Assembly: GCA_964036045.1 (NCBI GenBank)
Contig: OZ038392.1
Coordinates: forward strand, 17,939,612-18,003,611
Reading direction: 5' to 3'
DNA from: Eutreptiella sp. 'Long Island Sound 2002'
Lineage: Eukaryota > Euglenozoa > Euglenophyceae > Eutreptiales > Eutreptiaceae
Length of the DNA: 64,000 nt
Shown here: positions 1-64,000 of the stretch, piece after piece
Layout of the letters: every line of letters begins with the position of its first letter
Numbering within the stretch: the stretch's first letter is position 1
The notes under the pieces: model-generated
Told to the model about the DNA's origin: nothing
What the model saw: the letters and a program-made list of their open reading frames with translations, nothing else
The model's database searches: none
Made by a program: the position numbers and the translations under genes

Positions 1-708
1 CCCCGGGTATAGTCTCAATAGCATCTTGAGGTCGTAGCCCATTCTTCAAGTCCCCAAAGGTGAGTCCATCGCTTTCTCGTTGTAAAGCCTGGACAAGAGC
101 CGAGTCCAGGTCCTCCCAGGGGATGGGGGTAAGACCTCCTTCCACCACGCTGAGCATATATCCCCATCTGGGCTTCTCGATGGGCGTCTTACGCCCCAGA
201 GGCACCTGGATGGCCTCATCAGGTAACCGAACAGGGCTGATGGTCAGCCTGTCCGGGAGGGTTCGCCAGTACTCGTTGCCCCCATGGGTTCCCCCAATCG
301 GGGGAACACAGGACCATACGGGAACGTTCCAGGGCCACCTTGGTCAAGACCTTCACCAGTTCACTGAACCTGGGGTTCTCTGTAGGCCATCCCGAAAGAG
401 GGCCAGTAAAATTTGTAGCTGCAGTTTTTCCCTTTGCTGCATTAAAGGTCCAAGACATGTTGCTTGTCGCTGGCGAACAACTCCACACTCAGGTCTTCTC
501 TGGAGTAACCCAACTCCTTCAGACCTTGGTCTAGAACTTCCCCCATTAGTTGATAGTCCTCAGTTTTGGAGGCCGCCATCATGTTCCAGGGCTCCTCCTT
601 CGATACCCTCAGGTAGCTCGAGGTATACTCCGACTGCTCCAGTGGCACGGACTCTCTGCCATTGCCGTGGTCCAAGTAGAGGAGGTAGGGCGCTTGCAGC
701 GTCAGGGA
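1..708 (-). pseudogene. Decayed gypsy-like polyprotein segment after the protease (partial, runs off the window)
   Basis: Minus-strand coding remnant directly downstream of an aspartic protease, so part of the same retroelement polyprotein. The readable fragments lie in several frames. One ends with VELFASDKQHVLDL and a stop, and the text resumes as CSKGKNCSYKFYW, then NPRFSELVKVLTKVALE and MVLCSPDW. The stop near 445 and a shifted frame near 380 show it is dead. A block of this type (VELFAS...LCSPDW) is, to my recollection, common in protist gypsy polyproteins next to protease or RT; its function is not established. No RT motifs are visible, so RT probably lies beyond base 1. Confidence 0.55.
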
Positions 709-1002
709 TTATATCTGGGAGGGCTGCACGAAGAAGTCAGTCCCCAATACAAAGTCGAAGGCCTCAGTGTCCATCACATAGAACCGATGGGCGATAGTTC
801 GGGAGCCCGATGGTACCTCCACTTCACAGTCCCCGCAGCTGTGCACCACATGTCCGGCGCCCATTTGTATAGCCGCGGTGGTCACGGTGTTCCTCAGGGT
901 CCCACAAGGTAGAATGTTGTTGGCCACTATTGTTATGGTGGCTCCAGTATCCAGTACCCCCAGGTATTCACGTCCCCCTAGTCGGATACGTACCCAGAAC
1001 AC
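709..1002 (-). CDS. Retropepsin-like aspartic protease domain of a gypsy-like element
   Basis: 97-residue open stretch with the retropepsin signature VLDTGATITIV (catalytic Asp in DTGA) about residue 18 and a second hallmark FVLGTDFF near residue 86, matching the usual hydrophobic-LG-D-F pattern. It would process the Gag-Pol polyprotein of the element. It lies between the gag remnant upstream (1092-2492) and the polyprotein fragment downstream (1-708), the normal gypsy order. It is in a different frame from gag, so either a frameshift was used or the element has decayed; the many lesions nearby favour decay. Family assignment is firm; activity is unlikely. Confidence 0.75.
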   Translation of the reverse strand: MFWVRIRLGGREYLGVLDTGATITIVANNILPCGTLRNTVTTAAIQMGAGHVVHSCGDCEVEVPSGSRTIAHRFYVMDTEAFDFVLGTDFFVQPSQI

Positions 1003-1091
1003 CAGGTCCAGGGCCCCACCGGAGCGGCCCCGTCAGAACTCCGCGGGACAGGTCACCTCGAACCCCTTGTTCCGCAATTTGCGGGCCATCC

Positions 1092-2492
1092 TCATGAAAC
1101 GGCTTCCCTTCTTGGCGTTGCCGTCATCACCACCTTCATGCACACACTTGGCCCCTTGCTCCCGCAGCGTGTGGTAGGACCAGACTGCCCTCCAGAGGGC
1201 TCGGAGTTCCCCCCTGGATTAGGGTTGGGGTTGCCTCCGTTCTTGTCCGGGTTCTTGTTGTCCTTGTCTGGCTGGCAGTTAGCGCCTCCTCCTCGTCCAC
1301 CTTGGGTCTTGTCTTGTCCTTTTCCACGTCCTTTCGACTTGCCCTTGCCGGAGTCGTTGCCGTTGCCCTTGCCACCGCCCTTGCCAGGGCCTTTGCCAGC
1401 ATCCTCGCCCTTCAGCTTCGCTGACAGGCGCTTCTTGTGGTAGCACTCATCCTCGTAGTGCTTCCTCTTCCCACAGAAGGCACAGGTGATAGTACACCTG
1501 TAGTGATCCGGCATCTTAGCCTTGGCGCCGGTGTTGGCCTCCTGCTTCTTCCCTTGGACTACGAAGGAGTCTCGCTGCTCGCAGTCAGGGGCGTGCTGCA
1601 GGTGGCCATGCTCTTCTCTGGCGTCACACCAGAAGAGCTCCTTGACATTGTCCATGATACGGGCGTGCTTGAGGGTAGTCCCCTGTCCAGGTCTGGATCC
1701 TTGGTACCCTTTGCCATGGCTTCCAGAACCTCCTCCTCCAGGACAGTAGGCCTTCAGGTGCTGGTTGCTTTCTTTCTCCAGCGCCAGCTCCAAGAGTAGC
1801 ACAGACAAATCCTCGTAGGTGAGGGCTCTAGCCTTGCGCTCTGCCGTTGACCGGCATTCGTCCCACAGCTCCCGAGGGAGCTTAGCCACCAACCAGAAAA
1901 GCAGGTTGTCGCTGCTGTAGGAACCGGCCGTCAGTCGTTCAGCTCAGTGATCCAGGTCAGCCAGTAGCTCGGAGACCCTGGCAGGTTTGGGGGTGTTGGG
2001 CAGCACGGCCAGGTTCTGGATCTCGGCCCTGATGGAGAGGTCAGTTTCGTAGGTAGGGTACTGCCTCTCCAAGGCAACCAACACTGTGGCAAAGGTGGCG
2101 GACTTAGTCACGATCTGCTTGACCTGCTTCTCCAGGTACTTGGTCTTGCAGCACTGCGGGAGCAGATCACACTTGACTCCCCCACTAACATGGGTTTGGC
2201 CGGTCATTCAGAGGAACCGGCCAAAATTCTCAGCGAACTCGCTGAGATCCTTGCCTGTGAACTCAGGCAAGTTCACCACAATCTTGGAAGTGGCAATTGC
2301 CTTAGCCTCCTGAGACTTGCGTCCCTCAGGGTGCCTGGTCTTCCTCTTCTTCTTCTTCTTCCGCCCACTCGGGTTCTCGGGGTCCTCAGGGTCGTCGTCC
2401 TCCGAGGGCGAAGCAGAAGTCATGGACGGCGGCTCATCGTCAGAGGGGTCTCCGCCTAGGTCAGTAGAGCCATAGGGCTCAACGTCAACCAT
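1092..2492 (-). pseudogene. Gag with CCHC zinc knuckle, gypsy-like element (nonsense mutated)
   Basis: Minus-strand gag. It begins with an acidic and then basic region (residues about 8-60, run KKKKKRK), followed by a capsid-like helical stretch (ending YSSDNLLFWLVAKLPRELW) and one CCHC knuckle, CAFCGKRKHYEDEC (about 1490 down to 1450). The tail is Gly/Lys/Asp-rich and low in complexity. The frame is open from the Met at 2492 to the stop at 1092 except for two in-frame TGA codons, at 2208-2210 (FGRFL*MTGQT) and about 1944-1946 (DLDH*AERLT). Both look like point mutations within otherwise coherent protein. Known role of the family: packaging of element RNA. The element is not functional. LTR and PBS were not identified. 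Confidence 0.7.
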
Positions 2493-3041
2493 TGCCCTTA
2501 GGGCTGTCAGCCCCAGCCGGTCCAGCTCGGCTCTCGTGGAATTCCCTAGTGGCTATAGGGAGCCTGGGCCGTTCTTGGTATGAAAGGGCTTCTCGGTATC
2601 ACAGCAGGGGTCGACATCGGTCGGCTCCTCAGGCTCCCCAGGGTGTTTGTCGACCCTGCCACCAGGTGATTGGCCTGTACTCGGTAGGGTGAGACTCACC
2701 TAGGATTTATGGGGTTCAATTATCCCGAAACTAATTGAGACACAAGTTGAATGTCTCAACGTGTGTCTCAACTTAACCGCAACCTGAGTTTTGACAATTT
2801 GTGGTGCACCTTGACTATAAGAATTGAAAAAAATTGGTGTAATGTGCAGTAACCCTGCCATAGACTGTGAAAATTAATTTCGAGCTCAAATTCCAATGTT
2901 TTGCAGTGAATCTTGCCCAAAGATTGAGACACAAGTTGAGTGTCTCAACGTGTCTCTCAATTTAACCTCGGAAAAAGATGCGTTTCAGAAATGTATACTC
3001 AAAGCAAATGCACACTGGCACCACTCTGCTCACTGTTCACT
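2493..3041. other. Non-coding interval with a 46-bp direct repeat
   Basis: No convincing gene. The stretch 2700-2900 is AT-rich. A motif containing GAGACACAAGTTGA and TGTCTCAAC occurs twice in the same orientation, at 2734-2779 and 2923-2968, spaced 189 bp; each copy also contains a short inverted pair (TTGAGACA / TGTCTCAA). It may be the leader or LTR remnant of the element to the left, but no LTR pair is visible in the window. Confidence 0.4.
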
Positions 3042-5515
3042 TCACTGTTCAATACCCAGGTGCTCCATTTTAGCGTCCAGCTTGCGCTCAACTCGCCTGA
3101 GCGCATCCAAAGTTGGACCGCGGTCACTTGGGTTCAAAGAGTCCCTGAAAGTGTTTGTGTGGCATACAAGCTTCATATTCTCTTCACAGTCAAAGATCAA
3201 CAGGTGTATGTGCCCTCTGGCATTCGGGATGCACTGGAATGTATCAAACGGCCGCATGGTGTGGAAGAGGTAGTGGCCCTCAGGAACCTTTGTACCCTTG
3301 GTACCAGTGGCATAAGAGTGCCGGCTCAGGATCAGGAACGGATGGAGGCCCCGATGGCCGGGGCGGGACCACCGTATCGGGTTCTGCAGGCGCTGAGTAC
3401 CAGTGGTCCCACACATCAATCCTAGATGCAACGGCGGCGTAACACGTAGCGAGCGTCTCCACTGCGCTAAAGCATTTAGCCGTGTTGCTGTTGGACATTT
3501 TAAGTTGATCCGACACACTAGCCTCCACCACCTTAGAATCCGGTTGGTAGCCCTGAACCACCGCGTCAAACTTAGCCAACGTAGACAAGATTTGGGTCAT
3601 CCGGTCCCCGTAGGACTGATTATGCCAGCGACAGAGGCTACTGCCTGAGAAAGCTCCTGCTGAGATCGCTGCAACTCTGGATTTTGAGCTCGCAAGTCCC
3701 GCACCTGAGCCATCAGAGATTGGATGCACCTCTCATAGTGCACCACACACTGGGGAGACCCACAGGTGTGCTTTAGTTCGTCCTCCCCTCGTGTTTGAGC
3801 AGGGCTCCCAGAATGTTGAAACAAGGGACCCCCCCCCCACGAGGAGGAGATGACCCACCACCGCCTCGGCCAGCAGCCCCCCCTGCCACTGAGGGACCAG
3901 AGGGCCCCCCCGCAGGGCGAGACGGGTTCGTGGGGCGCGCAGCAACAGGCGCACGCGGCCCCCCACTAGAGGCATGCCCCCCCCCCCCGTACCCCCACCA
4001 CGGGATGGCCGAATCAGGTGCGGGATTCCGTGCACTCGCTCGATGTATGTTGCCTGGCGTGGGCGGGGTGACGGCGGAGGGGAAACAGGACCAACAGTAT
4101 TAGGCTGCGACGGTGGCGATGGTGATTCGTCCACCACAATATATTGTGGTGACTGATGAACCACCACAGGTGATTGGACTCGCAGATGGGAAGCAAAAAC
4201 AGGCTCCGAGCCCATTGCAACCTCTGTATCCCCCCCCCAATTGCGCAGTACCCGCGGTTGGCGGTCCTCCATAGGAGATGTAGTTTTGGGGGCAGAGACC
4301 AAGTTACACGGGCGGTTTTTGAAGCCGCTCACAGGCACCGGGGATTCCTCCACAACAATGCACTGAGAGGCCCGAGTGTCCTCCACCATGATGTGGTGGG
4401 GCGCCGGGGATTCTTCCACAAGCATGGGGGGATGCCCCCTCCCTGACATAGGTTCGGGCTGTGCAGGCGACGAGGCAACAGAAAGAGGGGAATGATGGAG
4501 TTCATGACATTCCAGCACTCCATTCTCCTCCTCCTCGTCGTTGTTCCCCTGTCCCAACGCCAGGGGGAACCACTGGTCACACTCATCCTCCTCGATTTGC
4601 GTCGGGGATTCCTTGATGATCGTAGGATTTAGCCTGCATCCGCTCGGGGGATTCGGATGCGCTGTCAAGGAAGGAGATTCCTCCACCAGGGAGGGAAACC
4701 GCCGCGGTCCACTCATCGAATCGGGGGAATAGTGGGGTTCTGCCTAGTCCCCCATAGGGCCTGCTGGATCAGGGCCACAGCCTCACGAGCCGGACCCAGA
4801 TGGCAATGGGGATCAGGTGTGAGCGAGTTGACTCGACAGTTTTCGGCGTCGAGTTGGTCAACGATAGGGCTGATGGGCCCTGCCGCAAACAGGTTCTTTC
4901 TGACCAGAGGCTCTGGCGAACCCCCTAGCGACGGAGGAGTGCCAGAGTCGACCACGATGGGGCCCATTGGCGAAGCCATGGTACCCCAGTTGGCAGTGCG
5001 CGAGGGTGCAGCGTTCAGACGCTCGATCACCCTTGTAGATGATTCGGTTATTGCCCGATTCTCGGCGCTAATAACAATTTCCCGAGCCTGTAATAGGCAA
5101 TTGTGGTCCTCTTAGCTCTCTCTGAGGGTGGCTGTCAATTTCCCCCCCAACAATCCGAGGTACACCAGCTGGATCTCGAGGGTGGGGGGCCTCGATGGGA
5201 ACATAGGGAATTTTGGAGACTTAGAATTTGTAGTCACGTGGGGCTTGGCCCGTTTTTGCGGCCCCTGCCTGGTCGATGGGGTCAGGGCGGAGGACCTCCT
5301 GAGAGTGGGGACCTGGACACCCTCAGCTATCCCTCCCGGGGAAGAAATTTGAATTTGGATTTGGTCCACGATGTCGCGGAAAATCGGTTTCCGCGATGCC
5401 AAACGCCCAACAGAGACGAAACAACTTCGCGTCTGCTACCATGAAACCAGACCGGTTGGTCAGGAGCAGAGATCGCAGTGGCATGGGCAGCAACATTGTT
5501 TGGCACAGAAGACAT
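3042..5515 (-). pseudogene. Broken gene of unknown function with VEESP-like repeats and a coiled coil
   Basis: A chain of minus-strand reading frames reads as one decayed protein: 5515-5327 (starts MSSVPNNVAAHATAISAPD), 5402-5112, 5030-4713, 4716-3733, 3824-3597, 3729-3280 and 3569-3042. The middle part carries at least five copies of a short motif (LVEESP, IIKESP, LVEESP, VVEESP, VVDESP) in acidic, proline-rich sequence. Next comes a probable coiled coil (VRDLRAQNPELQRSQQELSQ, near 3690), then a C-terminal part with GHYLFHTMRPFDTFQCIP. Frame changes fall at C homopolymers (3831-3839, 3977-3987) and elsewhere. No known domain was recognised. It could be the gag or ORF1 of a retroelement or a dead host gene; neither can be shown. 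Confidence 0.4.
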
Positions 5516-5779
5516 AACGATAATGTTGACTGAATAGTATCCTGCAAACAGATATGATACACATAGCCAATGAAATACCTGATATGCACATATGAGAAAT
5601 CCACCCTATCATCCACTAATTGATATAACCACTAAACATCCAAGATTGCCTTATCTATCCCACATCCTATGTTCCTAACAAGGAAACGGAATATAATATA
5701 CACTATCCCGTACATATCCCATATATAGGGCACATATAATGATCCCTTCAGGGTAATATGCTAGGGTAGGGTTCCGACC
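5516..5779. other. Non-coding AT-rich spacer
   Basis: No gene or repeat structure recognised between the broken gene and the left copy of the 3-kb repeat. Confidence 0.5.
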
Positions 5780-8700
5780 TGACAACTTCCCTGAAATATA
5801 CCATCTCAGGTCATGGATCCAAACACAGGGGTCTATCCTAAGCATAAGGTCAAACTGAGCAGGCAAAACAAAAATGCAAAAAGTGGTTAGCACAAAAAAG
5901 TTCATGGTGCCCCTACCATGGCAATGCAGAGTCCCTTACGTCGGGCGTGGGTCAAGGGGACTACAGGCCACCTGACCATCAACATGCCTTCATTAGGGAT
6001 CGACTTGAAGAGGTCGTCCGACGTCTCCGCATACACCCCAGGGGGGGTTAAATCCCATGACGTCACCATCAATACCCTAAATTGGGGGGTCATGCTGCTT
6101 CCATATCTGCCAGGCTTTGGCGCCCCATTTCATCAAAGTGAGGGAGCATATACTCCATGATGTTTCCTCACGTGCCCCCACTTAGCAGTCCCTGAGCTCG
6201 CCCTGGCAGGGCAGAAGAGTCAGAACATGACAAGGCACTTCAACAAAAGTCAGTAAAAAGACGTACCAAGCAGGTTCATCCTGGGTAGGAAATATGGACG
6301 CTGCATGGCACACAAGTGCATATATGCAAGGCCTAAGTCCTCATGGTGAACCATGCAAGGGGACTTAAATTAAGGTGCCATAGACTCACTGCTGTAAGCC
6401 GAGGAAATAGTCACGCGTCAGGTGAGAAAACAGCAAGAAACGCAAGATTCGAGATGACATATGGGTTCCGCCCGATCCCATAAGGGCAGGCCATAGCCCA
6501 ACCTCCTCAAATATGGTGAAAATACAATGATGAGAGGCCATGGGTGAAATACTGGCCCAAATTCAGAAGATGGCCTAACTTCCCCTGGGCCCGGAAGTGA
6601 TCTCATGACAATTGAAATTTTCAACAGAATTCCAACGAAAATTCAAAACAGTGAACCTACGTACCCATAACCTTTTACCAAATGCTCAGCCCAAAGTAGG
6701 GAGCATCATTGACACATAGAAACAGACTCCAAGGTCCAACTCCTCATAGGTTCTTTACTGTTTACCTGCCAAATGACTACATGACAGGGTGGTTTTCAGG
6801 GTCCTTATGGTGCATCTCTGGGTCCATGTAAAACCACACTCCTATACACTTGGCAGGTTGGTTCCAATGGATTTGGTAAGTGATAGAACATACCCAAAGA
6901 AGTTCAAATACCCAAAGTAGAAACATTGGGGAGTTCTTGGGTCAACGATCAAGGAGATTTGGCCCAAAGACCGAAAAGAACGAAGTGAATGAAGTGAACA
7001 TCCAAAATTTGAGATCTCCAAAAGGTTTTAGAGATTGCAATCATGTGGCAACCCCAAAGTGAGTTATAACCAAGCAAAAGCATGCACGTAGAGTAGAAAG
7101 CATGTTCTGTCATTGGAATCACCACTTCTGTTCAAAATCAATATGTACATGAACATATGAGCTCCAAAGTTCAACACATGGACTGAATAAATTTGGGCAA
7201 TGTGCTCATGACAAAAAATACTATAAGCAAAATTTTGCCGAAATGGCACATAGAAAATTGATGCTAGTGCCAAGAGAAAGGTGGACGGCCACTCAAAGCA
7301 ACCACATATAAATAGTACGGATCATGGAGACCTCCAATGATCGAAAGTTCGACCAAAACCTCAATCGTAGTGGATCTCCATGGTCGTCACAAGTGAACAC
7401 ATGAAAAACAAAATTCAAGACATAACCACTAAAATTCATGGGTGTCCCCATTTACAATGATTCACGGCCACACAAAGCACATTAACAGAAGTAGACACAT
7501 GTTACAATACGAACAATTACCACTTAAACTCGAACTCTACGCGAGCTTGGAGATCCATGCCCGGAAACTGGACCCATGAAAGGCAAAAAATGAGTGATTT
7601 TTGGCATGAAATGAATATGCCAAAATGAGCTCAAAAACGTTTAAAATTTTGAACCACAAGATAGTGAAAGCGTCAAAACGCAACTAAAACTTGAACACAT
7701 ATTGTTCGTACTCACCAAGTACAAACAAAATGAGCTCTTACTTATTTTCCGTCGCCACTATATCTTGCAGCTATAGTGGCGAACTTGGAGCACATGAAAA
7801 CAAAGTGCTCAAATTACCGAAACTAAAGTTGACACCAAAAATTGCCAATGGCTCAAATGAACTTGACCGAAGATGATTACTGAACTGGAGATCTGTCGTT
7901 ACGACCTCCAAAAATAATACCAAATAAAGTCGACAATGACACAACACACTGACTCCGAAACGTGACGACATGAACACAACAAAAATGCACTATTTATGCA
8001 TGAACGTGAATCCCTCCATGGAGTGTGGTGACCCACCACCACCATATCTCGATGTTGCAAAGGAAAGGGAAGGCAAACCAAAATTTATACCAATGTTGGG
8101 TTCACCCTGGAATCAATAAAATCCACTTGAGCTTGAGATTCACCATGGTCACTTCACCACAACCAAAACTCAATTTAATCCTAATAATAAAGGCATTCCC
8201 CCAAGTTGGCTTGCAACTCACACAAACTAATAACATACCAATGCGGAGGACAGTCATGCGGTTCCAACGCATCTCTCCTCACGAGAATTGGTTGCATAAT
8301 CTTAATTTACGGTTAGGTTGAAGTGACAACATGAAATGCATAAGATATGCATGCCATGCCTGAACTAACAATGGGGGGTAAAAGAAAAAGGCACCGTAAG
8401 GTGCCGGCAACGATGCCTGAGGTATCCCTATACTTTAAATGCCTGGACATCATGACGTTAAGGGGTTTCTGGAAATAGTGGCACCGGAGCCCGAACTTTT
8501 AATTCCCTATTATAAACTAAGTATTGACTATTATAAGCATGCATTCAGGATTAATTTAACTCAACAGGCTGGACTTGTCGTAAAGGCGAGTTCATGGTTT
8601 CGTGATTTGGGTGGCCAGATCCCAACTGGCAGTTCGCCCGCCAATTGGCGCGACGCCGGTTTCACCACCAGGCAGCTGCCAATACCTAACTTCGCATAGG

Positions 8701-8800
8701 TATCACCAGGGCAATGAATTCCCTATCAACTGATACAAATGCGGCTGAAAAACACATGGAGTTCCCTGATATTTGTACTGCAGGTTCAAGTCAAAAGGGC
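5780..8800. repeat. 3-kb non-coding repeat, copy 1
   Basis: Runs from TTCCCTGAAATATACCATCT to CTGCAGGTTCAAGTCAAAA and matches 58750-61797 in the same orientation over its whole length, by eye roughly 85-90% with small indels. No open frame longer than about 100 codons is shared between copies, so it is probably non-coding. No target duplication or inverted terminal repeats were found. It could be a dispersed non-autonomous element, a pair of very long LTRs, or an old segmental duplication. The match stops abruptly at the right end (GGGCCATG here, GTGTGCAA in copy 2). Confidence 0.75.
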
Positions 8801-9699
8801 CATGAGAGGGAAAGTTAAGGGGGGATGAAGGCTAATGATATCCCCTATCAAATCCCATAGAGTGGGACTATAGTCGCCTACACAAAGGGATGACGTGGGT
8901 CAGGACAAAGAAGAGTATGTGTCCCCATAGCCGGGGATGAGGCCCCACCGGGGGGGCCGGTGGGCGCAGGGCACGACGCAAACCAAACACACCCTCAATG
9001 CCTCAAGGGAAAGCTTGGCCGACCCAAGACAGGATCAAAGAACATGGAGGAATCAAGGGAAAGAGGCTTGGTCAATCCCAAAACACTCCCCCCCCAAGAC
9101 GCAAGTAGGGATTTGCGTCTGCAGACTCCGTTTCGGGAGTGACCAGCAGAAAGAGACACAAAAGGGAGGGAAGGGTGGGTGTTCAAATTCGGAGACAAGC
9201 TGTGAATTCCCAAAAGACCCCCCCCACCAGCCCCAAGTATCCCCAACAGGCGATGCTTGGGCGCAAATCTTAATGCTTGAGGGAATTCTCAGCTCTCTCA
9301 GGCATAACCAACTCGTCAACTTCAGGAACATGAATATACACTAATCGCCGTCCTTGTCGGCGATGAGGGAACACCTACCGTACGATCAGCTTCAGTTGAG
9401 CTAAAATTAGTGCAACCTCAATTAGCTTGAAAACAAAACGTACCGCCTGGTCAGGACGTGCCTGTCACTCCTGACGTACGTCGGACCCGCTAAGGCCCTA
9501 AAAACACGTGAAACACTTAAAATGGCCTCACATCCGGGTAAATCTGAACTAGGGGAAGGAGATAACAAAGAAGCAACTTCATATCCCCCACAGATTGTGT
9601 TGTACCCACAGTCGTCTTTGAGTGTGAACAAATCTCTGTGAACGATGGAGCAACCTATTCGGTGTTGCAGGGCCGTCAGCACAGAAAAAAAACAGTTTT

Positions 9700-10262
9700 A
9701 GTCCAAAAATGGCCAAAAATTGCCAATTTTTGGCCAAAAACAGTGTATTTTTGGAGAACAATCGGGTAGGAGGAACCCCCCTCTCCTATTATGAGCGTGC
9801 AGAATAAAAGAAAAAGGTTTCCTTTGGTCTTTTTGGGTACAAAACCTCTTTTCATGGTATTTTTGTGCCTGTACTATAGGATACAGGTACGCTGGTGTGC
9901 AGCACTGTTCTGTAGCACCACCCCACAACAGACAAAAGTACTCCAAAATAGGCCGAGTTCCAGGGTTTTTGATGGTTTAGGAGAAAGCTCGGGTGGGAAG
10001 AACCCCCCCATCCGTATTTTGGGGCAAGAGAATCCCAACAAAAGGGCAATTTCTGTCGAAAATCCTCTATAGGCAGGTACACTGGTGTGCAGCACTGTTC
10101 TGCAGGACCAGCCTAGAGCAGGCAAAAATACCCCAAAATAGGCCAAATTTCAGGGTTTTTGATATTTTTGGACAAAAGCCGGGTAGGAGGAACCCCCCCC
10201 CCCTATTTTGGGGCCGTAGAAATCAAAAAAGTAGGTCATTTCCCGCGAAAATCTGCCTTTTG
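9700..10262. repeat. Tandem repeat, about 3 units of 189 bp
   Basis: Units begin at about 9700 (partial), 9885 and 10074. The last two both start with CAGGTAC(G/A)CTGGTGTGCAG and share TTCTGYAGSACCA, a CCAAAATAGGCC block, CAGGGTTTTTGAT, a GG(T/A)AGGA(G)GAACCCCCC block and a TATTTTGGGGC block. The first unit has only the later half. Divergence between units is moderate, so the array is not recent. A loss-of-function ORF or a promoter array are possible but unsupported. Confidence 0.75.
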
Positions 10263-12682
10263 CTGACTTTTTGAATTTTGGGAAAAAACAGCTGCTAAAA
10301 TCATAGGTGATAGCGGGGGTGTCGCTACTGCAGGTTCCACCAAACAATAGATACATATGGTGTTCGTAGGAAAGCTCAATTTTCTGATGAAAACCACAAT
10401 ACCAACAGTGTGAAGGTATGGGGTTGGAATCAGCGTTCAGAAGCATAGAAGCAGACGAAGAAGGGACAGAAAAAGTTAGCAAGGAGTGCCACAAACAAAC
10501 AAACTGCCCGAATCCGGTCAAGAGTACTATACTGTACTTCTAACGGTAGTACCATACACAAACCGTGCCTATAGTGGCATGTACCATCATGTACTTGGAC
10601 AGAAAGCTTAGGGACTCAGCCATCAGTGTTATCCTGGGCGTCCCACAGGATACACTACAAACACAGAGGTCAGGAGGCCAGCATCCAAACAGGGGCTCAC
10701 CATACATTCACTCTGGTGATTGGGCTGGTCTGCATTTCGGAGCTTCAGCCTTAATATAGTATAATACGCACCTGAGGAGTAAGTGCCGAATGGCCCACTT
10801 CTCAGGGCATTGATCGGCATAGCCCTGAAATAGTGTATACCGCAGCCAGAATCCGGATCTAAAAAACGATGCAGTTACAAACCGTACGCCTACTCGTTCA
10901 GAAATTGAGTACTGCACCGTACCATAATGGGCTGGCAGTCCGTACCGTTAATGGCAAACAATTCACAAACTACCGTAGAACGGGCTAATGAAAAGGTAAC
11001 CAGTTCAGGGACTTTGAGGAATACCTTTCCCTGGCTACGCTATCCAGATCAGGCATTCTGTCCAATGCTCTAACGGGCTGCAGACCTGTAAAAACAGCAA
11101 CTTCCTGACGGTCCCACAGTGACCTGCTCTTCTGGGTTCGGGCTTCATCTCCCTTGCTGTCCAGGTTTTGGTCTGGGAAGAGGTGCTTCCATCGGACTCA
11201 GGCATCAAACACCTGACCCGCCAGGGGTGAAAGCCGTCTCACCTCAAGTCCGTGAATCGTCGCATTGGCTCATCTTCAGGTTAGGTAGGTACACGGCGGT
11301 CACTGGTCACAGCCAGTCAGAATTCAGACCGCTCCAGCGGTTGCAAACGACAAAGAATGCAGTTTCTGCCCAGAAACTGTCAGAACTCAGCACAGCGTAC
11401 TTCCCGTAACATAGGGCACGATTAGAATACAACAGATTATACAAACAAGTACAAAGAAGTGTTACTTTGTGGACCTGAAGGGCCCGTATGCATACAAACC
11501 AAGCTCTGGCCTCTCATTTTAGACTGATTTCCAAGCCTATCCGCTAATGTCTGGAATACGTATCCTTCTGTTGTGTGAGTAAAGGCTTATGAAAATCAGT
11601 AAGAGTTACGAGGTCAGCCTATTATAACCGGGCATATATGTGTACGGTGGTCAGGCACCAAACTGGTAACGCCGGTTACCGCCCAAACAGGAGCTTCTGA
11701 TGTTCCCGACGTTCGCCAGGGTGGGTTAATACAACCTGCGATCAGTGTCCTATTTATTCGTATGTCATATTGTATCCTATGTATGTGAAACTGTCAAGCT
11801 ATGGCCTGAAATTTCCTGGTACATATCAGAGAAAATGTAAAATAGTTCAAGAACATCACGGATCGAGCTGCAGGGGTACTACATTCACCCTGCCCGGTGT
11901 ACTACATTCCGCCGGGCTCACTCAGAGCTCACCCAAAGATCAAATGGGGAGGTTTTCTGTGTACACTTGGACCATTGAACGGTGATCTGGTCCGAAGCCA
12001 CAACAACAACAGGTATAAGTATGGTAATGGGCACTCAGACAAACCAAACACGCAGAAATTTGTCATTGAATCAATGACTATTCAATGGAAGTAGAAACAA
12101 CCAAAAGACACTGAAATCAGCGCTTAGAAGCTGGGGTGAAACAGCACAGTTTAGCTTCACTTTCCCAGCTGGATAACCCCCTGAACTCCAGGTGATTAGG
12201 CACACTCATTCTGCCAGCTTCGGCCTGGCGAGAGCTTTAGGCAGTGGTTTGGCCACACTGCCTGGCTGCCAATGCGCAGTTGTCACCAGTGCATAACACA
12301 AGCTTTACTAGGGTTGTGGAAAAAACATCAGTTTTCACTCCGTACGACTAAATTGTTGCCGGGAGTGCATGCACCGTGGGAATGACGGTGACCAGATTGA
12401 AACTGGCTCCTCAACAAAGTGGGCATGGGCAATGACGTGCCCTGCCGTCTACCGGGCATGGACCAAGACATGTCCTGCCACAGTGGCCTTGACACAAGCA
12501 ATGTCGGACCTACAGATGGAGGGACAAAAGGGGCTGCCTACTTCAGGCTATGGACCTTTTCCAATATACCCTCCTATAACTATCAACAACACTACCGGCT
12601 GGTACGGTCTGTCAAACGACAACTCTTACCGTCCCTCCACACACACACACATACTCATGCAAGCATGGCTCGATCCCCTGAT

Positions 12683-12771
12683 CCCCAGGATCTGCTTATC
12701 CCCTGTTCCCCAGGATCTGCTGATCCCCTGTTCCCCAGGATCCGCTGATCCCCTGTTCCCAGGATCCCCTG
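12683..12771. repeat. 25-bp tandem minisatellite, 3.5 units
   Basis: Three near-identical 25-bp units (CCCCAGGATCTGCTKATCCC then CTGTT) at 12683, 12708 and 12733, followed by a shortened fourth. Adjacent to a CA dinucleotide tract. Ordinary replication-slippage repeat. Confidence 0.85.
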
Positions 12772-13037
12772 TTTTCAGCTTGCGGCGATGCCCAGGACAG
12801 CACTACCTCGGGGGAGACATAGGCTGTCCCTTTCAGGACTATGGCCTTGTCTGAATCCCGTGGCATCGTATCGCCAAATGATCACAGTCAGCAGTGACCA
12901 CTTTATGGCAAATGTATGTTATTATCTGGTGGTCATCCCCATCTCAGAGGGTACCACTCTATTTTACCCTCTCCACAAGAGTAGCGCACACACCATCACT
13001 TCAGAAACGCCTTTCATACCGGTTACACGCACACCCA

Positions 13038-13078
13038 CTGTCAAGGCAGGGTCAGAACTGGTGATGCATCAGCCTTGA
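13038..13078. repeat. 41-bp hairpin repeat, left copy beside the TIR transposon
   Basis: Begins CTGTCAAGGCAGGGTCAG and ends CAGCCTTGA, so its ends can pair (TCAAGGC...GCCTTGA). It matches 19774-19814 in direct orientation with four mismatches. It is preceded by ACACGCACACCCACT and followed by a second copy of the same 15 bases, which abuts the left end of the transposon; the host locus was therefore a short tandem repeat before insertion. Confidence 0.8.
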
Positions 13079-13095
13079 ACACACGCACACCCACT

Positions 13096-13122
13096 CCCTT
13101 GGAACCCGTTTTGCCCATGTAG
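13096..13122. repeat. Left terminal inverted repeat
   Basis: 27 bp starting CCCTTGGAACCCG; pairs with 19747-19773 at 25 of 27 positions (mismatches at positions 5 and 23). A subterminal cluster of TGTGCAA/TTGCACA motifs begins 13 bp inside it. Confidence 0.85.
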
Positions 13123-13130
13123 ATGGCGGC

Positions 13131-13600
13131 ACTAGTGTGCAACCCCTGTGATGAAGTGTGACATAGGCCACTTGCACACCCCTTGCACACCCAACCCAAA
13201 CTTTCATTTCACCCTCTGTTTTGGTGGTTTTTGGGTGCCACCGAATATCCCATGGCATATTCCATTAGTGTACTATGACCCAAACCTCTCACATGCCCCA
13301 AAAGTGTGTCCCATACCAATGTAACACCCCCCCAAAAAATTCCCAAATGCGGGGGTTGTGCAACCGCCCCCTTGCACAACCAACCCCTTGGACATGCCAT
13401 CCTAACCAAAGGGACCTTGCTTTCACGGTATCCTTGTAATGAATAGGTTGTAGAGAGAGGTGAACCATGTTTTTTACCATCACACACCACAATATTTCAC
13501 ATTAAAACCGCTTCTTGTCTACCCCCATTGGTGTGTGCAACCCCCCAATTTCACCGGTTGCCCTTGTGCAACCGTGTGCAACCGTGTGCAACCACCATGC
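13131..13600. repeat. Left subterminal TGTGCAA/TTGCACA cluster
   Basis: Three groups of the heptamer in both orientations: 13131-13196 (TGTGCAA, then CTTGCACACCCCTTGCACAC), 13362-13385 and 13533-13595, where GTGTGCAACC is repeated back to back. This region is the 3' flank of the dioxygenase gene. Clustered short motifs just inside the inverted repeats are typical transposase-binding sites in several DNA-transposon superfamilies; that role is inferred here. No coding sequence is evident between 13197 and 13718. Confidence 0.65.
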
Positions 13601-13718
13601 TACGCGCGGTGCGCGCCGTAGTAGAAAAAAAGAAGAATCCATTCAATGCGAGCACATGTGGACAATGCACTACAAATCACACATAATACAAGCAAAGACG
13701 CATCCTCCATCATTGGAA

Positions 13719-14336
13719 TCACATGTCATCACCACAATGGAACCCTATTTCAAGGAGTCCTTGTCGCACCACGGGCGTCACGCGTGCCCACGATGCACTC
13801 GTGTAGCATACAATAGCATAGCGTTCCCCACGCCAACGCGTAGGTCCATGCAAATGATATGCATTGAAGAGGACGCCGGCTCTTGCATCGACCAAGCATC
13901 CCCATACGAGTCACTCCCCCCAATGTGCCCATGCACGGGCCTTGACTTCCCCCCCACCCAAATAACCCCTCGTGAAAAGGTAACCCCCATCGAAATCACC
14001 AATGGTGATTTCGCCGGTGAGAGCACAATCGTCGTGGCCATGAGTATGAAGGTTCATGGGGGCACTCCCCGCGACATGCACAAGAGCAATGCTTGTGTAG
14101 GACAAATGGGGGAGGTGTCGTCGCACAAAATTATTTATACATCGCACCAACGGCTCCATTTTGGAGGTCCGTGCGGAAATTACAATCTCCTTGCAAAAGC
14201 TTGGAAATGCCTTAACGGCCCCAAGGAGGAGCCTCCGATAGTGAGTGCCATGTCTCTCAATGGTCTCCCAACCCCTTGCATGACGTAGCTTTTGAAGGGG
14301 GTGTCGGCTAGTCATTGCGGAGGTGGCGAGCTCCAT
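13719..14336 (-). pseudogene. 2-oxoglutarate/Fe(II) dioxygenase domain, TET/JBP-like, with an internal TGA
   Basis: Minus-strand frame that reads as the double-stranded beta-helix core of a 2OG/Fe(II) dioxygenase. It runs: LSYTSIALV, then LHTHGHDD at the iron-binding position (about 14060-14036), GEITIGDFDGGYLFT, then GVLFNAYHLHGP (distal histidine) and RWRGERYAIVCYTSASW with the 2OG-binding arginine. The order and spacing follow the algal/TET-JBP type (YTSIQ..., HxD, GDYxGGEL, H...GERxSIVxYT, from memory). Two faults: one TGA at 13911-13913 splits the frame, and the HxD triad reads H-T-H unless the register shifts to HDD. Members of this family oxidise modified bases, chiefly 5-methylcytosine or thymine. 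Probably inactive. Its link to the upstream acidic exon (14312-15180) needs a frame change or an intron. Confidence 0.6.
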
Positions 14337-15180
14337 AGCTTTTGCGTTGCGTCAAAACCCTCCTTGTTCGGCGTGTTCGCCTTGAATGCCTCATCGCTCT
14401 TCCCCTCTTCCGCGACGGCCACACTTGTGTCACTTGGGGTGGCGGGCTTGTCATTGACATCCTTCGTGGGCTTTGCCTCTCCTTGCTCTCCCTCTTGCAT
14501 GGGTTCATCCTCTTCCTTTGTGCCTTCCTTTGCGTCGATACACACCATTTCTTCATCGGCCTTGGTTGGGGACTCCCCTTCGTCCATTGTTTGCAGGTCA
14601 CGGTCACCGTCACCATTGGGCTCCATCACACCTTCGCCGGCAACACTGGACACGGCAATGCCATCCCCATCGGGTTCGTCGCCACCACCCTGGGCCTCGG
14701 CATCCGGCACCGTCTCTTTTTCTTTTTCCTCAGTGGCTTCCACCACTTTGTCATTGTCCTCGGTGGCTTCCGCCACTTTGTCATTGTCCTCATTGGCTAC
14801 CGCCACTTCCGCATTGTCCTCCTTGTCAACGCCCTTGTCCTCGTGCCCCTCGTTCATCTTTTTGAGTGCTTGCACCGCGTCGTCTTCGTTTGTAAATGAG
14901 GTCTTTCCCGGGACGACGCATACGGACCACATGACGTCCGCCGCCACCTCCTCATCATCTTCCCATTGCGGTGGGATTCGGACCAACTCTTGTCCCTTCT
15001 TCGGTTTCTTGTCGCCTTTTTGAGGTTGGCTTTTGCCGCCGACGGCGAGACGGTAGCCACCATTCGGTCCTTCCAACAAGCACCATCGTACACAACAACC
15101 GGGCGGAAGGTCGAACTTCCTGCACGCCTCCGCACGCTTGTCCGCGGCCTCCTTCCGCCGTTGCCTCGCGACGTCTTACG
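14312..15180 (-). CDS. Acidic Glu/Asp-rich exon upstream of the dioxygenase domain
   Basis: Open minus-strand frame of about 290 codons. It starts with a basic helix and a small globular part (KFDLPPGCCVRWCLLEGPNG, then VVPGKTSFTNEDD, about 15130-14900) and continues as a very acidic region with repeated EDNDKVVEATE-like units (about 14840-14730), ending PPPQ and a stop at 14312. The 5' end is placed after a possible 3' splice site (TTCGTAAG, about 15187), because TGTGCAA-rich non-coding DNA lies just before it. Predicted to be disordered. Most likely the middle of the dioxygenase gene; a separate protein is possible. No function assigned to the globular part. Confidence 0.45.
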
Positions 15181-15316
15181 AAGGTAAGATGTGCAACCGG
15201 TGTGCAAGTGTGTGCAACCGCGCGAAGGTGAGTGCTTGCACAAGTTGCACAAGGGTTGCACACTAGTTGCACAAGCTATGTAACATGGAATGCGAGTAAA
15301 CACGACGGTGTCACAC
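15181..15316 (-). other. Probable intron with TGTGCAA/TTGCACA motifs
   Basis: Begins with a good donor (GAG|GTGTGA at 15316) and contains at least seven TGTGCAA or TTGCACA heptamers between 15188 and 15286. The 3' splice site is less clear (near 15187), and the phases of the flanking frames do not join perfectly, so the exact end is uncertain. Confidence 0.5.
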
Positions 15317-16255
15317 CTCCGCGGCGGATGTGGCCTTTTCGGGTGCGGCCGGCTCAGTTGCATGCGGTGTGCCATGGTCACTTGCTTCATTTGGGCTCTC
15401 CTCTTCTTTTGGATCTTGTTTCAGGCCCTCTTGCGGTTGTGGTACGCTCGCCTTTGCGCTTTTCTTCTTCTTTGGCGCGTTCTGTTGTATGCTCTTGCCT
15501 CCATCTCCCTTCTTTTTCTTCGTGGCGGGCTTCTCCTCGTATGCCTCACCTCCGGCCGTCGTATCGCTATCCGATTCCACCGCAAGTCTCTTCCGTTTGC
15601 TCGAGTTTGCCCCACGCCCGTCTTTCTTCTTCTTGGTCTTCTTCGTGTCGTTGGCCACACGCTCCTTCAATGCGTGTTGGGCCTTGAGCAACATCATCTT
15701 CGGTGAGACGTGGGACGCTTTTTGGCTTCCTCCTTGCGGAACGGACGGTGGCCGGGGGGGTGCGGGCTTCTCTTGCTTCTCCATCTTCATTGGCTTGTGT
15801 TCCGTAGGGGGTGCCCAATCACTCTCATCCACAATGGGGTTGCCCAACTCACTATCGTTCTCAAACTTTTCCTCGAGCTTCATTGCCAAATCCAATGGAA
15901 ACTCCGTTGCGGAAGGGAGGTGAGGCGCAGCCTTGTCCACCCGGACCCGTTGTTGCGGCGTTGCAAAATCGAATGGAAACTCACTTGGGGAAGGGAGGTG
16001 AGGCGCGGCCTTCTCCGACCGGATCCGTGGTTGCGGTTTCGTCCCTTGATCCGGGCTTCCCACGCTCCCGTCCAACTCCCGTAGAGCGGCCTTCATATCT
16101 TTTTTCCACTTCTACCTAAATTCCTCCACCTTTCTTGGATCCATGGTGAGCTGCCATTCGTCAATGGGGATCGGCGGCCACACTCCACTCACGATCACAC
16201 CGGGGCCGTGCTTGTCGCAAACGAACATGGCGGTCGGCACGTCCGTCGCGGTGAG
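15317..16255 (-). pseudogene. Lys-rich N-terminal exon of the dioxygenase gene, with one TAG
   Basis: Starts after a likely acceptor (CCCCTTAAAG at 16256) with LTATDVPTAMFVCDKHGPGV and IVSGVWPPIPIDEWQLTMDP, a compact region that looks folded. An in-frame TAG at 16112-16114 interrupts (EEFR*KWKKDMKAAL) and the frame then stays open to the donor at 15316. The remainder contains two similar units (EKAAPHLPSPSEFPFDFA and DKAAPHLPSATEFPLDLA, about 16000 and 15900) and then a Lys/Glu/Pro-rich region with several possible nuclear localisation signals (KKTKKKK, SSKRKR, KKKKSAK). A nuclear, DNA-associated protein fits. The TAG implies a dead copy, or recoding if the transposon is active. Confidence 0.5.
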
Positions 16256-16546
16256 CTTTAAGGGGCGGTTGCACAGGTGCAAGGTGTGCAAGGGTGTGGT
16301 TGCACAACACCTCCGCGTTTACAAACACCATAGCCAAAATGAACGGATTTATGTGTGGGACCGTACATGGGGCATCCGATGCATGTCCAATAAAGGAATC
16401 AATGCAAAACATCACCCTAGTTGCACCATGGGCCGCTTACCCACCCGTCCCACAAACATTGACACGTGGAGTGTGTGCACGACGGCACTTGCACACCCTT
16501 GCACAGCGGTTGCACACCTTCTCAACTGGGGTGTACGTTGGCGCCA
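16256..16546 (-). other. Intergenic or intronic DNA with TGTGCAA motifs
   Basis: No sustained frame. Two heptamer groups, 16267-16305 and 16487-16515, mirror those in the other introns of the element. Either the 5' flank of the dioxygenase gene or an intron joining it to the unknown gene upstream. Confidence 0.5.
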
Positions 16547-17402
16547 TCACATTGAGAGGACTCGGTGTTGTTGGCGGTGCATTGGAGTGTGCCACGGCGC
16601 CGACGGCTTTCGCGGTGCGCCGATTGCCTCCCGAACTTGTTGCCCCCGCCTCCAATAATGATGGGGGTGACGCACCATATGCCCCATCGTTGTGAACGTC
16701 ATATACTTCTTCCAAAATGCCTCAGACATCGTGGAAAAAAAACTGAGGGCCATGCCCATGTCCGTGGCCCCCCGCACGGGCTCTTGGGTTGCCGCCACTG
16801 ACCCACTTGGCTGCAATGGCCTCTCCCAACCAAGCCTTTTGCCTCACCATGAATAAGGCATACAAGGCGGCCTCACTGAGCACCATGCATGCTTCTGCGT
16901 AGCCTTGGAGGCCAATTCTCAAGATTTCCCAATCACTCCACCGCGTGGCGGTGAGGGCGGAGCCTTGCCACGGATACGTGATAATTCCCAAGGGGTCGAC
17001 TTGCCGGCACTTCTTGAGCCAATGAGACAATGCGCGCCTATACAAATATTTTGGCGTTACATCGCGAAGCCAACGCCATTCCAAACTGTCATCGGCAAGC
17101 GGGGCGTCCATGTGACAGCTATGGTGCACCAACAACTCGCTTTTACATGGGAAGTGGGATTGCAATCGAGGCGGGATGGTTTGCTCGGTTGGTGAGTTGC
17201 TCGCTTGCTCATCAATTTCCGGCTTCTTCGGCGTTGTCAAACCACTACTAGTCGACGCTTGACTCCCGCTACCTTGACTCCCGCTCCCACTTGCTTGTAC
17301 GGGTCTACTTGGCGCTCCACTTGACACTCCACTACCACTCCCGCTCCCACTTGCTTGTAGGAGTTGTAATAATTGTCCGAGTTGTTGGAATTGTGGATCC
17401 AT
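16547..17402 (-). CDS. Unknown transposon-encoded protein (probably two exons)
   Basis: Met at 17402 (MDPQFQQLGQLLQLL), 23 bases after a strong 3' splice site (CATATTTCTTTCAG), so an intron probably lies in the 5' leader. Residues 15-60 are Gly/Ser repeats; residues 100-200 look helical and globular (KYLYRRALSHWLKKCRQVDP, then WEILRIGLQGYAEACMVLSE). The simple frame stops at 16722. A better model splices out 16721-16802 (donor TGG|GTCAGT, T-rich tract, acceptor TCTGAG); this keeps phase 0 and continues AFWKKYMTFTTMGHMV to a stop at 16547, about 257 residues. The alternative is a T8 frameshift. No family recognised. Its position between transposase-like and dioxygenase genes suggests a role in the element. 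Confidence 0.5.
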
Positions 17403-17424
17403 GGTCGCCCATGCGCTACTGAAA

Positions 17425-17607
17425 GAAATATGGGAAGAGAGTGTGCAACGTGCGGTTGCACAATGCAACAACCCACTTGCACACGTTGCACACCACTTGC
17501 ACAAGACTTGCACACGCTCCGCGTCCGGCGTACGACACACATGCACATGTCCAAACACATTGCGGTCCAATCGGTTACTAGATGACATGCAACATGAAGA
17601 GACACAC
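17425..17607 (-). other. TGTGCAA-rich spacer ending in a 3' splice site
   Basis: Between the stop of the transposase-like gene (17608) and the acceptor CATATTTCTTTCAG (17425). It holds about seven TGTGCAA/TTGCACA heptamers at 17442-17515. Likely a 5'-leader intron of the next gene, or a long intron linking the two genes; the frames do not join in phase, so separate genes are preferred. Confidence 0.5.
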
Positions 17608-19489
17608 CTAATCAGCATTTGCACGTTGCCATCGAGGCATCTCCTTGGCGAGGAAGAGACGTTCCAGCGCTTGCGTGACGAGGCGCGTGTCGCGTTCCGT
17701 TGGAGTGCCTTTCCCTCCTCCCCTAGCCGAAGAGCACAAAAAATGGTCCTTGAAGAGGTATTTTAGCGACTCGACAATGTCGCCGCCAAACTTACCGCCA
17801 CCCCACAGATGCAAATTTTTCAGAACCTCGGGAGCATCAAATTGTAGCCATAACAAATATGGCGATCGAATGGTAGGACAAATTGTTCGTTGGAACTTCT
17901 TCGCGATGGATTTACAATTGAGGGCGTTCGAATTGAACTCCCAACTTTGTATTGCCGTAACTAAAGAAGCCATTTGTACAACAACATCAATGACATGGTT
18001 TGGAAGCTTCATGGCCTTGCCAATATGACGCCAGTTTGCCAACAAGAGCCATGTCTCTTCCCCATCCGGAGAGGCATGGCCCTTGAGACTAATTTTGGTC
18101 TTGGCACAATTGAGGTGATCTTGAACACGATCCCTAGTGGCCGGCGGAAGGTGCTTGCACTTCTTCCTAATGAATTTGGTGAGGTAGTCACCAACCCGAA
18201 TAACAAGATGCAATATGCACATAACCACAAATTTGAACCGTTCCTCTATATGCAACAAGGGTTCACTCACACATCCTTTGGCGGTGGTACAATCCAACCC
18301 CTTGTTATGAAGTTTATATAATTTTTTGTCACTCTTGGGTGAACGCCGCCACTTTCGGTCCTCCCACTTTCCCTTGACCGCGCCACTCGTCGCGTAAGTA
18401 TAAATACTCCCAATGCGAAAATAGCTTGAAATTCCTAGCACTTTACGGAGCCATGGGGAGTCACCATCCAACATGACTCGAGCACGACACCATTTTTCAC
18501 GAATGAGGATCCATCCGATATTTATAATACTTTGGATTGCCTCCAAAGTCTTTGAAAAAATTGCACGTAGAGCATCGATGTCGTGCTCACTTGTGAGGGC
18601 GACATCGATGGTCCAATTATAAGCTAGGGTGCGCGCCTTCTGACCATGGTTGGCAAACCCAATGGCCAATTGCACCCAGGGGCGAGATCCACAAGGGAAT
18701 CCGTCATTCCGAACGATCAAAACATATGGTCGTTCCCCATCCAAAAGCGGGAATGACATTGTATCAAGTATATCGTCCTGAGTTGAGATATACTTAAAAA
18801 ACTCATCAAGATCCCAACGTACACCTACCTTCCCATTGTAATCGCTTGGGACTAGGATTTGCTTGCTCCCAAGCTCCCGCCAAGCAATCTTGAAAGCCTC
18901 AAACGATGGGAAGGGGTGCTTGCAATGAGCGGGGAGGCGCCCCTTCCCATCATTGCGAAGCTTGGATACCCAACAGATAAGGTTCTTGTACCTAGAAAGG
19001 GAGAGGCATATATTGGTAGTTGCACAATTGCAACCGTGTGCAAACGGTGCAATAAACTACTTGCACACATGTTTGCACAAAGCGTAACGTTGCCATCATC
19101 GCACTATTTTTATGAATGTGGTGTTATACGATGTCCTAGTGTGCAAGTTAGAGTATGTAGGTATCCCGAATGGAGTGAATGACCACAGTAGACGATGTAT
19201 GAGAATGATATGGCTTCGAAAGTGTGCAAGTGGTCACTTGCACACCACAAGGAGCGGTTGCACAATGCATCAATAACGCAAAAAAGCGACATGGCAAGAA
19301 ACATCACCTTTTTTTTGGCATTTCAAGCTCCAAAACGAGACGGACAGCCTCGGTAGGTGTGTAAACCTGCCGAATGGCGTCCTTTGCGCGTTTCTTGTAT
19401 CGTTTTTGCTTATTGATGCGTGCATTGAGGCGATCGAATAGGGCGGTACCCGGTGCCGTCGAGGTAAATAGTCCCACAAGGTCATCCAT
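17608..19489 (-). CDS. Transposase-like protein, two exons (19489-19308, 18991-17608)
   Basis: Exon 1 (from MDDLVGLFTSTAPGTALFDR) ends AAAAAAAG|GTGATG. Exon 2 begins after CTCTCCCTTTCTAG at 18992. Joined, they stay in frame for 521 residues with a split Arg codon (...MPKKR-YKNLICWVSKL). The core has a pattern expected of an RNase H-fold DDE enzyme: strand plus acid VLIVRNDGFPCG (Asp about 157), VMLDGDSPWL (Asp about 236) and helix ILHLVIRVGDYLTKF (Asp about 319). Basic stretches lie between. The N-terminal 60 residues are basic and helical, possibly DNA-binding. The frame is intact, unlike the dioxygenase gene. Position next to the right inverted repeat supports the role of transposase. Not matched to a named superfamily; the catalytic assignments are inference. 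Confidence 0.6.
18992..19307 (-). other. Intron 1 of the transposase-like gene
   Basis: GT at 19307-19306 and AG at 18993-18992, with a pyrimidine-rich tract before the AG. It contains two heptamer clusters, 19018-19080 and 19223-19265. Removing it joins two open frames in phase, the strongest evidence for spliceosomal introns in this window. Confidence 0.8.
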
Positions 19490-19644
19490 CAAGTCCTCGC
19501 TGCTAAAACTACCTTAGGTAGTTCTAATGAACTGGGAAATAGCATTTCCTTGCAAAACCATTGCAAATCTGGCAAATGGCTAGTAAAGCTGTTCTGAAAT
19601 TTAAGATGCGGCAACGACGGCGGCAGTCGCGACGGCGGCGCCAG

Positions 19645-19750
19645 CGCGGTTGCACAGGGATTGCACTGTGCAACTGCAGTGCAATTCTGTGCAACTGGCA
19701 GAAATTTAGTGCAACTGCGTGCAAACATCAATTTTTCTGTGCAACTCTAC
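19645..19750. repeat. Right subterminal TGTGCAA/TTGCACA cluster
   Basis: At least six copies of GTGCAA or TTGCAC-type motifs within 100 bp (GGTTGCACAGG, CTGTGCAACTGC, TCTGTGCAACTGG, TAGTGCAACTGCG, TCTGTGCAACTC), ending at the right inverted repeat. They mirror the cluster inside the left end. Confidence 0.75.
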
Positions 19751-19773
19751 CTGGGCAAAACGGGTTCCTAGGG
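19747..19773. repeat. Right terminal inverted repeat
   Basis: CTACCTGGGCAAAACGGGTT... ending GGG; inverted match to 13096-13122 at 25 of 27 positions. It directly abuts the host hairpin repeat. Confidence 0.85.
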
Positions 19774-19814
19774 CTGTCAAGGCAGGGTCAGAGCTCGCGA
19801 TGCATCTGCCTTGA
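19774..19814. repeat. 41-bp hairpin repeat, right copy
   Basis: CTGTCAAGGCAGGGTCAG...ATGCATCTGCCTTGA with perfect 9-bp complementary ends (TCAAGGCAG / CTGCCTTGA). Direct repeat of 13038-13078. Confidence 0.8.
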
Positions 19815-22080
19815 TCCCCTTAGGGGGAAACAGGAGTAGCCAGAGCGCGATGTCGTGTCCATGAACCGGACCGGAAGTGTCACGCTCACACACAGACCAT
19901 GGTGGTCCTGTCCCCTTGGACTCACGCCGAACACTTACGTTACGGTACTACTCCACCCATACACATGGCCCGGCACTCAACTCAGCGCAACTTCAAACTT
20001 ATTTTTACACCACTCACCAACACATAAGCGCCCCCAGCGTGGGGTGTATTTCTGTGGCTGGAGGGGATACTCCAGCCGGCCCTTGTTTCCATCATATGAT
20101 GGTGCCCAGGACGTACCCTGGCTGCAAGGTACAGATATGAAGCACCTGTCTGCTGCACTCAGGCACAGGGGCAACACGCCATGGTGTACCCGTGATGCCC
20201 TTGAATCTTTACGGTATAGTTTAGGTAGGATGCACCTAAAAGTGGTCCCTGTTAATATGTCTTTGCCCTGGGTGTTACTGTACCCAAAATACATGCTGTA
20301 ACTCAACTCTCGTTTAGCGTCACGCTCAGAGTATACTCACAACCTTCAACCACAGGTTGGTACCTGCACAGGGAGTACTACATTCGTCTCCGTTCAGGTT
20401 CTCCGGGCTGTGAATGCCACAACAAGACGCGCACCACGTCTTCACCGTCCCTTCACCCACTTGTACTCCACTCCCACCGGTTCAGGGGGGCCACATTGCC
20501 ATGCGCCCTTACGGGTGCTTACCCTCCGTTGGGCATATCGGGATTTAACCTTTAGGGTTGCATATAGCAATCTCACCCCTGAATTTCAGGCGCGCCCTTG
20601 CACCACAGGGGGCCGCACGAATTCAGCAAGGTAACAGGATTCGGGCTGATCAGTCAAGGATCAGAGCACCAGCGCAGGGGAGTAGCAGTCAGCGGCCCCA
20701 ATCTTGTTTCCGGTATGCTTGATAGACGCGACATCGAGCTGATGAGCAGCAGGCAATAGCTGTGCAACAACCCTGATTAGGGCTGCCCATCATGTGCAAC
20801 ACGTCGCGTCCATCCGGCGCACCATCACAGGATTGTGCGACAGGACAAGCAAGCCGTCAGTTTACTCCACACATAGTTGCGTAGGAGGGGGGTTACACGT
20901 CATGTCTTGGTCCAGCAAAGAGAGTCCAGCAACACCGATGTTGCTGTATGTGAAATTTGCAATGGCGATGCGATCTACCCCAGCATTGGGGGTCCCCACC
21001 AAGGCCATAGGGGTTCCAGCCAGCTGGACCCACTCTCACAGCATAACTGATGCAGAGCGCACTCGCCATGGGTAATACATGGGTTGGGTACTCTTTGGAG
21101 GTCGCCCTGAAGGGGCCAGGTGCCAGCGCAAGCACTTCAGCGCACCATGGAATAGTAACATCCATGGGGGGGATGCAGTCATACCAAACTGGACCGAGGT
21201 ATCTGAAAAAATCAGGATCTCAGGAATTCAGGTTAAGCAAATACGTGACTGAAGACAACGACAGTGTGGTCCCTTGCCAATCCTGGCTGATGGCCGACCC
21301 CGGCCTCATGCACACAGGCTGAAACCGGCCTGCACAGACGTGACCCGAGGTGTGATCAGCGCCCTATTTTGGACTGGGGACTTATGCACCAATCACCCTC
21401 CTCTCCACCGGTCCTCAGGTCGGTGCCTCTCTGTGAAACATGATTTGAGGCGCGTTTGTGCGGGCCGCGAAGGTGAAGGTCACGATCACCTTTAGTTTGA
21501 CCATGCGCACGCGCGAACACGCTCCAATTGTGTGCTCCATGTATAATTTCAGCAACTAAACAGAACTATGCACGCAAAACTGTGGGCTCAGACCGGCTGC
21601 AACGGCTCACGCCTCAACTTACATACAGCATGTGCTGGTGGCGATTGTTCAGCACCCGAAGGGCCTGTTAAGCCATGCGAGCCGCATGCAATACAAATGA
21701 CGTTCCGCGGCGATTGGTCAGCACCAGTCTCAGGAGCTATTGGCTGAGAACTGGCCGTAACCCCATACGGAGGTCTCAGAATCAGCCAACAATGAAGGAG
21801 GCATAGAAAGTACCCAAAGGAAGATAATGGAAGTAAAACGAAATTCGGTACTGACCGGTTGCCACTGCCCAGACCACATAACAACACAACAATCAGAATT
21901 TCAGGGGCTCTGGCCACAAAGGCTGAAGTACACCTGTGTACACTTCACAATCCAAGGGCGCCCAACAAAAAATAGCAAAACGAACAAGGCTAGGGTAAAA
22001 TATGTGCAACCCTAGTAGAAAAACGGTTGCAACCGCTTGTGGACCGGGGACAGGGGGTAGTAAACTGAAGGATCACTGAA
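19815..22080. other. Gene-free interval
   Basis: No coding region recognised; ORFs are short and compositionally random. Continues the type of sequence seen left of the transposon at 11000-13000 (for example GTACTACATTC near 11880 and 20370). Confidence 0.5.
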
Positions 22081-22190
22081 ACTCAGGGCACACGCCCAAA
22101 AAAACGTCGTAAAGATGGGAATCTGCAACCTGTAGGTCCACACGCGATGGAACCATATGTAAACTCATTATGGTTGTGGCCCTTGCGGCG

Positions 22191-23149
22191 TTACCCGCAG
22201 ACATTCTGGGCTGGGGGGGTCGCCAGCATGTCTCGCACGGTCTTCGGGGCCTCCCCAGGGCAGGGACAGCTTGCCAGAGTGCCCTGCTCGTTTGTGGTCG
22301 CCTCCTCGGCCTGCTCAGCCCCTGAGGGAGGGCAGTGGGCATCCTTCTCGTCTTCCTTGACCCCTGAGCGGACATCCCTGAAGTCCAAGGGGTCCTCCAC
22401 GGGGCTCTGCGGTTTGGCCGCCGTGGTCAACTCCATGGGCTCCTCTGGGGGGGCTGAATGGGGTTGATTCGGCCCCATCTCAGCCCCGGCGGCGCACGGG
22501 GGGTCTTTCTGGACCTCGGGCGCGTCGCTCAGGACTGTGGAGTCAACGGGCGCCGGCGACAGAGCCTTTGGGACTGGTTCCGGCCCTTCACGTTCTCGTC
22601 GGCTCTTCACTTGTCGACCTGCTCGACATCCTTTCTGGCGGCGGCGGTGTGGGGTGCTCGTCACCGTGGTGGGTGTACGGGGTTCCCATGATCTCTTTGA
22701 TGATCTCGTAGGCGCCGGCCATAGTTGAGAAGGCGGCGACCGTTGGGGCTGCCCTTCCACTGATGGGCACCTCCAGGGCTGCGAGGGGGCGGCCACTGAG
22801 ATAAGGGCCTCCCCTTGGGGGAATTGAGGCGCCAGGCTCAGGGGTTGGTCCTGAGCTGGGGCTGCCGGGCTTGGTGGACTCGACAGGTCGGTAGGGGGGC
22901 GCTGATGGCCTCCTTCGTCACTGAAATCCTCTTCTCCATGGACTCAAAGCGCTCCTCGATGGCCTGGGCTGGCCTGCATACCCGCAGGGCAGGACCCAAG
23001 TAGATGACGAAGTCCTCCAAGATGGGGGGAACGGAAGGAGAGGGTAGTGTGGGTATGGCGGGGCTGTTGGGTCCGTGGCGGGGGCGCACTTTCTCAGCGC
23101 TACGGGGCTTGATTTGCGCCTTACCCATGGCGCTCTGGGTGTCAGGCAC
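22191..23149 (-). pseudogene. Remnant of an unknown proline/glutamate-rich protein
   Basis: Minus-strand frames 23149-22838 and 22796-22191 read as pieces of one protein. The first (MPDTQSAMGKAQIKPRSAEK) contains a short helix AIEERFESMEKRISVTKEA; the second is rich in Pro, Glu and Ser (EGPEPVPKALSPAPVDSTVL). A third fragment (22770-22588) fits between them in another frame. It resembles gag or ORF1-type proteins in composition only. The gypsy element inserted 32 bp upstream of its first Met; the continuation across the insertion, at 58348, shows no clear coding match. Confidence 0.35.
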
Positions 23150-23180
23150 GAAGACGCTTTGATTTGCGGTGCCCTTGGAT

Positions 23181-23464
23181 TGTTATGGGTTCGAACAGCA
23201 GCAGCGCAGCGAGCGCGCGAGTCGCAGTCGCAATCGCACTGCAGCCTGTGAATACTTAAGAAGCATCGAATACCAGTTGTGTGAATGAAGTGCTGTATGA
23301 TACTTCGATCTCTGGACAGGGTTTTTGTCTTCGAATTTGTGAAGTGTCTATGTATTTGTGCCCCGTCTAAAGATCCTGCGAGGTTTGTCGATTTGGGATT
23401 TGGGATTTTCGAGAAACAAGAGGAACAGGAGTACAAGAGAGTTCCCAAGGAACAAACCACAACA
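23181..23464 (+). repeat. 5' LTR
   Basis: 284 bp, TGTTATGGGTTCG to AACCACAACA, with terminal TGTT/AACA. About 95% identical by eye to 58064-58347. Contains the repeated CAGCAGCGCAGCGAGCGCG region near its start. The following bases, AG then TGGTAGCCAGCT (23467), may be the tRNA primer site; only the TGGTA start resembles the common initiator-Met site. Confidence 0.92.
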
Positions 23465-23575
23465 AGTGGTAGCCAGCTAGGTGGCGGGGATATCAATATT
23501 CGAGATCAATCTTCGACGCCGTCAACTTGATTTGGATTTCAATTTACAATCGAGCGGCCGTTGGACGACGCAGCT

Positions 23576-25260
23576 ATGCTGCACTTTATCAGAGACAGTC
23601 TGTTTCGAACCGACTCACCCTTGCATCAGGAGTTTTCGATTTAGTTAGAAAAGTTCATCGCAGAGCGCATCGCAAGTCGAGAAAGTGAGTGGTTTCCATG
23701 CATTTTCCGTGATCTTAACAGCTTGTCGCAGAAGCTTGCAGATACTCAAGCAGAGGTCATCGAATTGGAACAGCGCATCGATGCGTTGCAGACAACAGCA
23801 GCAAGTGCTACTGCGGCAACTGATCACCGAGTCGACACTTTGCAGTCCTCGACGGAGAATGCAACTCAAGCTGCTGTAAGCGAACTTCGACGCGTAGAGC
23901 ATGAATTGTCGCAATCCTATGTCCTTCTCAACGAATTTGGACGAGTTTCGAGTCAACAGCCTTCGAATCACTTCCAGTTTCCACAACAACAACCACAGCT
24001 ACAACCACAACCACAACCACAGCCGTCTTCTTCGGGCTATCTGTCGACGTCACCGCCGAGCAGTTCACCTCACCCTCCGCAACAACCACCTCCACAACCA
24101 CCTGTCTTCGACCCCAACCCAGCGCACCACGTCAATCCAGTGAATGTCGCAATTCAACGTGCTCCAACACTCGAGATTCTAGGATGTCGTGTTGAACACT
24201 TGAATAAGCTGGTTCGAAGAGTCTCTGGGAGACCTGGATCTGGAGAGTTTCGCACATTGAAGGAGGACTTGTTACGAGCTTTCGCCCTGTGGGATATCAC
24301 TTCACCCGTCGATCAGGTGACCACCATACCGTTCCTCCCTGAAGGCGATGCTGTCGAGTATTATCATAGTTTAGCGAAAGCTGTACCGGATGACTGGTTC
24401 GAGCTTAATGCGTGTGTTGGGCCAACGTTTCGATTGCATATCCAATGAGCCAGTGTACCTGTCGAAAATAGTGAGCTTGAAAGAAAGTGAGTTTCCTGGA
24501 CATGCGGACTACGTCAAGGAGTTCCGCACTTGCGTTGTCAAGTCGAAAGTTCACACCAGTGACCTCCAGATGGGTTGCCTTGTCAACTCTCGATTTGTTG
24601 AAGGTTTGTCGAATGACGCCTTTCGTCGGCAGTACATCGTTGAGGTCCGTTTGAGATGCCGTTCTGGTTGACGTTTTGGGTTCGATACCTTGGTAGAGAC
24701 CATTGCAGAAGCCTACATGGCGGCCGGATACCAGCTCGAGGAGGTACAGAACGCATCGAGAACGACATCTGATACCATGGGTCCTGTGGTCTCAAGACCC
24801 CTGCCTCCAATGGTTCCACCCACTTTGAGTTCAACTTTTCCTTCCAACCCTATGCCAACACCGCACATCAACCCCATGCCAACTCCAGCTGCAGCCCCCA
24901 TGGCTTCGACTGTGCCAGAGCCGATGAACCTTGATGCAATTGCCAAGCTCCGAGAGGAACTACATGCCTACATTAGTGAACGTCGTAATGAACGGTTCGG
25001 ATGCCAAGATGGTTGACGCCAAGATGGTCGAGAAAGTAGGCGTTGCTACAATTGTGGCGAACAAGGCCACTTGGCCCGCAACTGTCCAAAGCATCGACCG
25101 CCATACCGAAGACGAGAGCGTCGAGGGTCAAGGTCGAACACGCCGCGAAGAGATCAGAGTCGAAACAGTAAGGGACGATTTTGATCCCGCTCCAAAAGCA
25201 AAGAAAGGCCCACAACGACCTAGGAGACATCTGCGAAGACCAGGTGGTCGACGTCCTTGA
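23576..25260 (+). pseudogene. Gypsy gag with coiled coil, Pro/Gln linker and CCHC knuckle (broken)
   Basis: From ATG 23576 the frame reads LDDAAMLHFIRDSLF, meets a TAG near 23642, then continues through a coiled coil (TQAEVIELEQRIDALQ, about 23750) and a Gln/Pro linker (24000-24110). A capsid-like domain follows (EFRTLKEDLLRAFALWDIT, VEYYHSLAKAVPDDWFELN). The frame shifts near 24420 (MRVLGQRFDC...VSLKESEFPGHADYVKEFRT), stops at 24671 and resumes to 25016. A CCHC knuckle, CYNCGEQGHLARNC, is at about 25043-25084 in yet another frame, followed by an Arg-rich tail. Gag of a gypsy element, dead through at least four lesions. Confidence 0.8.
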
Positions 25261-25266
25261 GAAGAG

Positions 25267-25770
25267 ATGAACACCACCATCAGTACCAATATAGCCGACA
25301 CAAAATCGACACTTGGGGGTGTCAACGTCGAAGGAACCGAACCTGAGCATGCATCTCTGTTCACGGTTCGAGGGCGCATTTGCGCATGTTGTGATGACTC
25401 CTTTGATTCCAGCGTAGAATTATTAGTTGACTGTGGAGCGACCAGTGACTTCATGTCAATGCAGACTGCAAAGAGGGCGCAACTTCCCCTCTATAAACTG
25501 ACAAGCCCTGGACACCTCTTAACAGCCGGAGGTGTCCAAGTCGAAGTACGGTAGTACATGAGAGCCTATGTTCGAGTTGGAGAACTTGTATTTCGACATC
25601 ACTTCAAGGTCTTCGAAATTCTGCCGGATGTGATGCTTGGACTACCATGGCTTCGAAGCTATAATCCGACTGTCAACTGGAAGGAGCGGTACGCAGACAT
25701 CCAACATGGTTTGAGTTCGTACCGGTTGTCTTTTGATGAATCAAGACATTCCACCCAGCTGCAGTTTTAA
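25267..25770 (+). pseudogene. Gypsy aspartic protease (one stop)
   Basis: Frame 25267-25554 carries LLVDCGATSDFMS (active-site Asp about 25429, in the DCGA variant of DTGA). After a TAG at 25552-25554 the same frame continues 25558-25770 with FEILPDVMLGLPWLRSYNP, the second retropepsin landmark. Spacing between the two landmarks is normal for gypsy proteases. Confidence 0.8.
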
Positions 25771-25782
25771 GCCACTTCGAAG

Positions 25783-26520
25783 TTGGACCTTCTTATGATA
25801 CTTTCATCCAGTGCCTCGGAAGCGAGTCCGGTTGGAAATCCTACCCCACATGCCAAGGAAAGACCCGACCTACACTCGTCCACACACCTCCAGCACGGTG
25901 CTGACATGTACGATGAGTCCGAAACGGAAGAAGGTATCACCGATGAGGAGTGCAGCGATATGCAGATTGAGTACATTTCGTTGCAGAAACTCAAAAGAGA
26001 GATCCGTCGAGCTGATCACACGGGGGATCAAGTTTTTCTGTGCTGCATGCCTCGACCAGCGTGCTGGTCGATCAAATGTACAAGATGCAAGCCAGTGATG
26101 ACAATGACGGGCTTGACCTCATTCGGCGCAAACTGCCGATTCCACTACACAAGTGGGCGGGCCCCTACGAGCGGGAGAAGGCGGAGTATGGAGACCTACC
26201 TCCGCATCGACCTGGTAGAGATCATCGAATACGCCTCGATTTGGAAGACAATCCACCGTTGGTGCACCCTTACAAAATGGACCCGAGTCAACTAGATGAA
26301 CTTCGACGACATTTGGACAAGTTGCATCGATCTGGTCAAATCAGACCATCCTCGAGTCCAAACGGAGCGGGTTGCCTGCTGGTGAAGAAAGCGAATGGTA
26401 AATGGCGTATTTGCGTCGATTACCGAGCGTTGAATACGCGAACTGCTCGAGATCGGTATCCTTTACCATCGATCCAATCCATCTTGAGTACACTGGGGGG
26501 TTCCGCCGTATTGTCGAAGG
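25783..26520 (+). pseudogene. Gypsy reverse transcriptase, N-terminal part
   Basis: From about 26040: DNPPLVHPYKMDPSQLDEL, LRRHLDKLHRSGQIRPSSSP, LLVKKANGKWRICVDYRALN and DRYPLPSIQSILSTLGGSAV, the standard lead-in of Ty3/gypsy RT up to the strand before catalytic motif A. The sequence breaks after LSK at about 26518, where minus-strand LINE-A begins; RT resumes near 46250. Upstream, 25783-26040 is an acidic linker in shifted frames. Confidence 0.85.
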
Positions 26521-26675
26521 GGGAGGAGTGGGGTGAGCTCTGTGGAAAACTTTGTAAAGACAGAGCCCAGTTGCCAGTCAAAACGTCCTGTGTTTGGGTC
26601 GAATCTTACCAACTGTTTTACTAGTGCTTCAAGGGTGGTATCTAGGTTGGGAGGTATTAATTTCGGGACCAGAAT

Positions 26676-29600
26676 TCAGTTGGGAGGGCAGTTGCGCAGA
26701 GGGGCTGGCACGGGAAGGTACACGGACACCAGGGGATTAGTGTGGCGAGAGGGAGGAGGTAGCGCAGGGTACCCTGACATCTCTGGGGCTGGTGAAGTTG
26801 CCCTGTCAATATGTGGGTTTTGGAATGGTGACGATGTCCTATGAGAAAGAGGGAGCGAGGTGGGCGGTTGGGGTTCACTGACTACGACAAACTCATTTGC
26901 TTCGCTTTCGCTTGTTAAGTTGGTAGCTTCCGAGGTACAAGTGTGGGCAGGGGAGGCCTCAGAGGTGGAGTCCCAATCTCTGATGCCATCGCCGTTGTCG
27001 CTGCTGCTGGCGCTGATGCTGGATGGCGGCGGAGAGGAGTGCGCGCTTTGTTTTTCTGGCGCCTCTTCCTGCGGATCTTGGTCCAGAGCTCTTTGTCCAT
27101 GTCCGGCGGTCTGGATTCGAGGCCTGAAATCAGTGTGGATCCGGTGGTTCGGGGTCGGGTGGCTTTGGAGGTCGCTTGGGGGGGGGGGCTGGAAGAAATG
27201 AGGGAGAGTGAGCTGTTTTTTGTTGGCAGTGCCTGTGGATGGGGGCGCGGAGCTTTTGCGCTTTGTACCCGACCTTGCGTGGGTTTTGGTCCTGGACCTA
27301 TTTGGTTGGTGCGATGCTCTGCATGGGCGGGGGGCTTTCAGCACGGATACGATTGATTTGTTGTTGGTCAGGGCGTGCTGTAGGGGTGTGGTCGTGGTGT
27401 GTGCTGTCTCGAAGGGGTCGAAATATTGGGAGATGGGGGTAGCGATTGTTTGTGGTTGCCGGGGTGGTAGGGGTGGTTGTGCTTGAAGTGTTTTGGGTCG
27501 TTTTTTTAGGGCTCTCAACACTTGTGGGGGGGGGGGGGGGCGTCAGCATGGTGGGCTGACCACAGTAGAGGACTGAATGGAATGTCTCTATGGACGGGGA
27601 ACAGCTCGGCAAATACAGACGACAGGGCTCTGCGGGATGCACTGGACAGTGAGGTGCGAGCCGTGTTGTCTGACGGAGTTCCTGTAGAATGACATTAGAG
27701 GTGTGCTCAGAGTTTACCGCCTGCGACAAAGGAGACATTGAAAGTGCAGGTTCTGGTTGGCGATCAGGGGGGAAGGGAAGGGCACAGGGCTGGGGGGCGT
27801 ATGGGTATAAAAATGCATTGAAGTTGGGGGGGAGGCTATGAAAATGGTTTTGAGTGTGTTCAGGGACGGAAAGAGCTGTTTGTCGTGCCGTCCACAAGGT
27901 ACTGGTTCGTGTTTGTGGCAGGAAAATGGATGATATTTTGGGTTGGCTGGGCCTCGTTGTGTGCGAAGGCTCTTGTGCAGTTGATTGTTTAGCAAGAGGG
28001 TGTTTGGTTTTGGGCTTTTTCCTATTTGACACTGCTGTTGGCAGTGGCTCTTCCGCTGGGTACGTGACTGGTGGGGGGTTGATTCCGTTCGGTGAGGTAC
28101 TGAATGTCGAGAAGGGGCCTGTCCTCCTGATGACTGTTGTGGGTTGCACGGTGGCCCATGTGTGGTGGTCAACCATGGGGTTTCGGTAGAGCCATTTGAA
28201 GGACTCACGAACGGCAGTAGTAAGGTGGGAGCGCCGCTTTTTGAGAGCTTGATAGTATTGATTGTAGAAGTCTGGGGAGGGATATGACTCCTTTAGGTGG
28301 TGATATGGCGTAAGACGGATGAGTGTTTTGATGAAATTTCGTTGTTCCCCCTTGCTGGCGTTGGCAAACCAAGATTTAACGAGATGGGCAAAGGTGTGGC
28401 CCCAGGCATCGAAATGCTGCTGGCATAACTCGGTAGCTCTGGAGCAGAACGCTATGATTGACTGGGGTTCCATGGGGTGCGGTTCTGTACACAAATGGCA
28501 GAGAAAGAGAGATAGCTGATCGTAACTACGGTAACCGGGTACGTATACTAGGCCAGCAGACCATTTAAAAGCCAGGATGCTAAGCGACGATGCATGTTGC
28601 GACCAATGGTAGCTGTCCCGCACCCTTAGTGACGTGTGTTTGTGGTGAGGGAGGAGAGTATGAAGGTGGGAGTGAGGAATTTCGGATATGATGGGTATGT
28701 GGTTGATGGTCAGGGTATGAGGAGGGGTGGCTGGGAGCAAGTTGGTGGCGTTGTGGTGGCAAAAGGCAGCCCATTTAGCTAGCCGGTCAGCTAGTTCGTT
28801 GCCCAACAAGCCCACATGAGCTTTGATCCATACAAGGGAGAAAAGGTGCCGGATGTTGTGTTGGGTGAGGAAATCGTAGAAGGCAGCCCTCCACGTTCCG
28901 TGGGTTGTTTTAGAGGGGTGGGGTCGATATGTGGTAAGGTCCAGTGCATTTATGGTGTCCACCACTTCCTTGTTGTCTGAGAAGATGAGGACTGTATGCG
29001 ACCCCCAATCGTGGCGACAGAGAAAACTTAGAAGGGCCCAGAATTCCGCGTCGCTGGAGGTGGCATAGGGAGAGGGAATGGCTAGTGCGTACCCGGGGTA
29101 CCAAAGTTCTAGAGAGCCATGAACCACCCAGAAGGCAGACCCTCGTTTATTGGCTTTGGCCGACCAATCCAGGTAGACCACCGAGTCGAAATGAAGTTTG
29201 ATGTTGTCTGCCGCTTCGTTGCAGTTCCAAAAACGGAGGTCATTTTCGCATATCTGGGGGGGGGGTTGATTGTGAGAGAAAAAGAATCCATCTGGTTGGG
29301 GGACGGGGGAGGACAGTTGGTTCCGGGGTTGTGGTGTGTCGTCGGCTAAGGTCGGGGGTTTGTACAGGGGGGGGCAGAGAGAGGTGTGGGTGAAAAAATT
29401 GTTTGGGGTTGCGGTTGTTTGGTGCATGATCCAATCATCGGAGTCTTCGATGTCGAGCTCAGGATCAAAGAATTGGAGGGACGCGTATGTTTCATGGTTG
29501 GCTGTGACTGTTGCGAGGAAAAAGTCTTTTTCGTCCTCGGTCTGGAGCAGGGCTTGTACCTGGTCACCTATTTGAAGGGATTTTACTTCACAGGGGTTCC

Positions 29601-30360
29601 ACGGGGGGCCAAATCCGTGTACCTTGATTTCCAGGGCGTAGCATGCCTCAACAAGAGTGTCCAGAAAAGGGGAGGGGTTTTGGCCGAGGAGGTCTTCTCG
29701 CAATGAGGGGTATACATCGGCCGGACGTTCTTTGTTGAGGTGTCTGAGACCAGCATAAAACGTGGTTTTGTGGAAGTAGAGTTGCAGAGAGCGCAAGCCT
29801 AATCCTCCTCTCTTTCGGGAGGAGTAAATGTCTTTCGGGGAGATTTTCGTGCAAAGGGGAGTGGCTTGGCATAGTTCCTTCCAGATGAGTTTTTGGAGGT
29901 GGGTAATATCCCTCTGGGATAGGTTATGGGCAAGGGATCTGTAAGTGAGGATTGGAATCAGTTGGGTGTTGACCAGGAGGATGTATTCACTGAAGGTGAG
30001 GGGAAGGGGGGAGAGGCGGTTGAAAAATCTGGTGGTTTCAGTTTTTAGTAGGGTAAGAAGCTGGAGGGCGGAGTTTTGAGTGAAAATCCATATGCCGAGG
30101 TACTTGTATGCTGCGTGAGGTTGGTTGTTTTTGTCAAAGGTTGTGATGACGGATCCGTCATTTAGGGTTGTTTTGAAGGGGAGTGAGGGGTGTATGGCGT
30201 GGATTTCAGTTTTGTCAACGTTCATGTCAAGTCCGAGTGCTCGGACAGGGCCATTGAAAAACTGGAAAACTTGTTCTGCCTGTTGTTGTGTTTCAACACG
30301 GACCAGGATATCATCCACAAAGGCCCACGCGGCTGCCCACGGAGTATGGAAATCCTCCAA
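26676..30360 (-). pseudogene. LINE-A ORF2, RT motif C through RNase H to C-terminus
   Basis: The 1020-codon frame 30360-27298 begins with the RT catalytic strand AWAFVDDILVRVE (FVDD instead of YADD) and the thumb region (HAAYKYLGIWIF, LSQRDITHLQKLIWKELC). An RNase H domain follows: VYLDWSAKANKRGSAFWV, SSDAEFWALLSFL, LIFSDNKEVVDTI and LVWIKAHVGLLGNELADRLA give Asp, Glu, Asp and the His...Asp end. The rest is Pro/Thr-rich. A long C run (G run at 27527-27541 on the plus strand) shifts the frame; the partner frame 27521-26676 continues with PISQYFDPFETA and NKKQLTLPHFFQPPPPSD. RNase H in a LINE removes RNA during first-strand synthesis. Inactive overall because of lesions upstream. Confidence 0.85.
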
Positions 30361-30363
30361 AAT

Positions 30364-31497
30364 TTAGTTTAGCCTACATAGGACTACGTTAATGCAAAGG
30401 ACAAATAAGAGCGGGGATAAGGGGCATCCTTGTCTGGCCCCACGGTCTAGCCGGTACGAGTTTTTGGTGAATCCTTGTATTCTGGGGAAGTCTTGGGGGT
30501 TGATGTATAGGTGTTTGATGGTGTCAGCTAATTGAGGGGACAACCCCAGATGGGTGAGGGAGGTCCACAAGGCTTCCCTGGGGACAGTGTTGAAAGCTTT
30601 ATTAAAGTCTACGTAGATGTTGTAACCCCCTTTGTGTTTCCACATGTGTTGTTTAACTCTGTAACTGTGGTCCGAGGTCCTTCGGTTTGCAAGACCTCCG
30701 ATTCACGCAGGGTTGATGAGTTTGTGGGTCAGAGAAATGGAGGCTAGGTATGTGGTGATGTGTGACGCTATTAGTTTGTAGACCACTCCTAGGAGGGAAA
30801 TGGGGCGGTAGTTCGTTGGGTTGTCGGCGTCATTTTTTTTGAAAAGTAAGAAAATTTCGGCCTCAGTCCACTCTGCGGGCATGGGTTTGTCAAGAAAATA
30901 GTTACACGCATGGAAAGGAATCTCCAAGATATGGTTGGGGGCAAGGGAAAAAAGGTGTAAATTGCATTTATCCCGCCCTCCTGCTTTGTACAGTTTGGCG
31001 GAGTTTAATTTGGCATTGAGATCCTTCCACTGGATGGGGGGGATTGTTGCATTTGACAGGGAGGGGTCGTGTGGTGTGTGTTTCAGGAACTCCTGAAGTA
31101 CCTCATCCCGGGGTTTGAAGTGTGTATCGCCTCCAAGGGAGTGAAGGAAAGTACTCATGACTTCAGTCATGTCGGCGGCGTTGTTGGTTAGCGTCCGTAT
31201 TGAGGAGTCAGTGTACAAGGCACAAGGGCCTGGGATGGTTGGAGCTAGGGCGTCGGTGGGGGTCCTCTTGAGTTTAATTCCCCTCACCATGTTGCGATGG
31301 AGTTTTTTCGTGTCTGATTTGAGTTGTTGTTGGCTCAGCTCTTCAATGAGTTCATTTATTTTGTTCATTTCCGCGGTGAAAGTAGGAGATGTTGGCAGGG
31401 GCGGGTTGTTGCGCAACTGGTGTAGGTGTTTTTCTTTTGAGGTGGGTTTGTGACCATGTGAAGATGTGATGTTATGGTATGTGTCCAATAGGGCCAA
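30364..31497 (-). pseudogene. LINE-A ORF2, reverse transcriptase motifs 1-B
   Basis: 31497-30703 contains the pre-motif helices and NYRPISLLGVVYKLIASHI (RT motif 2). 30645-30364 contains motif A, YNIYVDFNKAFNTVPREALW, and motif B, GARQGCPLSPLLFVLCINVV. A frame change between 30703 and 30645 removes part of the text, and a stop separates motif B from motif C (30360). Order and spacing are typical of L1-like or other APE LINE RT. Confidence 0.85.
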
Positions 31498-32701
31498 CTG
31501 GACTTTGTTGACGATTCGTATTTTTTGTGTTTCGGGGAGGTGGGGGAAGGTGGGAAGTACTTGTTCTGCCCATGAATCCCATTCTTGTAGCTCGTCTTGA
31601 AAGGATTGTTTTTCTTTGACGGTGAGCTTTCAGAAAACTAGTGGGGGTGAGCTTTGTTTCGTGGTTTCCGGAAGGGGGGGTGTGGTGAGCCTTGCAACAA
31701 CCGGGTGGTGGTCGCTGGTAGTGTCAAATTTCTGAATTGTGCACTCTCGGGGGGTGAGGGTTTCCAAGGTGGCCGGGGTGGTGAAAAGCAAGTCAGGACG
31801 TGTTTCGCTGGGATGTGCGTCTGTCCAGTATCTCGTGAAGGCCTTCTCGAAGGGGTTGAGTGTTCAGAAAACGTCGATAAGTGTTCGTCGGTTGTTTGGG
31901 TCTGGGAGAACGTGGTTAGACCGCCACGGCCATTCGTTTTTCCGTTTCAAGTTTTTTGCATCAAGGTCGTCTTGTAGGATGGCGTTGAAGTCGCCTCTCG
32001 CGACCAGGTGATTTCTGTTGTCCAATCTGATGCCAGTAAAATCAGAGGTATGTACTCGAGAGTCGGTGAGGTAGGTAGGTGCACTCGGTCGTGGAGAGGC
32101 GCCTCATGGTTCCCCCTGGCGTCGCCCCTGTGACGAACAGGAAGAGGCTTCGCGCGTGAAGAGGGGAGGCGGCTTACTTCCCGAGAGTCGGTGAGCTAGG
32201 GGTGTATTGCTGTTTCAATTTTCTTCATTCGAGAGGTGTCGTGTTGGGGAGCGGAAATAAAAATCAATGATATAGGGGGGGTTCCGGGGAGGGAGAGAAG
32301 GACATGGCACGTGAGTCCTTCATCATCTAAATGGGGCATGGGTTGAACGAGTTGGGCTAACCGCGGTGACACAATGATTGGAGCTCCATGTTTTTTCCCC
32401 ACGGGGCCTTGATGTACATGTTTAAAAGCTGCGTTGGATGGTAAGGAATATACAAAAGGGAGTTGTAGGGTTTCATTGACCTCGGTGGCAAAAATGATGC
32501 CAATGCCTTGCTCCAGCAGGCGAAATATTTTTGCGGTGTCATTCTTTTTTTGAAAATTTGCGGTAGCAATTTGGAGGTCGGGGTTTGGGGACGGGGCTGG
32601 ATTTGGTGCTTTGCGCGTGAAAATTTTGTGTTTGGGGAAGGGCGGGGGGTAATGCTGGGAGGCCCTTCATCAGGGCCTTCGGCAGCACGACCTGGATTCA
32701 T
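31498..32701 (-). pseudogene. LINE-A ORF2 start and AP-like endonuclease, interrupted
   Basis: The Met at 32701 (MNPGRAAEGPDEGPPSI) likely starts ORF2. Endonuclease-like text follows in several frames: IATANFQKKNDTAKIFRLL and IGIIFATEVNE (the strand that carries the catalytic Glu, about 32490), GKKHGAPIIVSPRLAQLV, then VARGDFNAILQDDL (about 31995; the conserved GDFN) and TSDHHPVVARL (about 31710; the SDHxPV end). Together these are the landmarks of APE-type endonucleases. A 111-bp fragment of LINE-B with a 14-bp duplication sits inside at 32071-32181. Frameshifts and a TAG (about 32200) show decay. Confidence 0.7.
32057..32195 (-). mobile_element. 111-bp 3' end of LINE-B with 14-bp target duplication
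   Basis: Core 32071-32181 matches 32749-32859, the 3' end of LINE-B, with one mismatch (CGCCTCATGG against CGCCCCATGG). It is flanked by CGAGAGTCGGTGAG at 32057-32070 and 32182-32195. The 3' tail is (CTAC)2-3 on the minus strand. This is a drastically 5'-truncated insertion and independently fixes the LINE-B 3' end. On the minus strand the host text reads LTDSR on both sides. Confidence 0.93.
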
Positions 32702-32757
32702 TGTTTATTTACGTAGGCTTCATTGCGCTGACCTCTGCAGGTAGGTAGGTAGGTAGG

Positions 32758-35608
32758 TGCACTCGGTCGTGGAGAGGCGCCCCATGGTTCCCCCTGGCGT
32801 CGCCCCTGTGACGAACAGGAAGAGGCTTCGCGCGTGAAGAGGGGAGGCGGCTTACTTCCCGCTAGACCTGACTGTTGGCCCCCGACAAAGCGGCCCCGGG
32901 CTACGCCGGGAGGGCTGATCGCCGCCAGCGTGACATGCTTGTCTCGCCGGGAGGGTGTGCCCCCGTGCTTGCGCACGTCCCCTCCTTTGGGCGGAACCCT
33001 AGGGGTTCACCGGACTTCCTGGCGTATCCCGTTCCCAAGGCGTGCATGCACGTTCCTGGTACTAGGGTTCCGAGGCGCTTGGGTGTCGCACGCTCCGCCT
33101 CGAGTCCCAAAGCAGCGCAGGCCTTAGGATGCAGCCTTACCCCCGGGCTCCGGATCTCGTTTGGCCGGGTCACCTGCATGGCACGGGCTGCCTCAGTGCC
33201 CGGGCTGTGGGCACTGGGTTTCCTACTGTTGTGTGGTGTTTGTGTTTGGGTCCGGTTGGCGGTTGGGTGCGGGTTTTGTTAACCCCGTCTGTCCTGGCTG
33301 GGGTTTAGGGTGGGTGTTTTTGGGCTCGATTTGTGGTGTTGTCCCCCTAGTGTCGGCTATTTGTGGTGTTCGTGGTTGGGCTTCGGTTTCGGTCTGCTTT
33401 TGGGACGTGTGTGGTTTCGTGGGCGCCCCGCTTGCCCCCCGCCGTTTCCGGTTCTGGCGCGCGGTGTGGGTGTGTGTGCCGGGCCCGGGTCTCGCCTGTG
33501 CCCAGTCCGTCTTGGCTGGGTTGTCGGGGTGTGTTTTTTTTTTTTTTTCTTTGGTTTTTTCTTTTCTTTTCTTTTTTTTTTCTGGGCTTTGTGGTCCCTG
33601 TCCCTCCATCCCCTTTCTTTCGGGCTGGGCTGGTGGCTCTCTTTTTTTTTTTTTTTTTTTTCTGTCCCTTTCACCCGTGGTCCGCTGTTACTGGCTTGGT
33701 GTTGCCGGTTTTGGGTGGGTGGTTCGCCTGTGCCTCTGCGGGGGTCCCCCCCCTTTTTTTTTTTTTTTTTTTTTCCCTGGGGGGGGGGCCTGGCCGCCTG
33801 TGGTGGTGTTGGCGGGTGGTTGGGCGGCTGTGGGCTGTTTTCGTGCCTTTTCCCCTTCCCCCCTCCTTTTTTTTTTTTTTTTGGGGGGGGGCTTGCCTGT
33901 TCCTCCCTCTGCCTTCCCTGGGCTGGCGCACGCACTGGCCTGTATTCAGTGTTGTCTTCCGGGCTGCTGTTTTCAGTTGCGTTCTGTGTGGCCATGTTCC
34001 GGCCCCATGGGTCGGGTGGGCTCTGTACACTGTGGGCTCGGCGCCCCTTCTTGCTGGGTTAGGTCCTGGCTCTGCCGGCTGGGCGGCTGCGCCAGGCGGC
34101 TGCTTGTGGTTTTGGGTTAGGGGGCTGGGGTTGCTCGTGTCCTTACCCCTCCGCGGTGCCGGCTGTAATCTTCTGGGTGGTCCGTCACCGTTGTCACCTG
34201 GCGCGCTGTGGTCCCGTGTGTGGCCTGTGGTGCCGGTGTGTGGCGTGGTGGCGCGGCGCCTTCCCGGGTGTGCGGTGGCTGGCTTCGGTTAGTCCCTCAG
34301 GTTAGGGTCAGTTGTGTCGTGTTGTGCCGCTCTGTGCCGCGTCGCGTCGCGTCGTGCTGTGGTGCGTTGCTCTGTGGCGCGCTGTGGTGCGGTGTGCCGT
34401 GGTCTCGCGTGGTGCCGCGGTGGGTCAGTGGAGGTCAGCCTGGCCTGTGTGGGTCGGTTAGGTCTTCGGGAAATTCTGCTGAATGATCACGGTGTCCTTG
34501 GGGCGTGCACACTGACTCTCACCCATGGACTCAATCTTCACCGGGCCTCGCAGACAGGCAGGTGTACTCGGGGTGTAGGAAAAGCGTTCCTTCTCCAAGG
34601 CAGACAAACAGACATCAGGAGCCGGACGGTGGAGGTGGCTTCCGAGCGCTGTTTGAGTGGCGAATGGCTTTCACTGCAGCTCGGCTGCGCTTGCAGGGTC
34701 CGGGTCGGTGCCGCCGGCAGGGATGAGCTCACACTGTAGGGTCAGGGGGATGTCCATATCTCCGGTGCTGGACTGCTGGGGTCCGGGGCATCGGTAGTAT
34801 TCTTGGTACTTCCAGTCTTCACGGCGCTCGGAGATGGCGTTGAAGGGGGGCACCGTCCAGCAGCACCAAAGCCTTCGCGATCGATCACAGCGTTTCGCTT
34901 CCCCTTGCGATGCTCGATATTCATCATGGACGGGATCGGTGCGCCGCCGCAGTGCCATTCCTCCACTGGACGCAACAGGTTGGTGACGGACGCCCTCACG
35001 GACGTGAGACCAGCCGAGATCAAGCCCCCGTAGCAATACTCTGCGTCAAACCGCGACGGTAGCGCAGCCCGGCCCTTATAGCCCATGGTGTGGTCGCGTG
35101 ACGGTCCGTGGGGTTGCCCTCCCTGGGGGCCTGTGCCTTGGTCTCGTGTCCTCTGGGGGTGTCGGTCCGTAGTCGTGGGTGCCGCGGCCGTGCTTTCGTC
35201 CTCTTCCGGTGCCTGTGAGTTGGCCTTCGTGGTGGTCGGGGTCGTAGGCTGGCGGTGAGGGCATGGTGGTGTGCCGTGCGGCGGTGTTCCCTGCGGCCTC
35301 CTCTGTGGGTGTGGTCCGTTCTCCCCGTGTAGGTGTGCCCTCCGTTCTCCGTGTGGTTTCCGGTGGCCGGTGGGCGTGCGCTGGTGTGATCCGCATGGCG
35401 TCCGATGTTTGCTTCGGTGGTGTGTGTTGGGGTGTTTGGTGGGGGTGGGGCGGCGCTGGTCTCCCCGTCGGTGTGGGTCGTGGCAGCTGTCGTGGTGCCC
35501 TTTTCCTCCGTGTCTTGGTCCCCGTTCCCGTTCCTTCCTGGTTCTTGGGTGGTGTCCTGACCCCATGTGGTGTCGCTTCCGGCGCCCTGTCCCTGCGTGT
35601 GCCTGCCC
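32758..35608 (-). other. 3' untranslated region of LINE-B with A-tracts
   Basis: No coherent protein on the minus strand after the ORF-II stop at 35609. Plus-strand poly-T runs (A-runs in the element) occur at about 33535-33550, 33572-33582, 33640-33661, 33754-33774 and 33867-33882. Long open frames on both strands here come from skewed composition. The last 111 bp are the part copied at 32071-32181. Confidence 0.65.
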
Positions 35609-38600
35609 TCACTTGGGGCCCTTCCGTGCCCTCTTGCCTGTGTGGTCCTTGGTGTCCCTTGCCCTTCCCTTGCCCTTGTCCTGCCCCTTCCTGGTGTGGT
35701 GGTGGTGGGAGGGGCGGGGTGGGGAGGGGGCGCCGGTGGCCCAGGCTTGGGGGTGGGTGGCCTGGAGCCACCGGCGGAGGGCTTGGGGGGTGTAGGGGGG
35801 GCGGAGGCCCTGGACCGCATCGCGGAGGAGGGCCTCCCATGCCGCTTGCGGCATGATGGCCTCCGGGGCGGCCTCATTGGGGTTTGCGGGGGTGCGGGTG
35901 CGCACCTCCTCGAAGGTATGCACCGTGTGCACCCCTCTGTGCCTTCCCGCTCCCCCGGCCCATTTCACCCAGCGGCAGAGCTCCTGCAGAGCGGAGGGAG
36001 ACCACCAGGCGAGGTAGGCGGGGGCCCGGGGGGGGGAGGGGTCCGTGCCTGGGGTCCTGGAGCGGCGGGGGGAAGATGTGGACCTGCGGTGGTGGCGGGG
36101 GTGGCGGTGCCTGGGGGAGCGGGAGCGGCGGCGGCGGGGGCTGGGGGTGGAGGACGGGTACGGGCGGAGGGGGGAGCGGGAGGGGGAGGTGGACATGGGG
36201 CGGCGGTGGCGCGCTCGGTGGCGTCCGGGGGAGCGGGAGTGGTGGTGGCGGGGGCTGGGGGTGGTGGATGGGTACGGGTGGCAGGGGGAACGGGGAGCCC
36301 GGCGGGGCGTGTGGGGGGAGGGGGAGGTGGACGTGGGGCGGCGGCGGCGTGCCTGGCTGCGTCGGGGGGAGCGGGAGTGGTGGTGGCGGGGGCTGGGTGG
36401 CCGGTGGGGGGAGGGGGAGGGGGACATGGGGCGGCGGTGGCGCTCGTGGTGGTGCCCGGGGGAGCGAGAGCGACGGGAGCGGGGTCCCTGGGGGTCGTGG
36501 TGGTACCTGGGGGAGCGGGAGCGGCGTGAGTGGGTGGTTGAGGCGCGGTGGGAGTGTGGGCGCCGTGGGCGAGTGTGCCGTGCGGGGGGGGAGCGGGAGC
36601 GCCGCCGCTTGCGGGACCGGCCCTCGTCGCTCGAGTCAGGCCAGTCCGGAAGCGTCGGCGGCCTCTGGGGGGGCTCGCGCGGCGCCGCTTGGGGGGGGAG
36701 GTCCCCCGTCGTCATTGGGGCCCCTTCGGCCATCGGATTGTGGCCGGGGGGGTACGGGGCGTCACGCGGTGCTGGTTGGGGGGGGAGATCCCCCGTCGTC
36801 CATGGGGCCCCCTCGGCCATCGGATGGTGGCCGCGGGGGTACGGCTGGTACGGGGGTGGTGGCTGGTACGGGGGGGGTGGGTATGCGGGCGGGGCGTTCG
36901 GCGGCTGCCATCCCGTCCGCTGGTGCTGTTGGTGTACGGGGGGTTGTGGCCCGGTGGGGTAGGGCGGTGGGCAGTGGTAGTGGTGGGGGTGGTGTTGGTA
37001 GTGGTGGTGGTGGGGCCGCTGGTGGTGGTGGTGTGTGTAGTGGTGGGGTTGGTGTTGCGGGTATGGCCCATGGAGTCCTTGTGGGTTTTCCGGTCCCCCT
37101 TGTGGGGGTGGGGGGTTGGGCATCGTGGGCAGTCCCCGGGGCTGCACTATGTGGTGGGCATGGAGGAAGGGTTGGGGGCCGGGCTTGACGGTGACGATCG
37201 TTGAGGGGTCCCACGTCCCTGGGTCGGTTTGGCCGGCGGTGGTGGTGGTTTGTGGGGGATGGATGACGGGGCGCTTGGTGACGGGGATTTTGACGAGGGT
37301 TTGGAGGGGGTCGTGCTGGGTGGCCGTCTCCGCGGTGGTGGTGGGTGCCGGCGGGAGGGGGGCGCGGGTCGTGGTGGGTGGGGGGTCCTGGCTTGGGCGA
37401 GGGCCTGGGCGGGGGTGGTATCGGGTGGTTTTGTGTCGTTGCGTATGCGGTGTTGTATGTGGTCGCGTGGGCGCCGGCTTGGGTTTGGGGTTGGGTTTGG
37501 GGTTGGGGTCCGGTTTGGGTTTGGGGTCGGGTTTGGGGTTGGGGTCCGGTTCCAGGTTGAGGAGTACCTCTGTCCGGAGGTGTGAGGGCGTCGATGCCGG
37601 GTCGGGGGTCGTCCCGGTGGGTTGCCGGGGTGCCTGAGTCGCCTGTGTGGGGGTTGGGGGGTTGGTGCGTGCGGCCGCGGCTTTGGCTTTCGCCGTGGCC
37701 TTGAGGATGAGTTTGGCGGGGAGGGGGGGGTCGGAGGATGAGGTGGAGGATGTGGACGAGGCTGAGGACGAGGAGGAGGTGGTGGACGCGGGTTGGGCTG
37801 TGATGCGGGCGGGCTTGCGGGCGGCGGCTTCTGCCGCGGCCACGGCGGGGAGGATGGAGGGCATGTCCCCGGGTTGTAGGTTGGGGGCGGGCGGCTGGGG
37901 GGGCCCGGTCGTGACCTGGCGGCCCGGCGGGCCGATCTGGTCGGCTGCGGCGGGGGAGGGAGGCGCGGGGCTGCGGCCTTCTCTTTCTGGGCTTGGCTGG
38001 GCCCGGGTCCTGCAATGTGCGAGGTCGTGTGGGTTTGTGTCAGCGGGGGGGAACAGTTCGCGTGCGCTGCATTCAGGGGCCGGGGGGGGTGGGCCTGGGT
38101 CCTCTGGGGTGTGTGTGGGGGGCGTGGTCGGGCCACTGGGTGGGGTGGGCGTGCCGCGGGGCGTGGGGCTCCCCTTGGCGGGTGTGTGTGGGTTGTCGAG
38201 TGTGGGGGGCGGTGAAGGGTGGCCGGTGGGTGGGTGTGTGGCGGGCGTGTGCTGGTGTTCGGGCGGGTGGGGGAGGCCCGTGTCGCGGGGCCCGGGGGTG
38301 CGCGCGATAGTGGGCGTGTGTGGGTCTCCGGTTGAGCAGCGAGAGGGGGGGGGCATGGGCGGGGATTGTGCGGGGGGTTGTGCTGCGCCGGTGTATGTGT
38401 CCGCTTGCTGCGCGCTTGCGTGGGCAGTTGTAGGCCGGGCGGTTTGGAGGAGAAGCTTGCCGTCTTCTGCTGCCGCGGCAAGGATTTCGCAGACGAGCGT
38501 TCGTATCTGGTGGACCTCTTGGTCAGTGGTGGGAAGGGGGCATGCTAGCTTTGGGCTAAGACCCGCGCGGTTGAGGACCCTGTGGATGGCGTGGTACCCG

Positions 38601-39712
38601 CAGGTGAGGGACTGCTGCGGCCTGGGGGGGGGGTTTGGTCGTGTGTCCGGGCCTGCTTCGACTTGTGTGTGGGCGGTGGGGATGGCCCAAACCCAGGGCA
38701 CGGTCCCCGTGGGTGGCCAGTGGCGCTGGATCCAGTGGGTTAGGCAGAGCATGGACAATCCCAGGTGGTAGCCCGCCTTCCCTGAGGTGATTTGGGCCAG
38801 GGCGCGGGCTGGGGGCGTGTCCCCTGGCTGGAGGAGACCCCTGAGGATCCTGTGCTGGGTGGTGGGGTCCCCCACTGCCCCTGGTGGGGCGGTCTCCGGG
38901 GCGAACATGGTGTCTGTCCCCTGGATGATCCATTGCGGGCCGTGGGACGTAGCCATAGCGGCTATCACGTAGTAGTGGCCGCGCTCGAGGACTGTAACCC
39001 AGACCTCCGGCGGGGGGTGGTCACTGTCTGTAGGTGGGGGGGGGAGGTCGTCGTCCGGGGTGCGGAGGCCGGCGGCGCGGAGGGCGGTGTCGCGGTTGGG
39101 CGCGGTGGCCTGTTCCCACTGCTCCGGGTGGTTCGGGTCCGCTGGGTGGTCCGTCTCCGCTTGGGCCCGCCGTAGGCGTACGGTCCCTCGACGCGTGACG
39201 TTGCTGCCGGTGTCGTGCGTCAGGGCCTGGCCCCACTCGATGGGGGGCATCCAGATGGGCTGGCCCCGGGTGTGTTTGCGGGCTCGCCAGAGCACGAGGT
39301 CTACTATGGTCTCGTGGAGGCCGCTGCCTGGGGTGGTCAGGTCCCGGAGGGCTTTGACGGTGAGCTTGGTCCAGTCCTCTTGTAGGCGGTACCAGCCCAG
39401 GGGGGTGGTCGGGGCCCTGTCTTGGAGGGTCGCTCGGAGGAGGTCGGGGTCGCGGATGGTGGCCGGTGTGAGGGGAGGGTGTCCCGGGTCCGGGGGGGAT
39501 GGGCTGGATGGGCTGCCGGGGTCTTGCGCGTCTACGTCGATGGATGGTTGGCCCTGGCTGGGTTCGGCCGGACTGGGCGTCGCCGGGTGGCTTCTTGGGT
39601 GCGAGACGGGTCTCGGGGCGCTGTGGTGGTGCCTTGGAGACCTGTGGATGGAGACGGGGGGCGCGTGCGGGGCGCGGAGCGGGTTAGTGGACGTCTGGGT
39701 CATGCACGGCAT
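35609..39712 (-). CDS. LINE-B ORF-II: ULP1/C48-like cysteine protease plus RS/His/Pro-rich region
   Basis: 1367 codons, intact. Residues 1-90 are Pro/Ser-rich. Residues 105-390 resemble a C48 (Ulp1/SENP) peptidase: helix GSGLHETIVDLVLWRARKH (about 129-147), ERGHYYVIAAM with His246, WIIQGTDTMF with Asp267 and PQQSLTCGYHAIHRVL with Gln366-367 and Cys371. This is the His-Asp-Gln-Cys order of the family, with a long insert before the Gln. Then come Pro/Thr-rich sequence, a Lys-Pro-Asn repeat stretch (DPNPKPDPKPKP), a His/Pro-rich part and an Arg-Ser domain (about 1080-1240). The C-terminal 120 residues contain LQELCRWVKWAGGAGRHRG. ATG 39712 overlaps the ORF-I stop by 29 nt. ULP1-like proteases are known in some LINEs; role there unknown. 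Confidence 0.65.
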   Translation of the reverse strand: MPCMTQTSTNPLRAPHAPPVSIHRSPRHHHSAPRPVSHPRSHPATPSPAEPSQGQPSIDVDAQDPGSPSSPSPPDPGHPPLTPATIRDPDLLRATLQDRAPTTPLGWYRLQEDWTKLTVKALRDLTTPGSGLHETIVDLVLWRARKHTRGQPIWMPPIEWGQALTHDTGSNVTRRGTVRLRRAQAETDHPADPNHPEQWEQATAPNRDTALRAAGLRTPDDDLPPPPTDSDHPPPEVWVTVLERGHYYVIAAMATSHGPQWIIQGTDTMFAPETAPPGAVGDPTTQHRILRGLLQPGDTPPARALAQITSGKAGYHLGLSMLCLTHWIQRHWPPTGTVPWVWAIPTAHTQVEAGPDTRPNPPPRPQQSLTCGYHAIHRVLNRAGLSPKLACPLPTTDQEVHQIRTLVCEILAAAAEDGKLLLQTARPTTAHASAQQADTYTGAAQPPAQSPPMPPPSRCSTGDPHTPTIARTPGPRDTGLPHPPEHQHTPATHPPTGHPSPPPTLDNPHTPAKGSPTPRGTPTPPSGPTTPPTHTPEDPGPPPPAPECSARELFPPADTNPHDLAHCRTRAQPSPEREGRSPAPPSPAAADQIGPPGRQVTTGPPQPPAPNLQPGDMPSILPAVAAAEAAARKPARITAQPASTTSSSSSASSTSSTSSSDPPLPAKLILKATAKAKAAAARTNPPTPTQATQAPRQPTGTTPDPASTPSHLRTEVLLNLEPDPNPKPDPKPKPDPNPKPNPKPKPAPTRPHTTPHTQRHKTTRYHPRPGPRPSQDPPPTTTRAPLPPAPTTTAETATQHDPLQTLVKIPVTKRPVIHPPQTTTTAGQTDPGTWDPSTIVTVKPGPQPFLHAHHIVQPRGLPTMPNPPPPQGGPENPQGLHGPYPQHQPHHYTHHHHQRPHHHHYQHHPHHYHCPPPYPTGPQPPVHQQHQRTGWQPPNAPPAYPPPPYQPPPPYQPYPRGHHPMAEGAPWTTGDLPPQPAPRDAPYPPGHNPMAEGAPMTTGDLPPQAAPREPPQRPPTLPDWPDSSDEGRSRKRRRSRSPPARHTRPRRPHSHRASTTHSRRSRSPRYHHDPQGPRSRRSRSPGHHHERHRRPMSPSPSPHRPPSPRHHHSRSPRRSQARRRRPTSTSPSPHTPRRAPRSPCHPYPSTTPSPRHHHSRSPGRHRARHRRPMSTSPSRSPLRPYPSSTPSPRRRRSRSPRHRHPRHHRRSTSSPRRSRTPGTDPSPPRAPAYLAWWSPSALQELCRWVKWAGGAGRHRGVHTVHTFEEVRTRTPANPNEAAPEAIMPQAAWEALLRDAVQGLRPPYTPQALRRWLQATHPQAWATGAPSPPRPSHHHHTRKGQDKGKGRARDTKDHTGKRARKGPK

Positions 39713-42700
39713 GGTAATGGATGAGACGCTGCATGTGTCTCCTGGCGGTGGGGTCGGTGAGTTGTTCCGCGTGTGTTAGCAGGAGGTGTTTGCGGTGTAC
39801 CATTTGGGCTGCTGCTCTGCGGACCGCTTCTAGCTGGAGGTGTGCTGCTGCTTCCATGGGGCTTTCCGTGTGTTTAGTGAGGTGTCGGTGCAGGGCCTGT
39901 GTCACTGCCCCTCTCATGGTGGCTTCTTTGATCAGGGGGTCCCGGAAGAGGTGTTCGGTGGCCTGGTGTGCGTGGCTGTGGGCTGGCCATCCTTCGTTTT
40001 GCCGCAGGGTTTCCGCCGGGGACCAGCCCACTAGGGTGTCCCTGTCTGTATGGAGGGGGCATTTCTTGAAGTGTTCCCAGGTCCTCCGGGGTGGTGTGGT
40101 CGCATGGGCAACGGGTGTCTTCGTCGGGGACGTGGATGTGCTTGCGGGCGAGCCATCTGGCGACCCTGGTGAGGAAAGGCAGTTGCTCCCTGAGGAGCTG
40201 GATGCGTCGTTTCTGGAGGTGGGCTGGGACGTTTGCTGGGCGGAGCGCTGAGTGGTAGAGGGGGACTTGCAGTCTGTCCTGGAGCTCCTGGATGTGCGCC
40301 CGGCTGTCTGCGTCGCCGAGCACGCGGGCGAGATGTTGGACGGGGTTGGGGTAGTGGTACGCTCTGTCGTGGGAGGAATAGGGGGCGTCCTCTGGTACCC
40401 AGTCCGGGGTCTGATGGGGCTCGGGTACAGGGGGCACGTGTTGGAGGTGTGTGTGGTTGCGGCCGAGGTCAGGGATCTGGAGGGCTGGTAGGTGTGTTGT
40501 GCGCTGGTGTACTGCCTGGTTGTCGACCTTACCATTTCCGTATTGGTGCCTGTGGGACTCTTGTTTCACGATGTGGAGTTGGACGTAGGGGGGAAGGCTG
40601 CGTAGGGCTTTCCAGAGTAGCAGTGCCTGGGTGCCGAGGCTCGTCGCGGTTGCTTTGTGAAGTGGTTGCCTTGCTATGCGGAGGAGCAGGTGCGTGTCGA
40701 CAGTGGCGTCTACCACGAACCAGACCCGGACGATGTGCGGGGAGTGGGCGGGTAGGTGGGCCGCGACCTCGGTGATGGCGTCGGCCATGGCCCCTAGCTC
40801 CCCGTGGGAAGAGGCCCCATAGGTGGTGTGGCCCGTGTGGTGGTCCATGTGGTAGTGTTCCCCGGTGTGGGTTAGTTGCAGGGTGGCCCCCCCGGTGATG
40901 GGCGTGAGGGCGGATTCGCCTGAGGCGTCGGTGAAGAAGAGCCGGTCCGCCGGTGATGGTTGTGGGAGGCGGCATGGGTTCATGGGCAGGTAGGCGTATA
41001 TGGCAAGGCCCGTGGCGAGGTGGGCTACTGGGGTTGTGGGCTGTAGGATGGGGGTGGCGTACACCCCTATTCCTTTGGAGATGATGTGCTTTGCTTGGGG
41101 GGACAGGGCTATGAGTCCCTGCTCCGGCTGTCCTTGTGTGAGGTAGGAGTAGATGTAGTGGAGGATGTAGGCTGTGTCGGGGTTTAGGTCGTGGCATGTG
41201 AGGGTTTGTGTTCGGTGCTCCGGTGTGTGGCAGGAGTGGTGGAGTGGATAGTAGGGGTGCTCGTGTTTGCCCGTTCTGCCTGGCTCGTACATGCTGTAAC
41301 GGATGGCGACCCCTGCCGGGTCGGGGCGGGGGCATGTGGGTGTAGTGGTGAAGAGCCATTTGGGCGCGTGGTCGGGGTTCCATGCTACCGTGGGGTTAGT
41401 GTCGGTGCGGTGGAACCATGGGGCTATCCATGCGTAGGCCTGTGGTGGTAGGTGGGTCGTGGGGTGGGTGTGGTGGCGTGCTATGAGGTGTAGCACGGGC
41501 CATGGTGCGGTTGGTGCCTCGGGGTCACAGGCCCAACATGTGCGTGGCATGCTCTGGGAATCTTGGGGGACCTTTGGTAGGTCTCGGGCGGTCATGTGGT
41601 GTTTCGGTATGCGCCATTTTGCCCCGTGGTGGATGACGGTGGTCTGCGTGGGTTTGGCTTCATTCGGGGCCAGTAGTAGGGTTAGTGGTGGGACTGGGCC
41701 CGTTACTGGGGGGACGGGTTCGTGTTTCGATCCGGTGGGTGCGTAGGGCGGTGTCTCTGGGATGGGTCGCGGGTGTTGCCTTGTGAATTCTCGGTAGGCT
41801 ATGCGCATGTCTTTGCTGCCCGGTAGAGTGTGTCCCGCTGTTCGTGCCGTCTGTGTGAGGTACTGGTGGAAGAGGCGGTGTTGTGGCCATTCGGGAAGCT
41901 GTAGAAAAGGGCTGTGGTGTGCCCCGCTGTGGTGCAGGACCCGCATTTGGGCGAGGGTGACGTTTACTACGGTGATGGAGGCCCCGACAAGGTCTATGGT
42001 GTGGATGGTGCCCTTGGGGTGGTGGTGGAGGTCCCCGCAGAGGACCGCTAGTGGCCCTTTCTCTGGGCACGTGTGGTTGGTGAGTATGGCGTGGTGTGGG
42101 GATGGGAGCAGAAGCTGCAGGTGGTTCCACAGGCGGGTGTTCATGTTGGTGGGCATGCCCGTCTGGTGGAGTACCCAGCGCGGGCATGTGTTGCGGGCCC
42201 GTTGTGCGGCTTGGAGGCGGATGGCGGTGACCTCGCGGACCTCCGGTGAGTGGTTGTGGGTCATGCGGTGAAGGAGGAGGGCGGTGTGTCTGTTATAGGC
42301 CGCTTTCACCTCGTCCCCTATGGCGTCTCCATAGTGGGGCCATGCCGCTCGGATGGCGCGGGTGGGTATGGAGGTGGGCCAGCCCCCGTGTGCTGCCCAT
42401 GCCTTGGTCACGGCGCGTGTGGCCGGCTGGAGGGCGGTGGTGGGGTGTGTTAGGTGGAGTGCTTGGAAGCCTATGGAGGCGTTCAAGACCCCGGTGAGGT
42501 AGTACGCCAGGCTCTGGTGGGACAGGGAGAGGGCCTTGGTGGTCGGGGACGCATATCTGGGGAGATGGGCGAGGTGTGACTGCAACTTGGGAGGGAGGGT
42601 GGCGTCCTCAGGGTTGGCGGCCTGGACTACCCCCAGGTGGGTGGTGGTCGTCACGACTTGCATGGGGGGGCCTTGTGGCCCCAGGGTGGGAGGTGTGGCA

Positions 42701-43194
42701 GACCCCTTGATCATGGCCACTGACTTTGTGGGGTGGACGATGAGGTTGTTGTGGGAGAGGTAGGAGACGGTCACGTCCAGTAAGTCGTTGGCCTGTTGGG
42801 TGACCGTTGGTCCGGGGTCCGGGGCATGGGGGTCGTGTGGGGTGTGCGCGACGGTGAGGTTGGTGTCGTCCGCGAAGCCGACCAGGGGGGAGAGGAGGGG
42901 GTAGGGTGCGTAGGCCGGGTAATCCTGCTCGATTGCGAGGGCCAGGGGGAGCGTCACTAGAAGGTACAGGAAGGGGCCCTCTGCTCCCCCTTGGGGGACC
43001 CCGCTGCCTGGCTCCAGGAAGGGAGTGAGGCCTGCTCCTGTGCGGACCGTGTATTTGCGGGTGCGGATGTAGTCGGAGGTGAAGTTGTAGATGGGGAGGC
43101 CTAGGCGTTTCCACACCGCTTCTAGAAGGAGCCAGGGGGTGTTCGGGAAGGCTCCCTTGACGTCGAGGGAGGCGATGATGAGGTCCACCGGGTC
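39684..43194 (-). pseudogene. LINE-B ORF-I: RT, RNase H and zinc knuckle (5'-truncated, one frameshift)
   Basis: The element starts mid-domain with DPVDLIIASLDVKGAFPNTP (RT motif A). It continues with GSGVPQGGAEGPFLYLLVTL (motif B), VGFADDTNLTVAH (motif C, FADD) and NNLIVHPTKSVAM (motif D). About 450 residues of connection follow, then RNase H: RLFFTDASGESALTPI, SSHGELGAMADAI, VWFVVDATVDTHLL and YGNGKVDNQAVH. A cysteine/histidine finger, CPCDHTTPED...KKCPLH, lies near 40080, where the 1170-codon frame (stop 39874) and the correct frame (stop 39684) part by a single-base shift. Upstream bases 43195-43386 extend the frame but belong to LINE-A. Not mobile by itself because it is truncated. Confidence 0.9.
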
Positions 43195-44160
43195 CGCTGA
43201 CCTCTGCAGGCGTGAAGGGAGTTGAGGGGACCTTGGTATGATGCGATGGTGCCAGAGTACTTTGTCTTGTCCTAGGTTTTGGATGCTTCCTGAGAGGGTT
43301 AGGGCATTGGGAGAGGGAGCAGACAGGGAGAGCAGAAGACGTTTCTTTTCGGTGTGACTGGATCGCTTGTGCATCTCGTCTGCCACCCGGTTCGAGAGGA
43401 GATTTACGGGGGCTCGTGTGCAGTTGCCGTCCCGATGCGCTCCATGTGCGAGAATGGCGCGTGGTCGTCGTCGTGTATAGGAGGTAAATCTGTTGGGACT
43501 CGCCGTTGCCGGGGCACGTCTCCTTGGGTTGCTGGGGACTCGCTTGCGCTTGTCTTCCCTGAGGTGAAAGGGTGCGAGACTTCCGAAGGGTCGTCGTCGC
43601 GCTGAGTATGGTTGTACTGTATGTTAGTTCAAGGACCATTGTGATTAGCTTGAGAGACGGTGGTTGTTGAGGAGACTCGCGGTTGCTTGTCTTTCCCCAT
43701 GTTGGTTGTTTAACGAGGTGGTTGTCTTGCGTGTGTGAGTCATAGGTGTGGATAGCTGGGGTTGGAAGGACCTCTTCGCCTGTGACTGTTCTTGATGATG
43801 TTCTTTGGGCCGAGGCATTCCTATCATGGTGCTCTGGAAACAAGGGGAGTTGCTAGTGAGGGAGGAGGTGGTGCCACAAGTGAGAGGTGGTGGTTGCATT
43901 ATCATGAGACGTAAACGAAGCATTGGAGGACACTAAACACGGGGGGTGGGCAAGAGTTTGTTGTGGGGGCGTGTTCTTGGACGACGCTCCCTGTAGGATG
44001 GCGGAATGGTAGCCGCATGCCGGGGGAAATGCCCCCAAAAATTTCGTTAGAAAATATTTGAAGGATCCTTGGCAAAGTTGTCGGCCCACTGGTTCGCAAG
44101 TTCTTGGGAAGAGAAGCTTTTTTTGGCATTCATGCCCCATTGTCCGGAGTTTCCTAATCA
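43195..44160 (-). other. LINE-A ORF1-ORF2 spacer, interrupted by LINE-B
   Basis: Lies between ORF1 (stop 44161) and the LINE-B insertion. The minus frame 43843 downward is Ser/Thr/Pro-rich with two related blocks (TTTLRKSRTLSPQGRQAQAS and TTTTRHSRTWSASGRQLHTS). No domain seen. Either a spacer or a third, unrecognised coding part of LINE-A. Confidence 0.4.
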
Positions 44161-46104
44161 TTAATAAGGAGAAAAGTGAGAGGTGACGTAATTTACTGCT
44201 GATGCAAGTCGACCTGACGGGGTTGGTTCGGTGCCTTCGGACGTGAGGGGAAGGGCGAGGGACGTTCTTGTTCTTTGGAGTTCTTTTTCGCTTCCAAAGT
44301 CTTTGGCTTTGGTAAGGATGGCTTTCAATCGCTGCATTCCTCTTTGAACTAGAGGGTTGATCAGGAACTCTTTTCGCATGAGGTTGGGCGTGGCATGTTG
44401 GAACGCCATTCCTGTGATTGTTTCTTGGTGGGTGAGGATTGCCAATTCCGGGTGTTTGTATCTTACTTCAAAAGTGTCCCAGCTCGCGACTTGTGTGTTG
44501 CCCGCAAAAGGTTTGATGCTATTGAGCTCACCGAAGAGGGCGGCTGCTGACTTTATGTCGAGGAAGGTGGTGTGGTGGGGCGCTGAATCGCATGCCAGAT
44601 TTGGGTTGGTTTTTCCTTCGTCCTTGATGCTTCGTGCACTCATGGTTTGGTTGTACGCAACATCAAGGGTACTGGGTTGTCTGGTTAGAAATTGTAGTCC
44701 CGCTGCTTTCGAAAATGTATATCCTCTTGCATCGAGCAGATTGAACACGTGGCGGTCCCATGGGACTCCGGTTTCAGGCACGGCGTTTGTGTTAAGCACA
44801 ACTGCAAGGCTGTCGATGGTTCTAGGCATGACAAAGAGCACACACTCGGACATCAAGGGCGATTTCCACAATTTTTCAATGAGTTCATACACCGTTCCAT
44901 TTTCTTCTCTCCTCTCCTTGGTATGAAAGGCAAAGGTGGTGCTTAGATCTTGGAGGATGGGAAACACCAAAACTGGGCGGGAGGCGTTTTTAAGGGGGTG
45001 TGTGCTTTGGAGCATTTTTGCCCACTCGTAGACTTTGTCACGTGGTGCTTCAATGTCCCAACGGTTAAAGGTTTTGGGGGCCGGAGAAGCCCTGCTGTTT
45101 ATATCGCCTCTATCGATCAAGCAAGTGGTGGAAATAACTTCGACATCCGTCCCCATGACGGCTTTATTAGCCCATATGAAGATTTTTTCTAAAAAAACCA
45201 AATCCGATAGTTCGGTGTTTACATCGACTCGGATGTGTCCAACCAAGTCCTTCCCTGTGGCTGATCCCACCAATTTGAGTGACTCGTCTAGTGATGTTTC
45301 ACGGGATGGGCTTTGTATGTAAATAAATGGTTCTTCCAGTGAAGAGGTCCATTGGTACTTTGACGATGAGTCAAGGGAAGTTACCAAAATGTTGTATGAG
45401 AAGGGACGTTTGTTGGGTGCCATGTCTAGTGTGAGTCGTTCTATGTTGTGTACATTGCAAAGGGGGTGCACGTTTGTGATGACTTTGCATTCCGCGGCGA
45501 ACTCAAGGCTTTTTTGGACGCAAGTTCGGAAATCCCAGAAGTGAACATCCGCGGCGGTGGGGTTTGGATACAGAGCTGGGATGATCAATTCACCTTCAAT
45601 TTTCAGATTTTCGCTTTTTGCCAATATCAACACGTCATAGATGGTGGTGCATTGTGCTGTGAGGGATAGCTCTTTGAAGTCGCGATTGTTCGAATGTGTA
45701 GGGGTTGCGACGAATCTTTTGGTAGCCGGGTGTTTGACTATGTTTAGGGCATCCGCGGCTACAAGCTTGCGTCTCGGGGTTGTGATACAAGGAGTTTGGG
45801 TGAGCTCATAGTTTCGGTGTTTGTTTTTATATGCGTTCACATATATGGGCAAAAAACAATGTCCTAAATCATACGTAAAAAAGTGCGTGTCCCAATTACC
45901 TTTTGCGACAAAGGACCAGAACAAGTCGGGAGGGTAAGAACCATGCTTTATATCATATGCATGACCATGTGAGACCTTGAAGGTGTAAGGCTTTAGTTCG
46001 TCATTGTGTGTCATGGCTTTGGCGGCAAGGGGCCTGGTGTTTTGATGGGAGGGAATTTCCATAATTGCCAGGTCCCAATGGGATTCAATATTCTCTAAGG
46101 ACAT
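44161..46104 (-). CDS. LINE-A ORF1 candidate, 647 aa, no recognised domain
   Basis: Intact frame from MSLENIESHWDLAIMEIPSH to a stop at 44161. It has the composition of a folded protein rather than low-complexity sequence: aromatic-rich N-terminus (FWSFVAKGNWDTHFFTYDLG), a central part with strand-like runs (ENLKIEGELIIPALYPNP, DLVGHIRVDVNTELSDLV) and a Lys/Arg-richer C-terminus (RGMQRLKAILTKAKDFGSEK). No zinc knuckle or clear RRM was seen. It is on the same strand and upstream of the LINE-A endonuclease, so it is assigned as ORF1, which in LINEs binds element RNA. It is whole while ORF2 carries many lesions, which is odd. A gene captured by the element, or an unrelated insertion, remain possible. 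Confidence 0.5.
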   Translation of the reverse strand: MSLENIESHWDLAIMEIPSHQNTRPLAAKAMTHNDELKPYTFKVSHGHAYDIKHGSYPPDLFWSFVAKGNWDTHFFTYDLGHCFLPIYVNAYKNKHRNYELTQTPCITTPRRKLVAADALNIVKHPATKRFVATPTHSNNRDFKELSLTAQCTTIYDVLILAKSENLKIEGELIIPALYPNPTAADVHFWDFRTCVQKSLEFAAECKVITNVHPLCNVHNIERLTLDMAPNKRPFSYNILVTSLDSSSKYQWTSSLEEPFIYIQSPSRETSLDESLKLVGSATGKDLVGHIRVDVNTELSDLVFLEKIFIWANKAVMGTDVEVISTTCLIDRGDINSRASPAPKTFNRWDIEAPRDKVYEWAKMLQSTHPLKNASRPVLVFPILQDLSTTFAFHTKERREENGTVYELIEKLWKSPLMSECVLFVMPRTIDSLAVVLNTNAVPETGVPWDRHVFNLLDARGYTFSKAAGLQFLTRQPSTLDVAYNQTMSARSIKDEGKTNPNLACDSAPHHTTFLDIKSAAALFGELNSIKPFAGNTQVASWDTFEVRYKHPELAILTHQETITGMAFQHATPNLMRKEFLINPLVQRGMQRLKAILTKAKDFGSEKELQRTRTSLALPLTSEGTEPTPSGRLASAVNYVTSHFSPY

Positions 46105-46249
46105 TGTCGGGAGTTGTTTTGGGATTTGTTATTTCTGTGAAATGCGGACTGATGGATGGTTTTGTGCAGAATTTCGTGGGCTGTTGAAGGGATTTGGCGT
46201 CGATTTTAATGAATCATTCACTGTTGGCGATAGCGTACTTTTGTCCTTC

Positions 46250-47243
46250 TGTTTCATTGCTGTGGCACGCCCGGCACAGAAGGAACGCTTCACTTATGCA
46301 CTTTGGCCTCTGTAATGCGCCGTCGACGTTCCAACACGTCGTGAATGATGTCCTTCGAGACAACTTGGGGATCTTTGTATGGCTGTACATCGACGACATC
46401 CTCGTCTTCTCGAAGGATGCGGATGAACACCAACGACATCTCGATTTGGTACATGAACTACTCCGTCAACACCAGCTGTTTCCCTGCATCGATAAATCCA
46501 CACTCTTCCAGAGTCGGATACCCCTCTGTGGATACATCATGGACAGCGATGGAGTACACATGGACCCAAAAAAGATCAAGGTCATTCGAGGTTGGCCTCC
46601 GCCAACTACGGTTCATGAAGTTCGACAATTCATTGGGCTGGGCGGATTTTAGCAGCAGTTTGTCGAAGGGTTCCAAGCTGTTGCAGCCCCTCTGACCGCA
46701 ATGTTTAAGGCAGACTTCGAGTGGGGGTGGACGGCCGTACATCAAGCTTCCTTCGACAAGCTGAAGCAAGCAATGATCAATGCGACACATCTCAGTGCTA
46801 TCGACCCCAGACAGCCGTATCACTTGTACACGGATGCTTCGACAGACTGCGTGGGTGCCATGCTAGTGCAACGATGCGCGCATGGGAAGTACAAGGGACA
46901 TCTTCGACCTATTACCTTCATGTCGCGGAAAATGCAACCTGCCGAAACTCGATACCCGATTCGAGGACAGGAGCTGTTGGCCATCGTGTCAGCCTTGAAG
47001 CAGTGGTTTCATCTACTTCGAGGACCACAGCAGGTGCAGGTGCACACTGACCACCAAAGCTTTCGTTATCTCCAGATATGCACTCGACCGCTGACACCAC
47101 GACAAGCACGTTGGTCCCAGTTCCTCAAAGAATACAACCTCACATTGTGGTATGTACCGGGCCTCCAGAATCCAGCAGCGGACGCCTGTTCCCGCCTGAC
47201 TTCACGACAGGCGATGGACATCAAAAATGCCACACGTACATAG
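46250..47243 (+). pseudogene. Gypsy reverse transcriptase C-terminal part and RNase H
   Basis: Resumes with RPAQKERFTY, then MHFGLCNAPSTFQHVVNDVL (motif B), VWLYIDDILVFSKDADEH (motif C, YIDD) and PLCGYIMDSDGVHMDPKK. One in-frame stop at 46650 (FIGLGGF*QQFVEGF) precedes the RNase H: YHLYTDASTDCVGAMLVQR, RYPIRGQELLAIVSALKQW and QVQVHTDHQSFRYLQ, with NPAADACSRL at the end. Catalytic Asp, Glu, Asp and Asp are all present. Standard Ty3/gypsy arrangement. Confidence 0.9.
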
Positions 47244-47258
47244 GCCTTTGTAATACCC

Positions 47259-49228
47259 TTGATCAAGAATTGGGCCTCACCGGAAGGAGAGCCTGTCGAT
47301 GAGTTCCTGCATGTACTCGAGGACTCGTTCTCACACGACGAAGTGTGGCCCCAGCCGTACGACCACCTGTACGTCTCGCTTCGGAGCAGACGCTCCGTGG
47401 TGAAGGAACCTGATGCTGACGAACATGCGGAACCAGCCCTCCAATTCGACAGTGAACCCGCCGTCGAGCCAGAGGACCTGGAGCCATTACCATCAAATGC
47501 AACAGCTGTCAAGCCGGAGGACCTGGAGCCAGTACCATCAGACGAGATTCTGGCTGAAGATTCACAGCAAAAAGAGGTACATCTTGATGATGCTGGCAAC
47601 GAGCCAGATATACCTGCCAACACCGACGACCTTGCCGACGTAGGCATGGACTGCCCTCTTCGAGTCACTTTTGGCAAAGAACTTCGATATGCTCCAACCC
47701 TGGCGGAACTGATCCGCTGTCCACGTCACCGAGACGGCACACTAAAATCAGTTTCCTTGCCTAAGGTTGGGCCGAACACGCCGTACCCGTCAAGTCTTAA
47801 AGGTATACACCGCCGAGTGCACCGACACTATCAGTGCAAGGATTTGACTTCGACAGCTGTGTGGGCAGCAGCCTATCGAGAAGACCCACGTACGAGACAC
47901 ATCTACGAAGTCGCGGTTCGAAGCCCTGCGGCACGACACCAACTCCGCGATGCCAAGTTGTCCTTCGATGATGGCAAATTCTTCCATTTGTCGACGATGG
48001 GCAAGCGTGTGCCTGTCCCTCGAACGCTTGTGACCTGGATTGTGGCTCTGTATCACGAGTCGGAGTTCTATGTCCATTCGGCTGTACTTCCAACCATGGC
48101 ACTGATCAAGCGCCACTACGTTTGTTCACATCTCCGACATTACGTTGAGCGGTACATCTTAAGTTGCGATGTGTGTCAAGCGGCGAAGTCACGGCGAGTC
48201 GACACCGCCAGAGTGCCTAGACCATTACCGGTGCCCGACACCAAATGGCATAGTGTGTCCATCGACTGGGTTTCAGGATTGCCGCCGACCACTAGGGGCC
48301 ATGACGCCATCATGACTGTGCTCGACCGATTCTCCAAGTGTGGAATGTTCATCCCTTGCCGCCAAGATATGACAGCCGACGACCTTGTCTACGTGTTCCC
48401 GCGTGAAGTAATTCGACTTAAAGGATACCCTCGACAAATTGTTTCCGATCGAGACAAGCTGTTCGAGTCCCAAGCGTGGAAGGAGTTGGCTCAGCGTTCC
48501 AAGATCCAGATGCCCCAAACAGTAGCCAACAGTCCTGGAGGCGATGGCCTACCGGAGCGCAGAAACCAGTCGATCCTCCAACGCTTGCGTACACACGGCA
48601 TCTTTAGTAACAACGAGTGGGATGCCAACCTTCTGTTCGCCGAGATTCAGTTTAACAACCTGACGTCCAATAGCCTTCGGCTATCCCCGTTCGAGATAGA
48701 TGAGGTACGAACACCCCATTTTCCATTGGACTTTCCCCGAATGACTTCTCATGCACATGAGCCTTCGACCGTCAATGATTACATGCAACGAGCTGAGCGT
48801 ACCTTCGATTCTGTGCGTGCAATGCTTGCCGAGGGACGTCGACGCCAGATGCACGTAGTCCTACAAATGGACCGACACGTTCGAGTGCCTGAAGTGGAAG
48901 AACGATGGTGGGTCTTGGTGCCGGAATATCGACATAAATGGAAACTCGATGTTGTCTGGTGCGGCGCTTACAAAGTCCTCGAGGTACTGAACAAGGGCGA
49001 GAACGTTAAACTGGACATCCCTGCCCTCTTCGATGGATTGCGACTTTTCAATCGAGACAGCATAAAGCCTTACATCCATCGAGAGGGACAGCCAGTTTTG
49101 GAATTCCCGATGCCACCTGTCAAAACCGGGGACTCCCCTCGACTTGTCAAGATCCTGGCTAGACGTCGAGTGGGATCTAAAAAGCGCCGCACGTTCCTGT
49201 ACTGTGGTGAATGGGATGACGACACATG
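47259..49228 (+). CDS. Gypsy integrase (C-terminus displaced by LINE-C)
   Basis: The frame is open from 47259 into LINE-C. An acidic linker with two copies of KPEDLEPVPSD/EPEDLEPLPSN-type sequence (about 47465 and 47510) precedes the integrase zinc finger: LYHESEFYVHS...CDVCQAAKS (about 48048-48190). The catalytic core follows: VSIDWVSGLPPTTRGHDAIM (Asp, about 48258), QIVSDRDKLFESQAWKEL (Asp, about 48447) and PERRNQSILQRL (Glu, about 48555). An SH3-like part and the start of a chromodomain-like tail (LVKILARRRVGSKKRRTFLY) end at 49228, where LINE-C begins. The missing end is preserved in the duplicate at 56030-56587. Integrase inserts the cDNA into the genome. Confidence 0.85.
48744..49228 (+). 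repeat. 484-bp target duplication, left copy
   Basis: Identical over its length by eye to 56030-56514, at a constant offset of 7286. Consists of the end of the gypsy integrase. LINE-C starts immediately after it. Confidence 0.95.
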
Positions 49229-51934
49229 TATGACGGCACCGGGCCTACCCCCCCGTACGCCGTCGTCTACGAGGCGTTCCCCAGGGAGCCCACTTGGTGC
49301 CCCGCCCTCCCACCGGCGACGCACGCGCCCCGCGGCTGGGCTAATCCAGACCTGTCCCCCCCCCTCTCCAGGACCAGGGGTGCCCACCACAGGGGGCAGG
49401 TCCTCTGGCAAGAGTGCCCTGGCACCCCCCTCCTCCTCCTCGTCGTCGCGACCCGCGGGTGCCCGGGGCGGATCCTGGGGATCACCCCCATCCACCTCTA
49501 TGGGGCCATACCCGTACCCCGCCCCCCCCTCCCGGCGCCCGCGGCGCGGGACGGAGTACACACCTTCCTGCGCACACAGGAGGTCACCGCCGTTACGGGG
49601 GTCCACCTGGTGCGGCTGCCCCCGACACCGCTCGACGACCCCCGGGGGCCCAGGGCCCTGAGCCCCGCCCCAGACTGGGAGCTGTGGCGCGACGCGTGCG
49701 CCGCGTGGCTCCCCCGCCTCCCCTCCCAATGCCGGTGGATGGCCGCGGACCCCCGGCCGTGCGGGGCTGACGCCACAGCCGGCCCCCCACCCACTTCCCC
49801 CCCCCCCCCCCGCAGAGCACCACACGGCACTGCCCACGGCACGGCACTGATGCACCAGGAGGTAGTGGGAAGGGCGCGCCTGCCACCACGCATGCCTACC
49901 AGAGTAACAGTGATGGCAGACTCCGATGGTTCCCTCGGGCGGGACGACCGCCACCACCGCTGGTCCCGCTCCCGCTCCCCCGTCTCTTCCCCAGAGTGGA
50001 CGGGGGAGACCCTCGCGGAGCGCGAGGAGCGGAGGCTGGCGGAGGCGGCGGTGGTCGGGCCGCTGCCGCCGGCCCGGGAACCTGGGCCAGCCGAGACGGC
50101 CGCCCCCGCCGCCCAAGCGGCCAGCCTCGCCGCCCCGCCCCGCCCTGACGCGCAGGAGGCGGAGACCGCGGCGAGCCACGCCGCGGCCCCGGCCGCGGCC
50201 CCCGGCACGCCGCCGGCAAGGGGGGCAGCCCCGGCGCAGGAGCCGGACGCGTCGCCGAGGGCTGCCGCAGCCGCGCAGGAGAGCAAGCAGGGCGCAAGAG
50301 GGGTTGCGACGGACCCCGCACGGGCCGTGGGCGCCTCGCCGGCGGCCGCCGCGGCGGCAGAGAAGACCGAGGAGGGTGTGCGAGGGTCTGCGACCGCGGC
50401 CACGGGCGCCTCGTCGGCGGCCGCCGCGGCAGCGAAGGAGAGTGCGGAGGGCGCGAGAGGGGCTGCGGCCCCTGGCACGCCGCGCAGGCGGGGGAAGAAC
50501 CCCGCACGGGCCGCGGACGCCTCGCCGGCGGCCGCCGCAGCAGCAGCAGTGGGCAGGGAGAGCGCGAAGTACCGCGCCCACGCCAACCCCGCCCACACCC
50601 ACACCAGCCCCCCCAAGCCGTACCCCCCCAAGCGCTTCCCCCCGGGGCGGGAGCAGCACGTCCGCCCCCCGACGCGCGAGCGCTCGCCGCCGGGCGTCAC
50701 GCTGCCGCAACTGCAAAGGCAGCGGGACGCCCGGCGAGTGGTCCAGGAAGGGCGCAGCGGCGAGGGGGAGGGGAGCGGCGGACGGCGTGACAGGCAGGGG
50801 GCAGGGGAGGGGTCGGGGCACGGGAAGGGCGCGCAGGAGCGCGGGCAGGGGGCCCAGGTGCAGGGGGCGGAGCGAGGGGAGGTGGGAGAGCGAGCGGGCT
50901 GGGGCGTGGTGGACGAGAGGCGGGACCCGCGACACGGGCAGGGGGTCGGGGAGGGGCCAGGGCACGGGAAGGGTGCTCAGGGACGCGGGAAGGGTACCCA
51001 GGCGCAGGGGGCAGGACAAGGGGGGATGGGAGAGCGAGCGGGCCAGGGCGTGGGGGACGAGAGGCGGGACCCGCGACACGGGCACGGGACCAGAAAGGGG
51101 CCCAAGGGCAAGGGCAAGGGCAAGGGCAAGGGCCCCAAGGGACAGGAGGGACGGGGCATGGGAGCCCAGGGGGGAGGGCGGGGCGAGGGGAGGGGGGCAG
51201 AGGGCGGAGCGCCCCCGCAGCCGGACGTGCAGCCGGTGAGGTGCATCCCCCCCGGCATCCAACAGATGCCGGCACACCACACCTACCACCACCACCACCA
51301 CCACCACCACCACCTCTACAACATCGACCCTGACGCCGGCGAGCTCGTCCCCCCCCAACCCCCACGACACCAGCACCAGCAAGCCCCCCCCGCGCCGAGG
51401 GCGGAGCCGGCGCGGATGGCCTCGGCGGAGGGGGGACGGGGCGTGGCATCGGCGCCGCAGGTGCAGGAGCAGCGAGGGGGGCTGGCACGGGGGGCGGAGG
51501 AGAGCCGGCCGTGGGACGTGGACTGGGGCGCAGTCCCGGACCCGCTGGGGGGGGAGACCCTCCCCCTGGTGGGGGAAGTGTACGGGTGGTTGTGCTGGGC
51601 CAACCAGGGGACCTCCAGGAGGTCGCGGAACCGGCCCTTCGATGCCGTGCTCCTCCGGAGGGACGGAGGAAACCGAGAGGCACCCCCGGGGGGGTGGGCG
51701 GCCCCAGAGGACCACGAGAGGGTCCTCAGGTCAGTGATCCGGGCGGCGTGGCCCGACAGGGAGCCGACGTGGCCGGCCTTCCTGGAGGGGGGAGCGGTGC
51801 TCCGCATCACGGATGCGGACGCCAACAACTGGCTCCCCCGGGCTTTGCATAGCGCCCTCGCCCAATGGCGCTACCGCCGGCACAACCCGCCGCCGCCGCA
51901 GCCCCAGCCCCCACACAAGCGGCGGCGCAAGTGA
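49229..51934 (+). CDS. LINE-C C-terminal coding region, low complexity
   Basis: Open from the insertion junction to a stop at 51934, about 900 codons; the ATG at 49226 is fortuitous, from target sequence. Order: a possibly folded N-terminal part (RDGVHTFLRTQEVTAVTGVH, DWELWRDACAAWLPRLPSQC), Ala-rich repeats with SPAAAAAAE-type units (about 50150-50560), Gly/Arg/Gln repeats of about 50 codons (GERAG(W/Q)GV(V/G)DERRDPRHG, twice), a His run near 51285-51313 and a C-terminal globular part with LVGEVYGWLCWANQGTSRRS and ITDADANNWLPRALHSALAQ. The last part aligns loosely with LINE-B ORF-II. A long antisense frame (51715-49070) is treated as a compositional shadow. Confidence 0.55.
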   Translation, partial: YDGTGPTPPYAVVYEAFPREPTWCPALPPATHAPRGWANPDLSPPLSRTRGAHHRGQVLWQECPGTPLLLLVVATRGCPGRILGITPIHLYGAIPVPRPPLPAPAARDGVHTFLRTQEVTAVTGVHLVRLPPTPLDDPRGPRALSPAPDWELWRDACAAWLPRLPSQCRWMAADPRPCGADATAGPPPTSPPPPRRAPHGTAHGTALMHQEVVGRARLPPRMPTRVTVMADSDGSLGRDDRHHRWSRSRSPVSSPEWTGETLAEREERRLAEAAVVGPLPPAREPGPAETAAPAAQAASLAAPPRPDAQEAETAASHAAAPAAAPGTPPARGAAPAQEPDASPRAAAAAQESKQGARGVATDPARAVGASPAAAAAAEKTEEGVRGSATAATGASSAAAAAAKESAEGARGAAAPGTPRRRGKNPARAADASPAAAAAAAVGRESAKYRAHANPAHTHTSPPKPYPPKRFPPGREQHVRPPTRERSPPGVTLPQLQRQRDARRVVQEGRSGEGEGSGGRRDRQGAGEGSGHGKGAQERGQGAQVQGAERGEVGERAGWGVVDERRDPRHGQGVGEGPGHGKGAQGRGKGTQAQGAGQGGMGERAGQGVGDERRDPRHGHGTRKGPKGKGKGKGKGPKGQEGRGMGAQGGGRGEGRGAEGGAPPQPDVQPVRCIPPGIQQMPAHHTYHHHHHHHHHLYNIDPDAGELVPPQPPRHQHQQAPPAPRAEPARMASAEGGRGVASAPQVQEQRGGLARGAEESRPWDVDWGAVPDPLGGETLPLVGEVYGWLCWANQGTSRRSRNRPFDAVLLRRDGGNREAPPGGWAAPEDHERVLRSVIRAAWPDREPTWPAFLEGGAVLRITDADANNWLPRALHSALAQWRYRRHNPPPPQPQPPHKRRRK

Positions 51935-52082
51935 AGGCCCAGACGGCGGGTACGGGAGGGTTGGGGGGGGGGATGGGCCCCCTGACCCACGCCCCCCCCC
52001 CGGTATGGCACGACGTGCGGGGGCGCGCCGCCTCCTGCGGGAGGGAGTGCGGGGGCGACAAGCGCGGGGAGGAACCGGCTGC

Positions 52083-54120
52083 CCCGCAACCTGCTAACCA
52101 CTGACCGCTAACCCCCACGGCCACCCCCGGCCGGCCGGCGCCGCGCGGCAACGGCCGGGGAGGTGAGGGCCCCGGCGAGGGCCTGCGCGGGCATCCAGCT
52201 CTCGATAGGGGGGGCGGGTGAAGGGCGCGACCCCCTGGCCGATGGCTGGCCCCCGGGACCAGGGCCGCCATGCCGCCCCCGCCCCCCCCCCCCACGGCCG
52301 ACGAGAGGCATCGCCAGGGGGCCAAAGGGCCCCCCCCAACCCACCCCCCCCCCGCACAGACCCGGGGGCGGGCGAGGAGGCGGCCCCCCCACCCCCCCCC
52401 CCCCCCCGCACCCACCGCAGCAGGGGAGCCACAGGCGCGGCCCTCCGCCCCCCCAGGGCCGGGGGGGCGCCCCCCCCTCAGGGGGAACGGCGGCGCAATG
52501 CGGGCAACGGGGGCTGGGCCTGCTCCCGCGAACCCACACCGGCGTGCCGGAGCAACGCGCACGACGGAGCAGGAAGGAGGCCGCGCCCCACATGACCCTC
52601 CCGTAACCACAGCCCGCTCCGAGGTGACAGAGGGAGGGTATCAAGTCAGATGGGGCCCCCAGGGGGGCGGTCCACGGGCCGCCCCTCACCCCCCCCCACC
52701 CCGGGGCGGCACTTCAGCCCCGACCGCAAGCGCGCGCCGGAAGGGAGCGCACCGGCGACACGGAGAGAGCCAGGAAGGAGTACCACAGGCCGCCGCCTGG
52801 AACGAGAGCAGGGAGGCCGCGGCGCGACACCCCCCCCCCCCCCCCCCCGCCCCCCCACCGGCCCGCCAGCCGCAGGGGCCCCGGCCCCCACCCCCCGAGG
52901 CAGAAGGGACGGACCCCCCCGCCCGAGAGGGGAGCCGGAGTGTGACCCGCCCCGACGCCCCAGCCGGCGGCTCCAATGGGGGCCGCGAAGAGCAAGTGGG
53001 CCCACGCCTGCGCACCAGGACGCCGCGCAGATCGTGCCCAGAGAAGCCGGGTGGGCGCGAACCGGAATGGTATGGGTGGCCACGCCCCCCATGGACAGCA
53101 CGACACCAAGGGACGCCCGCTTTGTTGCCTACCCAGGGAAAGCGGCCCCGCAACCCGCTAACCACTGACCGCTGACCCTCACGGCCACCCCCGGCCGGCC
53201 AGCGCCGCGCGGCAACGGCCGGGAGATGAGGGGCCCCAGGGAGGGACTGCGTGAGGATCCGGCTCTCGGTAGAGGGGGGCGGGGGAAGGGCGCGACCCCC
53301 CTGGCCGATGGCTGGCCCCCGGGGCCGGGACCGCCAAGCCGCCCTCCCCCCCCCCCCTTTTGGCCGACAGGGGGCATCGCCAGGGGACCGAAGGACCCCC
53401 CCCACTCCCCCCCCCCCCCCCCCCCTCCCACACAGGCCCGAGAGCGAGCGGGGTGCCCCCCCCCCCCCCCCCCCGCACCCACCCCAGCTGGGGAGCCACA
53501 GGCGCGGCCCTCCGCCCCCCCAGGGCCGGGGGGGCGCCCCCACCAACAGGAGGAACGGCGACACGGTAAGGGCAACGGCGGCTGGACCTGCCCCCGCGAA
53601 CCCACACCGGCGTGCCGGAGCAACGCGCACAACGGAACACGAAGGAGGCCGCGCCCCGCATGACCCTCCCGTGACCACAGCCCACTCCGAGGGGACAGAG
53701 GGGGGGTCTGCAGGTCAGCCGGGGCCCCCAGGGGAGCGGTCCACGGGCCGCCCCTCACCCCCCCCCGCCCCGGGGCGGCACTTCAGCCCCGACCGCACGC
53801 GCGCGCCGGAGGGGAGAGCCAGAAAGGGGTACCGCAGGCCGCCGCCCGGAACGAGAGCGGGGAGGCCACAGCGCGACACCCCCCCCGAGGCAAGGGGGAT
53901 GGGCCCCCCCCACCCGAGAGAGGAGCCGGAGTGTGACCCGCCCCCCCGCCCCCCCGCCGGCCCACAAGGGGGCCGCGAAGAACAAGCGGGCCCACGCCTG
54001 CGCACCGGGACGCCGCACAGATCGTACCCGGAGAGGCTGGGTGAACACGAACCGGAGTGGTATGGGGGGCCACGCCCCCCATGGACAGCGCAACGCCAGT
54101 GACGCCCGCTTTGTTGCCTG
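52083..54120 (+). repeat. Tandem repeat, two units of about 1,065 bp
   Basis: Unit 1 starts CCCGCAACCTGCTAACCACT (52083) and unit 2 CCCGCAACCCGCTAACCACT (about 53148). They match along their length, including GGCAACGGCCGGG, the AGCCACAGGCGCGGCCCTCC block, GAGCAACGCGCAC, and the ends CGCTTTGTTGCCTRCCCAGG. Unit 2 is about 90 bp shorter. Variation is mainly in C-run length. Tandem UTR repeats of this sort occur in some LINEs. Confidence 0.85.
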
Positions 54121-54394
54121 CCCAGGGAAGGCAGAGGGACGGAAAGAGGCAGAGCGACCCCCCGCCCTACAGTCAGTCGGCGACCCGGTGGTGCTACTGC
54201 CCGCCTCTTACCCCTGTGCACGTCAGTTGGCGATCCAACGCACCCCACCCAGCCCCCTCCCCCCCTGTCCCGACCCCGTGCGCGTGGACTGGGGCCTCCC
54301 GGCACGCGCAACACGCTTCACAGCGCACAGCCCCACCCTCAGGACTGGATTCATAGCCGACGACACCCCTCAGTGGCGTAAGAGACTCCCGCGG

Positions 54395-54460
54395 CCCAGT
54401 AGTGAGAGCGTCGGTCTTCAATCGTCCAGTGCGGGGGTTCGATCCCGGGCGTTGGTGCTC
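54395..54460 (+). other. tRNA-like segment with A- and B-box motifs
   Basis: GGCCCAGTAGTGAGAGCG resembles a tRNA A box, and GGGGGTTCGATCCCGGGC 35 bp later is a near-perfect B box. Stems do not fold into an intact tRNA, so this looks like a tRNA-derived SINE head or degenerate tRNA within LINE-C. Other box-like motifs: GGGGTTCGAACCAGC at 54710 and GACGCAGTGGGTAAGCGCC at 55773. Confidence 0.4.
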
Positions 54461-56029
54461 CTGGGATCCCTGCACGTAGAGCTCTCTAGTTGGCGACGTG
54501 GGAACCACCCCCCCCTCCAGCAACTCGCGCCACCACCGATACCGGTGGATCGGGTGGAGGTCTCGTTCGTTTTACCCCCCACCCAAGAAAAACAAAAGAC
54601 ATGGGAGCCACCCACCCCTGCAGCAGTGCGCACCGTCACCTGTACTCAAACAGGTCGATGGGAGGCCTCGCCCGGTATTCGAAGGGATCGGTGGGAGACC
54701 ACCGATCCCGGGGTTCGAACCAGCTCCTTCGCGGCGCGCGCCTGGTGCGCTACCTCCGGGGCGGCTGCCTTCAGAGATACATCGGCACCCGGGTCACAGA
54801 ACAAACGCGCCCGCAACCCCCTCCCCCTGTGCTAAGAGTAAGCCCGCGGTAGGGCTGCTCTGCTGGGCCATGAACCGGGACATTGGAGCACCACTCCAGC
54901 CACGGTCACCCCAACCCCCCCACGCATCCCGCAGGGCGAAGCTCCGTGCGCATCAGGCTCGTCATGAGAATCCGGCGGGCCGGCGCCTGGACACCAAGAC
55001 GACACCTCTCTCCCCCCCCGCAAGAACAGAGCGGGGCCCCCACAACCGCACGCCCGCAACGCAGACCCCGACAGCCCACCTAGTGGACGGGCAGATGAGG
55101 GAAGAGGAACGCAAGACCCAGAACGCCCCACGCAACGGACGAAGGCACCCCCCCGGGGACGCCCAGCCGCCGCCCCCGCAACCCCAAGCCAAGTAGGGGG
55201 GAACCGGGACCGGACCGCCCCCCCCCAAGCACGCCAGACGGAGCACGGGACCGGGGCAGGACACGCGGAGGGGCACGGACCACATGGAACGGCCCTACCA
55301 GCGCCCAGTGCCGGGACCACGCGAGATGCGCGCGCCACACCACCCAGCGGGGAGCGGACATCGCGAGAGCGTGAGCGCACACACACGAAAAGGACACGCG
55401 GGGACCACCAGAAGGGCAACCGGACCGAGCGCGCGGAACGCACAGACCACATGGAATGGCGTACCAGCGAGCGAGGATAAGGGACACCCGGACGGGACGG
55501 CCCGCCACACGCAACGCGGGATACGCGGGGCGGGAAGGGGGAAGAAGGGGAGACACAACACCAGGTACCGGCCCGAACCCCCCCGAACCGGCCGCGAGCG
55601 CCGCGCACACACAGACGGGACACTGCACCCGCCAAGGCAGTAGTGGCGCACAGCGCCACGCCCCAACCCCTAGGCTAGGCAGCCTCCGCGCCAGCCCAAG
55701 GGGGTCCCACTGGCGACAAGCCAGTAGCACGGGCCCGGCGGCGCCGGTGCCCCGGGCGACCACGCATTAGGGGGGCGACGCAGTGGGTAAGCGCCCGCGG
55801 CCACGGCTGCGAATTGATGCACTGACCGGGGAGTGGCGAAACGGGGACGCCGGGGAAGGACGGGGCTCCGAGCTCTGTGAACCCGGGGGACTCCGCCACC
55901 AGGCAGGAGGTGCGTCTTTGAGGGCCCCCTACTAGGACCCGGTGGGGAGGATATCACCTGGCCCGACCAGGTGGCCCCCCGGGGCCGAAAAGCGTCTAGT
56001 ACCCGCAAAATCTAAACCTCAAACCTCAA

Positions 56030-56514
56030 ACTTCTCATGCACATGAGCCTTCGACCGTCAATGATTACATGCAACGAGCTGAGCGTACCTTCGATTCTGT
56101 GCGTGCAATGCTTGCCGAGGGACGTCGACGCCAGATGCACGTAGTCCTACAAATGGACCGACACGTTCGAGTGCCTGAAGTGGAAGAACGATGGTGGGTC
56201 TTGGTGCCGGAATATCGACATAAATGGAAACTCGATGTTGTCTGGTGCGGCGCTTACAAAGTCCTCGAGGTACTGAACAAGGGCGAGAACGTTAAACTGG
56301 ACATCCCTGCCCTCTTCGATGGATTGCGACTTTTCAATCGAGACAGCATAAAGCCTTACATCCATCGAGAGGGACAGCCAGTTTTGGAATTCCCGATGCC
56401 ACCTGTCAAAACCGGGGACTCCCCTCGACTTGTCAAGATCCTGGCTAGACGTCGAGTGGGATCTAAAAAGCGCCGCACGTTCCTGTACTGTGGTGAATGG
56501 GATGACGACACATG
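56030..56514 (+). repeat. 484-bp target duplication, right copy
   Basis: Identical to 48744-49228; followed by the genuine continuation of the gypsy pol frame. The preceding A at 56030 may belong to the LINE-C tail. Confidence 0.95.
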
Positions 56515-56587
56515 GTCTTGGGAGTCGAGTAAATCTCTAGAGGAGGATCCCGTGTACCTTCAGTTCCTTCAACTCCACCCTGAGTAA
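56069..56587 (+). CDS. Gypsy integrase C-terminus with chromodomain-like tail
   Basis: Right-hand copy of the pol end. After the SH3-like segment (VEERWWVLVPEYRHKWKLDV) it reads LVKILARRRVGSKKRRTFLY and CGEWDDDTWSWESSKSLEED, ending LQLHPE and a stop at 56587. The pattern (basic strand, aromatic, TW, acidic loop, end helix) resembles a divergent chromodomain, as in chromoviruses, where it steers integration to marked chromatin. The part after TW is missing from the left copy because LINE-C entered exactly there. Confidence 0.65.
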   Translation: MQRAERTFDSVRAMLAEGRRRQMHVVLQMDRHVRVPEVEERWWVLVPEYRHKWKLDVVWCGAYKVLEVLNKGENVKLDIPALFDGLRLFNRDSIKPYIHREGQPVLEFPMPPVKTGDSPRLVKILARRRVGSKKRRTFLYCGEWDDDTWSWESSKSLEEDPVYLQFLQLHPE

Positions 56588-56880
56588 CCTCACCTTTTTG
56601 CAGCGTGAAGTCCTCGAAGACTCATGCGTGGATCCAGATGGATTGCTGGAGCCCAACAGACACATACGACCTGTAGCTCCACCCCTCGAACATCCCAGGA
56701 CCTACCGAAGATACGTTTGATCCATAGCTCCGAACGAACCGAACGCGTGCAACTTGAATTAACGAGAGGCATCATGTATTCGGAAGAGAGATCTAGAGTG
56801 GGCTTGATGTTGGAAGAACGAGGCGAGCTGATAGAGGTCCTACGTCGAAATGTCCGCGCCAGCCCCAACACTTGGCGCAA

Positions 56881-57580
56881 ATGAAAGTTATTGTCGACAC
56901 GGCTTCGAGCCTTGTGACTGCAGAAGCGGTTCGATTCGCTCTGCAGAGTGCTCTCGCCGATGGCCAGTATGTGCATCAACACCTCGGTCGACTCTAAGAA
57001 GAAACTTCTCAAACCAACATGCTTGAGGTCATTGACCAATATGCCCTCGGCCCCCCAGTCGATGACGTCAGTGCCTTCATCGTTGTTCGAAGAGTTTCGA
57101 TTGCTGACACACCGTGGTGGCGAGTCGATACGCGAACTGGTCAGTTCTACCATAGCATGGCCTGGTACTGGTTCAAAGTAAACCTATCGATGGTCCACCG
57201 GTCAACATGACGCGTTCTCCTTTGAAGTCACCAATCGAACGGGTTTGTGGAACGAGGACGTTTGGAAGCTGTCGAATCTTTGGGATTTCTATGCGAACAA
57301 GGCACAGACATTGCGACCAGGACAATTTTGGGCGCTTTCCCGTGAAAATGTCTTCGTATTCCAGTACAAGTGCCCCGCCGACGGTCGGCCTGATGATCCC
57401 AACCTTCGATGGCTCAATCATCGATCTGGTATCCTAATTCAGAAGCGTGCCCTCGAAAGCGACACTCGCCGACACTACACGGGTCATGACACCTTCAAGT
57501 TCATGGCTGGCGTCGAAACGCTGAACGGACTGCTAAGGCGACAGTCGGAACGCCAAGTAATGGCTGATTCGACAGTCTGA
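56881..57580 (+). pseudogene. Extra ORF between pol and 3' LTR, unknown function
   Basis: Reads MKVIVDTASSLVTAEAVRFA from 56881 and meets a stop near 56995. The same frame continues MLEVIDQYALGPPVDDVSAF and VDTRTGQFYHSMAWYWFKVN to 57210, then a one-base shift leads to 57245-57580 with MWNEDVWKLSNLWDFYANKA, RPGQFWALSRENVFVFQYKC and HDTFKFMAGVETLNGLLRRQ. The composition is that of a real globular protein. No signal peptide or membrane segment, so not an env. Extra ORFs in this place are known in several plant and algal gypsy lineages. Function unknown. Confidence 0.5.
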
Positions 57581-57645
57581 ATGCCAAGTAATGGCTGATT
57601 CGACAGTCTGGATGCCAAGTAATTGCTGATTCGACAGTCAGGACG
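57549..57645 (+). repeat. Tandem repeat, three units of about 32 bp
   Basis: CGCCAAGTAATGGCTGATTC + GACAGTCTG, repeated as TGCCAAGTAATGGCTGATTC and TGCCAAGTAATTGCTGATTC, with a fourth decayed start (CGCCATTAATGG). Lies in the untranslated 3' region of the gypsy element. Confidence 0.8.
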
Positions 57646-58063
57646 CCATTAATGGTGTCACCTGCCTCCATATGTCCTGTCGAATTGACAGATGTATAGG
57701 CCCGTTGGGTGTTTGTCTGCTGGGCACTCAGCTTCGACAGCTGTGCCCAATGTTATGATATTTCGGCGGGCCCACAGCCTTGCTGTTGGTAGCGCCCGTG
57801 CACTGTGCCTGGCGAAGTTGTCTTCTGCAGCTTCCGCCAAGACACAGCCGTGGCAGAGTCCAACACGGCGTATGAATGAGGCGCTGACGACAGGTATACA
57901 ATGTACTGTACCTCAGTGTGTGGGTTTCGACCACTATTATGCTTCAGTAGCCAGCACATGTCGAGGTAAAAAAAAACTTTTTTCTGGGCCTGTCCTTCGG
58001 GTTCGACCACGTGACGCCCACCCAGAGCAATGAGATCTCTTCGAGGTCTCAAGGGGGGGGTAG
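57646..58063 (+). other. Gypsy 3' non-coding region with polypurine tract
   Basis: No gene seen. The run AAGGGGGGGG (58051-58060), followed by TAG and the LTR, is the likely primer for plus-strand synthesis. Confidence 0.7.
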
Positions 58064-58347
58064 TGTTATGGCTTCGAACAGCAGCAGCGCAGCGAGTGCG
58101 CGAGTTGCAGTCGCAATCGCACTGCAGCCTGTGAATACTTAAGAAGCATCGAATGCCAGCTGTGTGAATGAAGTGCTGTATGATACCTCGATATCTGGAC
58201 AGCTTTTTTGTCTTCGAATTTGTGAAGTGTCTATGTATTGGTGCCCCGTCTAAAGATCCTGCGAGGTTTGTCGATTTGGGATTTTGGATTTTCGAGAAAC
58301 AAGAGGAACAGGAGTACAAGAGAGTTCCCAAGAAGCAAACCACAACA
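58064..58347 (+). repeat. 3' LTR
   Basis: 284 bp, TGTTATGGCTTCG to AACCACAACA; the pair of 23181-23464. Followed by GGAT, the same four bases that precede the 5' LTR. Confidence 0.92.
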
Positions 58348-58749
58348 GGATGATCTCAAGGGACTTTGACCTCGTACATGCCCCCGTGACTCCCATGCAC
58401 ACTTGCACAGGACGGAGACACTAACATCCATTGATGAAATCAAATCCATCGTGAGCAAACCATCGGGATGCGACGAAATCAAAGCGTTTCCTTTCTGGTC
58501 TAAATACAAGGAGAGAGAGACATATGCACAACAGTCAAAGAAACATGTAAACGCATTCATGCAAACGCCAAACCATGTTCAGGTTATGGTAAAGAACCAC
58601 AAGAAGAAGAGAAGGAAGCTAGGCCCACCACACCACTGCAGAGGGTTTTTGGAGGCCCCGAATCTACCCAAAGTCCCAGAGCCAACGGAAGGGGGGAAGG
58701 GGGTGACATCCAGTTTCGAATCCAGGAAACACGTGGGATCTATAGGGGA
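58348..58749 (+). other. Flank with a short unrecognised ORF
   Basis: A plus-strand frame 58403-58825 has protein-like composition at first (EIKAFPFWSKYKERETYAQQ, NAFMQTPNHVQVMVKNHKKK) but runs into the 3-kb repeat. No domain recognised; could be a fragment of an older element. Confidence 0.3.
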
Positions 58750-61700
58750 CAGTTTCCCTGAAATATCCCATCTCAGGTCATGGATCGAAACACAAGGGTC
58801 TATCCTAAGCGTAAGGTCAAATTGAGCAGGCAGAGCAAAAATGCACAGAGTGGTTGGCACAAAAATGTTCATGGTGCCCCTACCATGGGGATGCAGAGAC
58901 CCTCATGTCGGGCATGGGTCAAGGGGACTACAGGCCACCTGACCATCAACATGCCTTTACTAGGGATTGACTTGAAGAGGTCGGCCCACGTCTCAGCATA
59001 TACCCCAGGGGGGGGTTTAATTCCCATGACCTCACCATCAATACCCTATATGGGGGGGTCATGGCGCCTCCACGTTTGCCAAGCTTCGGCGCTCCAATTC
59101 ACCAAAGTGGGGGAGCATATACTCCAGGATGTTCTCTCACTTGCCCGCACTTGACAATTCCTGAGCTTGCTGTGGCAGGGCAGGAGAGTCAGAACATGAC
59201 AAGGCACTTCAGCAAAAGTTACTAAAATGACATACCAAGCAGGTTAATCCTGGGTAGGAAATATGGACTCTGCATGGGACACAAGTGCATATATGCAAGG
59301 CCTAAGTCCTCATGGTGAACCATGCAGGGGGACCCAAATCAAGGTGCCATAGGCTCACTGCTGTAAGCCGAGGGAATAGTCGCGCGTCAGGTCAGAAAAC
59401 AGCAAGAAAGCTAAATTTTGAGATGACATATGGGTTTGGTCCGATCCCATAAGGGTAGTCCATAGCCCAGGCTCCTTACTTATGAGGAATAGACACTGAT
59501 GAGAGGCCATGGGTGAAATATTTGCCCAAATCCTGAAGATGGCTTAACGTTCCCATGGCCCAGAAGTGACCTCATGAAAATTGGAATTTTCAACAGAATT
59601 CCAATGAAAATCCAAAACAGTGAGCCTATGTACCAATACCCTTCCACCACATGCTCAGTACAACGTAGGAAGCATCATTCAGACATAGGAGAAGACCCAA
59701 AGGTCTAACTCCTCAGGAGTTCTTTACTGTTTACCCGCCAAATGACTACATGACAGGGTGGTTTTCAGGGTCCATATGGTACATCTCTGGGACCATGTAA
59801 AACCACACTCCTATACACTTGGCAGGCTGGTTCCAATGGACTTAGTAAGTGATAGAACATACCAAAAGAAGTTCAAATACCTAAAGTAGAAGCATTGGGG
59901 AGGTCTTGGGTCAACGATCAAGGAGATTGGGCCCAAAGACCCAAAAGAATCAAGTGAATGAAGTGAACACGCAAAGTTTGAAATCTCCAAAATGTTTTAG
60001 AGATTGCAATGGTGTGGCAAGTGCAAAGTGAGTTATCACCAAGTAGAAGCATGCACGTTGAGTGGAAAGCATGCTCTTTCATTGAAATGACACTTTCATC
60101 CAAACTCAACATATACATGAAAACATGAGTTCGAAAGGTGGACACATGAACTGAGTAAATTTGGGCAATGTGCTCATGACCAAATTTACTATTAGCAAAA
60201 CTTTGCCGAAATGTCACAGACAAAAAATGAGGATAGCGCCAAGAGAAAATTCCACAGCGACTCAAAACTACCACATATGTATAGTACGGACCATGGAGAC
60301 CACGAATGATCGAACGTTCGACCAAGAACTCAATGGTAGTGATTCTCCATGGTCGTCGCAAGTGAACACATGAAAAAAACAAATTCAAGACACAACCACT
60401 AAAATTCATGGGTGTCCCCATGTACAATGATTCACGGCCACACAAAGCACATTAACAAAAGTAGACACATGTGACAACACACGGAAACAGCACTTAAACT
60501 CGAACGCGACGCGAGCTTGGAGATCGAAGCTCGAGAACCAGGCCAATGAAAGGATCAAAAATGAGTGCTTCTTTGGCATAAAATCGATGTGCCAAAATGA
60601 GCTCAAAAAAGTATAAAATTTCGAACCAAAAGATAGTGAAAGCGTCGAAACGCAACTAAAACTCAGACATATATTGCTTGTACTCACCAAGTACGAACAA
60701 TCTGAGCTCTTACTTCTTTCCCTTCGCCATTATATCTCGGAGCCATAGTGGCTAACTTTGAGCACATGAAAACAAACTGCTCAAAATTCCGAAACAAGAA
60801 TTGACACCAAAAATTGCCAATGGCTCAAATGAACTTGAATTAAGATGATTATGAGACTGGAGACTCATCGTTACGACGTCAAAAATGAATTACGAAAAAA
60901 CTCGACAATGAGACAACACACTAAGTCGAGAACATTGCAACATGAACACAACAAAAATGCACTATTTATGCATCGAAGTGGGTCCCACCATGGAGTGCGG
61001 TGACCCATCACGATCATATCTCGATGTTGCAAAGGAAAGGGAAGGCAAAACCAAAATGTATACCAATGTTGGGTTCACCCTGGAATCAATGAAATCAACT
61101 TGAGCTTGAGATTCACCATGGTCTCTTCACCACAACCAAAACTCAATTTAATTCTAATAATTATGGCATATCTCCAAACTGGCTTGCAACTCACACAAAC
61201 AAATAACATACCATTGCAGAGGAGAGTCATGCGATTCCAACGCATCTCTCATCAAAAGAATTGGATGCAAAATCTTAATTTACGGTTAAGTTGAAGTGAC
61301 AACATGAAATGCGTAAGATATGCATGACATGCCTAAACTAACAATGGGGGGTAAAAGAAAAAGGCACCGTAAAGTGCTGGCAAGGATGCCTCAGGTGTCC
61401 CTATACTTCAAATGCCTGGGCATCATGACGTTAAGGGGGTTCTGAAAATAGTGGCACCGGAGCCCGAACTTTTAATTCCCTATTATAAACTAAGTATTGA
61501 CTATTACAACCATGCAGTCAGGATTAATTTATCTCAACAAGCTGGACATGTCGTAAAGGCCAGTTCATGGTATCCCGATCTGGGTCGCCAGATCCCAACT
61601 GGCAATTTGCCCGCAAATTGGCGGGACGCCGGTTCACCACCAGGCGGCTGCCAATACCTAACTTCTGTACCTATGCAATTTTAAGGCAAATTCGCATAAT

Positions 61701-61797
61701 TATCAACAGGGCAAGGATTTTTCTATCAACTGATACAAAAGCGGCGGAAAAACACGCCGAGTTCCCTGGTATTCGTACTGCAGGTTCAAGTCAAAAG
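58750..61797. repeat. 3-kb non-coding repeat, copy 2
   Basis: Direct-orientation match to 5780-8800, from TTTCCCTGAAATATCCCATC to CTGCAGGTTCAAGTCAAAAG. Small indels throughout. Neither copy contains a conserved coding frame. Confidence 0.75.
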
Positions 61798-64000
61798 TGT
61801 GCAACTCTACTACCTTGAAGTCTATTGACCCAAAGCGGCATGCACGTCTCAACCACAAACTGCAAAGCAAATACCCCAGTTTCGGAATGCAAGTATAGGA
61901 CTCCAAAGTAGCGAAGCTGAAATAGTCATAGTCCTATCATAGGGTCCTTGAACAACAACAAGCATACTAAACAACACTGAAATCTGAACTATCACCGTAG
62001 CTCAAACTAACGATGTCCGATCATCAACTATACTCTGAAATCGACATTCCCATATCCCAAATCCCAGATCTCGATCTAAATCTCGACTTACAATTAACTA
62101 TTGCTCAGCGCGCGCGTTCCTCTTAGTGTGCACGTGCTCCGGACGGCGCCTGTTACCAAACCCATAATCCCATCCCAATAGGTCAAAAGGTCACGAGGTT
62201 AAGGGTTAATTAGCCGACTGTTTCTTGGTCTATTGCACTGCCCTCACAAAATATTACTTGGTTAGAAAAGGGGGTGTGGGGATAACCCAGGTAATGTTTG
62301 ATAAAACATGTAAGGGAACAAAGAAAGAGAAGCCTCTACCCATTGTATCCCCACAAGCTCTACATACATGCTAGGCTAAGATAGGGGAGGGTGGGGGTGG
62401 GGGGGCTGGCTGGCTGGCAGGCTCGCTGATTTCATGGGTCCGACCAGAAATGTCACCAAAAATCCAAAACGGATCAAAAATCAGTTTCGTAAAATTTTGG
62501 TGGCCGCTTGGGACCCGAACCAAATTGTGGAACCATTCTCACGCCCACTGTAGCCGGCTTCGCCCGTGGGCAGCCCTCACACGTTCACCTACTCAATCTG
62601 TACCTAAGCATGAAAAAAGCTGGGAGGGGGGATCACTTGTACTCCAACCACCCATCACCAAGCAACGCCACAACTGCCAAAACATGTCGGAGGGCCGGAG
62701 CTAGGTTATGAGTGAGCGATTTATCACGGTAAAAGGAGGTGAGGAGGGGGGAGGGGGGGGGGCGGAACCCGTTTCAGGGAAGGTGCGAGGGTAGGTTGTG
62801 AGGTAAGGCAAAAGGACGGTTAGCACATGCAAGGTCACCGTAGGGAAAGGAGGCTAACCAACCTTGTATCTTGCATTTGGACTCCTGGACGCGCCACGAC
62901 CCAATGGGGGTCGTTGCCTTGCGCCCGGAGCCCACCTTGGTATGGAGGGGGGGGGGGCACATGGCACATAGCCATGTTAGAAAACGGCCATTCTGGAAGT
63001 CCTTAACAAAAAAAAAAGAGCTCATTAAACAAAAGCGGCGCATGTGATATACATAAATCCACCCAAAATCGTCATGGGAGAGAAAATATCGTTAGCTAGC
63101 TTTACCCAATCCTTCAATTGAAATAGCCCAATAAAGCAAAAAAAAGTTGGACCCTTAGGGCTTGAGGTAAACGAAAAATTGTGTCTACCCACAACCCTCT
63201 CGTTTCAACTATTTCACAAAGCCCCAACCGTCGCGCCACATCACCAAACTCGTCAAAACACGGCACTTGAATTGCGGACATAGGTGTGTGATGTTACTTT
63301 GGCCGGGCGGTAGCGAGGAGGGGGTTGGTCATGCACGATATTCCTCTGTGGAGGGGAGAAGAATTACCAATACCACACTACAACCCCACTAATCAACAAC
63401 AACAAATGTGATAGGAGGATGTATGTCCAAACGTTTTATATCAGATAAAACTAACCATTGGCTTCACGTTTCATCTAGGGCTCACGCTTCGTATAACTAT
63501 GCCCACACACATGTAACATGCATTGCATGTCTGGTTACTGACACAACCACCAAGCGGGCAAGTCCACTAGCTTAAATACCTTCAAACGAAAACAACCATG
63601 AAGGCATGAGAATTCACATAGTGCTACCTCCGAAAAACTAGCTCTTCACAACCATCCTAAGGGAAAGGGAGGGAGTAGGGGTAGGGGAGTAGGGGGGGTT
63701 GATTCCACACCCCAAGCAACGCCTCTCCTTTCGGCGCTACGCGCCTCAAGTAGGCCGGAGCTTGATGTTAGACGTGGAGCCAGGGTGCAAAGAAAACGCG
63801 GAGAAAGGGGTGTGTTATGCCCTCGACCAACTCACAAACATGGATCAGTAAGCCCATCCCAAGGCAATGGAGGATTAGAGAAGGTCATCCCGAGAACATG
63901 GTATGAGTGGGCCCCTTGACGCGCCACGGCCCAAAGGGGCCGGTGCCTTGCGTCCGGGTACCCGACGCAACCAGAGGACACAAGACAATTCACGAACCCG
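61798..64000. other. Gene-free right end with low-complexity tracts
   Basis: No gene seen. G-rich runs at 62388-62405, 62735-62762, 62946-62956 and 63667-63699, and a CTGG microsatellite at 62405-62418. A motif of about 50 bp, GACGCGCCACG(A/G)CCCAA, then TGCCTTGCG(C/T)CCGG, is present at 62887-62934 and 63917-63958, direct orientation. Confidence 0.5.

Follow-up and report, generated by a model that had tools for sequence, protein, structure and literature searches.

We identified a mobile element in the euglenophyte Eutreptiella sp. 'Long Island Sound 2002' that combines a transposase, dense arrays of a seven-letter motif spaced at the helical repeat of DNA and a TET/JBP-like domain placed behind a conserved in-frame UGA. 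The best explanation, which we consider slightly better than even as a whole, is that the copy in the window (the 64,000-nucleotide stretch of contig OZ038392.1 analysed here) is a damaged copy of a once-autonomous cut-and-paste DNA transposon with a sequence-addressed anti-silencing system similar to VANDAL/VANC. The evidence is suggestive rather than conclusive that the element marks its own DNA against silencing. An initial annotation of this DNA mentions neither the UGA site nor the arrays with their phasing and lineage-specific motifs; both are added here.

Borders, copies and genes of the element

The element and its parts lie in the window as follows, coding features being on the minus strand.

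13096-19773, transposon with three minus-strand genes inside
13096..13123, plus strand, left terminal inverted repeat; terminus shared by 37 of the 40 genomic matches scored
19746..19773, minus strand, right terminal inverted repeat; same terminus in 10 two-ended copies
13094..13095 and 19774..19775, left and right copies of the target duplication CT, from the empty-site comparison
13025..13078, plus strand, adjacent uninterrupted target repeat (empty-site control)
19308..19489, minus strand, transposase exon 1; splice site predicted from the frame
18989..19307, minus strand, putative GT-AG intron of the transposase; holds 8 TTGCACA sites
17608..18988, minus strand, transposase exon 2; D157, D238 and E467 of the spliced 521-residue protein; RAG1/Transib-like
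16722..17402, minus strand, second gene, no assigned function; shortened by a stop in the window copy
15311..16228, minus strand, third gene, N-terminal part with MFV.DKxGPxV domain and basic linker; boundaries approximate
15176..15310, minus strand, putative intron of the third gene; 7 TTGCACA sites; boundaries approximate
14315..15175, minus strand, acidic part of the third gene, ending at the UGA
14312..14314, minus strand, conserved in-frame UGA (UGA CUA G), proposed readthrough site; in S1 copies, S2 and S4
13719..14311, minus strand, TET/JBP-like dioxygenase domain (HxH); frame break following the UGA and stop at 13911-13913 in the window copy

The element is mobile. Its inverted repeats, initially given as 27 bp (25/27), are 28 bp long with 26 of 28 positions paired (93% complementary), and their 21-nucleotide core occurs twice in the window, both times at the arms, and in none of 100 shuffles. 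When the flanks are rejoined with a single CT they align gap-free to the adjoining repeat at 13025-13078, confirming the borders from a neighbouring empty site as first proposed. The host genome (2.28 Gb) agrees: 37 of the 40 matches to the left 305 bp that were scored, out of 255 candidates and with the window's own copy among them, start exactly at base 13096. We fetched 20 further copies of the window's lineage (S1), ten of which had no second end and were left unscored; all ten two-ended copies carry 2-bp duplications (CT, TA, TG, TC, TA, CA, CT, AG, AT and AT). The 2-bp duplication is real but, because its sequence varies among these copies, it is any dinucleotide and not CT specifically, as had been read from the window.

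By fold, the transposase looks RAG1/Transib-like, with a helical insertion ahead of the last E, as judged from a model of a relative (P0006) with a mean pLDDT of 50 overall and of 82-93 in eight of the 13 ten-residue blocks covering residues 301 to 430. Acidic residues had been proposed at about 157, 236 and 319; the first stands, the second is D238 and the third is E467. Across 35 transposase sequences examined, 17 were without an anchor and 18 were scored, 17 of these having 230-233 residues between the second D and the last E (the exception, P0026, has a deletion). The zinc motifs of the RAG1/Transib/CMCT clade, C(2)C and H(3-4)H, do not occur together in this interval in any of the 18, CxxC being present in one and Hx3-4H in two. 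Duplications of 2 bp in all ten copies and the window fall in the 2-5-bp range of the RAG1/Transib/CMCT clade. The 5'-CA..TG-3' ends usual for this clade are absent: the ends are CCC..GGG in S1, CCCTAG in S2 and, by eye, CATG..CATG in S4. We found no transposase relatives in phage records, viral contigs or prokaryote genome contigs, and no relatives of the inverted repeats or of the dioxygenase-like domain in viral contigs.

Carriage of a TET/JBP-like gene brings to mind the Kyakuja-Dileera-Zisupton (KDZ) elements, which are frequently linked to such genes in fungi (PMC12730594, in the part available). That the element is a KDZ transposon with its customary TET gene is nevertheless scarcely credible: Zisupton duplications are 8 bp long (same source) against 2 bp here, and the transposase fold is RAG1/Transib-like. 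The initial impression that this is not a KDZ element is thereby supported, through duplication length and fold.

Gene order is established for the S1 and S2 lineages and in broad terms for S4, and the second gene has a relative in S2 (a 320-residue reading frame). The window copy is damaged by stops at 16112-16114, which breaks the N-terminal part of the third gene, at 16722-16724 and at 13911-13913, and by a frame break just past 14312; in another copy (L015) the reading frames are open across all these places. An Rfam search across the window gave no match.

A dioxygenase-like domain behind an in-frame UGA

The dioxygenase-like domain follows a single in-frame UGA, in the context UGA CUA G in S2 and in every one of the 15 S1 copies, out of 21 examined, where the site is present, and UGA CUC G in S4. 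Protein-level conservation continues downstream of it. This arrangement suggests that stop-codon readthrough probably yields a domain-bearing product. Instead, the UGA could be spliced out, the domain could be reinitiated from its own start, or the UGA could encode selenocysteine, and the genes of the element do appear to have introns; we regard this group of alternatives as improbable, as three lineages keep the frame across the UGA, the coding sequence of S1 and S2 is conserved right up to it (TQKLW / TQALW), and the seven-nucleotide context in both matches an efficient readthrough context. In S2 and S4 the transposase, and in S1 and S2 the dioxygenase-like domain, also end in UGA, which is thus more than a sense codon here; its use as a host sense codon is unlikely. 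The extension was read from one copy in S2 and was not seen in the 4.1 kb read per locus in S3; stops shorten three of five S4 extensions. Its within-lineage dN/dS is noisy (0.32-1.72 in S4 pairs, 1.95 in an S1 pair), as expected because the copies are decaying, and so does not reveal present selection on the extension.

The assignment of the domain to the TET/JBP dioxygenases is weaker than first claimed. What favours it is motif resemblance and a pairwise comparison with one true Tet_JBP protein, judged by shuffling, which hints at distant homology. By contrast, Pfam, PHROGs, PDB sequence and fold searches returned no significant match for the domain, the Tet_JBP profile did not match the domains of S1, S2 or S4, and neither hhalign nor shuffling against Naegleria TET1 gave a significant result. 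Two fold searches with the domain model gave nothing significant and no TET, listing lipocalin-, avidin- and START-like barrels, but because that model is poor (pLDDT 46) these lists carry no weight either way. The database negatives are themselves weak counter-evidence, because a mammalian TET fragment used as a control retrieved TET2 but missed Naegleria TET1 by the same method. Searching the host genome with PF12851, we found only one other protein among nine candidates scored.

The iron motif is also altered, with HxH in place of HxD/HxE in the window copy, S2 and S4, and in 30 of the 34 S1 domain representatives that could be scored (49 were examined, 15 of them not scorable by the pattern used). 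HxD occurs in one representative only (P0039, 10 members), which is without the GER arginine. Decay is an unlikely origin of HxH because three lineages share it, but the domain may be inactive because an iron-ligand Asp is replaced by His and no profile or fold matches it. It is possible, though we lean against it, that the domain is a dead enzyme retained as a reader of DNA or chromatin that protects by occupancy, for which the persistence of HxH across three lineages and most S1 representatives would speak. S2 and S4, however, retain the G-E-R motif as well as the C-terminal His, both needless for a mere reader, and some enzymes coordinate iron through three histidines.

Phased, lineage-specific motif arrays

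TTGCACA occurs at 40 sites in the element, confined to noncoding gaps and phased on one helix face, in these arrays:

13136..13591, 9 sites, left subterminal
15190..15273, 7 sites
16269..16516, 6 sites
17442..17514, 6 sites
19020..19264, 8 sites
19650..19744, 4 sites, right subterminal

The period is 10.5 bp, the helical repeat, and sites occur in both orientations, the two being offset from each other by about 4 bp. In each of four lineages a different motif is abundant (TTGCACA in S1, and TTGAACA, TTGAACC and TTTGAAT in the others), similarly phased, with weak phase support at one S3 locus (45 of 2,000 nulls). The control motif scan covered 7-mers with at least three different bases, and S4 phasing was tested per copy in five of seven fetched copies, the other two (L038 and L039) being without the end and the UGA site. 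Tandem slippage as the source of the arrays was rejected for S1, where there is no sign of it.

One reading of these arrays is that they are sites for the transposase or an accessory protein in excision, as are CACTA subterminal repeats, the domain being unrelated to them; in Spm, a CACTA element, repeats are confined to the ends. Consistent with this reading, the two end gaps hold 13 of the 40 sites, and transposons commonly have ends and binding sites peculiar to their lineage. The other 27, however, lie in four internal gaps (15176-15310, 16112-16649, 17403-17607 and 18991-19305), two of them putative introns, at least 0.5 kb from either end; we think this reading unlikely, if still worth weighing. 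A 10.5-bp repetition could also position nucleosomes with no specific protein for the 7-mer, as the match to the helical repeat would allow, but the fixed 7-mer, the orientation offset and a word that changes from lineage to lineage argue for a specific protein and make this very unlikely.

Proposed self-addressed protection and known systems

In the explanation we prefer, the RAG1/Transib-like DDE transposase would move the element, leaving 2-bp duplications, and the third gene would encode a protein conserved in its N-terminal domain, some of which would gain the C-terminal TET/JBP-like domain by UGA readthrough. The candidate binder of the phased motif is the N-terminus of the third gene's product or the product of the second gene. 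Once bound, this protein would bring the dioxygenase-like domain to the DNA of the element itself, which may then stay unmodified and expressed; with motif and proteins changing together in each lineage, the action would fall on the element itself and spare the host and rival lineages. Readthrough, binding, targeting and demethylation are steps that we infer. An anti-silencing role for an element-borne domain, as initially proposed, is likely. More tentatively, and at somewhat less than even, the element may practise self-addressed DNA modification, in which readthrough supplies a three-histidine TET-like oxygenase in small amounts, to be carried to phased lineage-specific operator arrays, arrays and binder having taken on new words on at least three occasions within one genome. 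Against the preferred explanation, the element shows little CpG depletion (observed/expected 0.88, with 0.75 for the remainder of the window), so that its sequence bears no mark of heavy CpG methylation from which to escape.

If true, a transposon would aim a DNA-oxidising or DNA-reading domain at itself only, with translation setting the dose of the domain and a seven-letter address keeping lineages apart. Having four lineages in one genome, each with its own motif, opens the specificity code to direct test and could provide small tools for sequence-addressed epigenome editing.

The initial annotation proposed that this may be a separate lineage that independently carries a DNA-modifying or demethylating enzyme, which fits a non-KDZ element with a likely anti-silencing domain, but TET-bearing non-KDZ transposons have already been published for fungi (PMC12730594). 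As far as the available part of that source describes them, those of the CMCT clade (EnSpm, ESTA and Plavaka; Kojima 2025) share with our element a RAG1/Transib-related DDE transposase, 2-3-bp duplications and a TET/JBP-type gene. Our element differs in being without the C(2)C and H(3-4)H zinc motifs, in its CCC..GGG (S1) and, by eye, CATG..CATG (S4) ends, in HxH where theirs is HxD or HxE, and in the conserved UGA before the domain and the phased arrays, neither of which appears in that part. TnpA of maize Spm (CACTA) is likewise a transposon protein, with element activation correlating with DNA demethylation, but is described without a dioxygenase in the part of PMC10398659 available. In VANDAL/VANC of Arabidopsis, according to the available part of PMC5735166, a short family-specific motif is similarly dense in noncoding DNA, introns included, and is proposed to coevolve with the element's protein. 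The transposase there differs from the RAG1/Transib-like one here, and VANDAL arrays are tandem repeats in a single orientation, whereas ours occur in both orientations with no sign of slippage; a dioxygenase-like domain is attached only in our element, for which binding is proposed.

Borders, copies and related lineages

The borders, inverted repeats and target duplication claimed in the initial annotation for the TIR transposon at window positions 13096-19773 are real. A search of the host genome (2205 contigs, 2.28 Gb) with the element's left 305 bp turned up 255 candidates; 40 of these were scored, and in 37 (the window's own copy included) the match starts at the element's first base. We fetched 20 further copies of this lineage (S1), ten of which have both ends within the fetched stretch, all flanked by 2-bp duplications. 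The duplicated sequence varies between copies and is not fixed as CT. Five two-ended copies measure 6.5-6.7 kb and five are shorter, with internal deletions (L010, L013, L014, L024 and L027, which keep both ends and 2-bp duplications); these five were perhaps mobilised in trans. The window copy and six other S1 copies are 94-96% identical.

Three related lineages, S2 to S4, occur in the same genome. The S2 ends, CCCTAGTGACCCCTTTTGCACACC with one terminal base different at the right end, are similar to those of S1. Among the 87 matches listed for lineage S2 (L042, L043), 86 have 96-100% identity and 65 show no stop; judged by these near-identical, mostly stop-free matches, S2 is young and therefore the best lineage for experiments.

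Elsewhere in the window, long reading frames at 27298-31629 and 39874-43623 have a reverse-transcriptase-/RNase-H-like look, by eye non-LTR retrotransposons, and a frame with an integrase-like look at 47244-49661 resembles, likewise by eye, an LTR retrotransposon.

Helix-phased arrays of short sites

Of the window's 45 TTGCACA sites, 40 lie inside the element, which takes up 10% of the window; 300 runs of a third-order Markov model built on the element gave a mean of 8.4 and a maximum of 18. None of the 40 sites falls in the element's 4575 coding bp, and each of its six noncoding gaps holds four to nine. Among the 28 adjacent pairs at most 42 bp apart, neighbours in the same orientation are spaced by 9-12, 20, 21 or 31 bp, minus-plus pairs by 14, 15, 15, 15, 24, 25 and 36 bp, and plus-minus pairs by 16, 17 and 17 bp. 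One face of a 10.5-bp helix fits these pairs with a mean cosine of 0.914 (period and offset fitted), a fit present in all nine clusters and not reached under either of two null models (0/400 for all pairs, 0/400 for opposite pairs alone, 0/5000 for same-orientation pairs). The flanks of neighbouring sites are no more similar than those of sites from other clusters, and among 7-mers of at least three different bases, none has ten adjacent pairs in the window outside the element. Seven S1 copies (window included) carry 31-40 sites with mean cosines of 0.913-0.922, values that are not independent because the copies are closely related.

Each lineage has its own word composition, counted per element or locus:

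S1: 40 TTGCACA, 1 TTGAACA, 1 TTGAACC
S2: 26 TTGAACA, 8 TTGCACA, 3 TTGAACC
S3 (two loci, 4.1 kb of each read): 11 and 14 TTGAACC, 3 and 0 TTGCACA, no TTGAACA
S4 (locus L035): 23 TTTGAAT, 7 TTGAACC

TTTGAAT is absent from the S1, S2 and S3 elements or loci counted. Of the 26 TTGAACA sites in S2, 24 lie outside the listed coding stretches; the other two are at the tail end of the reading frame of the second gene. When the period and offset were set to their S1 values, the observed phase was reached by 0 of 2000 nulls in S2, by 45 and 2 of 2000 at the two S3 loci, and by 0, 0, 0, 11 and 0 of 2000 in five of seven S4 copies, same-lineage copies not being independent of each other.

The in-frame UGA and the dioxygenase-like domain

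In S1, S2 and S4, a single UGA in the third gene is followed by the TET/JBP-like domain, in frame with the gene's acidic part. The site is present in 15 of 21 S1 copies examined (window included) and reads TGACTAG in all 15, as in the one S2 copy; it is TGACTCG in every S4 copy that has it (five of seven), with an extra TGA immediately 5' in one (L041). CTAG directly follows 1 of the 1848 TGAs on both strands of the window, and UGA CUA, optimally with G next, is described in PMC4359377 as a high-readthrough context derived for human genes. UGA also terminates genes within these elements, so it does not act purely as a sense codon.

Comparison between lineages shows coding constraint in the domain 3' of the UGA, with differences at codon positions 1, 2 and 3 of 0.417, 0.380 and 0.646 (S1-S2), 0.433, 0.487 and 0.706 (S1-S4) and 0.530, 0.465 and 0.703 (S2-S4). 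Within lineages, dN/dS of the extension is noisy (0.32-1.72 over ten S4 pairs, 1.95 for one S1 pair) and stops shorten three of five S4 extensions, a pattern as for decaying copies. Of nine candidates scored in the host assembly, a single protein (L047, C2034:19150-19750) passed the Pfam Tet_JBP cut-off; its contig is 49 kb long, and the protein differs from the transposon domain and may be of viral or contaminant origin.

Likeness to known systems

By eye, the S4 ends (L035, L036) look like CATG..CATG and resemble the CMCT-clade ends (CA..TG) more closely than the S1 ends (CCC..GGG) do. In VANDAL/VANC, a family-specific noncoding motif guides methylation loss (PMC5735166), and in Spm, demethylation correlates with TnpA activation (PMC10398659); the combination of features here resembles both. 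CpG is barely depleted (0.88 in the element, 0.75 outside it in the window), which counts against a methylation reading of the element. Fungi are already known to have TET-bearing DNA transposons from many lineages (PMC12730594). As far as the parts of the literature compared here extend, what is new is the putative readthrough arrangement, the altered iron motif (HxH) and the helix-phased, lineage-specific arrays.
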